A stretch of DNA of 64,000 nt from Clostridiales bacterium (lineage in GTDB: Bacteria > Bacillota > Clostridia > Oscillospirales > Oscillospiraceae). Positions 1 through 64,000 of this stretch are shown here, piece by piece. The DNA lies in assembly GCA_022772525.1 (NCBI GenBank), contig JALFAD010000080.1, positions 1 to 64,000 of the forward strand, given 5' to 3'. Made by a program: the position numbers and the translations under genes. Position 1 is the stretch's first letter; the number at the start of each line of letters is the position of its first letter. The notes beneath the pieces are model-generated. The model worked only from the letters and a program-made list of their open reading frames with translations, did not search any database and had not been told where the DNA came from.

Positions 1-25
1 ACGATGGTTAAGAGCCATCCACATA

Positions 26-140
26 GTTGGTATTGATTGTCATGAGGGTCCACCTGTTCCCATCCCGAACACAGAAGTTAAGCTCATGTACGCCGACAAT
101 ACTTGGCGGGTGACTGCCCGGGAAGATAGGTAATGCCAAC
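26..140 (+). rRNA. rrf: 5S ribosomal RNA
   Basis: Canonical core CCACCTGTTCCCATCCCGAACACAGAAGTTAAG; closing stem GTTGGTATT/AATGCCAAC. Confidence 0.95.
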
Positions 141-148
141 AATTATAT

Positions 149-224
149 TCCCCCTTAGCTCAGTCGGTAGAGCGACGGACTGTTAATCCGTGTGTCGTTG
201 GTTCGAGTCCAACAGGGGGAGCCA
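149..224 (+). tRNA. tRNA-Asn (anticodon GTT)
   Basis: 7-bp acceptor stem TCCCCCT/AGGGGGA, anticodon loop CTGTTAATC, T-arm GGTTCGAGTCC, encoded CCA. Confidence 0.95.
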
Positions 225-516
225 TTTGTAGTGTACACTATAGATATCAGCTGTAAAAAGTTGAGTTTATAGTGTACATTTCATTTTATTTGGATATTTT
301 CGTTTAGAAATTGTTCGGACTTTTTCGGTGAAATGTTAACGCAATTTTTGTGGATTTCATAGATATCATTCCGCTGTGAATAGATATCACCGAGGCTCAG
401 AAGCCTGTAACCTCGATTTGAATGGAATATGAGCAGCGCCCTTTTTGGTTTCGGACAGAATTTCAAAAAGGGCACAGCTTTTTTAGAGAGTTTCAGAAAA
501 TTATCATATGTGAATC

Positions 517-575
517 AACCGGGATTTTTGTGGCGCAGCTGCGCCATAAGAATCCCGGCTTTTTCTTTTTCAAAA
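517..575 (+). terminator. Hairpin, terminator-like
   Basis: CCGGGATTTTTGTGGCGCAGCTGCGCCATAAGAATCCCGG followed by CTTTTTCTTTTT; conserved near 51836-51880 in copy 2. Confidence 0.6.
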
Positions 576-699
576 AGGGCGCTGGCTTCCAGTTCCCGAT
601 TCGCAGCCGCTCTCCTTTCTCAGGGAGGGCGGCTTTTTTGTTTTCTTAGCATAATATCCCGCGCCTCAAAAAGGGCGCAGGAGGAAATGGAGGTTAATC

Positions 700-921
700 G
701 TGAAGAATCCGAACAATAGAAGTTCCAAAATCAAACGAACCAGACCGGAATACCGTTCCCACACAGGCCCTCCTGCCCAGACGGAGAAGCCTGTCTGTAC
801 AGCATCCCCACTGTGCGAGGGATGCCCCTTTCCCGGACATGGTTTTCTGTGCCGGGGTGAGGACGGGGAGTGTATGCGCACACGACTGATGAAACTATCA
901 AAGAAGGAGGAACCAATATGA
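700..921 (+). CDS. Small Cys-rich ICE protein
   Basis: ORF with CxxC motifs (CTASPLCEGCPFPGHGFLC); paralogue at 52016-52237. Confidence 0.6.
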   Translation: MKNPNNRSSKIKRTRPEYRSHTGPPAQTEKPVCTASPLCEGCPFPGHGFLCRGEDGECMRTRLMKLSKKEEPI

Positions 922-1199
922 ACATACCTTTCCCCAGTAGAGGGCAGGTGGAGTATACCCGAAGCTGTTTCCCATCCGGCACGCGAACCATATTGAACAG
1001 CATGAATGATCCCTATGCCCCGGTAGAACCTGGAACGCGAGGCACCGTTCGGTATGTGGACGATGCCGGTCAGATCGGCGTTGCCTGGGACAACGGGCGC
1101 AGCTTGTCGCTGATCCCCGGCGAGGACAGCTTCCGAAAACTGACCCAGCAGGAGATCGCCCAGGAGCAGGGCGTGAGAATGGAGGAGATGAAACTGTGA
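918..1199 (+). CDS. DUF4314-like ICE protein
   Basis: PGTRGTVRYVDDAGQIGVAWDNGRSLSLIPGEDSFRKL; paralogue 52234-52515. Confidence 0.75.
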   Translation: MNIPFPSRGQVEYTRSCFPSGTRTILNSMNDPYAPVEPGTRGTVRYVDDAGQIGVAWDNGRSLSLIPGEDSFRKLTQQEIAQEQGVRMEEMKL

Positions 1200-1780
1200 G
1201 TATTCAGAAGATTTCCACAGAGCGGCTCCGCCGTATGGGAGATCAGGAGGGCTTGATTCTTCAAGGCTGCGGCGGCGATCCCCAGGAATGGCTGGATGGA
1301 ATCAACCAGATTCTCACCGAGGAAGGCATCCTCAAGAAGGGCGCCGGATTCGAGGATGCCTATACCTTCCGGCATGATGGGCTGACGTGCCTGCTGTTTC
1401 CCTTCGAGGAAAATATGGAACTGGATATGGGAAAACTTGCCGTATGGCGGTTGGCTACCCATTCTACTTTCGGCGGCACATGGCTGTCCGACTACATTCC
1501 CAATCGTCTCGGCGGTTTTGTGCAGGTTCAGGAATCAAAAGCGGAGCCTGAGCGTATCAAGCCGGATTGCCCCCTCATGGGGACTGACGGCAATATCTTT
1601 CATCTTATTGGCAGAGCCTCGGAGACCCTGCGAAAGAACGGGATGCAGGAACAGGCGGAGGGAATGCGTAACAGAATTTTCCAATGCCAGAGCTATGATT
1701 CCGCACTGAGTATCATCGGGGATTATGTAAATATCACCTCTGCCCATCAGGAAGAATGTATGGACATGGAAATGGAGTAA
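1196..1780 (+). CDS. Conserved ICE hypothetical protein (194 aa)
   Basis: ATGA overlap with upstream gene; paralogue 52512-53096. Confidence 0.75.
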   Translation: MSIQKISTERLRRMGDQEGLILQGCGGDPQEWLDGINQILTEEGILKKGAGFEDAYTFRHDGLTCLLFPFEENMELDMGKLAVWRLATHSTFGGTWLSDYIPNRLGGFVQVQESKAEPERIKPDCPLMGTDGNIFHLIGRASETLRKNGMQEQAEGMRNRIFQCQSYDSALSIIGDYVNITSAHQEECMDMEME

Positions 1781-1820
1781 GGCCGCTATGGAATCCGAAG
1801 GAAACCATGGCGGCCTTTTT
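1781..1820 (+). terminator. Rho-independent terminator
   Basis: GGCCGCTATGG...CCATGGCGGCC then TTTTT. Confidence 0.75.
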
Positions 1821-1836
1821 GCGTTCTATGGAAGAA

Positions 1837-2148
1837 TCAATCCCACATATGCCTGAGCAGGTAGGACTCCAGATCGTAGTCATATTTGAACCGCACCCCG
1901 GTGATAGACTCACCGTTCAGGATGGCGGTGTATGCCTTCTGATGAATCTCGTTCTGCTCCCGGTCACCGACAAACAGGTTGTCCGAGATCATCAGGGCGA
2001 AGGCGGCGTCCGGGTACTTTGCTTCCAGCTCCGGGACGCTCTCCGGGGCGGCGTGGCGCAGGGCGTTCAAGCCGGGAATGCTGCTGAAGACGGCTTCTTG
2101 CTGCCGAAGAAGCTCCTGACGGGTGTGGGGAATGGCTGTAGTGCTCAT
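1837..2148 (-). CDS. Conserved ICE hypothetical protein (103 aa)
   Basis: Paralogue encoded on the minus strand at about 53154-53462 (MSTAIPHTRQELF...). Confidence 0.65.
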   Translation of the reverse strand: MSTTAIPHTRQELLRQQEAVFSSIPGLNALRHAAPESVPELEAKYPDAAFALMISDNLFVGDREQNEIHQKAYTAILNGESITGVRFKYDYDLESYLLRHMWD

Positions 2149-2181
2149 TTTGAATCTCTCCTTTTTCTGTACGCACTGGGG

Positions 2182-2484
2182 GAAGCTGCTGTTCTTCCTG
2201 CTGTCCTTTTCCTACTGCGCCATCAAGGTGTTCTTCGCCAACATCAAGCGGGGCGGCATTCTGCTGATTCAGATTGCGGTGGGGTCGCTGTACATGTTCA
2301 GCGTGCCCAGAGGCTATACCGACGGCTTCAACCAGTGGTGCAAGCAGATCATAGCGATCTGCCTGACGGCCTTTCTGCAAACCACGCTGCTGTTTCTTGG
2401 GATGCTGACGCTACAGGACAATCTGCTTCTGGGACTTGGAATTATGTTAACCGCCAATGAGGTGCCACGAATTGCCCAGCAGTT
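2182..2484 (+). pseudogene. TrbL-like T4SS membrane protein, internal fragment
   Basis: 303 bp matching 59445-59747 inside the intact trbL-like ORF; no N- or C-terminus. Confidence 0.9.
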
Positions 2485-2706
2485 GCGGGAGCGCGTTGGA
2501 GGTTCGTTTATGCGAATGCAGGAAATGTCCGCTCTGGCGGTATCGCATGGGACGGGAATCCACGCAGGATGCACGGGAGTTTGAACCAAAGGATGCGGGT
2601 GAAGTCCCTGCCCATCCCGGAGGAGATAGGTCGTGAAAATACGCGCATGCGAAGAAAAAGTGGCTATGTCAGCCCCTTCCGCTCTCAGGTCAGGTGGTGA
2701 TGGTGT

Positions 2707-3735
2707 TTGCGGGATCAGAACTTCGGCATCGAGATCGAAATGACGGGAATTACCCGGAGCGCGGCAGCGAAAATCATCGCCGGGCATTTTAACACCTCTG
2801 CTGTTCATGTGGGTGGTACCTACGACACTTACACGGTGGAGGACGATACCGGCCGGAAATGGAAGGTGGTCAGCGATGCAAGCATTCAGTGCCAGTCCCG
2901 GGGAGAACGAACCGCCAGCCGTCTGTACGCGGTGGAGGTGGTGTCGCCTATCTGCAAGTATGAGGACATCGAAACCATCCAACAGCTGGTGAGGGAACTG
3001 CGCCGGGTCGGAACCAGAGTGAATGACAGCTGCGGCATCCACATCCACGTGGATGCTTCCCGGCATGACCCCAAAACCCTGCGCAACATTGTCAACATCA
3101 TGGCATCCAAAGAGGATTTGCTGTACAAGGCTCTGAAGGTGCAGATCGATCGGGAGTATTACTGCCAGAAGGCAGACCTGCGGTTTCTGGAGGATGTGAA
3201 TCTCAAGCGCCCCAAGTCCATATCCGAATTTGAAACCCTGTGGTACAACGGCTCATCCCGGCGGGGTATTCACTATGACAGCACCCGGTATCACGCCCTG
3301 AATCTGCACAGCGTGTTCAGCAAGGGTACCATTGAATTTCGTATGTTCAATTCTACCCTCCATGCCGGGGAAGTCAAGAGCTACATTCAGCTGTGTCTCG
3401 CAATTTCCCATCAGGCGCTGATCCAGCAGCGGGCCATGCGCACCAGAACCCAGTCCGAGAATGAAAAGTACACCTTCCGCACCTGGCTTCTGCGGCTGGG
3501 ACTGATTGGGGACGAGTTCAAGACTGCCCGTCAGCACCTGCTGAAAAATCTGGAAGGGAACATCGCCTGGAAAGACCCGGCGCAAGCTGTCCGACAGCGG
3601 GAGCGTCTGATGCAGCAGAGGTTGGAGCAGTCTCGTGAATCGCAAGCGGTTTCTGCTGTCGAGCCGGATACTGTGCAGGAAGTTAATCAGCGGCAGGAGG
3701 GGACTCCTGCTTTTTCTATGGAAGAACAATGTTAG
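2707..3735 (+). CDS. Putative amidoligase (COOH-NH2 ligase-type)
   Basis: FGIEIEMTGITRSAAAKIIA, DSCGIHIHVDAS, HSVFSKGTIEFRMFNSTLHAGEV motifs typical of the amidoligase family. Confidence 0.85.
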   Translation: MRDQNFGIEIEMTGITRSAAAKIIAGHFNTSAVHVGGTYDTYTVEDDTGRKWKVVSDASIQCQSRGERTASRLYAVEVVSPICKYEDIETIQQLVRELRRVGTRVNDSCGIHIHVDASRHDPKTLRNIVNIMASKEDLLYKALKVQIDREYYCQKADLRFLEDVNLKRPKSISEFETLWYNGSSRRGIHYDSTRYHALNLHSVFSKGTIEFRMFNSTLHAGEVKSYIQLCLAISHQALIQQRAMRTRTQSENEKYTFRTWLLRLGLIGDEFKTARQHLLKNLEGNIAWKDPAQAVRQRERLMQQRLEQSRESQAVSAVEPDTVQEVNQRQEGTPAFSMEEQC

Positions 3736-4235
3736 GAGGAATCATGGCAAAGTTATACGTTGCCTACGGCAGCAATCTGAATAAGAACCAAATGCGGGGA
3801 CGCTGCCCGGAATCTGAATTTGTAGGAACGGGTGTGGTGGAGAATTATGAACTGCAGTTCAAAGGTTCCCTTCACGGTGCCCATGCGACCATTGCGTCCA
3901 AGGAAGGGTCATCCGTACCCGTCGGCGTTTGGAAAATTCAGAAACGGGATGAATCCCGTTTGGATTTGTACGAGGGGTATAACCCGAAGGGCTACTGCTA
4001 CTACAACAAGGAACAGATTCCTGTGAAGATGAGCGATGGAAGCGCCATCACCGGCATGGTCTACATTATGGACCCCCGGATGGATTTCGGCAACCCCAGC
4101 AAGAGCTACTACGACATCGTCCGTCAGGGCTATGCGGACTGCGGTCTGGATACGGCTGTGCTGGATCAGGCGGTGAACGACAGCCTGGAGCTGGCGCGGC
4201 AGAGAATGGAGTGTGAGGATATGCGTTTTTTCTAG
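3729..4235 (+). CDS. Gamma-glutamylcyclotransferase / AIG2-like protein
   Basis: LYVAYGSNLNKNQMRGRCPES plus DLYEGYNPKGY; start overlaps the amidoligase gene. Confidence 0.85.
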   Translation: MLGGIMAKLYVAYGSNLNKNQMRGRCPESEFVGTGVVENYELQFKGSLHGAHATIASKEGSSVPVGVWKIQKRDESRLDLYEGYNPKGYCYYNKEQIPVKMSDGSAITGMVYIMDPRMDFGNPSKSYYDIVRQGYADCGLDTAVLDQAVNDSLELARQRMECEDMRFF

Positions 4236-4246
4236 GGGGAATCTGT

Positions 4247-4645
4247 TTGTCGAAGCAAAAACGTCTGAAAAAAGAGCTGGGCACCGGCTATCGGTTTGAA
4301 CAGCGGTTCTCCGCGAAGAATCTGGCCCGGCTTCTGGAACGGCTGGAGGGGAGCAACCATTTTCGTGTGGTGGCGATTCTCACAGCAGGCGCTGTGCGCT
4401 TAGAAGCGGTGGTGTACTGGGACAACGGCAAATACAGTCTCGGATACGACCTGATGGTGAAGGACACGCCCTTCAGTCCGGAGTGGATCTGCTATGAGAA
4501 CCTGCCCGACCCGGTGCGCTACGATGCCTGGAATCTGGAACGGGAGATGTTTCAGGTGCTGAACCGGGCAGTGGAGAAATTTGACCTGAGCTATACGGAA
4601 TGCCGCTTCCCCAAGCTGGACGGCAGCAGCGGAAAGCGAAAATAG
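4247..4645 (+). CDS. ICE hypothetical protein
   Basis: Intact ORF in the mobilisation operon. Confidence 0.55.
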   Translation: MSKQKRLKKELGTGYRFEQRFSAKNLARLLERLEGSNHFRVVAILTAGAVRLEAVVYWDNGKYSLGYDLMVKDTPFSPEWICYENLPDPVRYDAWNLEREMFQVLNRAVEKFDLSYTECRFPKLDGSSGKRK

Positions 4646-5035
4646 AGTACCCAAGTAAGGGATTGATTTTTTGAATTGGAGGTGAAAGCAGTGAAAAAGA
4701 AGCTGATGATTGCGCTGGCTTCTCTGGCGGTGATCGGCGCGGCTGTGGCTGGCTTCCTGCACCGGAGCCGGTAAAAGCGGTGGGTCGATTTTCAAGCAGG
4801 AGAAAGGAACGGTGCTGCGGCACCGTTCCCATTCACAGCGGCGGGCAATGCCCACCGCATTTTACAGGGAGTATCGGAAGAAAACCGAAAGTTCTCAAAC
4901 AAAATGAAAGTATTTCCATAGGTGCCGGTTTTGACACCCAGGTGCCAGATTACGGTGCCGGGATAGTGGAATTTCTTAGCGCCGCAACGTGTTTTCCCGT
5001 GATAAGACCGGCGCCTATGGGGATTTGGAGGATTT

Positions 5036-5464
5036 ATGATTCAGAATATGGAAGAACAGTCGGAAAGGGAGGTAAAGCGCCGCTTCCAGCTTTGGCTGAA
5101 ACCATCCGTGCTGGATATGGCGGATGACCTGTACGCAAAGGACAACTGCGGGAGCCGAAGTGAGTTTATTGAGAAGGCAATCCAGTTCTATGCTGGGTAC
5201 CTTTACGCACAGCAGTCTCAGGACTATTTCCCCAGAGTAATTACGTCAACGCTGAAAGGCATCATGGAGGAAAGCGCTAATAAAATCAGCCGAATCCTGT
5301 TCAAGCTGGCGGTGGAGCAAGCGATCACCATGAATGTTGTGGCTGCCACCTGCAATATCAGCTGGGAACAGCTGGAAAAGCTCCGGAGTACCTGTGTCGC
5401 TCAGGTGAAGCGCACCAACGGCTCATACGCCTTTGAGGATGCCTTTGACTTCCAGAAACGGTAG
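5036..5464 (+). CDS. RHH / MobC-like relaxosome accessory protein
   Basis: RRFQLWLKPSVLDMADDLYAKDNCGSRSEFIEKAIQFY ribbon-helix-helix signature just upstream of the relaxase. Confidence 0.7.
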   Translation: MIQNMEEQSEREVKRRFQLWLKPSVLDMADDLYAKDNCGSRSEFIEKAIQFYAGYLYAQQSQDYFPRVITSTLKGIMEESANKISRILFKLAVEQAITMNVVAATCNISWEQLEKLRSTCVAQVKRTNGSYAFEDAFDFQKR

Positions 5465-5468
5465 CTGA

Positions 5469-6953
5469 ATGCCGAGACTGGTAACTAAATTCAAGTACCT
5501 GAAGCCGGGGGCGGGAGGCAAATCCGTGGGCGGGTATGCCCGGTATATTGCCACTCGGGAAGGGGTGGAGAAGCTGGATGACAGCCACCGCTATGCCCCC
5601 ACAACGAAGAAACAGCAGGCTCTCGTTGAGAAGATCCTGCGGGACTTCCCGGAAATAAAGGAGAGCCAGGAATACGAGGATTTTCAGAGAAACCAGACGG
5701 TAGGAAACGCATCGGAATTTATCTCCATGGCAATTGAGGAGAATATGGAAGCGGTTGCCAGTACGAAAACCTACGCCGACTACATCGCCACCCGTCCCCG
5801 AGCAGAGCGGTTCGGGAGCCATGGCCTGTTTACAGACGAGGGTGTGGAGGTGCAGCTCAGTAAGGTTTCTCAGGAGTTGAACGCCTACAAAGGAAATATC
5901 TACACGGCAATTCTGTCCCTGAAACGGGAGGATGCCGCTCGACTGGGCTTTGACAGCGGCAGCCGATGGCGGGATTTCCTGCGGGGGCAGACCCAGACGC
6001 TTTCTGAGAATCTCAAGATTCCCATGGATCACCTGCGGTGGTACGCCGCCTTTCACAACGAGGGACACCATCCCCATGTCCACCTCATTGCCTACTCCAC
6101 GGTGCCGGGAGAAGGACACTTGAGCAAGCAGGGTATGGAGAACATGCGCTCTGTGTTTGCAAGGGAGATTTTCTCGCAGGAACTGCTCTTTACCTACCAG
6201 CAGCAGACCGAATACCGTGACTGGCTCCGTGAGCAAGGCAGGGAAAGTATCTCGGATATCGTGGCGCAGATCAACGCTGGAGAATACCAGAATCCCCGGA
6301 TTGAAGAACTGCTGATTCGTCTTGCTGATCGGCTTTCCCGCACCATCGGGAAGAAGGTCTATGGCTACCTCAAGCCGGATGCGAAAGCCATTGTTGACCA
6401 GATCGTAGCGGAGCTTGCGGGGGATGAGAGTATCCGAAAGCTGTATGATCTGTGGTATGAACAGCGGGAGGACGTGCTGCGCACCTATACAGATACCTTT
6501 CCGGACAGGGTTCCTCTGGAGCAGAATAAGGAATTCAAGTCCATCCGCAATGCGGTGATTCAGGAGGCAATGAAAATAACGCCGCAGGTTTGGCAGAAGA
6601 CAAATGCGGGACCGCAGTTGAGGACAGAGGAGGAGCAACCGTTCAGCAAAAACGAATTTCGTCCCCCATATCCGATGCGGCAACAAGAAAAAGAGGATGA
6701 CGGGGATAACGATTCTGCCATTTTGGAAGAACAACGCCCCACTGAGACGGTAGATGAATCCGAAAGAATCAATCCCGTAGAGCCAGTGTATCTCCCCAGT
6801 GTTGCCCGCTCCGTCAGCGCCCTTATGGCCCAGCTGGCGCGGCTGTTTCAGGAACAGGATCAGCAGCGGGAGCAGAACCAACGGCAGCAGATGGACCGCA
6901 AGCAGCGCCGGGAAATCAGCGAGAAGAAGCAGGCTATGGGCATTCGGGATTGA
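5469..6953 (+). CDS. MobP-type (MobP3-like) relaxase
   Basis: GGYARYIATREGVE, WYAAFHNEGHHPHVHLIAYS (HxHxH). Confidence 0.9.
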   Translation: MPRLVTKFKYLKPGAGGKSVGGYARYIATREGVEKLDDSHRYAPTTKKQQALVEKILRDFPEIKESQEYEDFQRNQTVGNASEFISMAIEENMEAVASTKTYADYIATRPRAERFGSHGLFTDEGVEVQLSKVSQELNAYKGNIYTAILSLKREDAARLGFDSGSRWRDFLRGQTQTLSENLKIPMDHLRWYAAFHNEGHHPHVHLIAYSTVPGEGHLSKQGMENMRSVFAREIFSQELLFTYQQQTEYRDWLREQGRESISDIVAQINAGEYQNPRIEELLIRLADRLSRTIGKKVYGYLKPDAKAIVDQIVAELAGDESIRKLYDLWYEQREDVLRTYTDTFPDRVPLEQNKEFKSIRNAVIQEAMKITPQVWQKTNAGPQLRTEEEQPFSKNEFRPPYPMRQQEKEDDGDNDSAILEEQRPTETVDESERINPVEPVYLPSVARSVSALMAQLARLFQEQDQQREQNQRQQMDRKQRREISEKKQAMGIRD

Positions 6954-7136
6954 TTTTCAAACAGGCTGCCGCCAAGGGGGCAGTCTAATCTTATGGTGAT
7001 ACCAGCTCCCTGTCATGGTGACACCAGTTGGAACTCTTCACCTGAAGAAGTTACAGCAGATAGGAAAAGTGAGATATCCTGTTTCAAAAAACTGAAAAGT
7101 ATTTATCCCTAACTTGATGAAACGATTGGAGGAAAC

Positions 7137-8027
7137 ATGGCAAATTTCATACCGTTTACAGAGCAGCAGCGGGAACAGGCCAGACGGACGGATCTGGCGG
7201 CGTTCCTGCGGCAATGCGGAGAGGAAGTGAAGAAGTCCGGCTCGGAAAACATGTGGCTGGATCACGGGCAGAAGGTGACCATCCGGGGCAACCTGTGGTT
7301 CCACCAGTACGAGCAGGTTGGCGGTGATGCAATCGACTTTGCCTGTCGGTTTTACGACATGGATTACCCGGAGGCGGTGCAGCTCATGCTCTCCATGGGC
7401 GTTGCCACGGTGCAGGGAAACGTAGAACCTTTTTCCAGACAGCCGCTGGAATTACCCGCTAAGCACGACAATATGCGGCGGGTCTACGGCTACCTGATTC
7501 GGCGCAGGGGCATCGACAAGGATGTTCTGGATGCTTTCGCCTACCGGGGGCTGGTGTTCGAATCCGCAGACTACCACAACGTAGTGTTCGTGGGAGCGGA
7601 TAAGACAGGAAAGCCTCGGCATATTCACAAGCACAGCACCGCTGCCCAAGGTGGTTTTAAGGGCAACGCACCGGGCAGTGAACCGGAGTACAGCTTCCAC
7701 TGGATTGGCGGCGGGGATACTCTGTTCCTGTTTGAAGCCCCCATTGACATGATGTCTTTCATTACCATGCATAAGCAGAGCTGGAAATCCAATAGCTTTG
7801 CCGCCGCTTGCGGTGTGTCAGACAGAGTGCTGTGGCAGACGCTGAAAGACCGTCCCTACATCACAAAAGTGTGCATCTGCCTCGACAACGATGAGATTGG
7901 GCAGAAGGCGGCACAGCGGATTTCCAAGGCATTGGCAGACAGAAATATATGCAACAGAATCCTCGTTCCCACCCGAAAGGATTGGAACGAGGACTTGTCA
8001 TTTTTGCGGAAGGAGGGAGCGAAATGA
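7137..8027 (+). CDS. DUF3991/toprim, CHC2-type primase-like protein
   Basis: GGDAIDFACRFYDMDYPEAVQLMLSM and VCICLDNDEIGQKAAQRISKAL toprim signature. Confidence 0.85.
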   Translation: MANFIPFTEQQREQARRTDLAAFLRQCGEEVKKSGSENMWLDHGQKVTIRGNLWFHQYEQVGGDAIDFACRFYDMDYPEAVQLMLSMGVATVQGNVEPFSRQPLELPAKHDNMRRVYGYLIRRRGIDKDVLDAFAYRGLVFESADYHNVVFVGADKTGKPRHIHKHSTAAQGGFKGNAPGSEPEYSFHWIGGGDTLFLFEAPIDMMSFITMHKQSWKSNSFAAACGVSDRVLWQTLKDRPYITKVCICLDNDEIGQKAAQRISKALADRNICNRILVPTRKDWNEDLSFLRKEGAK

Positions 8028-9811
8028 ATGGAATTCCCATGCTGATTCTCTCCGTGGGCAGCATCATCGCAGTGCTGTTTTTTGTGACTTACGCCTCCCA
8101 GAAGCACGACCTCAACGGTATCAAGGACAAGACCGTGGGAAACGGTCAGCACGGCACCGCCCGCTGGGCCACACGGCAGGAAGTGAAACGAACCTACCAC
8201 CATGTGCCATTCACCCCGGAAGCGTGGAGAACAGCAGCCAGAGAAGGAAAACAGCCTACAGCCAACGGAAAACCTCTTCCCCAGGGCATTGTGCTGGGCT
8301 GTCAGGGTGGCAGGAAAACCACAGCTATGGTAGATTCAGACGATGTCCATGTGCTGATGATTGGCGCCTCCGGTGTGGGCAAGACCGCCTACTTTCTGTA
8401 CCCGAATCTGGAATATGCCTGTGCCAGTGGGATGAGTTTTCTGGCGCTGGATACCAAGGGCGACCTTGCCAGAAACTACGGCGCTATCGCCCGTGACATC
8501 TACGGCTACCGCATTTCTGTAGTGGATCTCCGGGAGCCAACCCGGTCAGACGGCAACAACCTGCTGACCCTGATCAACCACTACATGGATGAACACCGGG
8601 AAAATCCCAGGGAAATCACCGCCAAGGCAAAGGCAGAAAAGTACGCAAAAATTCTGGCAAAGACCATCATCAGCCCGGAGGGAGAGGGCAGCGACCACGG
8701 ACAAAACGCCTATTTCTACGATGCGGCTGAGGGACTGTTAGCATCCGTTGTTCTACTGCTGTCAGAGTTCCTTCCCCCAGAGGAAACGGACGGCTACGAA
8801 ACCCGGCACATCGCTTCTGTGTTCAAGCTGGTGCAGGAATTACTGATGCAGGGGCGGCGGGGAGGAAATCAGTTTCAGGAGCTGATGCAGCTTCTTCCCT
8901 CGGAACACAAGGCAAAATGGCTGGCGGGCTCCGCACTGACGGCATCAGATCAGGCGATGAATTCCATCATGTCCACGGTACTGTCCAAGCTGAATGCCTT
9001 TCTGGACACGGAGCTGGAACAGGTGCTGTGTTTCGATGGGGGCATCGATGCGGAGCTGTTCGTCCAGGAGAAATGCGCCATCTTTCTGATCCTCCCGGAA
9101 GAGGATACTACCAAGAATTTCGTTGCCAGCCTGATGATCCAGAACCTGGCCCGGGAGCTGTTTTCGGTGGCCAACGAGCATGGCGGGAAGCTCTCAAACC
9201 GGGCGGTATTTTTCTGCGATGAGCTGGGCACCATGCCACCCTTTGATATCCTGCCCCTGTTTTCCGCAGGCCGATCCCGGCGCTTGACGCTGGTACCCAT
9301 CATTCAGAGCCTTGCTCAGTTGGAGAAAAACTATGGAAAAGAGGGTGCGGAAATTCTGGCAGACAACTGTCAGGATACCATCTTCGGCGGCTTTGCGCCC
9401 AACAGCCAGACCGCGGCAGCCCTCTCAGAAAACCTCGGTAGCCGCACCGTCCTCTCCGGCTCCGTGACCCAGGGCAAGGACAACAATTCCCAATCCCTGC
9501 AAATGATGGAGCGGCCGCTGATGTCTGCCGACGAGCTGAAATCCATGCCCAAGGGCAGCTTTGTGGTAATGAAAACCGGAACCCATCCCATGAAAACCAA
9601 ACTGAAGCTGTTCTTTGAGTGGGGCATCCGTTTTGAAAAGCCTTTGCAGATGGAGGATCGCGGCAGCCGCCCGGTGCATTACGCGGGGAAAGCAGAGTTG
9701 GAAAAAGCGATTCTATCTGAGTATCCGTTGGTGTTTTCCGAGGAATCGCTCCCAGTAAAACCAAACCTGAAAGCGGCTTCTATGCCCGAAAAGACGGCAC
9801 TCAAAACATAA
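8024..9811 (+). CDS. VirD4/TraG-family type IV coupling protein
   Basis: Walker A MIGASGVGKTAYFLYPNLEYA; FFCDELGTMPPFDILPLFSAGRSRRLTLVPIIQSLAQLEKNYG. Confidence 0.93.
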   Translation: MNGIPMLILSVGSIIAVLFFVTYASQKHDLNGIKDKTVGNGQHGTARWATRQEVKRTYHHVPFTPEAWRTAAREGKQPTANGKPLPQGIVLGCQGGRKTTAMVDSDDVHVLMIGASGVGKTAYFLYPNLEYACASGMSFLALDTKGDLARNYGAIARDIYGYRISVVDLREPTRSDGNNLLTLINHYMDEHRENPREITAKAKAEKYAKILAKTIISPEGEGSDHGQNAYFYDAAEGLLASVVLLLSEFLPPEETDGYETRHIASVFKLVQELLMQGRRGGNQFQELMQLLPSEHKAKWLAGSALTASDQAMNSIMSTVLSKLNAFLDTELEQVLCFDGGIDAELFVQEKCAIFLILPEEDTTKNFVASLMIQNLARELFSVANEHGGKLSNRAVFFCDELGTMPPFDILPLFSAGRSRRLTLVPIIQSLAQLEKNYGKEGAEILADNCQDTIFGGFAPNSQTAAALSENLGSRTVLSGSVTQGKDNNSQSLQMMERPLMSADELKSMPKGSFVVMKTGTHPMKTKLKLFFEWGIRFEKPLQMEDRGSRPVHYAGKAELEKAILSEYPLVFSEESLPVKPNLKAASMPEKTALKT

Positions 9812-9859
9812 CGAAAAACAGGTGGGGCAGTTTAGCCCCACCTGAACAGGAGGAAAAAT

Positions 9860-10114
9860 ATGCGTAATTTCACAGAACTATATCGGATGGATCTGCCCCA
9901 CAGGGCAATCTCCGTGTTCATCTACCTCTCCGACCGCGCCAACAAAGACGGCATCTGCTGGCCGTCGATTCCAACCATTTCCAAAGATCTGAAGCTCTCC
10001 GAATCCACAACGAGAAGGGCAATAGGCGACCTCAGAAAAGCGGGGCTGGTGCGGACAGAACAGAGGTATCGGGAGAATGGGGGGAATAGCAGCCTACAAT
10101 TCGCATTGAGGTAG
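9860..10114 (+). CDS. Helix-turn-helix domain protein
   Basis: WPSIPTISKDLKLSESTTRRAIGDLRKAGLV. Confidence 0.75.
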   Translation: MRNFTELYRMDLPHRAISVFIYLSDRANKDGICWPSIPTISKDLKLSESTTRRAIGDLRKAGLVRTEQRYRENGGNSSLQFALR

Positions 10115-10337
10115 GAAGACAGGATGATGCACAGCCGCTATATAAATAATTGGGAGATGCGGTATTATAACAAATAGACTATTAATGAGCATATTTCTCA
10201 GTTTGCACAAAACAAGGCACTATTTGTCCATATATAAAAGACAAATACTTTGCTATAATCCTTGCATAGAAAACGAAATTGTGCAGTATCACAAATTTGC
10301 TCATTTATAGAAATAGAGTAATTAGGGAAGTGGGAGG

Positions 10338-10760
10338 ATGGCAAATACAAATAATCACCAATACGACGATATCATCAACCTGCCGCACCATGTCTCCCAA
10401 ACCCGGCCGCGGATGTCCATGACGGACCGGGCGGCTCAGTTCAGCCCCTTTGCGGCCCTCGCCGGTTTCGATGCCGCCATACGGGAAATGGGGCGGCTCA
10501 CCGAGCAGCGCATTGAACTGACTGAGGACAGCCGAGAGGAACTTGACCGCAGGCAGCAGCTTTTGGTGGAACACCTTTCTGAACACCCGGAAGTGTCTGT
10601 GACCTATTTCGTTTCCGACGAGCGGAAGTCCGGCGGTGCCTATGTCACGGTAAGCGACGGGGTAAAGAAAATCGACAGATATCAGCGTTTGTTGGTTCTG
10701 AACGATGACCTATGGATACCGCTTAATGAAATGATTGCACTGGACAGCGATATCTATTGA
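10338..10760 (+). CDS. YolD-like family protein
   Basis: RPRMSMTDRAAQFSPFAALAGFDAAI signature. Confidence 0.75.
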   Translation: MANTNNHQYDDIINLPHHVSQTRPRMSMTDRAAQFSPFAALAGFDAAIREMGRLTEQRIELTEDSREELDRRQQLLVEHLSEHPEVSVTYFVSDERKSGGAYVTVSDGVKKIDRYQRLLVLNDDLWIPLNEMIALDSDIY

Positions 10761-10801
10761 TTCTTCAAATCATACAGAACATCTGCCGGTTCGTTAGTCT
10801 T

Positions 10802-11713
10802 TCAAGGTAACAAGTCTACAGCCGTGGAATGCGCGAAACAGATGTTCTTCAGCTCTTTTGCGGCGGCAGCGGCAGAATATTGGGCGGATTCCACCAGACA
10901 GACCTTGCGCGGCGGGAGCTTCTGCACCAGGTCGATGGGATAGATGGACTGCCCCCAATCCGCTTCCGACAGGAACGTCGCCGGAACAAAGCCGATTCCC
11001 AGATTCGCTTTCACCATGGGAAGTATCTGGTCTGCGGTAGCTGCCTCAATATCCGGCTCAAACGGCACATGATGATCCGCGAAAAATTGCCTGTAGAGCC
11101 GATAGGTACTTCCATGCTCCCCCAGTGAGATCAGGGGATACCCGGAAAGCGCTTCCAGCGTGACCTTGCAGCCCGTCAGGGATCGATAAGCACCGCCGCA
11201 TACGGCAACCTCCTGTACGTCGGCCAGCGGGGTGCTCCGAAGCTTCTGGGTTATGTCAGCGGGGGTCGTGACGAATGCCAGATCCGCAAGGCCCTTATTC
11301 AGCTCCTCAATGGCGGCCGGGGTGGAGCTGTTCAGCAGCTTGATATGAACGCCGGGATACCGGGCCCGGAACTGCGACAGCACCGGCAGCAGGAAGACCC
11401 GCAGGGCGACCTCGGTGGCCGTGATCCGCAGAATCCCTCCGTCCAGCCCGCCGCCTCTGCGCAGGGCCTCCTCCCCGGCCTGAAGCTGCTCAAAGGCAGC
11501 GGACACATGGCGGTACAGCGTCTGTCCCTCGGCGGTAAGCTCCACATGGCGGTTGTTCCGAAGGAACAGAATGCAGCCCAGCTCCCGCTCCAGATTCTTG
11601 ATGATCCGGGTAATATTGGGCTGGCTGTTTCCCAGCGCGTTTGCCGCTTGGGTAAAACTCCGGGTTTTTGCCGTGTAGTAAAAAACACGATAAGCTTCAT
11701 AGCTGATATTCAT
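10802..11713 (-). CDS. LysR-family transcriptional regulator
   Basis: YRVFYYTAKTRSFTQAANALGNSQPNITRIIKNLERELGCILF HTH; divergent from the MATE gene. Confidence 0.9.
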   Translation of the reverse strand: MNISYEAYRVFYYTAKTRSFTQAANALGNSQPNITRIIKNLERELGCILFLRNNRHVELTAEGQTLYRHVSAAFEQLQAGEEALRRGGGLDGGILRITATEVALRVFLLPVLSQFRARYPGVHIKLLNSSTPAAIEELNKGLADLAFVTTPADITQKLRSTPLADVQEVAVCGGAYRSLTGCKVTLEALSGYPLISLGEHGSTYRLYRQFFADHHVPFEPDIEAATADQILPMVKANLGIGFVPATFLSEADWGQSIYPIDLVQKLPPRKVCLVESAQYSAAAAAKELKNICFAHSTAVDLLP

Positions 11714-11836
11714 GGGATTCACCATATCAATTTAATATTATATTATAAGAAAGATATATTTTACATATGATTCTTTTTGAATTATAATACCATTCGGTCT
11801 GAAAATCAATCATGAGAAAGAGAATGGTGAACGTTT

Positions 11837-13210
11837 ATGAATCGTGATCTGACAGTGGGAAAGCCATCGGCGGTGCTCTGGAAATTCTGTCTGCCCCTGT
11901 TCGGCAGCATCGTATTCCAGCAGCTTTACAACATTGCTGACAGCTGGGTGGCCGGCAAGTTCATCGGGCAGAACGCCTTGGCTGCCGTGGGCAACAGCTA
12001 TGAGATCACCCTGATTTTCCTTGCCTTTGCCTTTGGCTGTAACATTGGCTGCTCCGTGCTGGTTTCTCAGCTCTTTGGCGCAAAGACGTATGGCAGCATG
12101 AAAACCGCGGTGTCCACCGCCATGCTGTCCAGCGGCGCAGTGTGCCTGCTGCTGATGCTGGTGGGTATCCTTGGATGTGACAGCCTTCTGTGGCTCATCA
12201 ACACGCCGGAGGAAGTGTTCGCAGATTCGGCGCTGTATCTGGATATCTACGTCTGGGGCCTTCCCTTCGTGTTTTTCTACAATCTGTCTACGGGTATTTT
12301 CTCCGCGCTGGGAGACAGTAAGACCCCCTTCGTGTTTCTGGCGGTGTCCTCTCTGAGCAACATTGCCGTGGATATTCTGTTCGTCACAGTTTTTCAGATG
12401 GGCGTGGCGGGCGTTGCCTGGGCCACCTTTTTGTGTCAGGGTATCAGCTGCGTTCTGGCAGTGAGCGTGGTATTTCGCCGTCTAAAGCAAATCCCCAGCG
12501 AAGGAAAGACTGCGCTGTTTTCCGGGCAGCTGCTGGGCCGGTTCGTGGTCATAGCCATCCCCAGTGTTTTGCAGCAAAGCTTTATCTCCGTTGGCAACAT
12601 TCTCATTCAGAGCGTTATCAACCGCTTCGGCACAGATATTATGGCGGGCTATTCTGCCTCGGTGAAGCTGAACAATCTGGTCATCACCTCTTTTACCACT
12701 ATCGGCAACGGCATTTCCAACTACGCTGCTCAAAACCTTGGGGCTGGAAAACTGCCGCGAATCCGGGAGGGCTTCCGGGCCGGGCTGAAAATGGTGTGGC
12801 TGATTTGTGTGCCGCTGGTGGCACTGTACTGCACCAGCGGACGGCCGCTGATGAAATTCTTCATGGAGGACGCCACGGAAGCGGCGCTCAGCAGCGGTAT
12901 GACCTTCCTGCGGATTTTGTCTCCTTTCTACTTTGTGGTATCTTCCAAACTGGTGGCGGACGGCATCCTGCGGGGTACGGGAAAAATGCGGCAGTTTATG
13001 ACAGCAACCTTTACCGATTTGGTTCTGCGGGTGGTGCTGGCCTTTGTCCTGTCTGGTACAGCCCTCGGCTCCACGGGCATCTGGTGTGCCTGGCCCATTG
13101 GCTGGACAGTGGCTACGGTCATCTCCATCCTGTGTTACCGCAGGGGCCAGTGGAACGCGAATGCAGAGGAACCCGCTGAGACGCTGCTGCCTGAAAACGC
13201 TTCCATGTAA
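11837..13210 (+). CDS. MATE family efflux transporter
   Basis: 12-TM-like ORF; LWKFCLPLFGSIVFQQLYNIADSWVAGKFIGQNALAAVG. Confidence 0.92.
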   Translation: MNRDLTVGKPSAVLWKFCLPLFGSIVFQQLYNIADSWVAGKFIGQNALAAVGNSYEITLIFLAFAFGCNIGCSVLVSQLFGAKTYGSMKTAVSTAMLSSGAVCLLLMLVGILGCDSLLWLINTPEEVFADSALYLDIYVWGLPFVFFYNLSTGIFSALGDSKTPFVFLAVSSLSNIAVDILFVTVFQMGVAGVAWATFLCQGISCVLAVSVVFRRLKQIPSEGKTALFSGQLLGRFVVIAIPSVLQQSFISVGNILIQSVINRFGTDIMAGYSASVKLNNLVITSFTTIGNGISNYAAQNLGAGKLPRIREGFRAGLKMVWLICVPLVALYCTSGRPLMKFFMEDATEAALSSGMTFLRILSPFYFVVSSKLVADGILRGTGKMRQFMTATFTDLVLRVVLAFVLSGTALGSTGIWCAWPIGWTVATVISILCYRRGQWNANAEEPAETLLPENASM

Positions 13211-13266
13211 GTATCCCGCACATCGATCCTACATCCTGCATATTCTGATAGGAGAGTCTGCTGATT

Positions 13267-13920
13267 ATGGAGGGATGCACTGTGGGAGTAGGTGTATTGG
13301 CTTGTGAGTCCGTGGTGGTGTATGTTCGGGCGGCCCAGCGGCGGCTAGGGACGGATTATCCCGTTTTTGTCCTGCACTACACGGATACCGATGACCCGGG
13401 ACGGATGAAGCTTCAAATCGTACAGGCTGCAGAAAAAATGCCGAAGGACATCGATACGGTGCTGGTAGCCATGGGCTTTTGCGGCGGTTCTTGGAATCAG
13501 GTAGAAGCTTCTCGCAGACTGGTCATTCCAAGGGTGGATGACTGTGTGTCCATGCTCCTGAACGGGGAAGAAGGGCACAGCACCAACCCAAAGGAAATGG
13601 GCCATCTTTACATAACCGAGCAGGAGCCGGACAGCAGCGGCAAACGACTGTGCCAGCAATGCCCCCGGTGGAAGGTAGATGCCTGTTACCCCAAGTGGTT
13701 TGCCAACCACAGCCAGATGGATATTGTAGATACAGGTGTTTTCGACTGCCACACCGAGGATTATGTGGAAAAAGCCCAGAAATGCGCGGACGCTCTGCAC
13801 TGCAATCTCGACTATGTCTCCGGCAGTAATGCTCTGCTGGAAAAGCTCATCGGCGGGCAGTGGGATACGGGCTTTCTCGTAGTGGAGCCGGGGCAGAGAA
13901 TCCATGACTTCTTCTCCTGA
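13267..13920 (+). CDS. DUF1638 domain protein
   Basis: VLVAMGFCGGSWNQVEASRRLVIPRVDDCVSMLL signature. Confidence 0.85.
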   Translation: MEGCTVGVGVLACESVVVYVRAAQRRLGTDYPVFVLHYTDTDDPGRMKLQIVQAAEKMPKDIDTVLVAMGFCGGSWNQVEASRRLVIPRVDDCVSMLLNGEEGHSTNPKEMGHLYITEQEPDSSGKRLCQQCPRWKVDACYPKWFANHSQMDIVDTGVFDCHTEDYVEKAQKCADALHCNLDYVSGSNALLEKLIGGQWDTGFLVVEPGQRIHDFFS

Positions 13921-13934
13921 CAGAATAAGTGTAA

Positions 13935-13977
13935 GCGCAATGCTGCCGCCCGGATTGGAAGGGCGGCAGCATTGCGC
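13935..13977 (+). terminator. Strong hairpin
   Basis: Perfect 17-bp stem GCGCAATGCTGCCGCCC/GGGCGGCAGCATTGCGC. Confidence 0.65.
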
Positions 13978-14245
13978 TCGTGATAAGAAAAGGATTAGAA
14001 GGTGGTTTTCTTTGATAACAGTATAACAGGAAAAGCAGAAAAATGGAAATTCCAAACGGGATATATCATATCAGGATTCTGATTATCCGAACAAAAAGGA
14101 GGATGCCAGAGCCTATGCTGGCCGGCTCTGGCATCTGGTTAGGGGGTCAACCGGTGTGCATCCTACAACACACCTGTCTGCACTGATACTATAACACACC
14201 GCACACGATCAGGGAAATCTCAAATTTGTGATACGGTATTCCAGT

Positions 14246-16171
14246 TTACGCCTGAATACTGTTGGGAAACAGACTGCGGTCGGTATGGGGGATGAAGCAG
14301 GCGGCGACAAAGGCATCCATGTAGCCCGGGTGGGTGCTCAACTCCAGATAGGTCATGTTGGCGGCGACCTCGGCCGTTTTGGCAACGGCATCGTCGCTCA
14401 TGACCATGGCGTACGCGCCGGACAGGGAGGAGTTGCCGATGTACTGGAACCGTTCCAGCTCCACGTCCGGGAACATACCGATGTTCACGGCGTTTTTCAT
14501 ATTGATGCCGCTGCCGATGCCGCCGGCGACATACACCCGGTTAATGCATTCGGGGGTCATGTCCACGGATTTGAGCAGCGTGTCAATGGCGGAGAAAATA
14601 GCGCCCTTGGCCCGGATGAAGTTGTCGATGTCCACCTCATTGATGGACACCTCCCGGCTGGTTTCCGATTCCTCTGCCGTGGCGATAACATAGCGGCCCA
14701 TGCCGTGGGAGTCCCGCTTAATGCGGCTGCCCTCCCGGATGAACAGGCCCTTGGCGTTGATGATCCGGCAGCGGTACAGCTCGGAGATGATATCGATGAT
14801 GCCGGAGCCGCAGATGCCCACGGGCTTTTGACCGGGATCGCCTACGATGGACAGGGTCGGCTCCATGGTGGTGTTGTCAATGGTACAGGCTTCGATGGCG
14901 CCGTCGGTGGCGCGCATACCGCAGGAGATGTCGCCGCCCTCAAAGGCAGGTCCGGCGGAGCAGGCGCAGCTCATGAGAAAATCCCGGTTGCCGAAGACGA
15001 TCTCGCCGTTGGTGCCAAGGTCAATGAACAGACTCATTTCGTCTTTGTCCCAGATATCCGACGCTAGAGTACCGGCGGTGATATCGCCGCCTACATAGGA
15101 GCCGATGTTGGGGGCAATGACCACCGGGGCCAGGGGGTTGGCGGGCAGCTTCAGGTCCCCTGCCAGAAGACCCTCCCATAGGAAGAAGCTGGGGATATAA
15201 GGATCCATCCGCACCGGGTTGGCATCCACGCCCACAAACAGATGATTCATGGTGGTATTGGCGCCGATGCTTAGCCGAAGAATGCTTCTGGCGTTGATAT
15301 GGGCCGTCTTGCAGAGGTTGGCCAGAATGGGCGTCAGGGTCTCCTTGACAACAGCGTCCTGAAGCCGCTTCCGCCCGCTGGGCTTGCTCTGCTCGATGAT
15401 GCGGTTGATCACATCCGCACCGTAGCGGATCTGACCGTTGCCGGAGGAGCCTTTTGCCAGCAGCTTGCCGGTGACAAGGTCGGTCAGCACCATGGCAACC
15501 GTGGTGGTGCCGATGTCGATGGCACAGCCTACAATCTGTGTATCCTCTGGGCCACAGACCTCCATGCAGCGGAAGGTATCGCCTGCCAATTCGCCCTTGA
15601 CGCAGACCGTCCACTGGAATTCCCGCAGGGTCGCCGCCAGCTTCACCATCACACAGAAGGGTACCTCCACCTTTTGGACGCCGAGGGTCTCCTCAACGGC
15701 CCAGGTCAGCCGTTCAATGTCTGGCATGGTGTCCTCCAAAGAAGGCTCCGCCATGGAGATCACCACGCTGCGGAAGGGGTTGGTGAAATGGATGCCGCTG
15801 GCCCGGAGACGGGCTTCGGTGCGTTCAAAGATAGCAATCTCCTTGGGACTGCTGAGGTCGGCGGTTTTCATCCGGGACTGGTAAGCGCTGGCAATGTCCG
15901 GAACCAGCACGGTGCAGTCGCCGCTTACCTTGGAGCAGCAGCTCAGCCGCCAGCCCTCGTCCCATTCCGCCTGGGAAATATGGCGGCTTTGCAGGGAGTC
16001 CAGCGTGCCCTCCATCAGTTTCACCCGGCACTTGCCACAGGAACCGTTGCCGGAGCAGGGCGCGTCGATGGCTACGTTGGCCCGGCGGGCGGCTTCCAGC
16101 AGATTGTCGCCGGGGTTGCACTCGATGGCTACAGGACTGCCGCCCTCAATCTGGAAAATCACTTTGCTCAT
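14246..16171 (-). CDS. RACo/RamA-like corrinoid activation protein (2Fe-2S ferredoxin domain + ASKHA/DUF4445)
   Basis: N-terminal CSGNGSCGKCRVKLMEG Fe-S motif; CAIDIGTTTVAMVLTDL, FIDLGTNGEIVFGN ASKHA phosphate loops. Confidence 0.9.
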   Translation of the reverse strand: MSKVIFQIEGGSPVAIECNPGDNLLEAARRANVAIDAPCSGNGSCGKCRVKLMEGTLDSLQSRHISQAEWDEGWRLSCCSKVSGDCTVLVPDIASAYQSRMKTADLSSPKEIAIFERTEARLRASGIHFTNPFRSVVISMAEPSLEDTMPDIERLTWAVEETLGVQKVEVPFCVMVKLAATLREFQWTVCVKGELAGDTFRCMEVCGPEDTQIVGCAIDIGTTTVAMVLTDLVTGKLLAKGSSGNGQIRYGADVINRIIEQSKPSGRKRLQDAVVKETLTPILANLCKTAHINARSILRLSIGANTTMNHLFVGVDANPVRMDPYIPSFFLWEGLLAGDLKLPANPLAPVVIAPNIGSYVGGDITAGTLASDIWDKDEMSLFIDLGTNGEIVFGNRDFLMSCACSAGPAFEGGDISCGMRATDGAIEACTIDNTTMEPTLSIVGDPGQKPVGICGSGIIDIISELYRCRIINAKGLFIREGSRIKRDSHGMGRYVIATAEESETSREVSINEVDIDNFIRAKGAIFSAIDTLLKSVDMTPECINRVYVAGGIGSGINMKNAVNIGMFPDVELERFQYIGNSSLSGAYAMVMSDDAVAKTAEVAANMTYLELSTHPGYMDAFVAACFIPHTDRSLFPNSIQA

Positions 16172-16261
16172 ATCCTGTTCTCCTTCCGCTTGAAATTTTA
16201 TCCTAATCGTGCTATGCTTACGAAAACACAATATCCCGCAAGAGATATAGGAGGAATATCC

Positions 16262-16486
16262 ATGAAAACCTATGAACTGATCATCGAACGTCATCAGCCG
16301 CCCTGCGGCGGAAAGCCCTCCAAGGTGGTGGAGGTGCGTAGTGTTGCCACCGACGATCCTGTGGCCTACGTCCGCTCTCTGGAGGAGAACGGGGAGTTAC
16401 AGGTCACAACCAGTCCCAATGGCGAGATCGTGGTAACGCTGGATGCAGGCCTGAAGCAGGTCAAATACAGCTTCACAGAGGAATAA
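16262..16486 (+). CDS. Small conserved protein (74 aa)
   Basis: RBS AGGAGG then ATGAAAACCTATGAACTG; divergent from the RACo-like gene. Confidence 0.65.
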   Translation: MKTYELIIERHQPPCGGKPSKVVEVRSVATDDPVAYVRSLEENGELQVTTSPNGEIVVTLDAGLKQVKYSFTEE

Positions 16487-16526
16487 GCGTGTAAGGCATC
16501 CGGGTCCCGGGTGCCTTTTCCCTTGG

Positions 16527-17000
16527 TTACTCCCGTTTGCGGGAGGCATAAATTGTGCAGTCCACCCGCTGCGTCCTGTCCTCCAAAACGGTGACGCGGT
16601 TCCACTTGAAGTAGTCCGCCCGGATATCCGAGAAAATTTGCATTTCGCCGGGAACGTCCAGATTGGTGCCAATGAGTCTGGCACCCTCTTTTACAAAACG
16701 AAAGCGGCACATGGCTTTTTCACAGGTATAGGTCGCGTCATAGCATTTTCCTTCGGCATGATACATCCGGATTGTCATAATGCATTCGGGATTCAGAGAG
16801 GGACAAAGGAGTAGATCCTCAATTCCGGTTCCGTTCAACACCCGGCGAAAGAGCCATTCTCCTTTTACCTCCCGGCGCATTCCGTCCTTGCTGTCGATAT
16901 AGCGGATATCCCAGTCACCCACCAGCGGGGCGAACCAATCATGTTCCGGCGGAATCTTCAGTGTGTACTTGCTGACGAGTGCAGTTGCAAAACGATCCAT
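16527..17000 (-). CDS. Small calycin-like / DUF1579-like protein
   Basis: HDWFAPLVGDWDIRYIDSKDGMRREVKGEWLFRRVLNGTGIEDLL pattern. Confidence 0.6.
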   Translation of the reverse strand: MDRFATALVSKYTLKIPPEHDWFAPLVGDWDIRYIDSKDGMRREVKGEWLFRRVLNGTGIEDLLLCPSLNPECIMTIRMYHAEGKCYDATYTCEKAMCRFRFVKEGARLIGTNLDVPGEMQIFSDIRADYFKWNRVTVLEDRTQRVDCTIYASRKRE

Positions 17001-17029
17001 TGTGCATTCCTCCTGTTTGTTTGTATGGT

Positions 17030-17908
17030 TCAGCCCTTCTGACTGATCCAGTCCAGAAAACCGCTTTCCAGTTTGGATATTGCGCACTGAGGCTTGTATA
17101 CCAGCGCGTTCTGATAGCGCATGCCGCCCTCCGCACAGGGGCGCTGTACCAGCTTTGCCGCACACAGCAGCGGCTCCGGCAGCACCTCCTGCCAAAGATA
17201 CGCATTCGGCAGTCCTTGCAAAAGCTGAAGCTGGGTAAGTCGGTCTACGGTATAAAGGCCGTTTCTGTTGTCTGTTTCCGGGTAAAAGGTATCCCGATGC
17301 AAAAGTTCGGGATAGGTGTGCAGTTCCGCTTTTGAGATCTGTGGGTTTCCTGCCAGCGGATGCCTATGGGAGAGGACGATTTGGTATTCCTCCCGGTTCA
17401 GAAGCAGCAGGGAAAGCTTCCGAATCTGGGCCTGCTCGGAAAAATAATCTTGATACACGAAGCTGTAGCGAATCACAGCCACTTCCACCAGTCCGCTGCT
17501 CAGCATCTCCAAAGCCTGACGGGGGTGACACTCCCGGATCACGGCATCTATGCCCTGTTCCGACGTGCAGCCGCACAGATACTGCTTTGTGAGTTCCAGA
17601 AAGCGATAGGATCTAGGCAGGCACACGCGGAAACGGTTGGGCTGGGCGTTGTTCGGCCCCAGCCGTTCCACAAATTCCGCTTCCCGGAGAATGTTTCGGG
17701 CATGGGACAGGAACTGCTCCCCTTTCTGCGTGGGACGGACGCCCTTCCGGGTGCGTTCAAAGACCGGAAAGCCCAAAGCGGCCTCCGTATCCCGCAGGAT
17801 ACGGCTCAGGTTGGGCTGTCCCGTATACAGATTTGCGGCAGCCTGAGAAATGGAGCGGGTCCGCTCGATCTCCATCAGGTATAGAAGATGCTGCGTGTTC
17901 AGGTTCAT
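17030..17908 (-). CDS. LysR-family transcriptional regulator
   Basis: MNLNTQHLLYLMEIERTRSISQAAANLYTGQPNLSRILRDTEAALGFPVF; downstream of minus-strand cobalamin riboswitch. Confidence 0.9.
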   Translation of the reverse strand: MNLNTQHLLYLMEIERTRSISQAAANLYTGQPNLSRILRDTEAALGFPVFERTRKGVRPTQKGEQFLSHARNILREAEFVERLGPNNAQPNRFRVCLPRSYRFLELTKQYLCGCTSEQGIDAVIRECHPRQALEMLSSGLVEVAVIRYSFVYQDYFSEQAQIRKLSLLLLNREEYQIVLSHRHPLAGNPQISKAELHTYPELLHRDTFYPETDNRNGLYTVDRLTQLQLLQGLPNAYLWQEVLPEPLLCAAKLVQRPCAEGGMRYQNALVYKPQCAISKLESGFLDWISQKG

Positions 17909-17982
17909 AGGCTCACGGCTCCATTTCACTGTCGATCCATTGGAAGGTATGTCATTCGGGAAGATGTAGCCTCCAATCAAAA

Positions 17983-18022
17983 ATAAAAAACGCGGCAGCC
18001 TGAAAAAAGCTGCCGCGAACGT
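17983..18022 (-). terminator. Intrinsic terminator of the minus-strand riboswitch
   Basis: Minus strand CGCGGCAGC...GCTGCCGCG followed by TTTTTT. Confidence 0.75.
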
Positions 18023-18069
18023 TTTTACGCAACACAAATAAACAGGTGTGTCCCCCTGTGTTTATCATT

Positions 18070-18240
18070 CCTGTAGGTCTTCTGACTTGTGCCTCAAGCG
18101 TGATCCAGTCCTGCCTTCTCAGGTTTCCCCAATGACCGGCTTTCCGCCGACGAACCGGACACATCAGCACTTACAGCGCCGTTTCCGCGTGGGGCCTTTC
18201 ACCCCATTCCCTTTTTAAGCTCGAGAACCGACCTGCGCTG
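18070..18240 (-). promoter_or_regulatory. Cobalamin riboswitch (minus strand, upstream of LysR)
   Basis: Reverse complement reads GCAGGTC...AAAAAGGGAATGGGGTGAAAGGCCCCACGCGGAAACGGCGCTGTAAG...GGAAAGCCGGTCATTGG...GAGAAGGC...CACAAGTCAGAAGACCT. Confidence 0.9.
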
Positions 18241-18817
18241 CCCCCGGGCCACAAGAATCTATATTTGTCTTTCATTATATCCATGAATTAGGAAAAAGTC
18301 AAAGGGTAAGCATATTAGTAATGTGATATATCATAAATGATATATCACAGAAAAGTGGAGGGAAAGTTCCGTGGCTTGGTATCATAATAAGAATAGCATT
18401 ATAAATGTCAATTCTTCGTACTGTTATGCAATAAATTCATAGCCAGGAAAAGACAACCAGTTAAACTGCCAGAAGAAAGCAGAGTTGCAGCGGACGTGCA
18501 GAAAGCTACTATAGTATCTGGGACGATGGGCCATACTTCGCAAAGGCTTTTTTACAAAATTTGTAGAAAAAGAAACAAAATAATTACAATATATAGAATA
18601 AAAACGAAAACGGCAACGCAATATATTGTGTGATATAGGAAATATGTTATTGACAAAATGGAAAATCGGTTATACTATACTGATAAGAAATGCGAGTAGA
18701 GGTTTTGTGTGCGTAAAGGCATCGCAGTCAGGTAAAAAGCCTAATAAGGGAATGGGGTACCGAGCCCCATGCCGTGTGCGTTTAGAAATCAGTCTGTGAC
18801 TAATTTGAATCAAATAA

Positions 18818-19006
18818 TTGTTTCCGTGGCCGGACATATCGCATGACGACTGTCTGGCTGAACAAGAGAACGGGGTGTAAGTCCCCACGCTGCCGGCACT
18901 GTAAGTGTCAAGACGGCCTGTCGTTGGTGAAAGCCAGTCATTGGAGAAATCTGAGAAGGCAGACAGGCCATCGTTTGAGACACAAGTCAGGAGACCTACG
19001 GGAACA
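18818..19006 (+). promoter_or_regulatory. Cobalamin riboswitch
   Basis: GAACAAGAGAACGGGGTGTAAGTCCCCACGCTGCCGGCACTGTAAGTG...GGTGAAAGCCAGTCATTGG...GAGAAGGC...CACAAGTCAGGAGACCT. Confidence 0.9.
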
Positions 19007-19066
19007 TGTGTAGTCGCTTTGCTTCGAGAACTGGGCAAAGTGGTTGGTTTACGACGCAGGAAAACG

Positions 19067-19104
19067 GCTGCGGCGGTCTGGAGTTGACCGCCGCAGCTTT
19101 TATT
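19067..19104 (+). terminator. Riboswitch expression-platform terminator
   Basis: 12-bp stem GCTGCGGCGGTC/GACCGCCGCAGC followed by TTTTATTT. Confidence 0.85.
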
Positions 19105-19126
19105 TATCCTATGGAGGGATGCGTAT

Positions 19127-19288
19127 ATGCCGTCAGGCTCCAATCTCATTTTAACGAAGGCTGAAAAGCAGCTTATTGAACTGGTTCGTTCTCTGGATTA
19201 CGGAGAAGTGCGGATTGTGGTGAAGGATAATAAACCGATCCGTGTGGAGGAAATCAGAAGAAGTATCCAGTTGACAAACGATAAGTAA
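19127..19288 (+). CDS. DUF2292 / YezD-like small protein (53 aa)
   Basis: LTKAEKQLIELVRSLDYGEVRIVVKDNKPIRVEEIRRSIQL; absent from the supplied ORF track. Confidence 0.8.
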   Translation: MPSGSNLILTKAEKQLIELVRSLDYGEVRIVVKDNKPIRVEEIRRSIQLTNDK

Positions 19289-19328
19289 ATAAAGCATTTC
19301 AACAGGAACTGACGGAAGAACCGAAGTT

Positions 19329-19370
19329 CGGAAGATGGGGAGCAGTATACCCATCTTCCGGGCTTTTTTC
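19329..19370 (+). terminator. Rho-independent terminator
   Basis: CGGAAGATGG...CCATCTTCCG then GGCTTTTTT. Confidence 0.8.
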
Positions 19371-19599
19371 TTTTGTCTGGACGACCGGAAGTGCAAAGAA
19401 ATAGAAATCAATCCATCGGTATTACCTGATCTGCGTAACCCCCTTGTGCGAATCTGTAATATAGACGGCCGTTTTGATCGCCCAAGAAACGGCGTTACCT
19501 CCAGGATGCCGCCGCCTGAGCCACGGCGGTATTCGGGAGAACAAAAAACCTCCGCTGTACCTAGCGGTGCAGATAAAAACCGGCTTATTTTGTGGCAAA

Positions 19600-19745
19600 T
19601 GCGCGACCGAGTGGATTCCACGGGACACGCGTTCTTGTTCGGCTGAACAAGGGAATCCGGTGCAAAACCGGGACACATTGCTCAAAACGGTGGTGCAGTC
19701 AGCATAGGGGATACGGTCTAAATGCGTAAGTCAGATGACTTACAA
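19600..19745 (+). promoter_or_regulatory. Probable second (variant or partial) cobalamin riboswitch
   Basis: GCTGAACAAGGGAATCCGGTGCAAAACCGGGAC core and downstream GTAAGTCAGATGACTTAC; other arms not clearly canonical. Confidence 0.5.
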
Positions 19746-19867
19746 ACGATGCAAGCAAGTGCGGTCTAAGCGTAAACGCCCCGATGGCTCCGCGTGGAAC
19801 AGGCCGGAATAAACCCTGCTTTCCGCCATAGGCGATTTCATAAATATCAAAGCAAAGGAGAATGTAT

Positions 19868-22800
19868 ATGCGAACAAATGGAAAACGCCTGCTGTCGTTG
19901 ATGCTTGCTGTGCTGATGATTATCAGCATTTTGCCTGTATCTGCTTTGGCAGCGGGAGAAACCGAGATCGGCAATCAGTCGGAACTGGCTGCAATGAAAA
20001 GCGGCGGCAGCTATATTCTGACCCAGGATATTACATTGGAAAACTGGACCGCCATGGATTTACCGAAAGGCACCACTTTCAATGGTAACGGTCACACCAT
20101 TACTTTGACAGGGGCACCGCTGTTCGCCAACATGGAGGGCACGGTCATCAATCTGATCCTAAAAGGCAGTGTTGCGCAAACGGCAAACAAAAATACCGGC
20201 GCTCTGAGCCAAACCTGTTACGGTACGATCCGCAATTGCATCAGTGATGTAGCTGTGACCTACAGTGGAACCAGCAAATATATCTATGTTGGCCAGATAA
20301 CCGGATCTTATGAGTCCGGCAACAGCATCAGCAACTGCCTGATGCTGGGAAGCATTACCCCTGGAGCGTGTACTGCTTATGGTGCGGCAGGTGCGTCTTT
20401 TGCATCCTTGTCCATCAGTAACTGCGTAGCTGTTGGCTATGACAAGATCGCATATCAGGATTTTGCGGGTAATGTCAACGGAACAAATTGCACGCTGGTT
20501 GCAGGGGATTCCTACAACCCTGCGGATTATCTGGATTTCTTTAACACCTACCGCGGGGATGATCTGGCGTGGGAGCTGGCCGATGGCGCTCTGGCGCTGA
20601 AGGCCGAGGCGGCTGCCTCTGAAACAGCAACGCAGGAGCAGATGGCCGCATTGAACGAGGCGATTGCCGAGGCTGAAGCTGTGGACAAGACAAAGCTCTA
20701 TACCGCGAGCAGTTTGACCAGCTACAACAGTGCGCTGTCTGCTGCTAGGAGCAAGGCAGCGGAAACCGAGCCCACGGCATCCTCTGTGACATTGGCAACC
20801 ACCGCTCTGAACAGTGCTGTTGCCGGACTGACAGAACGGAATACTGCTGCCGTGGCGTTGCCGGACAGCAGTGTAGTTACCGTAACCCAGGATAATTTTC
20901 AGACCCTGCTGAAAGCGCCGACGGCTGGTGTTTATTACCAGTTTTCAGAAGATATTACGCTGAGCTCGAGCTATTGGATGGGATCGTATAATACCATGAA
21001 TGCCGTATTGGACGGCAATGGTTACACCCTTACACTGAACGGCGTTTCTCCCTTGTGGGGTACCATCGGTGAAAACGGCATCGTTCAGAATCTGGGCATA
21101 AAAGGTTCTGTGGCAGATGGCTATGAGCCTATTGGCAATCTGGCAAAACAATGTTCCGGTCTGATCGTAAACTGCTGGAGTGAGGCGGATACAACCAATT
21201 CTTCCAGCACTGTTACCGGTGGATTTGCAGCAAAACTGCTTTCCGGCGGCGCTGTTGTCAACTGCTGGAATACGGGCAGCATTACAACTAGCGGCAGCAG
21301 CCAGATAGGCGCGATCGTCGGCTCTGCGGAAGGAAACACCCTGATTCAGAATTGCTATTGGCAGGATGAAACCCGGAACGCTGTGGGAGCTGGCAGCGGC
21401 ATTGTAACGAACAGTAGCGTAAAGACGCAGAGCGAATTTGCTTCTGATGAATTTGTGGACCTTCTGAACAGCAACCGGGGCACATACGGAAAACAGTGGA
21501 ATATGTCCAGCACCGGCTATCCCTGGTTTGGAGAAGCGCAGGAGTACATTCCTGAGACGCCCGAAGAGCCAGTGGAAATTACCTTCACCTCCAAAAAGGG
21601 TATTGTCACCACCTTTATGAGTGACGAGGGGCTGACCATTTCTCTGAGTGATTTGGAGGCGTCAGATACTTACTATGCCGGTAAGCTGTCCATGGAAGGT
21701 GCTACCAGCTGGAGTGATGACGGGAAGAACCTGATTTACAACGATAACGAGCTTTATCTGAGCAACAAGACGGGAACCTATACGATCACCGTCTCTTATG
21801 GCGATGGTGAAAGCAGAAGCTTCAATGTCAATGTGGTGGAGCCGGCGGATGCCGTTGCCCTGCGGCTGGTTGTCGACGGTCAGGCCATCACGGACGGTCT
21901 GCTTACGGTTCAGGGCAGTGAGCGAATTGTGTTCTCTGCCGAGGCACAGTATAGCGAGGGCGGCGAATGGGAGTCCGTTCCCACCACGCTGCTGAGCTTC
22001 ACGACAACAGCGGGAACCGATGAAGCGTATGTCAACGGCTCTGTGTTCTATGCCAAAAAGCCCGGTTTGGTGACTGTTACCGCTTCCGGTCTGGGCCAGA
22101 CCGTTAACGTGGCGATTACCTCGGAATATGTAGCCGTAACAGCCATTAAACCTGCGCCCAGCGGCACCTATACTGTCCACGAGCGCAACGCCAACAGCGA
22201 TAGCTTGGGCAATTTCGTTGATCTGATGCTGGGCCATGGTGTGGGAAATGTTAACATCACCCCGGGCAATGCCAGCTATCAGGGCTGGACGCTGACATCC
22301 AGTGATACCGAGGTTGCCGAGTATGTGGATGCGTTCCTGAAAGCGGTTCTGCCGAAGAAGGCAGGTACAACCACGTTGACTGCAACTTCCGAAGATCCTA
22401 ATGTAGCGGTTAGCGGCACCAGCCAGATCACCATCCAGTATAAGAATCCTGTGACGGCTGTTACCTTCACCGACGAAAACAATGCGCTGACCATTCAGGA
22501 GGGCGAGACGCTTGATCTGCCCCTGACCTTCACCGGCACCAGCGGTATGGAAGATTACCATGTGACTGAGCCCGGCATGACCTGGAGCTTTGAAAGCAGC
22601 GACGGCGGCGAGGTCACCATCTACCGGGAGAGCCAAGGTGTGCTTGTGCGCACGGAACAAGAGTACTGTGTTGCCAATGATGCGTACAAGATTACTGGCG
22701 ACGCAGCTGGTACCGTCACCGTCACCGGTACCCCTGTGGATACCACTGGCGGTGCACAGAGTGTGACCTTCACTGTGACTGTGGAAGAGGGCGAGGAAAC

Positions 22801-24535
22801 AGCTGTTGATGTGAATGCACTGATTTCCGAGGCAATGCCTGCGGCCCAGAGCTGGCTGCAAGCAAACGGCGCCCAAAGCTATTCCTTTGGCAAAGAGTGG
22901 GAGGTATTCACGCTGACCCGCTCCGGTGTAAGCATTGACCAGGCGAAGATTGACGCTTACCTGGCATCTATTGAGGAGACTTATTCCGCAGAGACGATCT
23001 CCGACACAGCGAAGGTCCGAACCACCATCGCCCGTGTAGCGATCACCCTGGGCGCGCTTGGAAAAGATGCTTCCAACTTTGAAGGAATCAACCTCATTGA
23101 AATGCTGTACAACGATTTGGAGTCGAATCTGGATTCCAATGCCTACATCTGGGCGCTGCTGGCCATTGATTCCGGCGCTTACGAGATCCCGGAAGGCGCA
23201 GCCTGGACAAGAGACGCCCTGATCAACAAGATTCTGACATTCGCAGCGAGCAGCGGCGGCTTTGGCTTGAGCAACAATACGGAAGTCAGCGTGGATATGA
23301 CCGGTATGGCGCTGCAGTCTCTGGCCCCCTATTACGGCAGCAACACTAATGTACAGACCGCTGTGAACAACAGTCTGACTTATCTACAGAACGGTATGAC
23401 CCGTAATGCTGAATTCGGCAGTGCGGAATCCACCGCACAGGTATTGGTAGCGCTGACCGCATTGAGCAGGAACCCGCTGGCAGAGGAAAACGGGTTTGTC
23501 AAGAGTGTTGCCCGTAATATCATTACCGGCATCTGCACATACCGCAACAGCTCCACCGGAGCGTTCCAGTACAGTGGCAAGGATAATAAAATGGCAACCA
23601 TTCAATCCCTGTATGCGCTGGAATCCTATGTCCGCTACAGAGATGGGGAAAATGCCCTGTATGACCTGACCGATGCGGTAGTCAAAGTTCCTGCCGTGGA
23701 ACCCGCGGACCCCGTTCAGATTTCTGTAACCATTTCCAATAAGGGCACCCTGGTCATGGCGCAGAACACCGTTACCGTTACCGACCGGAACGAGGACGGA
23801 AAGCTGGATGTGGATGAGGCGCTGTATGCAGCCCACGAGGCGGGCTTCACCGGCGGCGCCGGCGCAGGCTATGGCTCGGCAGTAGGCAACTATGGTCTGG
23901 GCGTTACCAAGCTGTGGGGCGTTGAAACCACTAATGCTGGTTATTGGCTGAATGATGCCTCCTGCTGGAGCCTGGAGGATGAAGTAAACGCCGGCGATTA
24001 TCTGGTCGCCTGGGTTTACCAATCGGCAAACGGGGCGGATTCTTATGCCAAGTGGGACAGCACCAGTGCGTCCGCCACAACCGGCACGGCTCTGACAGTA
24101 TCTTTGCAGAAGGCAGGATACGACGGCGATTGGAACACGGTATTCTCTGCCCTGACCGGCGCAACAATCAAGGCATACAATGCGGATTTGACGGAAGCAA
24201 ATGTCTGCACGGCTGTCGACAATAACGACGGCAGCTATGCCGTGACCTTCACCACCGCCGGAGATTACTATCTGGTTGCCACGGGCAATGAGGATACCAT
24301 TCTGGTTCCCACGGTTTGCAAGGTCAGCGTGGCCCAGGGGGCGGAAGCCGTTCCGGGGGATGTGGACGGTGACGGTGTGGTCATGCTCAGTGATGCCATC
24401 GCTGCGTATACCGCTATGGCCGGTATCACCTCCCCCACTGCAGAGCAGAAGGAAAAGATGGATGTGACCAAGGATGGTCTGCTTCTCATCAATGATGTTA
24501 TGGCGATTTACAGGATGGCCGCAGGTCTGTCCTGA
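19868..24535 (+). CDS. Secreted transcobalamin-like protein: FIVAR/Ig-like regions, alpha/alpha-barrel (prenyltransferase/cobalamin-binding-like) domain, C-terminal dockerin
   Basis: Signal peptide RLLSLMLAVLMIISILPVSALA; barrel repeats SVDMTGMALQSLAPYYGSNTNVQTAVNNSLTYLQN; dockerin GDVDGDGVVMLSDAIAAYTAMAG...MDVTKDGLLLINDVMAIYRMAAG. Confidence 0.85.
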   Translation: MRTNGKRLLSLMLAVLMIISILPVSALAAGETEIGNQSELAAMKSGGSYILTQDITLENWTAMDLPKGTTFNGNGHTITLTGAPLFANMEGTVINLILKGSVAQTANKNTGALSQTCYGTIRNCISDVAVTYSGTSKYIYVGQITGSYESGNSISNCLMLGSITPGACTAYGAAGASFASLSISNCVAVGYDKIAYQDFAGNVNGTNCTLVAGDSYNPADYLDFFNTYRGDDLAWELADGALALKAEAAASETATQEQMAALNEAIAEAEAVDKTKLYTASSLTSYNSALSAARSKAAETEPTASSVTLATTALNSAVAGLTERNTAAVALPDSSVVTVTQDNFQTLLKAPTAGVYYQFSEDITLSSSYWMGSYNTMNAVLDGNGYTLTLNGVSPLWGTIGENGIVQNLGIKGSVADGYEPIGNLAKQCSGLIVNCWSEADTTNSSSTVTGGFAAKLLSGGAVVNCWNTGSITTSGSSQIGAIVGSAEGNTLIQNCYWQDETRNAVGAGSGIVTNSSVKTQSEFASDEFVDLLNSNRGTYGKQWNMSSTGYPWFGEAQEYIPETPEEPVEITFTSKKGIVTTFMSDEGLTISLSDLEASDTYYAGKLSMEGATSWSDDGKNLIYNDNELYLSNKTGTYTITVSYGDGESRSFNVNVVEPADAVALRLVVDGQAITDGLLTVQGSERIVFSAEAQYSEGGEWESVPTTLLSFTTTAGTDEAYVNGSVFYAKKPGLVTVTASGLGQTVNVAITSEYVAVTAIKPAPSGTYTVHERNANSDSLGNFVDLMLGHGVGNVNITPGNASYQGWTLTSSDTEVAEYVDAFLKAVLPKKAGTTTLTATSEDPNVAVSGTSQITIQYKNPVTAVTFTDENNALTIQEGETLDLPLTFTGTSGMEDYHVTEPGMTWSFESSDGGEVTIYRESQGVLVRTEQEYCVANDAYKITGDAAGTVTVTGTPVDTTGGAQSVTFTVTVEEGEETAVDVNALISEAMPAAQSWLQANGAQSYSFGKEWEVFTLTRSGVSIDQAKIDAYLASIEETYSAETISDTAKVRTTIARVAITLGALGKDASNFEGINLIEMLYNDLESNLDSNAYIWALLAIDSGAYEIPEGAAWTRDALINKILTFAASSGGFGLSNNTEVSVDMTGMALQSLAPYYGSNTNVQTAVNNSLTYLQNGMTRNAEFGSAESTAQVLVALTALSRNPLAEENGFVKSVARNIITGICTYRNSSTGAFQYSGKDNKMATIQSLYALESYVRYRDGENALYDLTDAVVKVPAVEPADPVQISVTISNKGTLVMAQNTVTVTDRNEDGKLDVDEALYAAHEAGFTGGAGAGYGSAVGNYGLGVTKLWGVETTNAGYWLNDASCWSLEDEVNAGDYLVAWVYQSANGADSYAKWDSTSASATTGTALTVSLQKAGYDGDWNTVFSALTGATIKAYNADLTEANVCTAVDNNDGSYAVTFTTAGDYYLVATGNEDTILVPTVCKVSVAQGAEAVPGDVDGDGVVMLSDAIAAYTAMAGITSPTAEQKEKMDVTKDGLLLINDVMAIYRMAAGLS

Positions 24536-24601
24536 TCGGCACAGTTTGCTGTTCGCTTACCGGGCAGAGCGTCTGCCCGAAGAAAGGAATGGAAAGGCTT
24601 T

Positions 24602-25234
24602 ATGAGAAAAACCGCCAGAATATGTTCCCTTTTGATGGCGGCGGTGCTGATTGCGGCGCAAACACCTTTCGTCGCCGCCGGGGAAGAGGAGCAATCGTCC
24701 CACGAATGCACAGCGGTTCTGCTGACGGTTGTGGATGAGCAGTCCCACACAGTGAGCTGCCCGGAATGTGGTGCGGCTGTGACGGAAGCCCACAGCTTTG
24801 GCGGCTGGAATGCCCAGGACTCCCAATGCCATGTCAGCGTCTGCACCTGTGGAGCCAGTATGACGGAAGGACATGCCTGGAACGACGGTGTGTTGGATGA
24901 AGCGGCTGGCGTCAGAGTTTATACCTGCACAGCCTGCTCCGCCAGCTACACGGAAACGGCAGAGACGTCTGAGGAAGAAATGGAAGAACCGTCCGAGAAG
25001 GAAACGAAAGACCCCCTCGGGGACGAACCCACGCAAATTCCGAAGTCCGCTCTGCCCGGCGATGTGGATGGAGACGGGGAGATTACAGCCGATGATCTGA
25101 AGATGATCAGCTCCATTTCTCAGGGAACGCTTCCATCCGTTACGGAGCTTCAGATCAAAGCCGCAGATTACAATCAGGACGGCTGTGTGAATCTGGCAGA
25201 TGCGGTGCTCATCTATCTGGTTCTGATGGGATAA
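24602..25234 (+). CDS. Secreted CxxC/His-rich protein with dockerin
   Basis: Signal peptide; repeated VSCPECGAAVTEAH, VCTCGASMTEGH, YTCTACSASYTE; dockerin GDVDGDGEITADDLKMISSI...ADYNQDGCVNLADAVLIYLVLMG. Confidence 0.8.
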   Translation: MRKTARICSLLMAAVLIAAQTPFVAAGEEEQSSHECTAVLLTVVDEQSHTVSCPECGAAVTEAHSFGGWNAQDSQCHVSVCTCGASMTEGHAWNDGVLDEAAGVRVYTCTACSASYTETAETSEEEMEEPSEKETKDPLGDEPTQIPKSALPGDVDGDGEITADDLKMISSISQGTLPSVTELQIKAADYNQDGCVNLADAVLIYLVLMG

Positions 25235-25269
25235 CAGGATCGGGACACAGCTTAAGAAAGGAATGTAAA

Positions 25270-27582
25270 GTGATGAAAAAAATCGTCAGCTTTTTGCTGG
25301 CATTGGTTATGATCCTGAATCTCGGGATCACAGCCTTTGCTGAGGGGACCTATACTATATCCCTGACTACTGAGGATGACACGGCCGATGTGTCGGAATA
25401 TGTCTATGTTACAGTCAGCGGCAGCCAGACTATAACATCGCCGGGGGCCCAGGCGTGTGTGGAATTTGATCCAGAATATCTGGAATATGACGAATCCAAA
25501 TCCACCATCGGTACTGCCTGCTCGACCTTTACCGCAAAAGCAATGAATCAGGCTGGGCATGACTATGTTTCCCTTGCCTTCCAGTCCCTTGGTTCACCCA
25601 TTGAGCTGGCGGCGGGGACCTGGTATACTCTGGCGTTCAAGACCCTGAAGGCTGGAAATACAACGGTTTCCATCTGGCAGAAATTCGTATATGACAGCAG
25701 CTACGCGGAGATCACCACGACTGCCACCGACACCGTTACCTTCACCATCACCGAGCCGTCTACCAATGTTCCTGTTACCGGTGTCACGCTGAATCAGACG
25801 GCACTGCCCCTGGGTGTTGGTTCTTCCAGTACGCTGACCGCTACTGTGGCTCCTGAGAATGCCACCAACAAGGCTGTCACCTGGACTACCGACAACGCTG
25901 AGGTTGCCACCGTGGCAGATGGTGTCGTAACCGCCGTTGCCGAAGGCACGGCAACCATTACCGCCACCACCGTTGACGGCGGCTTTACAGCTAGCTGTGC
26001 CGTTACGGTTACCGCGGCCGCTACAGCCGAGGGATATACCGTTTCTATGAAGGATTCCTCCGTCACAGCGGCTAAGGGTGGTGCAGCATCCGTAAATGTG
26101 ATGGTCAGTGGTCATTCCGATGAAAACATCACTGGATACAACGACTATGATGTGTATGTCACCTATGACAGCGCCAATCTGACCTTTAACAAGGACGCTT
26201 CCTCCGCTGCGGATACCGGTGCAACCATCGAGGAGACCGAGACCGGCACCATCCGCATCACGGGTCACGGCGATAACAAGGAATTTAGCGCGGCTGTAGC
26301 AACCCTGAACTTCACAGCCAACACTTCCGGCGCGCACAATGTGACCATCACCTCTGCCAAGGTCGATAACAGCGGCAGCGCCATCAGCAACGATGCTCCC
26401 GACGCAACAGTCGCTACGGAAACCACCGTGATCAAGGTTCCCTATTCTGTAACCCTGCCCACCGATAAGGGCTTCTCCAGCGAGCAGACCTCCGTCCTGC
26501 CCGGCGAGAGCTTCACCTTCACAGCGCCTTCCGATGCGGCCTATTACGACATTACTGTCGAAGTCGGCAAGAATACGGTTAAACCCACCATCAGCGGCAA
26601 TACCTACACCATTACCAATGTCGACGGCGATGTCGCGGTGAGCGCTGTGGGTAAGACCTACGATGTTACGGTTGCGGACACAACCGCAAGCGTTACTGCC
26701 GGCAATAAAGCACAGTATGGCGTAGACTACAGCTTTACCGTCACTGCTTCCTCCGGCAAGGTGATCGAGAGTGTGACTGCGACTGTCAACGGTACGCCGG
26801 TTACACTGACAACTTCTGGCGGACAGTATGTAATCCCTGGTAAGTCCATTACCGGCGCAGTAGTCATTCGTGTCACCGAAAAAGACAGCGGCAGTACCGA
26901 AACTACTACGAGCGTCACCATCACCGGCATTGATGTAACGGAAATTGAGGGTGGTGCTTTGACGCAGACTGTAACAGTTGGTCAGCCCTTCCCATTCCGT
27001 CTGATTAAGCAGTCCGGTTACAGCTACATTGTCAAGGTCGGCGGCATTGAGATCACACCCAATGAGGACGGCAGCTACACCATCCCCGGAACCATGATCA
27101 CCGCTGGCGGTGTCACAATTACCATCGAAAAGACATTGACACCTGTGGCTGAGGTTACCGTAACGAATTACATTCAGCTCGACGGTAAAGTTATGTGGCT
27201 GATTACGGCTACAGCTGAGGACAAAGTGCTGGCCTATGGTGAGGAAGGCACAATGTTCTGGTCGGATCAGTACGATGCCTACTGCTGGCTGGTAATCTCT
27301 GCGGAAAGCGAGGATGCGGTTAAGACTGCCGCTCAGGCCGCCATTACCGAAGCTACAGAAAGCGCTGTTGCAACCACAGTTGCTTATGACAAGGATGTCA
27401 ACCAGACCAACGCTGTGGATATCAATGATGCCCAGCTGACCTATGATATGTATCAGGCGAAGGCTTATGAGGACTTCACGAATGTTTCTATGGATAAATT
27501 CCTGGAGGCTGACGTGAACGCAGACAAGACCGTGAATACCGAAGACGCTGCCGCCATCGTTGCAGTGGTTCTTGGTAAGTAA
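25270..27582 (+). CDS. Secreted scaffoldin-like protein: two cohesin-like domains, BIG2, C-terminal dockerin-like repeat
   Basis: Cohesin-like ACVEFDPEYLEYDESKSTIG and YDVYVTYDSANLTFNKD; BIG2 VPVTGVTLNQTALPLGVGSSSTLTATVAPENATNKAVTWTTDN; DVNQTNAVDINDAQLTYDMYQ...ADVNADKTVNTEDAAAIVAVVLGK. Confidence 0.8.
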   Translation: MMKKIVSFLLALVMILNLGITAFAEGTYTISLTTEDDTADVSEYVYVTVSGSQTITSPGAQACVEFDPEYLEYDESKSTIGTACSTFTAKAMNQAGHDYVSLAFQSLGSPIELAAGTWYTLAFKTLKAGNTTVSIWQKFVYDSSYAEITTTATDTVTFTITEPSTNVPVTGVTLNQTALPLGVGSSSTLTATVAPENATNKAVTWTTDNAEVATVADGVVTAVAEGTATITATTVDGGFTASCAVTVTAAATAEGYTVSMKDSSVTAAKGGAASVNVMVSGHSDENITGYNDYDVYVTYDSANLTFNKDASSAADTGATIEETETGTIRITGHGDNKEFSAAVATLNFTANTSGAHNVTITSAKVDNSGSAISNDAPDATVATETTVIKVPYSVTLPTDKGFSSEQTSVLPGESFTFTAPSDAAYYDITVEVGKNTVKPTISGNTYTITNVDGDVAVSAVGKTYDVTVADTTASVTAGNKAQYGVDYSFTVTASSGKVIESVTATVNGTPVTLTTSGGQYVIPGKSITGAVVIRVTEKDSGSTETTTSVTITGIDVTEIEGGALTQTVTVGQPFPFRLIKQSGYSYIVKVGGIEITPNEDGSYTIPGTMITAGGVTITIEKTLTPVAEVTVTNYIQLDGKVMWLITATAEDKVLAYGEEGTMFWSDQYDAYCWLVISAESEDAVKTAAQAAITEATESAVATTVAYDKDVNQTNAVDINDAQLTYDMYQAKAYEDFTNVSMDKFLEADVNADKTVNTEDAAAIVAVVLGK

Positions 27583-27597
27583 AACGCATATCATGAG

Positions 27598-27651
27598 CCT
27601 TCAGAATTTCTGAAGGAACCTACGCACCTCCCCCGCTTTCAGCGGGGGAGG
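27598..27651 (+). terminator. Two adjacent intergenic hairpins without a U-tract
   Basis: CCTTCAGAATTTCTGAAGG and CCTCCCCCGCTTTCAGCGGGGGAGG. Confidence 0.55.
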
Positions 27652-27721
27652 TAAGCGGCATCTTTCGGGGCTTTACAGGTGCGGCCCCAAATTCGAGGCT
27701 TTGGCTGTAAATATCCGAAAA

Positions 27722-28768
27722 AACCATTTAGGAGGAATCCATATGAGAAAAATTCTGTCCCTGATACTGGCGGTTGTCCTGCTGCTGTCCTGTGTGCCTG
27801 CTGCTTTGGCGACAGACAATTCACGGGAATTTTTCTTTGAGCTATCCGTTGATGGCGGCGATACTAAGCAGGTTCAGCCCGGCGATGTGATCACGGTGGT
27901 GTTCAATCTGAACCGAACGGACAGTGCGGAACCTTATGATATGTACGCCATGCAGAATGAAATCCGGTATGACAGCCGTTTTTTTCGGCTGGTGGAAGGC
28001 AGTGCATTGCTTACCGATGGTATCCATACCACTGATCTCGGATTGCGGGATGAATACCGGGAGTTTTACATGAACTTTGTGTCCATGTCCGGCGGAGAAA
28101 AATGGGATGCCAGACGTTTGGTGGGCAGTATCCAGCTGGAAGTGGTCGGGCAGACCGGTGTGTCAAAAATCACGAATCAGGACTACCTGGTTTCTACTGC
28201 CAATGGCCAGGATCATTATGAGACCGCTTGTCAGGATGTGACCATCATTATATCCACTGACTGCACCGTAACGTTTGAATCCAATGGCGGTACAGAGGTT
28301 CCCAATCAAATTGTCAACTATGGTGAAAAGGTACAAAGACCGGAAGATCCTGTGCGCAAGGGTTATCATATCGAGGGCTGGTATACGGACATCGATATGA
28401 AAAATCTCTGGGACTTTGAAAATGACACCGTCCAGGGGAATATGACTCTGTACGCCAAGTGGGCAGATGGAGATCCTGCCGGTGGCTTCCAGTGGCTGTG
28501 GCTGGTGATTGGCCTGTTGATTCTGGCGCTGCTTTTGCTCCTGCTTCTTCTGCTGAGGAGAAAAACCGTGCGCTTTGAGACCGGCTGTGAAGCAGCAATC
28601 AAGAGTCAAAAAGTGAAAAAGGGCAGTTATGCGGAGCGCCCTGAGAATCCAATTCGTCCGGGTAGAACCTTTGTCGGCTGGTACAGCAACCGGGAAATGA
28701 CTGAAAAATGGGATTTTGAGAACAACAAAGTGAAAAAGAACATGACTCTATACGCAAAGTGGATGTAA
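27722..28768 (+). CDS. Membrane-anchored cohesin-like protein with InlB B-repeats
   Basis: Signal peptide; cohesin-like NEIRYDSRFFRLVEGSALL; InlB-type GYHIEGWYTDIDMKNLWDFENDTVQGNMTLYAKW; LWLVIGLLILALLLLLLLLLRRK TM. Confidence 0.75.
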   Translation, partial: NHLGGIHMRKILSLILAVVLLLSCVPAALATDNSREFFFELSVDGGDTKQVQPGDVITVVFNLNRTDSAEPYDMYAMQNEIRYDSRFFRLVEGSALLTDGIHTTDLGLRDEYREFYMNFVSMSGGEKWDARRLVGSIQLEVVGQTGVSKITNQDYLVSTANGQDHYETACQDVTIIISTDCTVTFESNGGTEVPNQIVNYGEKVQRPEDPVRKGYHIEGWYTDIDMKNLWDFENDTVQGNMTLYAKWADGDPAGGFQWLWLVIGLLILALLLLLLLLLRRKTVRFETGCEAAIKSQKVKKGSYAERPENPIRPGRTFVGWYSNREMTEKWDFENNKVKKNMTLYAKWM

Positions 28769-28773
28769 AGAAT

Positions 28774-28803
28774 CCCCCACCCGGATTTCTATCCGGGTGG
28801 GGG
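28774..28803 (+). terminator. Intergenic hairpin without a U-tract
   Basis: 12-bp stem CCCCCACCCGGA/TCCGGGTGGGGG. Confidence 0.55.
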
Positions 28804-28898
28804 AAGCCCAGGCTGGATTCTTACGCATGACTGTCAGGTATGGCGGCTGTGCGTAAAAACCCAGAATACCAACTCAACCTTATGGGAGGTTGTTACAG

Positions 28899-31800
28899 AT
28901 GAAAAGACGATTGACAGCAGTTTTACTCATACTGGCAATGCTTATGGGCTTGTTCCCCATGCAGGCATTGGCAGAAGACAATACACCAACCTCTGCGCAG
29001 AGCATTTTTCTTAGCCAAAGTCAGGTGCAGATGCAGGTTGGAGAGCAGATTAGGCCGACAGCGGAGGTCATCCCGGAAAGTGCGGCTGCTACAGCAGTAT
29101 GGGTGTCCCAGGATGAATCGATTGCTACTGTAGACAATGGTGTGATCACTGCCGTAGCTTCCGGAAATACGACCGTTTCTTTGGAAGTGGGTTCTTTAAA
29201 AGCCTTATGCAGTGTTACTGTTGTTTCGAAGCTGCGGAACGCCTCTCAGGACGACATGATCACGGTTTTTTTCAGCATCTTGGGTGACAGCAAGCACGGA
29301 AATAACGGTGAGACCCATACTCTGGTAGATGGAAATTTGACAGTGTGGCTGGAGCAATCAGCTTATACTGTATCTGCGCAAGCTACGGTTAAGGATGTTT
29401 TCCTGGCGGCAGTAAAGGGAAAAGAATATTCTTACGAAATCCGTGATGGAGACTATCTCGCTACCGTAAATGAGCTTTCAGAATTGAGCAACGGACCGAG
29501 ATCGGGCTGGAAATATCTGCTCAACGGCAGTTATCCCAATGAGAGCATTGCGGCTCAGGAGGTACGCCAAGGTGATGCAATTGTACTTCATTATACGGAC
29601 GATTACACTAAGGACGATAATAAAAAAATTGGTACGGATGCTATAGAGCCGGTCATTCAACAGATCAGCAGTTTAGAAGAAGTCACCATAGCGAATGAAA
29701 CAGACATCCAGAAAGCGCGGGAAGCCTATAATGCATTGTCACCTGGTCAAAAACTGGCTGTTGGCAATTACATCCTTCTGACCGAGGCGGAGGTGACCTT
29801 GACCGAAGCCCTCATCGATCAGATACCGGCGGAAATTACGCTGGATTCCGCGGACGGGATTGCCCATGCATTGTCTGCCTACAATCGACTGTCGGATGAT
29901 CAGAAGGAACTGGTGAAAAACCAAGAAAAACTTACCACCGCAAAGAAAAAGCTGGATGAACTGAAAGCTCCCGTAGAACGTGTGATAGAAAAAATAAAAG
30001 AGCTTCCGGAAGAAATAGCGTTAAAGGATGAAGAAGCAATCACTGCGGTACGGGATGCTTATAATTTGCTGCGGAAGGAGCAAAAAGAGCTTGTAACAAA
30101 TTATACGGTACTAACCAATGCGGAGGATGCTCTGGACCGTTTGAAAGCTGCCGCCGTGGATGATTTCATTTATGCCATTCCCCCTGAAACAGAGCAGGAT
30201 TTCCAGCAGGCTATTATCAATGCTAGAACAGCTTATGATAGGTTAACCGAAAAACAAAAAGCGCTTGTTGAGAATTATGATGCATTAACAGCAGCAGAAG
30301 AACGGCTGAACGAATTAAAAGCTGCCGCTGTTATCGCGCTGATTGATGCAATACCGGAAGAAATCAGGCTGGCTGACGAGCAGATCATTGCGCAGGCGAG
30401 AACGGCTTATGATTCCTTAACCGATGTGCAGAAGAACCTGGTGACCAATTCCAACAAACTGGTCACAGCAGAACGAAAACTGGAAATTCTGAATCTGCCT
30501 GCCACAGAAAAGATCTATCAGCAGACCGGTGATTATCTGGCAACGAAAGATACACCCGGTGTCGGTTCTGTCAATGGCGAATGGCGTGTCATTGGTCTTG
30601 AGAGAAGTGGACGTAAGGTAACCGATGGTTATTACAAAAATGTTGTTGAGTACGTTCTTGCCCATATCAACGAAAAAGAGTGGTTGGATGCGGCTAAATC
30701 CACAGAGAACTCCCGCGTGATCCTCGCCCTGACAGCAATGGGTTATGACGTAACCAATGTTGCCGGTCATAACCTCCTGGCCGGTTTGAATGAAATGTCT
30801 TACATTCAAACGCAAGGAATCAACGGCCCAATATGGGCGCTGATTGCGCTGAATTCTCATGATGATTATAAACCCACTGGAGATGTTACCCGGGAGAAGC
30901 TGATTCGTAGTATATTGGCTGAGCAGCTTGGAGATGGTGGCTGGGCCTTGTCCGGGAATGCATCTGAACCAGATGTGACAGCTATGGCACTCCAGGCACT
31001 TGCTCCCTATTATCGTACCCGTTCTGATGTAGAATCCGCTGTTGAAAGCGCCTTGAACTATTTGTCCGAAGCGCAGAGCCCTGACGGCGGATACGGTATC
31101 GGAGGAGATGCTACCTGCGAATCTGCTGCACAGGTTGTTGTGACTTTGACCGCTTTGGGTATCGATCCTGATACGGATCCCCATTTTGTTAAAAATGGTG
31201 TGTCGGTACTGGACGCCATGTGCACATACGCAGTGGATGGTTCTGGATTTACTCATATCTCCGGCGGCACGATCGATGATATGGCTACCGAGCAGGGATA
31301 CTATGCGCTGACTGCGTATTTCCGCATGAAAGCGGGAAAGACTTCCCTGTACGATATGTCTGACGTCACGATTGCGCCAAACCATTATAAGATCATTGAA
31401 GGTGGAGACGGTAAATGGAATACGGATGTACAGACTTATACCATTGTGTCTGATGGTGTGTTCGCGGAATTCACAGGCATTAAGGTGGATGGAACGCTGA
31501 TTGACAGCAGTAATTACATTAAGGTGGATGGAACGCTGATTGACAGCAGTAATTATACCACAAAAGCCGGCAGCACCTATGTGACATTTGAAAACAGCTA
31601 CCTGAAAACGCTGTCCCTCGGCAGGCACAGCATAACGCTTGTTTTTGAAAGCTGTGAGGTAACGACAAGCCTGATGGTCACGAAGAGCGATGCAGAACTT
31701 GTCCGGGATGTGGAAGCCCTGATAGATGCCATCGGTACTGTCACGAAGAGCAGTAAGGCGAAGATCGACAAGGCAAGGAATGCCTATAATGCGCTGACAG

Positions 31801-33371
31801 CCGAGCAGCAAAAATTGGTCACCAATTACAATAAGCTGACCACCGCAGAAAAGGCATATGCAGATCTGGCTGACAAGATTACGGTTTACTTCACACTGCT
31901 GGGTGATACTGCTCATGGCGACAACGGGCAGGAGCATACTCTGACAGGTGGCAACCTGACCACCTGGATTTCAAGGACAGCTTACACACTGGAGTCTCCT
32001 GCTACTGTGCTGGATGTGTTTACGAAGGCTGTCAGCGGGAAATACAGTTATGTCAACAAAGGTAACTACATTTCTTCTGTTAATGGCCTGGCTGAATTTA
32101 CAAATGGCAAGAATTCCGGCTGGATGTATACCCTGAATGGAAGGCACCCGAATCTTGGCGTTGCGGAACAGAAACTGTCAAACGGTGACAGCGTGGTATT
32201 CCACTACACGGATAACTATACCAAAGAACGCGGCAGTGGAACAACGGGAAATCAAACCATGGGTAAAACAACAAATGGATTCCTGACGGCGTTGGCAGAA
32301 GATCAAAGCTATGCGAATGTGTACCAGACTACCGGCGATTATCTGGAAGCACTGGGAACACCTGCAGTTGGCACAATTGGCGGAGAGTGGATGGTCATCG
32401 GTCTGGCCCGCTCTGGCCGTAAGGTTCCGGAGGGATACTATGATAGCGTGGTCAAATATGTCACGGAAAATATTGATGCCAATGAACGCCTCCATTCCAA
32501 CAAGTCTACAGATAACGCACGACTTATTCTGGCGCTGACTGCAATCGAAAAAGATGTGACCGATGTGGCAGGGCATAACCTGCTGTTGGGCCTGAATGAT
32601 ATGCATTACCTCCAGAAGCAGGGTATCAACGGCCCGATTTGGACGCTAATTGCGCTGGACTGCAGCAACTATCCTGCCCCCACTGGCGGAGATGTCAGCC
32701 GCGAGGCCCTGATCCAGGTTATTCTGGATGCACAGTTGGGAGACGGCGGCTGGGCATTGTCCGGTGAGAATGCGGATCCCGACATGACCGGTATGGCGCT
32801 GCAGGCGCTGGCTCCTTACTATGACCGCAATACGTCTGTTCAGGCTGCGGTTGACCATGCGGTTACCCTGCTGTCCGAAATACAAGACAGTGACGGCTGC
32901 TATTCCGGTGTCGACGGCGCCAGCTGCGAATCCCTTGCACAGGTTGTTGTAGCATTGACTGCGCTGGATATCGACCCCGATACGGATACTCGCTTTATCA
33001 AAAATGGCGTTTCTGTTTTGGATGCATTGCTGCGGTATGCCGTCAGTGACGGTGGTTTTAGACACGTCCTGACGGGCCAGCGGGACGGCATGGCTACGGA
33101 GCAGGGCTACTACGCGTTGACTGCCTACAATCGGTTCCTGTCTGACAAGAGCAGTCTGTATGACATGACCGATGTGATCAACAGGGGCGGTGATTCTGTT
33201 GTGATTCCGGAAGAAACTGCCGTACACACAACTACTGAGCCTGTTGAGGCGGTGCCTGCTAAGAGCGGCGGTTTCCCTTGGCTGGCGATGGTGCTGGTTT
33301 TGGTTATAGTTTCCGGCGCAGGTGTGCTGACAGTTACTGTCATCATTCCAAAGTTCAAGAAAAAGGATTGA
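28899..33371 (+). CDS. Membrane-anchored double transcobalamin-like protein (BIG2, DUF4430, FIVAR-like repeats, alpha/alpha barrel, DUF4430, second barrel, TM)
   Basis: DUF4430 NSGWMYTLNGRHPNLGVAEQKLSNGDSVVFHYTDNYTKE; paired barrels GGWALSGNASEPDVTAMALQALAPYY and GGWALSGENADPDMTGMALQALAPYY; C-terminal TM then KFKKKD. Confidence 0.85.
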   Translation: MKRRLTAVLLILAMLMGLFPMQALAEDNTPTSAQSIFLSQSQVQMQVGEQIRPTAEVIPESAAATAVWVSQDESIATVDNGVITAVASGNTTVSLEVGSLKALCSVTVVSKLRNASQDDMITVFFSILGDSKHGNNGETHTLVDGNLTVWLEQSAYTVSAQATVKDVFLAAVKGKEYSYEIRDGDYLATVNELSELSNGPRSGWKYLLNGSYPNESIAAQEVRQGDAIVLHYTDDYTKDDNKKIGTDAIEPVIQQISSLEEVTIANETDIQKAREAYNALSPGQKLAVGNYILLTEAEVTLTEALIDQIPAEITLDSADGIAHALSAYNRLSDDQKELVKNQEKLTTAKKKLDELKAPVERVIEKIKELPEEIALKDEEAITAVRDAYNLLRKEQKELVTNYTVLTNAEDALDRLKAAAVDDFIYAIPPETEQDFQQAIINARTAYDRLTEKQKALVENYDALTAAEERLNELKAAAVIALIDAIPEEIRLADEQIIAQARTAYDSLTDVQKNLVTNSNKLVTAERKLEILNLPATEKIYQQTGDYLATKDTPGVGSVNGEWRVIGLERSGRKVTDGYYKNVVEYVLAHINEKEWLDAAKSTENSRVILALTAMGYDVTNVAGHNLLAGLNEMSYIQTQGINGPIWALIALNSHDDYKPTGDVTREKLIRSILAEQLGDGGWALSGNASEPDVTAMALQALAPYYRTRSDVESAVESALNYLSEAQSPDGGYGIGGDATCESAAQVVVTLTALGIDPDTDPHFVKNGVSVLDAMCTYAVDGSGFTHISGGTIDDMATEQGYYALTAYFRMKAGKTSLYDMSDVTIAPNHYKIIEGGDGKWNTDVQTYTIVSDGVFAEFTGIKVDGTLIDSSNYIKVDGTLIDSSNYTTKAGSTYVTFENSYLKTLSLGRHSITLVFESCEVTTSLMVTKSDAELVRDVEALIDAIGTVTKSSKAKIDKARNAYNALTAEQQKLVTNYNKLTTAEKAYADLADKITVYFTLLGDTAHGDNGQEHTLTGGNLTTWISRTAYTLESPATVLDVFTKAVSGKYSYVNKGNYISSVNGLAEFTNGKNSGWMYTLNGRHPNLGVAEQKLSNGDSVVFHYTDNYTKERGSGTTGNQTMGKTTNGFLTALAEDQSYANVYQTTGDYLEALGTPAVGTIGGEWMVIGLARSGRKVPEGYYDSVVKYVTENIDANERLHSNKSTDNARLILALTAIEKDVTDVAGHNLLLGLNDMHYLQKQGINGPIWTLIALDCSNYPAPTGGDVSREALIQVILDAQLGDGGWALSGENADPDMTGMALQALAPYYDRNTSVQAAVDHAVTLLSEIQDSDGCYSGVDGASCESLAQVVVALTALDIDPDTDTRFIKNGVSVLDALLRYAVSDGGFRHVLTGQRDGMATEQGYYALTAYNRFLSDKSSLYDMTDVINRGGDSVVIPEETAVHTTTEPVEAVPAKSGGFPWLAMVLVLVIVSGAGVLTVTVIIPKFKKKD
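31479..31556 (+). repeat. 39-bp in-frame tandem duplication
   Basis: ATTAAGGTGGATGGAACGCTGATTGACAGCAGTAATTAC/T twice, encoding IKVDGTLIDSSNY x2. Confidence 0.97.
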
Positions 33372-33384
33372 TTCAATCCGGCTG

Positions 33385-33407
33385 GGGGCAGGCATCATGC
33401 CTGCCCC
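33385..33407 (+). terminator. Intergenic hairpin
   Basis: GGGGCAGGCAT/ATGCCTGCCCC. Confidence 0.55.
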
Positions 33408-33424
33408 TGGAAAGGAGATAACAC

Positions 33425-34657
33425 TTGACCAGAATGAAACGAATCCTTTGCGTTCTGCTGACGGCAGCAATGCTCGGACAACCATTGATTATAACAGCCC
33501 ACGCTGCGGACGAGAATCCTGTAGGCACGGAAGAATCAATTGCCATGGGCGAAGCAGGTTGCGCTGTGGAAACGCAGATTTCCGAAATCCTGGAGGAAAT
33601 CACAGTTTCTGCGGAAACTGAGGAGACTCAGCCTGAGGAATCCGTTCCCGGGGAGACAATTGCCGAAGAAACAGTGCCGGAAGAAACAGAAGAAGCATCG
33701 AAAGAATTTGATTGGACAGAGGTCTACACCCACGAATTTCCCCTGTACTCTCAGCTGGATTACCCAAATCAGCGCTATGGCAGCGGCACCGTTGCCACCA
33801 GCGGCTGCGGCATCACATCTCTTGCCATGGTAGCCTCCTATCTCACGGGTCACGCCTATTACCCGGACGAACTGGCAAGGTATTTTGGCGGATACGGGGA
33901 AAATAATGTCCAGCGCTTTGAATACGGTGCTGAGCAGCTTAAGATGCCGATCCATAAAGCGGACACCATTCGCGATATATTCGCTGCCCTGAAAAACGGC
34001 GATGTGGCGGTCCTTCTGATGAACCATATGTCCCTGTTCACCGAGACCCAGCACTTCATTGTGCTCACTGGTATCAATGAGGAAACCGGTAAAATCATGG
34101 TTTATGATTCCTACCCGCCCAATTATGAGAAGTGGGATTTGAAGCGCGGCTTTGTGGAGGGCTTTGAAGAAAAAGACCTGATGCTTGGCTACAACGGCGG
34201 CTGGATATTCAGTGTCCGGGGAATGCCGGAGGTCCCGTTCGTCTACACCGAGGAAAAGCCCGAAGCAGATCCACGCTACAATGTGGAGCTGACATGGGAG
34301 GAACAGCAGCTTCTGGCAAAGATCATCTGGCTGGAAGCCCGCGGCGAATCCAAGGAAGGCCAGCAGGCCGTTGCCGAGGTGGTCCTCAACCGTCTTGCCT
34401 CCGGCGAATTCGGTGACAGCCTTTCTGCGGTCATCTATGGTGAAGGCCAGTTCAGGACGACCCCATTCCTGGATACAGCGGAAGCATGGCAAGCTCAGTA
34501 TGAGGCGATCGATGCCGCTCTGGAAGGCCCCAATATTCTTCCGATGGATGTGATGTATTTTGCCACCTATCCGGAAAATGATCAGGTGTGGGGACAAATC
34601 GGCGGACATATTTTCTGCTACTCCAATGGGTACAACCCGGAGGAAATCCCAAAATAA
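33425..34657 (+). CDS. Secreted C39-like peptidase fused to SleB-like cell-wall hydrolase
   Basis: SGCGITSLAMVASYLTGHAYYPDELARYFG (C39-like) plus LLAKIIWLEARGESKEGQQAVAEVVLNRLASGEFGDSLSAVIY (Hydrolase_2/SleB). Confidence 0.85.
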   Translation: MTRMKRILCVLLTAAMLGQPLIITAHAADENPVGTEESIAMGEAGCAVETQISEILEEITVSAETEETQPEESVPGETIAEETVPEETEEASKEFDWTEVYTHEFPLYSQLDYPNQRYGSGTVATSGCGITSLAMVASYLTGHAYYPDELARYFGGYGENNVQRFEYGAEQLKMPIHKADTIRDIFAALKNGDVAVLLMNHMSLFTETQHFIVLTGINEETGKIMVYDSYPPNYEKWDLKRGFVEGFEEKDLMLGYNGGWIFSVRGMPEVPFVYTEEKPEADPRYNVELTWEEQQLLAKIIWLEARGESKEGQQAVAEVVLNRLASGEFGDSLSAVIYGEGQFRTTPFLDTAEAWQAQYEAIDAALEGPNILPMDVMYFATYPENDQVWGQIGGHIFCYSNGYNPEEIPK

Positions 34658-34711
34658 TCTACGAACAACCGAACAATCCTCGGCTTTTTCCTAAAAAACG
34701 GAGGCTTTAAT

Positions 34712-35296
34712 ATGAAGAAAAAGAAATTGGCAAATGTCATTATGGTGCTGATTATCCTGGTGATTGCTGTTGCCGGGATCGCTGCGGCTTTCAGCCTGAG
34801 AAACGGTCAGGATACAGGACTGGGCAGCCAGTACCATATTACCAAGATTCCGGACAATGCGCTCATCACCCAGGGCGAGGACAATGTCTGCACTATCACC
34901 ATTGTCTGCGACACCATTCTGGATAATCTGGACAACTTGGAGGAAGAAAAAGCGCCCTATGTTCCGAAGGACGCGGTGATCCTGCCAAAGACGCAGGTTT
35001 CCTTTACGGAGGGAGATACGGTCTTTGAAGTTCTGCAAAAAGTCTGCGCGGCGGCAGAGCTTCAGATCGAGTACAGCTGGACACCCATGTACAACAGCTA
35101 TTATATTGAGGGTATCAACCATCTGTATGAGTTCGACTGTGGAAACGAGTCCGGCTGGATGTACAAGGTCAACGAATGGTTCCCCAACTATGGCTGTTCC
35201 GCCTACACTCTGAAAAACGGGGACGACATTGTGTGGTGCTATACCTGCAACGGCCTGGGTGCGGATGTGGGAGAAGTGTGGACGGGTGACGAATGA
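34712..35296 (+). CDS. Membrane-anchored DUF4430 (transcobalamin C-terminal-like) protein
   Basis: N-terminal TM; TVFEVLQKVCAAAELQIEYSW...YIEGINHLYEFDCGNESGWMYKVNEWFPNYGCSAYTLKNGDDIVWCYT. Confidence 0.8.
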   Translation: MKKKKLANVIMVLIILVIAVAGIAAAFSLRNGQDTGLGSQYHITKIPDNALITQGEDNVCTITIVCDTILDNLDNLEEEKAPYVPKDAVILPKTQVSFTEGDTVFEVLQKVCAAAELQIEYSWTPMYNSYYIEGINHLYEFDCGNESGWMYKVNEWFPNYGCSAYTLKNGDDIVWCYTCNGLGADVGEVWTGDE

Positions 35297-36174
35297 GAGA
35301 CGATGCCTTTTCCAAGCGGCACCCAGCGGTGAACTTTGCATTTTTCATTGGAGCCATCATCTGCGCGGTGGTCATCCAGCACCCGGCGTACCTAAGCGCC
35401 GGGATGCTGTGCGGCGGGGCTTATTACCTGCTGCTCCATGGGCGCAGGGGCGTGAAAATGGTTCTGGGAATGGTGCCAGTATTTCTGGTGCTGACCGCTA
35501 TGAACCCGCTGTTCAACACCTACGGGGACAGGGTGCTGTTCCGGTACTTTGGGCGACCCTATACGCTGGAAGCTTTGCTTTACGGCGGGGCCATCGCCGC
35601 GATTTTTGTGGAGATGCTGTTGTGGTTCGGCTGCTATAACGCGGTGCTGACCAGCGATAAATTCACCAGCCTGTTCGGAAAGTTGATCCCGGCCCTGTCC
35701 CTGCTGCTGGTAATGGTTCTGCGGATGATCCCCAACCTACTGCGTAAGGGCGCCCAGATCACGGAGGCCAGAAACGCCATTGGCAGGGGCGCGGCGGAGC
35801 AGGACACAGTGAAGGGAAAGCTGGGGGAGGGCATGACCCTGCTGGGAGCACTGACCTCCTGGGCGCTGGAAGGCAGCGTGGTGACTGCGGATTCCATGCG
35901 CAGCCGCGGCTATGGAAGCGGAAAACGCTCCAGCTTCATGATCTACACCATGACCGGACTGGACTGGGGACTTCTGGCAGCACTGGCCGTTCTCCTTGTG
36001 GGCATGATCGTGCTGGGTGACCGCACTGCTGCCTTCACACCGGTGCTGAATATTGCACCCATCGGTGGGAGAAACCTACCGGGATTTCTCTGCTACCTCT
36101 GCTATCTGCTGATCCCAATTGCATTACACATAAAGGAGGCCATCCAATGGCGCATTTCAATATCGAAAATCTGA
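35293..36174 (+). CDS. ECF transporter T component (EcfT-like 1)
   Basis: Multi-TM; LRMIPNLLRKGAQITEARNAIGRG and ADSMRSRGYG motifs. Confidence 0.85.
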   Translation: MRDDAFSKRHPAVNFAFFIGAIICAVVIQHPAYLSAGMLCGGAYYLLLHGRRGVKMVLGMVPVFLVLTAMNPLFNTYGDRVLFRYFGRPYTLEALLYGGAIAAIFVEMLLWFGCYNAVLTSDKFTSLFGKLIPALSLLLVMVLRMIPNLLRKGAQITEARNAIGRGAAEQDTVKGKLGEGMTLLGALTSWALEGSVVTADSMRSRGYGSGKRSSFMIYTMTGLDWGLLAALAVLLVGMIVLGDRTAAFTPVLNIAPIGGRNLPGFLCYLCYLLIPIALHIKEAIQWRISISKI

Positions 36175-37808
36175 CCTTTTCCTATGCCGCCGCCAAGGGC
36201 AGGCATTCGCTGGAAAACGTCAGTCTCAAGGTGGAACAGGGAGAATTTCTTGTACTGTGCGGAAAGTCCGGCAGCGGCAAAAGTACGCTCCTGCGGCATC
36301 TGAAAACCGTACTGACCCCCAACGGAAAACGCACGGGGGAAATCGCGTTCCACGGCGTTCCGCTGAGCAGGGTATCTGACCGGGACCAGGCGGAGAAGAT
36401 TGGCTTTGTCATGCAGAATCCCGACGATCAGATCGTTACGGACAAGGTCTGGCACGAGCTGGCCTTCGGGCTGGAAAGCCTGGGATGCGACCAGAAGACT
36501 ATGCGGGCAAGAGTTGCGGAGATGGCCTGCTATTTTGGCATCCAGGACTGGTTTCACCGGGATGTATGCAATCTCTCCGGCGGACAGAAGCAGCTATTGA
36601 ATCTGGCCTCCATTATGGCGATGCAGCCGGAGGTGCTGATTCTGGACGAGCCGACCAGCCAGCTTGACCCAATCGCCGCTTCTGATTTTCTGAATACTGT
36701 GCGGAAGATCAATCGGGAGCTGGGCACCACAGTTATCATTACGGAGCATCGTCTGGAGGATATTTTTCCCTATGCGGACAGGGCTGTCGTTATGGATTGC
36801 GGCAAGGTCATAGCGGACGATGCCCCTCGGAATGTAGGCAAACTCCTGTATGAACAGCATCACCCCATGTTTACGGCTATGCCCACGCCTGTCCGGGTTT
36901 TCTACGGCGCTGCGGGGGTCGGGGAATGTCCTTTGACTGTCCGGGAGGGCAGAAGCTGGCTGAGCAAAGCGTTTCCCCAGACACCCCAATATCCGGCTAT
37001 CCCAGCTCCCGAGCTTTCGGAGGAAACAGCATCCAGCGCCCTGTCTCTCAAGGAACTCTGGTTCCGCTATGAAAAGGACAGCCCGGATATCTTAAGAGGT
37101 GTCAGTGCGGAAGTGCCAAAAGGAAGCCTGTATGCCATTCTGGGCGGCAACGGCGCGGGAAAATCCACCACGCTGAAAGCCACCTGCGGCATCTGTAAGC
37201 CCTACCGTGGAAAGGTGACGCTGTTCGGAAAGCCCATCGACAAATACAAGAATCGGGAGCTGTTTACGAATTGCCTTGCCATGCTGCCCCAGGACCCCAA
37301 AAGCCTGTTTGTGAAAAAGACTGTCCGGGAAGATCTGGAGGAAATGACCAAGGACAAAGCGGAGATTTCACACATTGCCGAGCTTTGTCAGATTACCTCT
37401 CTTCTGGACAATCATCCCTATGACCTCTCCGGCGGTGAACAACAGCGCGCTGCGATGGCGAAGGTGCTGTTGACCCAGCCAAAACTGCTGCTTCTGGATG
37501 AGCCAACCAAGGGCATTGACTGCTTCTTCAAGGAGACCTTTGCCGAAATTCTGGGGAATCTGAAGAAAGAGGGAATTACCATTGTTATGGTTTCCCATGA
37601 TGTGGAGTTCTGCGCCCGGTATGCAGATCAGGTCGCCATGTTCTTTGACGGTCAGATTCTGACCACCGACACACCCCACCGTTTCTTCGGAAGTAACAGC
37701 TTCTATACAACCGCTGCCCACCGCATGAGTCGCCATGTGTTCCATATGGCGGTCAAGGTGGAGGATGTAGTCGATCTGTATCGGAAAAACAAGGAGGCTG
37801 CAAAATGA
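36147..37808 (+). CDS. Fused duplicated ECF ATPase (EcfA-EcfA')
   Basis: Two Walker A (GKSGSGKST, GGNGAGKST) and two ABC signatures (LSGGQ, LSGGEQ). Confidence 0.93.
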   Translation: MAHFNIENLTFSYAAAKGRHSLENVSLKVEQGEFLVLCGKSGSGKSTLLRHLKTVLTPNGKRTGEIAFHGVPLSRVSDRDQAEKIGFVMQNPDDQIVTDKVWHELAFGLESLGCDQKTMRARVAEMACYFGIQDWFHRDVCNLSGGQKQLLNLASIMAMQPEVLILDEPTSQLDPIAASDFLNTVRKINRELGTTVIITEHRLEDIFPYADRAVVMDCGKVIADDAPRNVGKLLYEQHHPMFTAMPTPVRVFYGAAGVGECPLTVREGRSWLSKAFPQTPQYPAIPAPELSEETASSALSLKELWFRYEKDSPDILRGVSAEVPKGSLYAILGGNGAGKSTTLKATCGICKPYRGKVTLFGKPIDKYKNRELFTNCLAMLPQDPKSLFVKKTVREDLEEMTKDKAEISHIAELCQITSLLDNHPYDLSGGEQQRAAMAKVLLTQPKLLLLDEPTKGIDCFFKETFAEILGNLKKEGITIVMVSHDVEFCARYADQVAMFFDGQILTTDTPHRFFGSNSFYTTAAHRMSRHVFHMAVKVEDVVDLYRKNKEAAK

Positions 37809-38509
37809 AAAAGTCTCATATCGTTATGCTCCTGACCTTTCTGCTGGTAATTCCCGCAACGCTTTTCTTTGGCCTGCGGCTCAGCGGGCGGGCGTACTAC
37901 TTTACCAGTACCCTAGTCATCATTGAAATCCTGATCCCGTTCCTGCTTGCCTTTGAACGCCGCAAGCCACAGGCGCGGGAGTTGGTGGTAATCGCGGTGC
38001 TTTCCGCTCTGGCGGTTGCCGCCCGTGTGGTCATCCCTATTCCCAGCTTTAAGGCAATTTTTGCGATTATTATGCTCTCCGGTATTGCCTTTGGCCCGGA
38101 AGCGGGATTCCTGGTAGGCGCTGTGTCCGCCTTCGCCAGCAACTTTTTCTATGGGCAGGGTGCGTATACCCCGTGGCAGATGTTCGCCTATGGCGCCGGA
38201 GGAATGCTGGCGGGCTTCCTGTTCGCAAAGGGCAGACTCCCCCAGAAGCCGATTGTCATGGGGGTGTTTGGCTTTTTAACAACACTGCTGTTTGTAGGGC
38301 CGCTGCTGGATACCTGTTCTGTCTTTCTCACACTGCCAACCATCAGTTTGAAAGCAGCCTGGCCACTGTATATTTCCGGCTTCCCCGTGAATCTAAGTCA
38401 GGGTACCTGCACGTTTTTAACCATGCTGTTGTTTGGAAATCCCTTGCTGGAAAAACTGGATCGGGTGAAGGTGCAGTATGGCATGACGGAGGAGCAAGAT
38501 GGGCTTTGA
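37805..38509 (+). CDS. ECF transporter S component, predicted corrinoid-specific by context
   Basis: Multi-TM ORF between EcfAA' and EcfT; ELVVIAVLSALAVAARVVIPIPSFKAIFAIIMLSGIAFGPEAGFLVGAVSAFASN. Confidence 0.8.
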   Translation: MKKSHIVMLLTFLLVIPATLFFGLRLSGRAYYFTSTLVIIEILIPFLLAFERRKPQARELVVIAVLSALAVAARVVIPIPSFKAIFAIIMLSGIAFGPEAGFLVGAVSAFASNFFYGQGAYTPWQMFAYGAGGMLAGFLFAKGRLPQKPIVMGVFGFLTTLLFVGPLLDTCSVFLTLPTISLKAAWPLYISGFPVNLSQGTCTFLTMLLFGNPLLEKLDRVKVQYGMTEEQDGL

Positions 38510-39380
38510 AAGCTGTCACCCGGCAGTGAACTTTCTGTTCTTTGCTGCCGTTCTGTATGGGAGCGTCAGCTTTCGGCATCCGGTGTTTTTGGCAATCTCC
38601 TGCCTCTGTGCCTTTGCGTACAGCGTGAAGCGAAATGGAAAAGGGGCGGTGGCATTCAATTTATGCCTGCTGCCGCTGGTTTTCTGCTTTGCCCTGTACT
38701 ACAGCAGCTACCATCACTTTGGTGTGACGGTACTAAAGCAGAATTTCATCGGCAACAATCTGACGGTGGAGAGCTTCGTTTACGGTCTGGTGATAGGGCT
38801 GCGGGGGGCGACCGTTTGCATGTGGCTGAGCTGCCTGAACCGTATCGTGTCCAGCGACAAGGTGGTGTATCTGTTCGGAAAGGTCAGCCCCCTGCTGTCG
38901 CTGTTCCTGACAATCCTGCTGCGCATGGTTCCCAGAGTAAAGCAGGAGGCACAGCGAATTGATCTGGCGCAAAAAGGAATCGGACGGGGCAGCAATCAGG
39001 GAAATCTCTGGCAGCGTTTTATAAACTGCCTGCGAATCTTTTCCATGCTGATTACTTGGATGATCTCCGCCCTTGCGCTGGAAGCCGATTCTATGCGCAG
39101 CCGGGGCAGTTTACTCCGGGGGCGGACGGCGTTTTCTATTTATCGCTTTGATAACCGGGACAGAGCCTTTGTAATCGCCTTGTTTTCCTGTATCACATTG
39201 ACCGCCATGGGCGTGATTCTGGGGGCAACGGAAATGTTTTATAATCCTAGAATCATATGGAAACCGATGGACGCTAGAAACAGTGCAACCGCCATTGGCT
39301 ATACTGTGCTGTGCCTGCTGCCCATGGGGCTGGAACTATGGACGGAGTATCGGTTCCGAAAGGCGAGGTGTGAATCTTGA
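38499..39380 (+). CDS. ECF transporter T component (EcfT-like 2)
   Basis: LRMVPRVKQEAQRIDLAQKGIGRG and ALEADSMRSRGS; paralogous to 35293-36174. Confidence 0.85.
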   Translation: MGFESCHPAVNFLFFAAVLYGSVSFRHPVFLAISCLCAFAYSVKRNGKGAVAFNLCLLPLVFCFALYYSSYHHFGVTVLKQNFIGNNLTVESFVYGLVIGLRGATVCMWLSCLNRIVSSDKVVYLFGKVSPLLSLFLTILLRMVPRVKQEAQRIDLAQKGIGRGSNQGNLWQRFINCLRIFSMLITWMISALALEADSMRSRGSLLRGRTAFSIYRFDNRDRAFVIALFSCITLTAMGVILGATEMFYNPRIIWKPMDARNSATAIGYTVLCLLPMGLELWTEYRFRKARCES

Positions 39381-40144
39381 ACAAAGACAAAATCTACATA
39401 TCCACGACAGCTTCCGACGCGGCGGAGGTTGCGCGCCGGTGGGGATTGGGAATCGAAATTTCGGAATATTGTACCGCGTGGAACATGGATGACGAATTTG
39501 CGGAAACGGATGTGCTGGTTCGCAAGAAATTGGAGGGCATTTCCCGCCGGGTACTGCACGCACCCTTTAATGAGCTGTTTCCCTGTGCGATTGACCGAAA
39601 GGCAAGATTATTGGCAGCAGAGCGTTACCGGCAGGCAATAGAGCTGGCCAAAAACTATGGCGCAGAAAAAGTCATTATTCATGGCGGATACAATGGATGG
39701 ATGTATTATCCGGAATGGTATATTGAACAGAGCATCTTGTTTTGGAAGCAATTTCTGAAAGAAGATCCAGGCGTGGAAATTGTGCTGGAAAATGTATTGG
39801 AAGAAGATCCTGCATGGCTTCTGGATATCATCAGAAGCGTGGTGAATCCACACCTGCGATTGTGTCTGGATGTGGGTCATGTGAATGCTTACTCAAAAGT
39901 GCCAGTCATGCAATGGCTGGATATTTGCGGTAGCGATATCGGTCATTTTCATATTCACAACAACGACGGAAGCTGGGATACCCATAGCTCTTTGAATCAG
40001 GGTAACATCCCCATAAAGGAACTGCTTCAAAAGGCTGAGATCCTTTGCCCCGAAGCGACAGTGACACTGGAACTTATGGAGGCGGAAGAATCTGTGAATT
40101 GGCTTCGTGGAAGCAACCTGATGAGATGGGAAAGCACAGGATAA
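39377..40144 (+). CDS. Sugar-phosphate isomerase/AP endonuclease-2-like TIM-barrel protein
   Basis: VLENVLEEDPAWLLDIIRSVVNPHLRLCLDVGHVNAYS; DIGHFHIHNNDGSWDTH; overlaps the EcfT2 stop. Confidence 0.8.
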   Translation: MNKDKIYISTTASDAAEVARRWGLGIEISEYCTAWNMDDEFAETDVLVRKKLEGISRRVLHAPFNELFPCAIDRKARLLAAERYRQAIELAKNYGAEKVIIHGGYNGWMYYPEWYIEQSILFWKQFLKEDPGVEIVLENVLEEDPAWLLDIIRSVVNPHLRLCLDVGHVNAYSKVPVMQWLDICGSDIGHFHIHNNDGSWDTHSSLNQGNIPIKELLQKAEILCPEATVTLELMEAEESVNWLRGSNLMRWESTG

Positions 40145-40303
40145 ATACTTGTTTTTGTTCCCTTCTCTGGCATGGTGTAAAGTGGCATTGCAGCATGCTT
40201 TGCGATGCTTAAGATAGGTTCCATCTTGAGAATTATTTCCATAAATGACCAACGGTAATAGGGTGCGGGCAGCAAAACCGCTGCTTGCACCCTTAAATTT
40301 TGC

Positions 40304-40366
40304 GACACCGTTCTACAAAATTCGTCAACAAATTATGGCGGATTTTGCAGAGCGGTGTCTTTTTTG
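40304..40366 (+). terminator. Terminator of the corrinoid operon
   Basis: GACACCGTTCTACAAAAT / ATTTTGCAGAGCGGTGTC then TTTTTT. Confidence 0.7.
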
Positions 40367-40518
40367 TTGCGAAAAAACACCACAGTATTGCATAAATAGC
40401 ATTCTTTTTTCCGATTTCTCCCCTTTACACAAAAACATAGCACCAGTTTTGGTTAGAATTCGCGGTCCTCCTTCTGAGATTTGACATTTACTCAAATCTA
40501 CATTTGGAGGTCTGCAAA

Positions 40519-40950
40519 ATGGCAGAGAAGGAGAAGTACATAATCAAAGTGGAAGGGAAACTGGTGGAGGTCACGCCAGAGGTTTACTACGCCTATTTCC
40601 GCATGGAACGGCAGGAGCGTGGGCAGGAGGAAAAGAAGCAGCAACATGACGTATTTTCCTATGACGCTCTGGATAATGGTGAAACAGTGGGAATTGAAGC
40701 TGTGCCGGATTTGACTAGCCCAAGTATGGAGGAGAGAGCTGTGACCCGGGAAATCTGTGAGAAGCTTCATCGTGCTGTGGATGCCTTACCAAGGGCGGAA
40801 AGGGAGCTGATTCAGGCAATCTACTTTGACGGCTTTACAGAAAAGGAATATGCGGTTTCCTCTGGTTTAAGTCAACAAGGAGTCAGTTACAGGCTTAGAA
40901 AAATACTGTCGAAACTTAGAAATTTTATGGACTTTATAGGAAGTTTTTGA
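40519..40950 (+). CDS. Sigma-70-like factor (region 4)
   Basis: DALPRAERELIQAIYFDGFTEKEYAVSSGLSQQGVSYRLRKILSKLR. Confidence 0.75.
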   Translation: MAEKEKYIIKVEGKLVEVTPEVYYAYFRMERQERGQEEKKQQHDVFSYDALDNGETVGIEAVPDLTSPSMEERAVTREICEKLHRAVDALPRAERELIQAIYFDGFTEKEYAVSSGLSQQGVSYRLRKILSKLRNFMDFIGSF

Positions 40951-41468
40951 ACTTTTCTTGTGTGAATATGGCTGAACACGGATAAGTAGTGAGGGGCTTT
41001 TTTGAGCAATCAAAGCAAGCCCGTCCTGAACCTTCTCAAGTACATATCCAGAAGCGGAAATACATCCGCTGGTGTGCCATGTAGAGACAGAGAATTGGCA
41101 AGCGACATTGGAAAACGCGCGATGACCCACCTGTGCAGAGAAATCTGCATCAATGCGGCAAGGAAGGTGGTTAGCGGATCCGTTCGTCCAGAAAGCAGAT
41201 CGTGGCCGATCTGTCTTGCGATGACAGCACCAGCGTTGGTACTCCTGCCCAGCCACAGCTACACGCAATGGGGGCAGCTCGGAGAGATCCTCGGAGGGGT
41301 GCAATTCCCGTGACGCGCAGCCAAGCGCGGTTTCCGTTTCTGCCCTAGCCTGGGGAAGTAGTGTCAGGAATACAGGCAATCATTCGTTCAAAATCAAATT
41401 TCAGAAGGGAGCCGCCCTGCTGTGCCAAAATGGATGCAGCAGGGCGGCTTTTCATATAGGAGAACAAA

Positions 41469-41612
41469 ATGAATGCCAATGTAAATTACTGCGGTGTTAT
41501 CATCCTGCTGCGCAAACTGGTGGCATCAGGATACTGCACGAAAAAGGAAGCGGGCAGAATTGCTGCCCGGATCGCAAAACAGACCGGTGCGGACATTATT
41601 CTTTCGATATAA
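41469..41612 (+). CDS. Small protein preceding recombinases (47 aa)
   Basis: MNANVNYCGVIILLRKLVASGYCTKKEAGRIAARIAKQTGADIILSI; not in the supplied ORF track. Confidence 0.55.
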   Translation: MNANVNYCGVIILLRKLVASGYCTKKEAGRIAARIAKQTGADIILSI

Positions 41613-41685
41613 ATATATTCAATTCCCACTAGCTATTCCACGAAAGGTGTGGTAATGTGTGTTGCTAATAAGAGGAGGTGAAGTG

Positions 41686-43260
41686 ATGGCAACGGCAAGG
41701 GATAACCTGGCAAGAAAACAGATTTACATACCGGCAACCCAACCGGAGGAAGGAATTGTCTTGCGTGTTGCCGCCTACTGCCGTGTCAGTACCGATTCGG
41801 ACGATCAGCTGAACAGCTTTGCCGCCCAAAATACCCACTATAACAATCTCATCAAATCCCATGACAGGTGGGAATTGGTGGATATCTATGCTGACGAAGG
41901 TATCACCGGTACGTCCGCGAAAAAACGGGGAGACTTCCAGCGGATGCTGGAGGACTGCCGCAAGGGAAAGGTCGATAAGATCCTTGTGAAGTCCATCTCC
42001 CGGTTCGCCAGAAATACAAAGGACTGTCTGGAGGCGGTCCGGGAGCTGCGGACATTGGGAATCAGCATCTTCTTTGAGGAGCATAACATCGATACCAGGA
42101 TGGTATCCAGCGAGATGCTGACCTCCGTAATTGCCGCATGTGCCCAGGCAGAGAGTGAATCCATTTCCCAGAATATGAAGTGGAGCATCCAGAAGAAGAT
42201 GCAAAACGGTACCTATGTAGCTTCCAGTGTACCATTTGGATTCCGTAGGATAAATGGAAACCTTGTGGTTGAAGAATCAGAGGCCAGATATGTAAGATAC
42301 GCATTCAGCAATTATCTGGCAGGGAAAAGTACAACCGATATTGCAAAAGAGTTTACCGCTCAGAGTGTAGCAGATCCTGCGCTGGGCAGTAGGAAATGGT
42401 CCTTTCAGGCCATTGTGGAAATGCTGAAGAATGAAAAATATATTGGGGATGCGATGTACCAAAAGACATATATGACGGACTCTCTCCCAAGGCAATGTCT
42501 GCGGAACAGGGGAGAGCGGGATCGGTATTACGCATCCGACACCCATCTGGGGATTATTGACCGCCAGTCATATGATTCCGTCCAGTATTTGCTTCAGCAA
42601 AGAAGCGAAAAGCATGTTCCGCATACAGTGAATACCTCCCCCTTAGGCGGCAGATTTATCTGCGGCAAGTGCGGCGCGGGCTTCCGAAGGAAGCAGAACA
42701 ATGGGAACGCCGTCTTTTCCTGCATGTCCCATGTACAAGACTTGAGTTCCTGCGATATGCCACCGATTCCGGAGAATGCTGTCATGCAGACATTCCTTCG
42801 GCTGTACGATAACCTCAAGCATGGGGAAATCCTACAGTTCACGCAGAAAATCCTGTCCACGATCCGCAGCCGAAAGATGCTGTGGAGTACAGACATTGTG
42901 GAATTGAATCAAAAGATATCGGACATATCCAGTCAGAGTCACAAATTGTCCACGCTGAACCGGCGGGGCATGGTTGACCCTGATATTTTTATAGCTAAGA
43001 CTAATCAGCTGGCAGAGCAGCTTCGCAACGCCAAGCAGCAGAAAGAACAATTCATGCGGCAGGAGGATCGCAGCATCCTCGACAGTACCGAGCAGCTGTT
43101 GGAAACCGTGGAGGCCGGACCGGAAGTGCTGGAAGCCTTCGATGAGGAGCTGTTCTACGAGCTGATTGACAAAATCATTGTGGAGAGCAATGTAAGAATT
43201 CGGTTCCGGCTGAAGAACGGGCTGGAGCTGCCGGAGACAATAGAAAGGATGGTGCGGTAA
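41686..43260 (+). CDS. Large serine recombinase 1
   Basis: VAAYCRVSTDSDDQLNSFAAQ; GITGTSAKKRGDFQRMLEDCRKGKVDKILVKSISRFARNTKD; Cys motif CGKCGAGF. Confidence 0.93.
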   Translation: MATARDNLARKQIYIPATQPEEGIVLRVAAYCRVSTDSDDQLNSFAAQNTHYNNLIKSHDRWELVDIYADEGITGTSAKKRGDFQRMLEDCRKGKVDKILVKSISRFARNTKDCLEAVRELRTLGISIFFEEHNIDTRMVSSEMLTSVIAACAQAESESISQNMKWSIQKKMQNGTYVASSVPFGFRRINGNLVVEESEARYVRYAFSNYLAGKSTTDIAKEFTAQSVADPALGSRKWSFQAIVEMLKNEKYIGDAMYQKTYMTDSLPRQCLRNRGERDRYYASDTHLGIIDRQSYDSVQYLLQQRSEKHVPHTVNTSPLGGRFICGKCGAGFRRKQNNGNAVFSCMSHVQDLSSCDMPPIPENAVMQTFLRLYDNLKHGEILQFTQKILSTIRSRKMLWSTDIVELNQKISDISSQSHKLSTLNRRGMVDPDIFIAKTNQLAEQLRNAKQQKEQFMRQEDRSILDSTEQLLETVEAGPEVLEAFDEELFYELIDKIIVESNVRIRFRLKNGLELPETIERMVR

Positions 43261-44010
43261 ATGGGATCCAATCGGGCATTGCCATTCGGCTATAAAATGG
43301 AATTCGGCAGGATTGTGCTCTTCCCGGAGGAAGCTGGCTGGGTTACATACCTGTTCGACCAGTACCTTCTGGGGGCTTCCTATAAGGGGCTGTCAGACGA
43401 GATGAACGGGTACGGTGTTCACTATGACGGCGAGAAACCTTGGAACAAAAATATGATAGCCCGGATTTTGCAGGACTGCCGATACACCAGCGAAGGTGGG
43501 TTCCCGAGGATTATTGACCCTGTTGTATTTCAAAGCTCTGAGGAAAAGCGCAGGAAGAAAGCCACTGCCCCGGAAAAAACAGAGGTACAGAAAATCCTGC
43601 GGCGCAAATGCGGCTGTCGAATCACAGCACACATAGAGCGTGAGGTTCTGTACCTGCTGAACCACCTTGCCGCCCACCCAGAGAAAATTGCAACGCCCAA
43701 TCCCACAAAATCCCCTCCCCCACGGCTGCAAGCGCTGAAATCCGAACTGGAGGAACTGATCAGCCAGCTTCCTGTGGATGAGGAGCGGGCTTGGGCGGTG
43801 CTGAAAGAGGCTGCGGCGGCGATGTATGAAGCCATGGACCCTCGAGAATACGAAACCCAACGCATGCGGCGGGTATTCCAAAGAGAGAAACAACGCTCCG
43901 AGCTGGATGCCAAGCTCATCGACGCGAGCATATCCGCGATCATGGTGGACAGCAATGGAAATGTTAAAATCCGGCTGAAAAATGATCAAACAATTGAAAG
44001 AGGTGAGTAA
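43261..44010 (+). CDS. Recombinase-domain protein lacking the catalytic resolvase domain
   Basis: NRALPFGYKMEFGRIVLFPEEAGWVTYLFDQYLLGASYKGLSDEMN; abuts the stop of recombinase 1 (TAAATG). Confidence 0.8.
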   Translation: MGSNRALPFGYKMEFGRIVLFPEEAGWVTYLFDQYLLGASYKGLSDEMNGYGVHYDGEKPWNKNMIARILQDCRYTSEGGFPRIIDPVVFQSSEEKRRKKATAPEKTEVQKILRRKCGCRITAHIEREVLYLLNHLAAHPEKIATPNPTKSPPPRLQALKSELEELISQLPVDEERAWAVLKEAAAAMYEAMDPREYETQRMRRVFQREKQRSELDAKLIDASISAIMVDSNGNVKIRLKNDQTIERGE

Positions 44011-45625
44011 GTTGAGTGATTCCAAGAGAATCGTTACCTTGATTCCCGCAAAGCCATTGGCAGAACGGCAGGCGCTGAAGCGGCAGCTTCGGGTTGCCGC
44101 CTACTGCCGGGTTTCTACGGAAGAGGAAGAACAGCAGTCCAGCTACGAAGCGCAATGCACCTACTACACAGACAAAATCATGACCAACCCCGAGTGGACG
44201 ATGGCTGGCATTTTTGCCGACGAGGGCATCACAGGCACTTCCACCAAAAAAAGGGATGATTTCAACCGTATGATCCGCAGGTGCAAAGCCAAAAAGATCG
44301 ACCTGATTCTGACCAAGTCCATCTCCCGATTCGCCCGGAATACGCTGGACACCATCAACTATACCCGGATGCTCCGGGCCATGGGGATCGGCGTGATTTT
44401 TGAGAAAGAGAACATCAACACCCTGGACATGGACAGCGAGATGCTGATCACCATGCTGGGCGCCTTTGCCCAGGCGGAAAGTGAGTCCATCTCCCGAAAT
44501 GTGGCCTGGGGCAAGCGTCAGGCGATCCGTGAGGGCAAAGTTCATGTGAATTTCAAACGGCTATACGGTTATTTCCTGCAAGAAGATGGTACCCCCGGCA
44601 TTGAACCGGAAAAGGGCGAGGTTGTCAGGCGCATATTTGACCAGTACCGCAAGGGAGACAGCCTGCGGATGATTCGGGATCAGCTGATCGCGGATGGGAT
44701 TCCCGGCCCTACAGAGGGACGGCAGTGGCAGATATCCACGATCAAAGGCATCCTCACCAATGAAAAATACTGCGGCGATGCGCTGGGCCAGAAAACCTTC
44801 AAGGAGAACCTGATCGGCGGAAAGACTGTGAAGAACACCGGGCAGCTGCCTCAGGTCCTGGTTCAGAACAATCACCCCGGAATCGTAAGCCGGGATGTCT
44901 TCTATACGGTGCAAGAGGAAATGAAACGCCGCACCGCGGCAAAAAGCCCCTCGGTCAAGGCATCCACAGGAAGAACCAGCTACACCAGCAAATACGCCCT
45001 TTCGGAGCGGCTTGTGTGCGGGGAATGCGGCACCCTGTACCGAAGGTGTACATGGAATATCAGAGGGAAACGGCGGATTGTCTGGCGCTGTGTCAGCCGG
45101 CTGGATTATGGAAAAAAATACTGCCATGACTCACCTACCATGGAGGAAGCCCCTTTACAGGCGGCAATCATGGCGGCGATCAATACCCGCATGCCTCCCA
45201 AGACGGATGCGGTAGCACAGATTGCGGATTCCATCCTGCAGGAGACGGTACCCTCAACTGACAGCACAATGACCCTCAGTGAGGTAAAGCGAAGGATTGA
45301 GGGGCTGACGGCGGAATTTGAGCAGCTTCTGGAACAGGATGCGGATAGCGATGCTGCCGACAGGCGGTTCGCGGAAATCGCCAAGGAGATGGCAGAACTG
45401 AAACGTCAGCAGGAGCGTATCGCTTCCCAGCTCCGCAATAACGAAGCAGCACAGGAGCATGTGCGTAAGATAGAGGCTGTGCTGGATCAGGAAGATCACC
45501 ACTTAACCGAATGGGATGAAGAAATGATCCGGCAGCTTGTACATACAGTAAAAGTGATTTCCGCAGATCATATCAGGGTGTACCTGAATGACGGTACAGA
45601 GATTGACCAGGAGGTCAGCCCTTGA
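43982..45625 (+). CDS. Large serine recombinase 2
   Basis: VAAYCRVSTEEEEQQSSYEAQ; SISRFARNTLDTINYTR; zinc-ribbon CGECGTLYRRCTW. Confidence 0.93.
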   Translation: MIKQLKEVSKLSDSKRIVTLIPAKPLAERQALKRQLRVAAYCRVSTEEEEQQSSYEAQCTYYTDKIMTNPEWTMAGIFADEGITGTSTKKRDDFNRMIRRCKAKKIDLILTKSISRFARNTLDTINYTRMLRAMGIGVIFEKENINTLDMDSEMLITMLGAFAQAESESISRNVAWGKRQAIREGKVHVNFKRLYGYFLQEDGTPGIEPEKGEVVRRIFDQYRKGDSLRMIRDQLIADGIPGPTEGRQWQISTIKGILTNEKYCGDALGQKTFKENLIGGKTVKNTGQLPQVLVQNNHPGIVSRDVFYTVQEEMKRRTAAKSPSVKASTGRTSYTSKYALSERLVCGECGTLYRRCTWNIRGKRRIVWRCVSRLDYGKKYCHDSPTMEEAPLQAAIMAAINTRMPPKTDAVAQIADSILQETVPSTDSTMTLSEVKRRIEGLTAEFEQLLEQDADSDAADRRFAEIAKEMAELKRQQERIASQLRNNEAAQEHVRKIEAVLDQEDHHLTEWDEEMIRQLVHTVKVISADHIRVYLNDGTEIDQEVSP

Positions 45626-45686
45626 CAGAAGGCGGAATCGTGGTATAATGAACATAGAAAAGGGCGTTGCCGATAGACGGTTAGCC

Positions 45687-45750
45687 CCCTAGTATAGCGA
45701 TGAAGTAAACCGCACTAGTTGGGACTTGGGGCGGTTTACTTCTTTTTTAT
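45687..45750. terminator. Inverted repeat overlapping the 3' end of the small minus-strand ORF
   Basis: GAAGTAAACCGC ... GCGGTTTACTTC followed by TTTTTT. Confidence 0.65.
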
Positions 45751-45828
45751 GATCGTAATGATCAAACCGGCAAAGGAAATGAGTACCAGTAAGAGCTGAA
45801 ACAGTTCTTCATATGTAACCACATTCAC
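45736..45828 (-). CDS. Putative holin-like / type I toxin peptide (30 aa)
   Basis: VNVVTYEELFQLLLVLISFAGLIITIIKKK, single TM with Lys-rich tail; GTG start; not in ORF track. Confidence 0.55.
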   Translation of the reverse strand: MNVVTYEELFQLLLVLISFAGLIITIIKKK

Positions 45829-46049
45829 ATTACCACCCCCTTCCGGTTAGGACAGGGGGCAAAGAAGGATCACCCCCTGCAAGAGGGGGATAACCGCCTA
45901 CGCGTCTGGCAGCGCCCGGTTCCGAAAGGAACCATGCTTATCCTATCAGATGACAGGATTCTTGTCAAAACATATTTTCGACAAGCCAACTGCTCGTGCG
46001 GTTGGCATTTTTGTTTTGGAGGTGCATTTTCAATACAAATGAATTAACC

Positions 46050-46766
46050 ATGGGCAGCTTATTCGACGGGATCGGCGGCTTTCCTCTGGCGGCGCAGCGG
46101 TACGGTATCCGCCCCATGTGGGCCAGTGAGATTGAGCCTTTTCCCGTGGATGTTACGAAGCTGCGGCTCCCCGGCATGATTCATGTGGGGGACATTACGA
46201 AACTGAATGGCGCGGATTTGCCCCCGGTGGATGTGATCACCGGGGGTTCCCCCTGTCAGGATCTCTCGGTTGCTGGAGCGAGAGCCGGGCTTGCCGGTTC
46301 CCGTTCCGGGCTTTTTATGGAGCAAACCAGAATTGTAAAGGAGATGAGACATGCAGATTTACAGCGAGGAAGATCAGATGTGCTTGTACGACCCCGGTTT
46401 ATGGTGTGGGAAAATGTCCCCGGAGCTTTCTCCAGTGGGGAACCGAAGGGGGAGGACTTCCGGATTGTCCTCGAAGAAATTATTCGAATTGTCTTCGATT
46501 CCGTATCAGTTCCTGGACCTGACACCGGGCGCTGGGAATCTGCTGGGTGTATTCTACTGGGAGATTCTTTCTCCCTGGCGTGGCGAGTCCTTGACGCTCA
46601 ATACTGGGGCGTCCCCCAGAGACGCCGTCGTATCTACCTTGTGGCAGATTTTGGAGGACAAACCGCACCCAAGATACTATTTAACCAGGAAAGCCTGCCG
46701 CGGGATTTTACGCCGATCCTCCGAACGGGACAAGCCCCTGCCGACGGCATTACGGAATGCCCTTGA
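46050..46766 (+). CDS. C5-cytosine methyltransferase, catalytic part (motifs I-VIII)
   Basis: MGSLFDGIGGFPLA (I), GGSPCQDLS (IV), VWENVPGAF (VI), QRRRRIYLVADFGG (VIII); motifs IX-X absent. Confidence 0.88.
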   Translation: MGSLFDGIGGFPLAAQRYGIRPMWASEIEPFPVDVTKLRLPGMIHVGDITKLNGADLPPVDVITGGSPCQDLSVAGARAGLAGSRSGLFMEQTRIVKEMRHADLQRGRSDVLVRPRFMVWENVPGAFSSGEPKGEDFRIVLEEIIRIVFDSVSVPGPDTGRWESAGCILLGDSFSLAWRVLDAQYWGVPQRRRRIYLVADFGGQTAPKILFNQESLPRDFTPILRTGQAPADGITECP

Positions 46767-47646
46767 GCGTCAGGCGGGTCTGCGGGAAGATGCTACCCTG
46801 ACAGAAGGGAAAACAGCCTTCGCCGCCAACCAGCGGGATGAGGTGCGGGACTTGCACGATGTAGCCGGGGCGTTGGGCGCTCAGCCGGGAATGAAGCAGC
46901 AGACCTTCATTGCGGAGAGTGCGCCTGTGCTGTGCCTGAACGATCAGGGCGGGCAGGTGATGAATTGTTCCGTGAATATCACCGGCACCCTTCGTGCTCA
47001 GGAGCGAGGGCATCAGCCGCTGGTGTATGAAAATCACGGCATTGATTCCCGATATACGGGTCCTCATGAAGTATCCCCCACAATCTCGGCACGCTGCGGG
47101 ACGGGCGGGAATAACGTCCCTTTGGTAGAGCAGGATGCTTCCATTTACTGCATCGTCGGCAATATCATCGACCGTCATCCGGAGAACGGCGGGAACGGCT
47201 GCGGCTATCAGGAGGATATCTCCTACACGCTGACAGCCATGGATCGCCACGCCATCTATAGCCGCCAGCGGGTGGACGTGTTCGCTGAGAATGAGATTGC
47301 CTGCACGGAAAGCGCCCGGCAGCATAAGGATGCCACGGATTTGGTGATGCAGCCCTATCAGGAAACGGTTGGCACACTGGTTCGCTCTGATCACAAGGGC
47401 ATCAGCAACCAGTATGTGAGCGATGACAAGTGCATCCTGGACAGTCCCAACCTGATTCGCCGCCTGACGCCCCTTGAGTGCGAGCGTTTGCAGGGTTTCC
47501 CGGATGGGTGGACAAACATCCCCGGGGCTTCGGATTCCGCCCGTTACAAAGCCCTGGGCAACAGTGTGGCCATCCCCTGCGTGGAGTACGTTATGCGGGG
47601 AATCGCAATCGTGCTGCAAAATGAACGCAGGAGCGCCGAAAGCTGA
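46351..47646 (+). CDS. Overlapping ORF carrying the C5-methyltransferase C-terminal part (motifs IX-X)
   Basis: RRLTPLECERLQGFPDGW and ARYKALGNSVAIPCVEYVMRGI; N-terminal ~138 codons overprint the catalytic ORF. Confidence 0.8.
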   Translation: MQIYSEEDQMCLYDPGLWCGKMSPELSPVGNRRGRTSGLSSKKLFELSSIPYQFLDLTPGAGNLLGVFYWEILSPWRGESLTLNTGASPRDAVVSTLWQILEDKPHPRYYLTRKACRGILRRSSERDKPLPTALRNALERQAGLREDATLTEGKTAFAANQRDEVRDLHDVAGALGAQPGMKQQTFIAESAPVLCLNDQGGQVMNCSVNITGTLRAQERGHQPLVYENHGIDSRYTGPHEVSPTISARCGTGGNNVPLVEQDASIYCIVGNIIDRHPENGGNGCGYQEDISYTLTAMDRHAIYSRQRVDVFAENEIACTESARQHKDATDLVMQPYQETVGTLVRSDHKGISNQYVSDDKCILDSPNLIRRLTPLECERLQGFPDGWTNIPGASDSARYKALGNSVAIPCVEYVMRGIAIVLQNERRSAES

Positions 47647-47664
47647 AACCGGCGCTCCTGTTGC

Positions 47665-47916
47665 TTATTTGATTTCCTGCTCAATGTTGTCAAAGAGCTC
47701 GTCATCAAAGAACTGCCGCAGGGTGATTCCCAGCCCATCGCAGAGCTTCTGCAGGGAAACCACACCGGGGTTCTGACTCTTTGCATTGAGCATGCTGTAA
47801 ACCGTGGAGGGGGATACTCCCGCACTACCGGCGAGGGCGTTGATGGCAATTCCACGTTCTGCGCACAGCGCCAGAATTCTGGCTGCAACTGCTTCTTTGG
47901 CGTTCATAAACATCAT
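47665..47916 (-). CDS. XRE-family HTH regulator
   Basis: ILALCAERGIAINALAGSAGVSPSTVYSMLNAKSQNPGVVSLQKLCDGLGITLRQFF. Confidence 0.88.
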   Translation of the reverse strand: MMFMNAKEAVAARILALCAERGIAINALAGSAGVSPSTVYSMLNAKSQNPGVVSLQKLCDGLGITLRQFFDDELFDNIEQEIK

Positions 47917-47925
47917 CCTTCTGTA

Positions 47926-48022
47926 CGATATATCGCTGACTGTATTCTATAAAAAGTTGGGATATATCGAGTGCGATATATCGCAATTATGCGAAGCCTA
48001 TGGTAAAATATGCGATATATCG
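47926..48022. promoter_or_regulatory. Operator array of repeated CGATATATCG palindromes
   Basis: CGATATATCG at 47926-47935, 47974-47983, 48013-48022 and imperfect GGATATATCG at 47960-47969. Confidence 0.8.
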
Positions 48023-48043
48023 TAAAACGAGGAGGAAAGTTTT

Positions 48044-48526
48044 ATGCATTTAAGAGCGAAAACCTGCTGTTTTACCGGGCACAGGAGCCTGAGCGGTGAA
48101 GAAAAGTTGAAAGCGGCTGTTCGTTTACGCAGAGTGATAGAGGAGCAGATCAAGGCTGGGATTGTGTTTTATGGAGCCGGAGGCGCACTGGGGTTTGATA
48201 CACTGGCTGCGCAGACGGTTCTGGACATGAAAAAAGAATATCCTCAGCTGCGCCTGATTTTGGTGCTGCCCTGTGAGGATCAGACCAGAGGATGGCGCAG
48301 TGAGGATATTGCAGTTTATGAAGACATCAAGCGCAGAAGCGATAAGGTTGTGTATGTGTCCCGGGCATACACCCCGGACTGCATGCACCGGCGTAACCGC
48401 CATCTGGTGGATCACAGCGGAACATGTATCTGCTACCTGACGAGGAGAAGTGGAGGAACGGCATATACCGTGGATTACGCCCGGAGGAAGGGGCTGCGCA
48501 TTATCAACATGGCGGAGTATATCTGA
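48044..48526 (+). CDS. SLOG / DUF1273 (YpsA-like) protein
   Basis: CCFTGHRSL, FYGAGGALGFDTLAAQTVLDMKKEYPQLRLILVLPCEDQ. Confidence 0.85.
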   Translation: MHLRAKTCCFTGHRSLSGEEKLKAAVRLRRVIEEQIKAGIVFYGAGGALGFDTLAAQTVLDMKKEYPQLRLILVLPCEDQTRGWRSEDIAVYEDIKRRSDKVVYVSRAYTPDCMHRRNRHLVDHSGTCICYLTRRSGGTAYTVDYARRKGLRIINMAEYI

Positions 48527-48643
48527 AATGGCTTTGGTATTGAATATGAAATATGAGGCTTGTTTATTTAGCAGCGCATGACGATTGGCAGTCATGCGCT
48601 GTTGCGTTCACAAGGACTATGAAATGAATAAGGAGGGAACCCA

Positions 48644-49318
48644 ATGAATATCCGAAAAAACATTGACTATACCGATATGTACGCAGCCCTGGACAGCACA
48701 ATGGAAAAGAATCTGTCTCAGGTGGAGTTGTATTATGAGATCGGCAGAGCCGTATGCCAGAGAACAGAAAAAGGAGCGGCAGTTGCCGCTGCCGCATATC
48801 TGAGTGAACAATACCCGGACATTCAAGGCTTCTCTCCTAGAAACCTTCGCCGGATGCGCGTTTTTTACCGGACTTATGAGGATCAACCGGCACTGCTGTC
48901 CCTGGCGCTGCGGCTTTGTTGGACACAGAATGTTGTGATTCTGGAAGCAGACCTGACAATGGAGTTGCAGGCTTGGTATCTGAAAGCTGTTTTGCAGTTT
49001 GGATGGTCAAAAGCGGAGTTGATGGAGAAGATTACGACCAATGCGCATGAAATGATTATTCTCACTATTGACGTGGAAACAAGCGATACTGTGGAGCTGG
49101 AAGAAGACGCACAAAACATCGCCGGCAATTCGTGCCACAATGGAAATGAAATACCGAACCTGACTAGAATAATAATATGCTGGGAGGAGTTACAGAAAAG
49201 CGGTAGACGACGGTCAATAATGCCATGTTCAATCCATACAGAGAAAAAAACTGAAAAAATCATTATAACTAGTTGCACATTTGTGTGCAACAAAAGCTGG
49301 ATTTTTGATTACTTATGA
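48644..49318 (+). CDS. DUF1016-N (YhcG-like) protein lacking the C-terminal nuclease domain
   Basis: VELYYEIGRAVCQRTEK...GFSPRNLRRMRVFYRTY...LCWTQNVVIL. Confidence 0.65.
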   Translation: MNIRKNIDYTDMYAALDSTMEKNLSQVELYYEIGRAVCQRTEKGAAVAAAAYLSEQYPDIQGFSPRNLRRMRVFYRTYEDQPALLSLALRLCWTQNVVILEADLTMELQAWYLKAVLQFGWSKAELMEKITTNAHEMIILTIDVETSDTVELEEDAQNIAGNSCHNGNEIPNLTRIIICWEELQKSGRRRSIMPCSIHTEKKTEKIIITSCTFVCNKSWIFDYL

Positions 49319-49483
49319 GTACTTGATTTAGTCTGTTGGCGGCTTCTGCTTGTGTGATATGGGTTCAAAAAGCAGATTACTGTGAATAATCTATATAATA
49401 CAAATCATGTAATCGCTTCGTTGGAAAACTTTAATTGAAAACACAGGGAGGATGTGGTATATTTGAACAGGGTGATATTCGAC

Positions 49484-51484
49484 ATGAAAAACCAGAATTC
49501 CTTAATTTCGTTGGCCTATATAAAGGTTAGTGATAATCCACTGCGTGTTTTCTGTAATTATATTTTGTATCTGCTGATGAAAGAGCCAGGGCATGCAATG
49601 CGCGCGGATTTGCTGAAAGATCAGCTCCTCCAAGAGTTTGGTTTAAGCATGCCGCAGCAGTTGATCAATAATTGCATAAGAATCCTTCAGAAGCAGGGAG
49701 AGGTAACGCGCTTAGATCACGGTGCTGGGTACCGCGTAGCGGATACTAAATTCGATATTGATGCTTTTGAAAAAAAACGTATGCAACTACATGAACACGA
49801 GGAAGCATTGCTAAAGTCTCTGATAGAATTTGTAAGTGAGCGATATAAGAAAACATGGAGTAAGGATGATGCTAGACAAAATCTATCCTATTTCCTGGAT
49901 AAGGAAGGATATGGTGCGCAACTATTCCTCCAGAAGAGTCTTGAAATTGAAGGCAGAAAGATATCCCCATCGCTGTATATTGGTCGTTATATTGATTTCA
50001 TTCAAAAGCAGCCAGATGCCATTGAGAGGACATATTTGGAAGAAGTTGTCAACGGCATGATGGTGCTTCAGGGTATCCGGCAGACGGAAGACTACCAACA
50101 GAACAAGCAACAAAAATTCAAAGGAACTGTTTTTTATCTTGATACGAAGCTGGTGCTTCGCGCATTAGGCTTCTCCTGGAAAGCACAAGTGGATTCCGTA
50201 CGTGAAATGGTTCGTTTGCTGCGGGATAAATATGAAGCGCGAATTGGCATTTTCCCCCAAACTTTGACTGAGGTTGAAAATGCCCTGTCAGCTGCAGGAA
50301 ACGCGATTAAGAATAATAGACCGGTTCGGGATCTAGAATTGAAGCTTTTCAGCGAGCTGTACCCGGAAGAAGCTTCAATGATGTTGGATTACCTGTCCAG
50401 CCTTAAGGGGCTTCTGAAACGCGAACTTGGAATTGATGAAACAACAACCATGGACTGGAATAGCAGCGATGCCCAGAGATATCATATTGATACCAAGGCT
50501 ATTGCGGATTATATTGAGCAAAAATGTGGCTGGAAGCGCGGCTCTGTGGATTACGATGTAGAAATTATTAATCAGATCAATATTCTTCGGAAAGCAAATT
50601 ACACACAGCCGTATGGTAGCAAAAGCAGATTACCGGTTTTTGTAACGTCGAACAGTAAACTGGCCTATACATTCCGCGACTACATCAACGAAAGCGAAGA
50701 AAACGGAAAGGGTTGGAGTTCTCATGCATTGCCGGTCATATCCGATAATATGCTTTTGTATCGCGTGTGGTTGCCCTTTGCAACGGAATTCAGTGATCTT
50801 CCTGCACTGACGCTGTCTAGATTTGCATACTCTGCACAAAGTGAAGGGATTGTATTCTTTGAGGAGTTCAGGAAAGTGGCAGCTGGACTGGACCGAACAC
50901 GAAATGTGGACTTGATCAGTACTACTGAAGCCACTCGCAGGAAACTGGAGGATATTCTTATCAGAGAGACGGACGGCGAACTGGATCAACTGACATCTGA
51001 GGTTGTGGCAACTTCATTTGAAGAATGCGTGCGTATGGAGCATATTGATCTAGTCGAAGAAAATAAGGATTTGAGTGAGAGGGTGGGAACAAGAGAATCG
51101 CAGGTAATACAGCTTTTGGCTAAGGATTATATAAATAAGCTGGGGTGGCTGCGAATTCTGTTGTTCGCTTCAAAATATTGGTGGCTGTTGGGCTTCGGTG
51201 TTCTGTTCGCTGTGACATCTGCAATTAGTGAAAACGTGTATTTTCGCAGCATCTCTGCGATTCCAATCCTGATTCAGTTGGTCCAATTTGCCATTGATAA
51301 GTTTATTGATGATAGAGGTCTTCGGTTCTGCGTGTATGATAGAACACTAGCCTTTGTTAAACGCCGATATATCAAGAAGATATCTGCTGGGCTTGAAACC
51401 GCTGGGTATGCATCTGATAAAGATGCTGTTATCAAATACTGCTTGTCCCGTACGGCGGCATTGAATGAGACTAGGACTGTTTGA
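49484..51484 (+). CDS. Uncharacterised ~670-aa protein: winged-helix-like N-terminus, PIN-like domain, two C-terminal TM helices
   Basis: GTVFYLDTKLVLRALGFSW and LPVFVTSNSKLAYTFRDYIN PIN-like acidic motifs; LLFASKYWWLLGFGVLFAVTSAI and SISAIPILIQLVQFAI hydrophobic helices. Confidence 0.6.
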   Translation: MKNQNSLISLAYIKVSDNPLRVFCNYILYLLMKEPGHAMRADLLKDQLLQEFGLSMPQQLINNCIRILQKQGEVTRLDHGAGYRVADTKFDIDAFEKKRMQLHEHEEALLKSLIEFVSERYKKTWSKDDARQNLSYFLDKEGYGAQLFLQKSLEIEGRKISPSLYIGRYIDFIQKQPDAIERTYLEEVVNGMMVLQGIRQTEDYQQNKQQKFKGTVFYLDTKLVLRALGFSWKAQVDSVREMVRLLRDKYEARIGIFPQTLTEVENALSAAGNAIKNNRPVRDLELKLFSELYPEEASMMLDYLSSLKGLLKRELGIDETTTMDWNSSDAQRYHIDTKAIADYIEQKCGWKRGSVDYDVEIINQINILRKANYTQPYGSKSRLPVFVTSNSKLAYTFRDYINESEENGKGWSSHALPVISDNMLLYRVWLPFATEFSDLPALTLSRFAYSAQSEGIVFFEEFRKVAAGLDRTRNVDLISTTEATRRKLEDILIRETDGELDQLTSEVVATSFEECVRMEHIDLVEENKDLSERVGTRESQVIQLLAKDYINKLGWLRILLFASKYWWLLGFGVLFAVTSAISENVYFRSISAIPILIQLVQFAIDKFIDDRGLRFCVYDRTLAFVKRRYIKKISAGLETAGYASDKDAVIKYCLSRTAALNETRTV

Positions 51485-52015
51485 CCTGGAAAGCGGTTTT
51501 GTGCCTAGAACATGATATCTAAAGTGTACACAACACACATTTGTAGTGTACACTATAGATATCAACTATGAAAAGTTGAGTTTATAGTGTACATTTCATT
51601 TTATACAGCCATTATTGCAATGGATTTGTTTTAACTTCTCTGGTAAAATGTTAACACGTTTTTTGTGAATCTCATAGATATCATTCCGCTGTGAATAGAC
51701 ATCACCGAAGTTCAGAAGCCCGTACCCACGATTTGAATAGAATATAGGCAGCGCCCTTTTTGGTTTCGGACAGAATTTCAAAAAGGGAACAGCTTTTTTA
51801 GAGAGTTTTCAGAAAATAATCATATGTGAATCAGCCGGGATTTTTGTGGCGCAGCGGCGCCATAAGAATCCCGGCTTTTTCTTTTTCAAAAAGGGCGCTG
51901 CCTCGCAGCACCCTTTCCTCAGCCGTTCTCCTTTTTAGGAAGGACGGCTTTTTTCATTTTCTTAGAACAATATCCCGTGCCTGAAAAAGGGCGCTGGGGG
52001 AAATGGAGGTTAATC

Positions 52016-52237
52016 GTGAAGAATCCGAACAGTGGAAGTACCAAACTCAAACGAGCTAGACCCGAATACCGTTCCCACACGGGGCCTCCCGCTCAGACGG
52101 AGAAACCTGTCTGTACAGCCACCCCACTGTGCGAGGGATGTCCCTTTCCCGGTCACGGCTTTCTTTGTCAGGGCGTGGACGGGGAGTGTATGCGCACACG
52201 ACTGATGAAACTATCCGTGAAGGAGGACACCAAATGA
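52016..52237 (+). CDS. Small Cys-rich ICE protein (copy 2)
   Basis: Near-identical to 700-921. Confidence 0.6.
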   Translation: MKNPNSGSTKLKRARPEYRSHTGPPAQTEKPVCTATPLCEGCPFPGHGFLCQGVDGECMRTRLMKLSVKEDTK

Positions 52238-52515
52238 ATATGCCATTTCCCAGCCGTGAGCAGGTGGAGTCTATCCGAAAGAATTACCCACCCGGCACGC
52301 GCGTTATGCTGAACAACATGAATGACCCATACTCCCTGGTAGAACTCGGAACCCGTGGTACCGTCCGATATGTGGATGATGCCGGTCAGATCGGCGTTGC
52401 CTGGGATAATGGACGCAGCCTTTCGCTGATCCCCGGCGAGGACAGCTTCCGAAAACTGACCCAGCAGGAGATCGCCCAGGAACAGGGCATGAGAATGGAG
52501 GAGATGAAATTGTGA
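52234..52515 (+). CDS. DUF4314-like protein (copy 2)
   Basis: Near-identical to 918-1199. Confidence 0.75.
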   Translation: MNMPFPSREQVESIRKNYPPGTRVMLNNMNDPYSLVELGTRGTVRYVDDAGQIGVAWDNGRSLSLIPGEDSFRKLTQQEIAQEQGMRMEEMKL

Positions 52516-53096
52516 GTATACGGCAGATTACCAAGGAACAGCTCCGCTGCATGGGAGATCAAGAGGGGCTTGTCCTCCAGGGCTGCGGCGGCGATCCCCA
52601 GGAATGGCTGGATGGAATCAACCAGATTCTCACCGATGAAGGCATCCTCAAAATGGGCGCCGGATTCGAGAATGCCTATACCTCCCAGCATGAGGGTCTG
52701 ACCTGTATGCTGTTTCCCTTCAAAGAAGATATGGAACTGGATGTGGGAAAGCTTGCCGTATGGCGGCTGGCATCCTATTCCACCTTCGGCGGAACATGGC
52801 TGTCTGACTATGTTCCCAATCGTCTCGGCGGTTTTGTGCAGGTTCAGGAATCAGAAGCGGAGCCTGCGCGTATCAAGCCGGATTGTCCCCTCATAGGGAC
52901 TGACGGCAATATCTTTCATCTTATTGGCAGAGCCTCGAAGACCCTGCGAAAGAACGGGATGCAGGAGCAGGCAGAGGAGATGCGTAACAGAATCTTTCAA
53001 TGCCAGAGCTACGATTCCGCTCTGAGTATCATCGGGGATTATGTGAATATTACCGCTGCCCATCAGGAGGAGTGTATGGACATGGAGATGGAGTAA
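52512..53096 (+). CDS. Conserved ICE hypothetical protein (copy 2)
   Basis: Near-identical to 1196-1780. Confidence 0.75.
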   Translation: MSIRQITKEQLRCMGDQEGLVLQGCGGDPQEWLDGINQILTDEGILKMGAGFENAYTSQHEGLTCMLFPFKEDMELDVGKLAVWRLASYSTFGGTWLSDYVPNRLGGFVQVQESEAEPARIKPDCPLIGTDGNIFHLIGRASKTLRKNGMQEQAEEMRNRIFQCQSYDSALSIIGDYVNITAAHQEECMDMEME

Positions 53097-53153
53097 GGCC
53101 GCTATGGAATCCGAAAGGAAACCATAGCGGCCTTTTTGCGTTCTATGGAAGAA

Positions 53154-53462
53154 TCAATCCCACATGTGCTTCAGAAGGTAGGACTCCAGATCGTAGTCAT
53201 ATTTGAAGCGAACGCCCGTAATGGACTCGCCGCTCAGAATGGCGGTGTACGCCTTCTGGTGAATTTCGTTCTGCTCCCGATCGCCGACAAACAGGTTGTC
53301 CGAGATCATCAGGGCGAAGGCGGCGTCCGGGTATTTGGCTTCCAGTTCGGGAATGCTCTCCGGCGCGGCATGGCGCAGGGCGCTGATGCCGGGAATATGG
53401 CTGAAAGCCGCTTCCTGTTGGGCGAAAAGCTCCTGACGGGTGTGGGGAATGGCAGTGCTCAT
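53154..53462 (-). CDS. Conserved ICE hypothetical protein (copy 2)
   Basis: MSTAIPHTRQELFAQQEAAFSHIPGISALRHAAPESIPELEAKYPDAAFALMISDNLFVGDREQNEIHQKAYTAIL. Confidence 0.65.
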   Translation of the reverse strand: MSTAIPHTRQELFAQQEAAFSHIPGISALRHAAPESIPELEAKYPDAAFALMISDNLFVGDREQNEIHQKAYTAILSGESITGVRFKYDYDLESYLLKHMWD

Positions 53463-53832
53463 TTTGAATCTCTCCTTTTTCTGTACGCACTGGGTGAAAT
53501 GATACCATGAAAGAAGTATAAGAACAAGACTTGACTTTTCCGAAAACCTTGTTCCCGGAGATTCTAGCAGAAGTACTGTCCAATAAACCGGGAATGAATC
53601 AAACAAATATTTGCAAACCTTGAAGGGAGGTGATGTCAATGAAAAATCGACGCAAATTTGCGGATAGGTATCCCGAAAAATGGAAGGATAATAAACCCAA
53701 CGGCCGATACAGCAGCCTGACCCCAGGCACTGTACCGGCCGTTTCTATTTGGATTGGAGCGTGAGATAACCTATCAGAACCCCAATAACCCGCATCGGCA
53801 ACAAGACGAACCTGCTGCCGATCATTCTGCCC

Positions 53833-54765
53833 GTGTTCCCCAAGGAATTCGGGCGCTACATTGAAATCTTTGGCGGCAGCGGCGCTGTGCTGCTGGGCAA
53901 GGAACCCAGCAAATTCGAGGTCTACAACGACATCGAAGGTGAGCTGGTGAATTTCTTCCGGGTGGTGAAGAACCGCCCCGCGGAGCTGCTGCTGGAACTG
54001 GATTTGCTGCCCCTTAACTCCCGGGAGGAGTTCGCCAGCTGGCTCCACTTTCACGACGGCGGCAACGAACCCACCATCCACCTGTCGGATCAGGTGGAGA
54101 TCCTCGACAGAACGACCCCTGCCTATCTGCGACAGGAGGCGGAGGCGCTGAAAGAGTCCCTGCGGAAGCGTTCGGACTACCGGGATGTGCGGCAGGCGGC
54201 GGCCTACCTGAAGCGTGTGCGAAACAGCTATTCCAGCTCCGGGCGGAGCTTCGCCTGCCAGCCTTTCAGTGTGCGCACCCTGTTTACCCAGATCCGGGAG
54301 ATGTCCCAGCGGCTGGAAAACGTTATCATCGAGCAGCAGAGCTTCGAGGTGCTGATTCCCCACTATGACCGGGAGGATGCGTTCTTTTACGGCGACCCGC
54401 CCTACTATGACAGTGAATATGTCTACGACGCGGAGTTTGGCTGGGATCACCATGTTTTGCTGCGGGATACGCTGGCACGCTGCAAGGGCAAGTGGCTCAT
54501 CTCTCAGGTGGACTGCCCGGAAATTCGGTATCTTTTCAAGGATTACGAGATTCTGGATTTCCAGCGGATTCACCCCATGGTGCAGAAGTATGCCCCCGGT
54601 AAGCAGTTCGGGGAACTGCTCATCGGAAACTATGATCTTCTGGAGCGGGAACGGGAGGTTCCCATCCAGATGTCCCTGAATGAATTGCTGGGAGAGTCCA
54701 TCCCGGTAGAACAAATTTTGAAGGAGCGAATTATACCATGCAGAAATCGAACAATGAAATCGTAG
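53833..54765 (+). CDS. DNA adenine methylase (D12 class), N-terminus possibly truncated
   Basis: In-frame upstream RTPITRIGNKTNLLPIILPVFPKEFGRYIEIFGGSGAVLLG but no ATG; DREDAFFYGDPPYYDSE (DPPY). Confidence 0.85.
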   Translation: MFPKEFGRYIEIFGGSGAVLLGKEPSKFEVYNDIEGELVNFFRVVKNRPAELLLELDLLPLNSREEFASWLHFHDGGNEPTIHLSDQVEILDRTTPAYLRQEAEALKESLRKRSDYRDVRQAAAYLKRVRNSYSSSGRSFACQPFSVRTLFTQIREMSQRLENVIIEQQSFEVLIPHYDREDAFFYGDPPYYDSEYVYDAEFGWDHHVLLRDTLARCKGKWLISQVDCPEIRYLFKDYEILDFQRIHPMVQKYAPGKQFGELLIGNYDLLEREREVPIQMSLNELLGESIPVEQILKERIIPCRNRTMKS

Positions 54766-54944
54766 AAAGTGTCCTTATTGGCATTCCGGCAGACCTGCTG
54801 GAGGAAGTGGGTATCGACCTGTACTCCACCATCCAGATGAGCGTCTCCCGTGGCCGGATCATCATTGAACCTGTGGACGAGGAAGAAAGTACATTCCACC
54901 AGCGGTGTCCCCATGCCTGCTTCTGTGAGGGGTGCCGGGGATGA
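54738..54944 (+). CDS. AbrB-like small protein 1
   Basis: IGIPADLLEEVGIDLYSTIQMSVSRGRIIIEPV. Confidence 0.6.
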   Translation: MQKSNNEIVESVLIGIPADLLEEVGIDLYSTIQMSVSRGRIIIEPVDEEESTFHQRCPHACFCEGCRG

Positions 54945-55243
54945 AGATATTTCGGATTATCGGCAATGAGGGGAGGATCACCATTCCCTACGCAATCCGC
55001 CAGGCGGTAGGCTTCCTGCCGGATGATGTGGTGTCCTTCCAGCTCATGGAGGATGACAGCGTGCTGGTGCGGCGGGAGGCGCTGCGGGGAAAGGAGAAGA
55101 TTCCGTCCGGCTCCGGGCGGGACGCTTCCCTCATTGCCTTCCTGGAAAGCCTGGATGAAAAGCAGCGGTACAGCGCATTGGTGCATCTGTCTGTCTTGTG
55201 GGCGCAGAGCCACGATAAACTTAAGGGGAGGGAACCGGGATGA
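54941..55243 (+). CDS. AbrB-like protein 2
   Basis: FRIIGNEGRITIPYAIRQAVGFLPDDVVSFQLMEDDSVLVRRE. Confidence 0.75.
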   Translation: MKIFRIIGNEGRITIPYAIRQAVGFLPDDVVSFQLMEDDSVLVRREALRGKEKIPSGSGRDASLIAFLESLDEKQRYSALVHLSVLWAQSHDKLKGREPG

Positions 55244-55605
55244 ATCAATACCGGGTCGTGTATGTGGAGCCGGGGAAGCCCGCCGTGGAGAAGAAGATCG
55301 GCACCAAACTGGAAGATCTGCAGGCGGAAGTGGGCGGGCTTATTGAATGTATTTATGCCCACAACGACGGAACCCTCATTGTCGGCAACGATGAGGCAAA
55401 GCTGCTGGGTATGGAGGGCAACCGCAGGCTGGACAGCGGCTCCATCATCGCGGGGCCTTTCTTTGTCATTGGAGAAGCGGGTGAGAACTTCCGCTCCCTG
55501 ACGGACGAGGAGGTCAGTCGGTATTTGCAGATCTATGCCGAACCCCACCAAATTTCCCAGCGGGAGGTGCAGGCGGATATGGGCTTTACCTTTCTGTGCT
55601 TCTGA
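55240..55605 (+). CDS. DUF3846-like protein
   Basis: LEDLQAEVGGLIECIYAHNDGTLIVGNDEAKLLGMEGNRRL. Confidence 0.75.
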   Translation: MNQYRVVYVEPGKPAVEKKIGTKLEDLQAEVGGLIECIYAHNDGTLIVGNDEAKLLGMEGNRRLDSGSIIAGPFFVIGEAGENFRSLTDEEVSRYLQIYAEPHQISQREVQADMGFTFLCF

Positions 55606-55615
55606 GAGGTGCGCC

Positions 55616-56056
55616 ATGAAAATCAAAGCAAGAATTGACAGAATGGTGAACACCGGCAACGTCAAGGCCATTGCCTCGGTATCTCTGGATGGGATGTTCG
55701 TGGTGAAGAACCTGAAGGTCATGGACGGAAAAAAGGGGTTGTTTGTTTCCATGCCCCAGGAATCCTTCACCAACAAAGATGGGCAGAAGAAGTACAGCAA
55801 TACCTTCTTCGCCCTGACCAATTCCGCGAAGCTGGCGTTGCAGGAATCGGTTTTGCAGGCTTACCAGCAGCAGATCGATCCCAATTACACGCCAAAGCAG
55901 AGCTATGAGGAACAGGGCTTCCCCCAGGAGGTTCAGCACCAGCGGGACTACTATCCCCAGCCCCAATATCCCCAGCAGTACCCGGAACCCCAGTACCCGG
56001 ACTGGGTGAATGAATGCGATGACGGGATGCTTCCCATGGAGATGGGCGGCATGTAA
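55616..56056 (+). CDS. SpoVG-family protein
   Basis: ARIDRMVNTGNVKAIASVSLDGMFVVKNLKVMDGKKGLFVSMPQESF. Confidence 0.85.
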   Translation: MKIKARIDRMVNTGNVKAIASVSLDGMFVVKNLKVMDGKKGLFVSMPQESFTNKDGQKKYSNTFFALTNSAKLALQESVLQAYQQQIDPNYTPKQSYEEQGFPQEVQHQRDYYPQPQYPQQYPEPQYPDWVNECDDGMLPMEMGGM

Positions 56057-56119
56057 CAATCAGCGGTTTGCCTCTGCCAAAAGCAGGGGCTTATTTTTTA
56101 CGCAGAAAGGAATGACCAA

Positions 56120-56847
56120 ATGATATTGAACCTGAAACGCTATCTTTCTTTACTTCTGGTTCTGATGCTCCTCATTGGCATCGTACCCACAGCCTATGCC
56201 GCGGAGCCGGATACCGGCAGCGTGGTGCAGGAGGACACTACAGAGCCTACGGAACCGACAGACCCGCCGGGGGAGACGATATTATCTGCCCCTGCGGCTT
56301 TGCGCGCGGCTGGGAACTACGCAGTGATGTCCATTGCCAGCACCCAGAACAGCATCATGCTGTTTGATTATGCCGACAACGGCAACTACACCACCGTCCT
56401 CAATTCTCAGGTTGCCTGCGCCTACAAGCCCAATGGCACAGGCAGTACAAAAACTGCCTACATCAAAAACCTGGGCTGGCATTTTGCACGGTATGGCGGC
56501 GTTGCCTATCCAGACGATCCCCTGTAAAGGGTTTGGAGGACGACGAATACACCATCACGGAAATCAAAACCGCGGACGGCTATACCCTCCTGAAAAACGC
56601 TATTACGGTGGTGATCACCCGGAATGAAGGTTCTGCCTCTGCCACGGTGGACGGCAATCAGGTGAATATGCTGACGGACAGCGGCAGCGCCAACGCTCTC
56701 GCCCCGCTCAGCGTGGTGAATACCAGTGGCTTCGACCTGCCTGCCACCGGTGACCGGGGTGTGTGGATGTACGGACTGGCTGGTATCCTTCTCATGGCCG
56801 CTTCCGCCGCCTGCATCATCATTACCACCCGTAAGAAATCCAAGTGA
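56120..56847 (+). pseudogene. LPxTG surface protein (Cna-B/SpaA-like), disrupted by internal frameshift/deletion
   Basis: Signal peptide half ends at stop 56527; the other frame continues KGLEDDEYTITEIKTADGYTLLK...LPATGDRGVWMY...RKKSK. Confidence 0.7.
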
Positions 56848-56903
56848 GCATCTTTCATCTGCCCCGGAGGAAACTCCGGGGCGGCGCAGTCAGGGGAGAA
56901 AAC

Positions 56904-57788
56904 ATGAAGCGAAGGTATCTGCAAATCATCCTTGCGGCAGTGCTGTTTCTGCTGGCGCTGGGGCTGACGCTGTATCCCATGATCAGCAACTACTATAACC
57001 AGCGCCACCAATCCCAGATTCAGACCGCCTACCGGGAGGTGCTGGAACAGACGGACACCGCAGAGCTGGAACGTATCCGGGAGCAGGCGGCTGCCTATAA
57101 CGCCGCCATCACCCCCGGTGCGGCGGAGGAAGCCTATTCGCAGGAGGCGATTCTGACAGCATCCAATAATTATGTTAACCAACTGAACGTAGGAGGAAGC
57201 GGCATCATGGGCTACATCGATATTCCCAAGATCCATGTAGACCTGCCCATCTACCACGGAACGGGGACGGATTCTCTGAACAGAGGAACGGGGCATCTGC
57301 TGGGTTCCTCTCTGCCGGTGGGCGGCGAGGGTACCCATGCCATCATCACGGGCCACAGCGGCATGGCATCCCAGAAAATGTTTACCGATCTGGAGCAGCT
57401 TCAGGAGGGGGATGTGTTTTACCTTCGTGTGTTGGATGAAACCCTTGCCTATGAAGTGAAGGCAGTTCATACGGTACTGCCCCATGATACCAGCTTCTTA
57501 GGAATCGTACCCGGTGAGGATCTGTGTACACTGGTGACCTGCACGCCCACAGGGATCAATACCCACCGTCTGTTGGTGCAGGGAAGCCGGATTCCATTTG
57601 TTCCGGCAGAGGAAACGGAGATATCCGCTGTGTCCCATGAAGAAAACACAGTCTCCCACTGGGAAGACCAGTATTGGCTGGGCATCCGTCTGGGACTGAC
57701 GGCTATGGTCAGCATTGTGTTGCTGCTGAATGTATTCCTGTACCTTCGGAAGAAGCCGCAGAAAGGAGGCCGCTATGTCAGAAAGTAA
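56904..57788 (+). CDS. Sortase 1
   Basis: GYIDIPKIHVDLPIYHGTG...THAIITGHSGM...LVTCTPTGINTHRLLVQG. Confidence 0.88.
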   Translation: MKRRYLQIILAAVLFLLALGLTLYPMISNYYNQRHQSQIQTAYREVLEQTDTAELERIREQAAAYNAAITPGAAEEAYSQEAILTASNNYVNQLNVGGSGIMGYIDIPKIHVDLPIYHGTGTDSLNRGTGHLLGSSLPVGGEGTHAIITGHSGMASQKMFTDLEQLQEGDVFYLRVLDETLAYEVKAVHTVLPHDTSFLGIVPGEDLCTLVTCTPTGINTHRLLVQGSRIPFVPAEETEISAVSHEENTVSHWEDQYWLGIRLGLTAMVSIVLLLNVFLYLRKKPQKGGRYVRK

Positions 57789-58557
57789 GGGAAAAATCAT
57801 ATTTGCCATTCTGGCTGTGCTGCTTCTGCTGTTCGGCGGCGGTGTCACGCTGTATCCTTTTCTGAACGGGTTGTGGGTGGAGTATACCATGCACAAGGAT
57901 TCAGAAGAATTTCTGCTTCTGTTGGAGGACAGCCCAGAGGAAACCAAGGGAGGAGTTTCCTATGTCATTGCAGAGGAGCCGGAGAAGGAGAAAGGCACTG
58001 TGCCGGAACAGTATCCCCAACTCTGGCTGGACATGAAAGCCTACAACGAAGCCATCTTCCGAGAGGGTCAGGAAGGTATGTCTGACCCCGCCGCCTATGA
58101 AACACCCAGCTTCCATCTGGGAGATTATGGTCTTGAATCGGAAGTTTTCGGTGTCTTGTCCATCCCCAGACTGGAACTGCGCATGCCCATCTATCTGGGC
58201 GCGACCAAGGAGAATATGGCAAACGGTGCCGCCGTCATGGGCCAGACCAGTCTGCCCATTGGCGGCGAAAACACCAACTGCGTCCTTGCCGGACACCGGG
58301 GCTGGAACGGCGCCGCCTATTTTCTGTACGTTGACCGACTCATCCCGGGAGATACCGTCACCGTCACCAACCTCTGGGAAACCCTGAACTATAAAGTCTC
58401 AGACATAAAAGTGATTGATCCCAATGATGTGGACGCCATCCACATCCAAGCCAACTGTGAATTATTAACCCTGCTCACCTGCCACCCGCCCGCTTCTGGA
58501 GGGAAGCAGCGGTATCTGGTGTTCTGTGAGCGCACCGACAATATGGAGGTTTCATGA
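57775..58557 (+). CDS. Sortase 2
   Basis: GVLSIPRLELRMPIYLGATKENM...NCVLAGHRGWNG...LLTLLTCHPPASGGKQRYLVFCER. Confidence 0.88.
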   Translation: MSESKGKIIFAILAVLLLLFGGGVTLYPFLNGLWVEYTMHKDSEEFLLLLEDSPEETKGGVSYVIAEEPEKEKGTVPEQYPQLWLDMKAYNEAIFREGQEGMSDPAAYETPSFHLGDYGLESEVFGVLSIPRLELRMPIYLGATKENMANGAAVMGQTSLPIGGENTNCVLAGHRGWNGAAYFLYVDRLIPGDTVTVTNLWETLNYKVSDIKVIDPNDVDAIHIQANCELLTLLTCHPPASGGKQRYLVFCERTDNMEVS

Positions 58558-58898
58558 AGAAGAAAAGAATTGTAAGACTGTTCACCATGCTCTGCGTCCT
58601 GACCCTGTTCGTGGCGTTCATGGCAATTCCCGCCAGCGCCACCGCCGCAGGCAATGTGTCCGGAGCCATCGAGGGCACCTGGAACGCCGCCAAGGGGCAG
58701 GTGCAGACCATTGTCAACAACGTGGTGTTTCCCGTGATTGACATGATTCTGGCGGTGCTGCTGTTTGTGAAGATTGCAACTGCTTACATGGACTATCGCA
58801 AGCACGGTCAGTTCGAGTTCACCGCCCCGGCGATTCTCTTTGCCTGTCTGCTGTTCGCCCTGACCGCACCCAGCTATATCTGGAGCATCCTCGGCTGA
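58554..58898 (+). CDS. VirB2/TrbC-like or DUF3852-like small T4SS membrane protein
   Basis: Signal peptide plus two hydrophobic helices, immediately before the TrbL-like gene. Confidence 0.7.
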   Translation: MKKKRIVRLFTMLCVLTLFVAFMAIPASATAAGNVSGAIEGTWNAAKGQVQTIVNNVVFPVIDMILAVLLFVKIATAYMDYRKHGQFEFTAPAILFACLLFALTAPSYIWSILG

Positions 58899-58914
58899 TG
58901 GGCGGTGACGGCCT

Positions 58915-59841
58915 TTGTTTGACTGGTTAGGGGATATCCTCTCGGGGCTGGGAGATGCCCTGAGTGTGGTATTTGAGGGAATCGGCGCGGACATCGCTGT
59001 GGATATCTGGAACGCGCTGGTGGAATGGATTTACAACACGGTCTTTGACGCGGTGGCTGACCTTTTCACCAGCATGAACAATATGGGTGCTGAGATATTT
59101 AACCTTAGCTGGGTGAATGCCGTAGTGCGGCTGTTCACCCTGTTCGGCTGGGCGCTCTTCGCCGTGGGGGTGGTCGGCGCTGTGTTCGAGGTCGCCATAG
59201 AAGCCCAGTCGGGAAGAACCAGCATCAAGGGCGCGGCCCTGAATGTGCTGAAGGGCTTCTTCGCCTGCGCGCTGATAGGCGTTCTCCCGGTGGAGCTGTA
59301 CAAGTTCTGTGTATCTCTGCAGAACAGCTTCGCCGGTGACCTGACCCGTATCTTTTCCAGCGCCCAGGGTTCTACCATTGGAGAGATCGCGGCATTTATC
59401 CTCAGAAGTGTATTTACACTGGGTACGCCCACGGAGCCGGTGCTGAAGCTGCTGTTCTTCCTTCTGTCCTTTTCCTACTGCGCCATTAAGGTGTTCTTTG
59501 CCAACATCAAGCGGGGCGGCATTCTGCTGATTCAGATTGCGGTGGGGTCGCTGTATATGTTCAGCGTGCCGAGAGGCTATACCGATGGGTTCAACCAGTG
59601 GTGCAAGCAGATTATGGCTATCTGCCTGACGGCCTTTCTGCAAACCACGTTGCTGTTCCTCGGGATGCTGACCCTGCAGGATAATCTCTTGTTGGGGCTT
59701 GGTATTATGCTAACCGCCAATGAAGTCCCCCGGATTGCCCAGCAGTTTGGTTTGGATTCCAGCGTCCGGGTAAATGTGTCCAGTGTGGTCTACAGCACCT
59801 CCTCGGCAGTGAACCTTGCGAAGAATCTGATGCGAAAGTGA
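58915..59841 (+). CDS. TrbL/VirB6-like T4SS membrane protein
   Basis: Multi-TM; FAVGVVGAVFEVAIEAQSGRTSIKGAALNVLKGF. Confidence 0.8.
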   Translation: MFDWLGDILSGLGDALSVVFEGIGADIAVDIWNALVEWIYNTVFDAVADLFTSMNNMGAEIFNLSWVNAVVRLFTLFGWALFAVGVVGAVFEVAIEAQSGRTSIKGAALNVLKGFFACALIGVLPVELYKFCVSLQNSFAGDLTRIFSSAQGSTIGEIAAFILRSVFTLGTPTEPVLKLLFFLLSFSYCAIKVFFANIKRGGILLIQIAVGSLYMFSVPRGYTDGFNQWCKQIMAICLTAFLQTTLLFLGMLTLQDNLLLGLGIMLTANEVPRIAQQFGLDSSVRVNVSSVVYSTSSAVNLAKNLMRK

Positions 59842-59850
59842 GGAACCCAA

Positions 59851-60111
59851 ATGAAAACCTATATCTACCCCCAGAACCTGAAAGCCAAGCCCCATCTCTG
59901 GCTTTGGGGTATGCGGGATTTTGTGATTCTGGCAATCGCCGCTCTGCTGTCGGTGGTGCTGCTGGTGCATTCCGGGCTGCTGTTCCCCCTGGCGGGGGCG
60001 CTGTGCTTTGCCTTCATGACCATCCGCATGGAGGACACCACCGTTATGGATTACCTGGGCTACGCCACCCGGCACTTTGTGACCAGCCAGAAATACTACG
60101 AATGGAGATGA
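59851..60111 (+). CDS. PrgI-family T4SS protein
   Basis: Two TM, small, between TrbL-like and VirB4-like genes. Confidence 0.75.
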   Translation: MKTYIYPQNLKAKPHLWLWGMRDFVILAIAALLSVVLLVHSGLLFPLAGALCFAFMTIRMEDTTVMDYLGYATRHFVTSQKYYEWR

Positions 60112-60114
60112 GTC

Positions 60115-60726
60115 ATGGATAATAAGAAACGAAAGCGTCAGGAGAAAAGACGGAAAAAGCCCCGGGGACGCTCTGTGCAGGAGCTTATGGGCATCCGGGG
60201 CTTTACCCGGTATGGTCTGGCTACGGAGTATGGAGAGCTGCTGCTGTTCCGGGTGTCTCCCGTAAATATCTCGGTGCTGTCCGCGTCCAACATTGACGTG
60301 AAGATTCACACCCTGCAAACCGCCCTGACGGTAATGCCGGATCTGGAAATCATCTGCACCGACTCCTGCGAGTGCTTCGATGCCAACAAGGCATACCTGC
60401 GCCAGCGGGAACGGGAGGAGAGCAACGCCTTTGTCCGGCGGCTTCTCCATCAGGATGGGGAAATGCTGACGGAACTGCAGGCGGAGATGTCCACCGCCCG
60501 GCAGTTTGTGTTCCTCCGCCGCTGCTCCGGGCTAAAGCCGGAGCAGGTGCTGAGTCTGGTGAATGAAACCCACAAGCAACTGGCAGGGGCAGGCTTTGAG
60601 GTGCAGCGGATGAAGAAGCCGGATATCAAGCGGCTTCTTGCCATCTACTTTGGCGCGTCCATGGACGGCGACCGGATGCCGGATGTGGATGGAGCCCAGT
60701 ATGTGAAAGGGGTGAGGGCGAAATGA
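60115..60726 (+). CDS. Conserved ICE T4SS-associated protein
   Basis: Overlaps VirB4 start; SVQELMGIRGFTRYGLATEYGELLLFRVSPVNISVLS. Confidence 0.65.
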   Translation: MDNKKRKRQEKRRKKPRGRSVQELMGIRGFTRYGLATEYGELLLFRVSPVNISVLSASNIDVKIHTLQTALTVMPDLEIICTDSCECFDANKAYLRQREREESNAFVRRLLHQDGEMLTELQAEMSTARQFVFLRRCSGLKPEQVLSLVNETHKQLAGAGFEVQRMKKPDIKRLLAIYFGASMDGDRMPDVDGAQYVKGVRAK

Positions 60727-62420
60727 GCCTGTTTGGAAAAAAGAAGAAACCGCAGGATACAGGACAGGAATACAGAACCAAGGATTTCTTTGACTGCATC
60801 CTGCCGGGGAGCATCAAGTTCTTTGCCAATTACTACATCGTGGGGGATACCTACCGCTGCGTGTGGGTCATCCGGGAGTATCCCCCCACCACCGAGGAGC
60901 AGGCGATTCTTGCCCAGCTGGCTGACCGGACTGGTGTTACCCTGCGGCTGTACCACCGCCGGGTCACCCCCGTGGAGGAAAAGCAGATCGTCAACAACGC
61001 CGCCCGGAAGAACCGGCTCATGGCGGGGGATCATGACATCACCCAGGCCATGGAGGCAGAGGGGAATCTGCAGGACGTACAGACCCTGCTTGCCACCATG
61101 CGCAACAACCGGGAGATTCTGCTTCATTGCAGTGTGTACATGGAGCTGAAAGCCAAAAGCATGGAGACTTTGGAGCAGCTCCAGTCCCAGATTGCCATGG
61201 AGCTGACCCGTGCCAAAATCACGGTGGACAAGCTGACATTGCGGCAGCAGGAGGGCTTTCTGTCGGTGCTGCCCTTTGGGCGCAACCAGTTTGGAGACCA
61301 GTATGAGCGTGTGCTGCCCGCCGGTTCCGTTGCCAATATGTACCCCCTGAGCTTTTCCGGCAAGACCGATCCCAAGGGTTTCTATGTGGGCAGGGACAAG
61401 TACGGCACCAACATTCTGGTGGATTTGGACAGAAGAAGCAATGACAAAACCAACGGCAGCGCCCTGATTCTGGGCAACTCCGGGCAGGGTAAATCTTACC
61501 TTATGAAGCTGCTGCTGACCAATTTCCGGGAGTCCGGCAAGGCGGTGATCTGTTTGGATGTGGAAGCGGAATACGAAGATCTTACCCAGAATCTGGGCGG
61601 CTGTTATGTGGATTACATGACCGGGCAGTACATCATTAACCCCTTGGAGCCAAAGGCATGGTCTGCCGATGGGGATGAGGTTGACGAGGAAAGCCCGGAA
61701 GCCTTCCGAAAGGTCACGCGCCTGAGCCAGCACATCGCTTTCCTGAAAGACTTCTTCCGCAGCTACTACGATCACATGGCAACCCGCTCCTACAGCACCC
61801 ACTTTGTGGCTACCGAAAACGAAGTCAGAATCCACTCCAATGTATCCATCGCTGCCACTACCATTCAGAAGTTCATCAACATCGAGCTGGATTGGACCGT
61901 CAGCGTCACCGGTGCCATCACCGTAGACATCCTGGCAAAGCGGAACCCCGAATTCCCTGAGCTGCCCCGGTTCGGCCTGAGAATGTTCCTGCCTGAGCAG
62001 CTGGAAAATGTCACCTACTACGGCCTGGGTCCCATGGAGAACTACGTGGACAAGCGCAACGCCGCATGGCACGGTCTGTTCACCGACACCGTTACTGGCC
62101 TGCACGAGGATTACATCCGTCCCCAGGAGAACGGCGCTCACGGAGACTGCGACTACGCAGTTCTGGAAAGCGAAGACCTGCGTATGACGGTTGTCAGCAC
62201 CGAAGGCTTCAGCTTCAACGCATCCCACTACACTCAGGAAGAACTGACCAAAAAGGGTCACAACTTCGAACTGGAGGAATCCGGCAGCACTGTCCTGTGC
62301 CTGGACTACCGTCAGAACGGTATCGGCTCTGCAAGCTGTGGACCCGAGCTGATGGAAAAGTACCGCCTGACTGATGAAACCACCGACTTCAGCATCCGCT
62401 TCATCCCCGAATCCAAGTAA
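60723..62420 (+). CDS. Chimeric ORF: VirB4 N-terminal part (to ~61764) fused in frame to a beta-galactosidase C-terminus
   Basis: Walker A ILGNSGQGKSYLMK (VirB4) then LPRFGLRMFLPEQLENVTYYGLGPMENYVDKRNAAWHGLFTDTV (LacZ). Confidence 0.88.
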   Translation: MSLFGKKKKPQDTGQEYRTKDFFDCILPGSIKFFANYYIVGDTYRCVWVIREYPPTTEEQAILAQLADRTGVTLRLYHRRVTPVEEKQIVNNAARKNRLMAGDHDITQAMEAEGNLQDVQTLLATMRNNREILLHCSVYMELKAKSMETLEQLQSQIAMELTRAKITVDKLTLRQQEGFLSVLPFGRNQFGDQYERVLPAGSVANMYPLSFSGKTDPKGFYVGRDKYGTNILVDLDRRSNDKTNGSALILGNSGQGKSYLMKLLLTNFRESGKAVICLDVEAEYEDLTQNLGGCYVDYMTGQYIINPLEPKAWSADGDEVDEESPEAFRKVTRLSQHIAFLKDFFRSYYDHMATRSYSTHFVATENEVRIHSNVSIAATTIQKFINIELDWTVSVTGAITVDILAKRNPEFPELPRFGLRMFLPEQLENVTYYGLGPMENYVDKRNAAWHGLFTDTVTGLHEDYIRPQENGAHGDCDYAVLESEDLRMTVVSTEGFSFNASHYTQEELTKKGHNFELEESGSTVLCLDYRQNGIGSASCGPELMEKYRLTDETTDFSIRFIPESK

Positions 62421-62477
62421 GAACATGGGTGGGGGAAACCCCACCCGAACTGAAACAAAGAATTAAGGAGAATTTCT

Positions 62478-62830
62478 ATGAACGAAAAGAGATATCTGAA
62501 GTGGTATAACAAGATCGGTTACGGCTCCGGTGACATCGCAGGTAATGTGGTGTATGCCTTCCTGACCTTCTTCGTTATGATCTACCTGACCGATACCATC
62601 GGTTTGAACCCCGGCATTGTCGGTACCTTGATGGCAGTTGCCAAGATCTTCGACGGCATTTCCGATGTCATCTTCGGCTTCCTCATTGATAAGACACACA
62701 CCAAGATGGGCAAAGCCCGTCCCTGGATGCTGTGGCCTTACTTCGGCTGCGGTGTCTGCCTGTTCGCAATCTTCGCCATTCCCACTTCCTGGGTCAGGTT
62801 GCACAGTATGCCTTCTTCCTCATCTTCTAC
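62478..62830 (+). pseudogene. GPH-family sugar:cation symporter, N-terminal fragment with frameshift
   Basis: YNKIGYGSGDIAGNVVYAFLTFFVMIYLTDTIGLNPGIVGTLM...DGISDVIFGFLIDKTHTKMGKARPWML; frame lost at TSW(G)QVAQYAFFLIFY. Confidence 0.85.
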
Positions 62831-63075
62831 ATGGAGCTGAAAGCCAAAAGCATGGAGACGTTGGAGCAGCTTCAGTCCCAGATTGCCATGGAGCTGACCC
62901 GGGCCAAGATCACGGTGGACAAGCTGACACTGCGGCAGCAGGAGGGCTTCCTGTCGGTGCTTCCCTTTGGGCGCAACCAGTTTGGAGATCAGTACGAGCG
63001 GGTGCTGCCTGCCGGTTCCGTTGCCAATATGTATCCGCTGAGCTTTTCCGGCAAGACCGATCCCAAGGGCTTCTA
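62828..63075 (+). pseudogene. VirB4 internal fragment (copy of 61137-61384)
   Basis: 248-bp match with about a dozen substitutions by eye. Confidence 0.93.
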
Positions 63076-63225
63076 GCCCGCTCGGCCAGCACCCTCATGG
63101 CCCAGCTTACGCGACTTTTTCAGGAGCAGGACCAGCGGCGGGAGCAGAACCACCGGCAGCAGATTGACCGCAAACAGCGCCGGGAAATCGACGAGAAAAA
63201 GCAGGCTATGGGCATTCGGGATTGA
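63076..63225 (+). pseudogene. Relaxase C-terminal fragment (copy of 6804-6953)
   Basis: 150-bp match ending in the same stop (KQAMGIRD*). Confidence 0.93.
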
Positions 63226-63273
63226 TGGGCAATACCAAAAAGCACCTGCCTTTCGACAGGTGCTCATGGTAGA

Positions 63274-63603
63274 TTACGGCTGTTCCAGCGTGTCCAGCTG
63301 GGAACCAATATCCCGTCCGCCGTACATGACACGGATCACCGAGACAGTCTGCGTTGCGGCATCAGGAATGTAGAAAACCAGATAGTTGTCAACGGACATA
63401 ACCCGCAATCCACGGCTGTGCCACGGTTCTTCCAGATAGGCAGGATACCGGTTTGGCATCTGATCCAGACTGAGAATCTCCTCTTCCAACCGTTGTAGTT
63501 GCCGCGCGGCCGTGGGCGGAGAGAGCAATTCATAAGCGATATACCCGTAGATTTCACGGAGATCTGTCTCAGCGCGGGAGGTGATTTGTACCGTATAAAT
63601 CAT
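63274..63603 (-). CDS. RelE/ParE-family toxin
   Basis: MIYTVQITSRAETDLREIYGYIAYELLSPPTAARQLQRLEEEILSLDQMPNRYP. Confidence 0.88.
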   Translation of the reverse strand: MIYTVQITSRAETDLREIYGYIAYELLSPPTAARQLQRLEEEILSLDQMPNRYPAYLEEPWHSRGLRVMSVDNYLVFYIPDAATQTVSVIRVMYGGRDIGSQLDTLEQP

Positions 63604-63908
63604 ACTCCGTAGTCTTTACGGATGTCGTCAAAAACGCTTTTGGCGCTTCTGGTGTTGCCCGAAACGATATCCGCGTATCCTTTCTCCAGTTCTTCATTCA
63701 GCTGCTCGGCGCTGAGCGAGCTAACATCTACGGGGCGGGAAGCGGGGAGCTTTACCTCAAAGGGTAGTCCTTTTTGCAGTACGATTTGTTTATAAAACAT
63801 GGTGATGGCGTTGGAAGCAGGAATCCCCAGGGCGGAGAGAATACCCTCAGCCTGCTCCTTCAGATCCGGCTCGATGCGCGCATACAGATTCGCGGATTTT
63901 GCCATGGT
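63600..63908 (-). CDS. RelB/DinJ-family antitoxin
   Basis: MAKSANLYARIEPDLKEQAEGILSALGIPASNAITMFYKQIVLQKGLPFEVKLP; overlaps the toxin start. Confidence 0.9.
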   Translation of the reverse strand, partial: TMAKSANLYARIEPDLKEQAEGILSALGIPASNAITMFYKQIVLQKGLPFEVKLPASRPVDVSSLSAEQLNEELEKGYADIVSGNTRSAKSVFDDIRKDYGV

Positions 63909-64000
63909 GCATACCCCTTTCATGAAAGATTCGCACCCTTATTATACGCAAATGTACGCACAAAAGCAATACACAAATTGTAAACATTCTGCCGCCAAGG

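Follow-up and report, generated by a model that had tools for sequence, protein, structure and literature searches.

Why would cohesins and dockerins, the modules of cellulosomes, share an operon in which no carbohydrate-active domain is apparent? The original prediction proposed that cellulosome-type logic has been reused here for another ligand. To address this question, we analyzed a 64,000-nucleotide stretch of a Clostridiales contig (the window), the 2.3-Mb MAG to which it belongs (87% complete), and related loci in other genomes. The operon, encoded on the forward strand like every feature described below, runs from a cobalamin riboswitch through seven genes (p1 to p7) to ECF transporter genes and a CbiR-like gene. 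The evidence indicates that the operon probably scavenges corrinoids (the vitamin B12 family) and that predicted cohesin-dockerin contacts would organize its outer part.

Four proteins carry the cohesin and dockerin modules, which we evaluated against the curated Pfam cut-offs for Dockerin_1 (PF00404; 22.9 bits) and Cohesin (PF00963; 24.1 bits). A secreted, Cys/His-rich protein of 210 amino acids, p2 (24602 to 25234), ends in a dockerin (25046 to 25231) that scores well above the cut-off (33.6 bits), while the C-terminal dockerin of p1 (24344 to 24529) scores 21.6 bits in a whole-protein scan and 27.4 bits in a genome scan. Two proteins with C-terminal dockerins are thus present as predicted. 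They had been placed together at positions 24602 to 28768, and p2 does lie there; however, the dockerin with the VTKDG motif sits upstream of that interval on p1, whose end is at 24535. The third protein, p3 (25270 to 27582), is a secreted scaffold with two cohesins (25366 to 25719 and 26056 to 26376), an intervening Big_2 domain (25771 to 26004), and a degenerate dockerin (27382 to 27579). This dockerin falls below the cut-off (10.6 bits in the protein scan, 15.3 bits in the genome scan); both of its Ca-loop-like repeats are readable in the sequence, and the p3 counterpart in a related operon (L042, 779 amino acids) has a dockerin of 28.4 bits, above the cut-off. The fourth protein, p4 (27701 to 28768, likely ATG start at 27743), carries a cohesin (27860 to 28222), two Flg_new/InlB B-repeats, and one transmembrane segment. 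The cohesins of p3 and p4 narrowly miss the Pfam cut-off (20.6 and 20.0 bits), which is exceeded in L042 and in three further loci (L041, L119, and L139). Profile matching therefore bore out the dockerins of p1 and p2, while the p3 and p4 cohesins and the p3 dockerin scored below the Pfam cut-offs.

A first HMM, built from cohesins of the window itself, was circular, and we discarded it in favor of one whose seeds came solely from cohesins outside the operon. The replacement found both p3 cohesins (domain E values of 5e-6 and 1.4e-6; 1e-10 for the whole protein), in agreement with the predicted two-cohesin protein, and it missed the p4 cohesin. When an AlphaFold model of p4 (pLDDT 75.5, pTM 0.74; the input alignment included other cohesins) was compared with 350,542 PDB chains, ranks 1 to 16 were all solved cohesins, with TM scores of about 0.62 to 0.70. 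The modeled fold of p4 is the cohesin beta-sandwich, as expected of the predicted membrane-anchored cohesin.

Across the whole MAG, dockerins matched three times at E ≤ 0.1 and cohesins twice at E ≤ 0.001, in every case inside a 4-kb part of the operon, which thereby holds every Pfam-detectable cohesin and dockerin of this MAG. Because the matches are confined to 4 kb of the genome, they represent more than chance. Signal peptides are found on p1, p2, and p3, and p4 has both a signal peptide and a transmembrane segment. The cellulosome-type set is present, with cohesins and a degenerate dockerin on p3 and a surface-anchored cohesin on p4; domain content and secretion signals together suggest the predicted assembly of anchor, adaptor, and cargo. 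The same module families occur in cellulosomes, and a dockerin-toroid gene is also found, at L092:9140-11041, in Ruminococcus bromii, which possesses an amylosome (PMC5814915), as would be expected if this were an ordinary relative of a cellulosome, amylosome, or mucinolysome with carbohydrate-directed cargo. That reading is the least probable of those we considered: profile searches found no CAZyme or CBM above threshold in p1 to p7, the sole trace being a CBM_X2-like match in p5 (20.0 versus 28.9 bits), and the operon has a B12 riboswitch and ECF genes.

Comparison with a sister species (L061) initially resembled coevolution of cohesin-dockerin partners. Identity is low in the p1 and p2 dockerins (48 and 58%) and p3 cohesin 1 (45%) and high in cohesin 2 (94%), the p3 dockerin (92%), and the p4 cohesin (99%). 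However, the diverged modules form a single contiguous tract (24100 to 25750) in which synonymous divergence is high as well, a pattern explained by recombination. We therefore rejected co-divergence as a basis for pairing; the pattern is compatible with it.

The ligand is indicated by the surrounding genes and their regulation. Upstream of the operon lies a cobalamin riboswitch aptamer (RF00174; 18807 to 19017) that scores 58.2 bits, or 128.8 bits with a model built for its own genus; two aptamers, at 58.2 and 54.0 bits, exceed the gathering score of 31.5. Downstream of the riboswitch, an intrinsic terminator-like hairpin (19066 to 19098) is a candidate attenuator. The p1 leader contains a degenerate second cobalamin-riboswitch-like element (19635 to 19749; model R1, 34.9 bits, E = 4e-9), which has no Rfam match at E ≤ 0.5; in the related operon, a second tandem riboswitch occupies the equivalent place (L042:1999-2226).

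At its other end, the operon encodes a complete ECF transporter complement of T component, two ATPases, and S component: a T component of the CbiQ family (PF02361; 35293 to 36174; 28.5 bits, cut-off 25), fused ECF ATPases (TIGR04520; 36147 to 37808; 348.4 bits, cut-off 315), an S component (PF07155/PF12822; 37805 to 38509; 58.5 bits, cut-off 26.7), and a second, CbiQ-like T component below the cut-off (38499 to 39380; 16.9 bits). The last gene (39377 to 40144) encodes a TIM-barrel protein with a possible role in removal of the cobamide lower ligand; at 46.9 bits against the NCBIfam equivalog cut-off of 105 (NF041277), its sequence marks it as a relative of CbiR, not an assigned equivalog. CbiQ-family T components under a cobalamin riboswitch could instead import cobalt or another metal, with riboswitch control as for CbiMNQO. 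We regard this as very unlikely, since the S component matches PF07155/PF12822 and not CbiM, the binders resemble transcobalamin, and the operon closes with the CbiR-like gene.

The candidate binders are p1 and p5. The secreted, 1,557-amino-acid p1 (19862 to 24535) contains a toroid (22847 to 23686) and a DUF4430-like region (23741 to 24046) ahead of its dockerin. The membrane-anchored p5 (28890 to 33371, likely ATG start at 28899; DUF4430, 94 bits) repeats this combination in two tandem units, with DUF4430 at 29262 to 29618 and 31887 to 32234 and toroids at 30528 to 31376 and 32334 to 33179, and p7 (34712 to 35296) is a DUF4430 protein (73.2 bits) with an N-terminal membrane anchor. Between them is encoded p6 (33425 to 34657), a secreted protein with a C39-like peptidase domain and a SleB-type cell-wall hydrolase domain. 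In a Foldseek search of the PDB with the p1 model, transcobalamin occupied ranks 1 to 12 and haptocorrin rank 14, in alignments of about 400 columns at 14 to 16% identity. The toroid is modeled confidently, the DUF4430-like part has low confidence (pLDDT about 28 to 48), and the domains are not reliably oriented (rmsd about 22 Å). The best PDB matches of the DUF4430 profile, haptocorrin (E = 0.014) and transcobalamin-2 (E = 0.054), are weak and both lie across the beta domain, while PF01122 (eukaryotic Cobalamin_bind) was absent from the Pfam matches of p1 and p5 up to E = 1. As modeled, p1 has the alpha-alpha toroid and beta domain of transcobalamin and intrinsic factor. Sequence profiles of the toroids match squalene-hopene cyclase toroids, and prenyltransferases come next in the fold search, so these proteins could be surface enzymes of the terpene-cyclase/prenyltransferase type or C3d-like binders of another ligand. 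This is slightly less probable still than metal import, as transcobalamin outranks all of these folds and the toroids are linked to cobalamin riboswitches, DUF4430, and ECF genes.

Such linkage recurs in other genomes. In a set of 80 toroid loci drawn from them, a cobalamin riboswitch is present at 63, DUF4430 at 76, and ECF genes at 59. In 60 relatives, 25 of 77 DUF4430 matches have a cobalamin riboswitch no more than 1 kb away, versus about 0.16% expected. A dockerin is carried by the toroid/DUF4430 protein itself in 23 of the 80 loci, R. bromii included. In L041, L119, and L139, a dockerin-toroid protein and an adjacent membrane-anchored cohesin accompany DUF4430 and ECF genes, with Pfam matches above cut-off, and in genome G022 (L042/L043), a related operon of greater size encodes several proteins with cohesins and dockerins. 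These arrangements bear on whether the cohesins and dockerins of a corrinoid uptake operon might function in adhesion or in surface attachment generally and not scaffold the binders. Big_2, FIVAR-like, and InlB-type repeats are present across p1 to p5, and an adhesin role has been discussed for the cohesin/dockerin proteins of other systems (PMC10553843); yet the dockerin is fused to the binder, and the membrane-anchored cohesin gene is its direct neighbor in those three loci. Adhesion is therefore unlikely, if the most credible of the alternatives.

Corrinoids are the ligand to which the riboswitch, the transcobalamin-like domains, the ECF transporter, and the CbiR-like gene together point. 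The corrinoid function of the operon is strongly supported, and the reuse of cellulosome-type logic is supported. From riboswitch, fold, and operon, we infer that the p1 and p5 modules bind cobalamin. In the scavenging model, low cobalamin would allow the riboswitch to permit transcription; p1 and p2 would dock through their dockerins onto the p3 cohesins, and the p3 dockerin would be seated in the membrane-anchored p4 cohesin. Corrinoid captured by p1 and the membrane-tethered p5 could then pass to p7 and the ECF transporter (35293 to 39380), after which the CbiR-like enzyme may strip the lower ligand. What the computation establishes is the domains, the signals for secretion and anchoring, the riboswitch, the order of the operon, and the recurrence elsewhere; the ligand, the cohesin-dockerin partners, the sequence of hand-over, and the remodeling step are inferred. 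Numerous cbi/cob biosynthesis genes are present in the host, so corrinoid uptake is probably supplementary and the host may not depend on it; the PF02310 B12-binding domain had no match in the MAG (87% complete).

Corrinoid capture outside the membrane is poorly known in Gram-positive gut bacteria compared with Bacteroides, and the operon supplies named, testable candidate binders whose fold resembles human B12 carriers. With somewhat less assurance than for the operon itself, we favor the broader view that Gram-positive gut bacteria, including R. bromii, supply ECF transporters from cohesin-dockerin surface complexes ("corrinosome") carrying transcobalamin/intrinsic-factor-like corrinoid binders; these binders would be relatives, in bacteria, of the animal B12 carrier fold. 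Cohesin-dockerin modules are apparently employed for vitamin scavenging, with an R. bromii genome among the cases. This keystone starch degrader reportedly cannot make B12 (PMC6231298), and its binder might plug into amylosome scaffoldins. A search of the open-access literature, with subscription papers and preprints outside its scope, found no published description of such a system.

Several known systems share parts of this arrangement. Like the cellulosome and the R. bromii amylosome (type I cohesin-dockerin; PMC5814915), it has cargo dockerins, a scaffold with cohesins and its own dockerin, a membrane-anchored cohesin, and the same module folds; unlike them, it has transcobalamin-like cargo instead of glycoside hydrolases, a cobalamin riboswitch, an ECF transporter in the operon, and only the minimal set. 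Vertebrate transcobalamin, intrinsic factor, and haptocorrin share with p1 the order of alpha-alpha toroid and beta domain, whereas the predicted corrinoid binders here have fused dockerin, Ig, and helical modules and, in p5, tandem units. In Bacteroides BtuB-BtuG B12 capture (PMC6143338, PMC10404256), surface corrinoid binders likewise supply a transporter in gut bacteria; here the surface is Gram-positive, the binder folds are unrelated, attachment is by cohesin-dockerin, and transport is by ECF and not TonB-dependent. The vitamin B12 transporter ECF-CbrT (PMC5997447) is also of the ECF type with an S component, compared with a PF07155-matching S component, two T components, fused ATPases, and upstream extracellular binders in this operon. 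Finally, dockerin-bearing ABC substrate-binding proteins of ANME archaea (PMC9012536) are a further case of noncellulosomal dockerins on nutrient binders, with other binders and transporters and with neither a B12 riboswitch nor a transcobalamin-like fold described there.

To describe the operon, we mapped its genes and the regulatory elements around them. Seven consecutive plus-strand genes encode p1 (19862-24535), p2 (24602-25234), p3 (25270-27582), p4 (27701-28768), p5 (28890-33371), p6 (33425-34657) and p7 (34712-35296); these are followed by genes for an ECF-type transporter (S component, T components, and fused ATPases; up to 39380) and by a CbiR-like gene ending at 40144, whose product scores under its equivalog cutoff. 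Upstream of the operon lie a cobalamin riboswitch (18807-19017), with a hairpin after it, and a second, degenerate riboswitch-like element (19635-19749; about 30 to 35 bits with our own-genus model). Compact or degenerate variants in the same score range also occur at L092 (8909-8998), a dockerin-toroid locus of R. bromii, and at L099 (8911-9048). A small open reading frame of about 52 amino acids (19128-19286), YezD/DUF2292-like by eye, lies between the riboswitch and a second hairpin. A further cobalamin aptamer on the minus strand (18055-18266) directly precedes a minus-strand LysR gene (17030-18037).

Domains resembling those of corrinoid carriers are found in p1, p5, and p7. Alpha-alpha toroids are present in p1 and p5, and DUF4430 scores over cutoff twice in p5 and once in p7. 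In an AlphaFold model of p1 residues 980 to 1557, the toroid is confident (pLDDT mostly >90) and the DUF4430-like part is poor. When this model was searched against 350,542 PDB chains, transcobalamin took the first 12 ranks (E, 3e-6 to 2e-5; ~400 aligned columns) and haptocorrin the 14th, with prenyltransferases and C3 lower. For a DUF4430 profile built from 54 sequences, the top-ranked hit was the beta domain of haptocorrin (E, 0.014), followed by that of transcobalamin-2 (E, 0.054). At the sequence level, the toroid profile is closer to squalene-hopene cyclases than to carriers; the carrier assignment therefore depends on the fold, the order of the domains, and their context.

The original prediction of two dockerin-ended proteins holds for p1 (genome-scan score, 27.4 bits) and p2 (33.6 bits), but the dockerin carrying the VTKDG motif is that of p1, outside the interval in which it had been placed (24602-28768). 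The predicted adaptor with two cohesins and a dockerin is p3: an HMM with seeds taken from outside the operon finds both cohesins, and the C-terminal dockerin is degenerate. The predicted membrane-anchored cohesin protein was likewise recovered as p4, whose single modeled cohesin retrieves solved cohesins at PDB ranks 1 to 16. By Pfam alone, the p3 and p4 cohesins fall below cutoff. Beyond the operon, the 2.29-Mb genome yielded no dockerins at E ≤ 0.1 and no cohesins at E ≤ 0.001.

Hydropathy indicates a signal peptide without a further membrane segment in p1, p2, and p3, a signal peptide plus one transmembrane segment in p4 and p5, and an N-terminal anchor in p7, a topology that fits cargo, scaffold, and anchor roles. 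In p4, InlB/Flg_new B-repeats flank the transmembrane segment, one on each side, so that one would be cytoplasmic; the same arrangement occurs in the sister species operon (L061) and in L042.

We infer that p1 and p2 most likely dock onto p3 and p3 onto p4, and that captured corrinoid would most likely pass to p5 and p7 and then to the ECF transporter. Comparison with the sister species operon is compatible with pairing of the p1 and p2 dockerins with p3 cohesin 1 and of the p3 dockerin with p4, but is not proof of it, because the diverged modules share one recombined tract. This tract (24100-25750), spanning the p1 dockerin, p2, and p3 cohesin 1, has 57 to 76% nucleotide identity between operons that are otherwise largely 94 to 100% identical; it may be a cassette through which docking specificity is exchanged. 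Mid-p3 holds another diverged tract (26500-27300).

Across 60 related genomes, 36 of which belong to one genus and which are therefore not independent, 25 of 77 DUF4430 matches have a cobalamin riboswitch no more than 1 kb away, versus about 0.16% expected. A toroid alignment scan of named genomes gave 80 loci, with DUF4430 at 76, a riboswitch match at 63, CbiQ-like ECF genes at 59, a toroid or DUF4430 protein bearing a dockerin at 23 (tallied with our own HMM), and a cohesin at 6. Dockerins exceed the Pfam cutoff in R. bromii ATCC 27255 (42.4 bits) and YE282 (49.6 bits) and at L104, L119, and L139; in YE282, the dockerin-bearing gene is preceded by a match to RF00174 that exceeds the gathering score. 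At L041, L119, and L139, the dockerin-toroid protein is encoded directly 5′ of a cohesin protein that passes the Pfam cutoff and is membrane-anchored or resembles a lipoprotein, and DUF4430 and ECF genes come after it. One genome (G022) holds a larger version of the operon that encodes multiple proteins with cohesins and dockerins and, at 64% identity, an ortholog of p4.

Because the host genome carries many cbi/cob biosynthesis genes, corrinoid uptake is probably supplementary. Two of its loci (L141 and L143) contain many anaerobic corrinoid biosynthesis genes; the B12-binding domain PF02310 was not found in the 87%-complete MAG. Close to the LysR gene that follows the minus-strand aptamer are a minus-strand gene for a RACo-like corrinoid-activation protein (14246-16294) and a DUF1638 gene (13267-13920). 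The operon is flanked by mobile-element genes: those for a MobL relaxase and a type IV coupling protein before it (5469-9808) and those for two large serine recombinases after it (41659-45622). The window also contains a pemK RNA match (41237-41313; Rfam, 49.1 bits) and an open reading frame (60723-62420) with matches to the beta-galactosidase small chain (199 bits) as well as to a TraG P-loop (38 bits).

Searches of the open-access literature found no report of a cohesin-dockerin assembly joined with corrinoid uptake. Each half has precedent: cohesins and dockerins are known outside cellulosomes, for example, as dockerins on ABC substrate-binding proteins of ANME archaea (PMC9012536), and B12 capture at the surface is already known in Bacteroides (PMC6143338).
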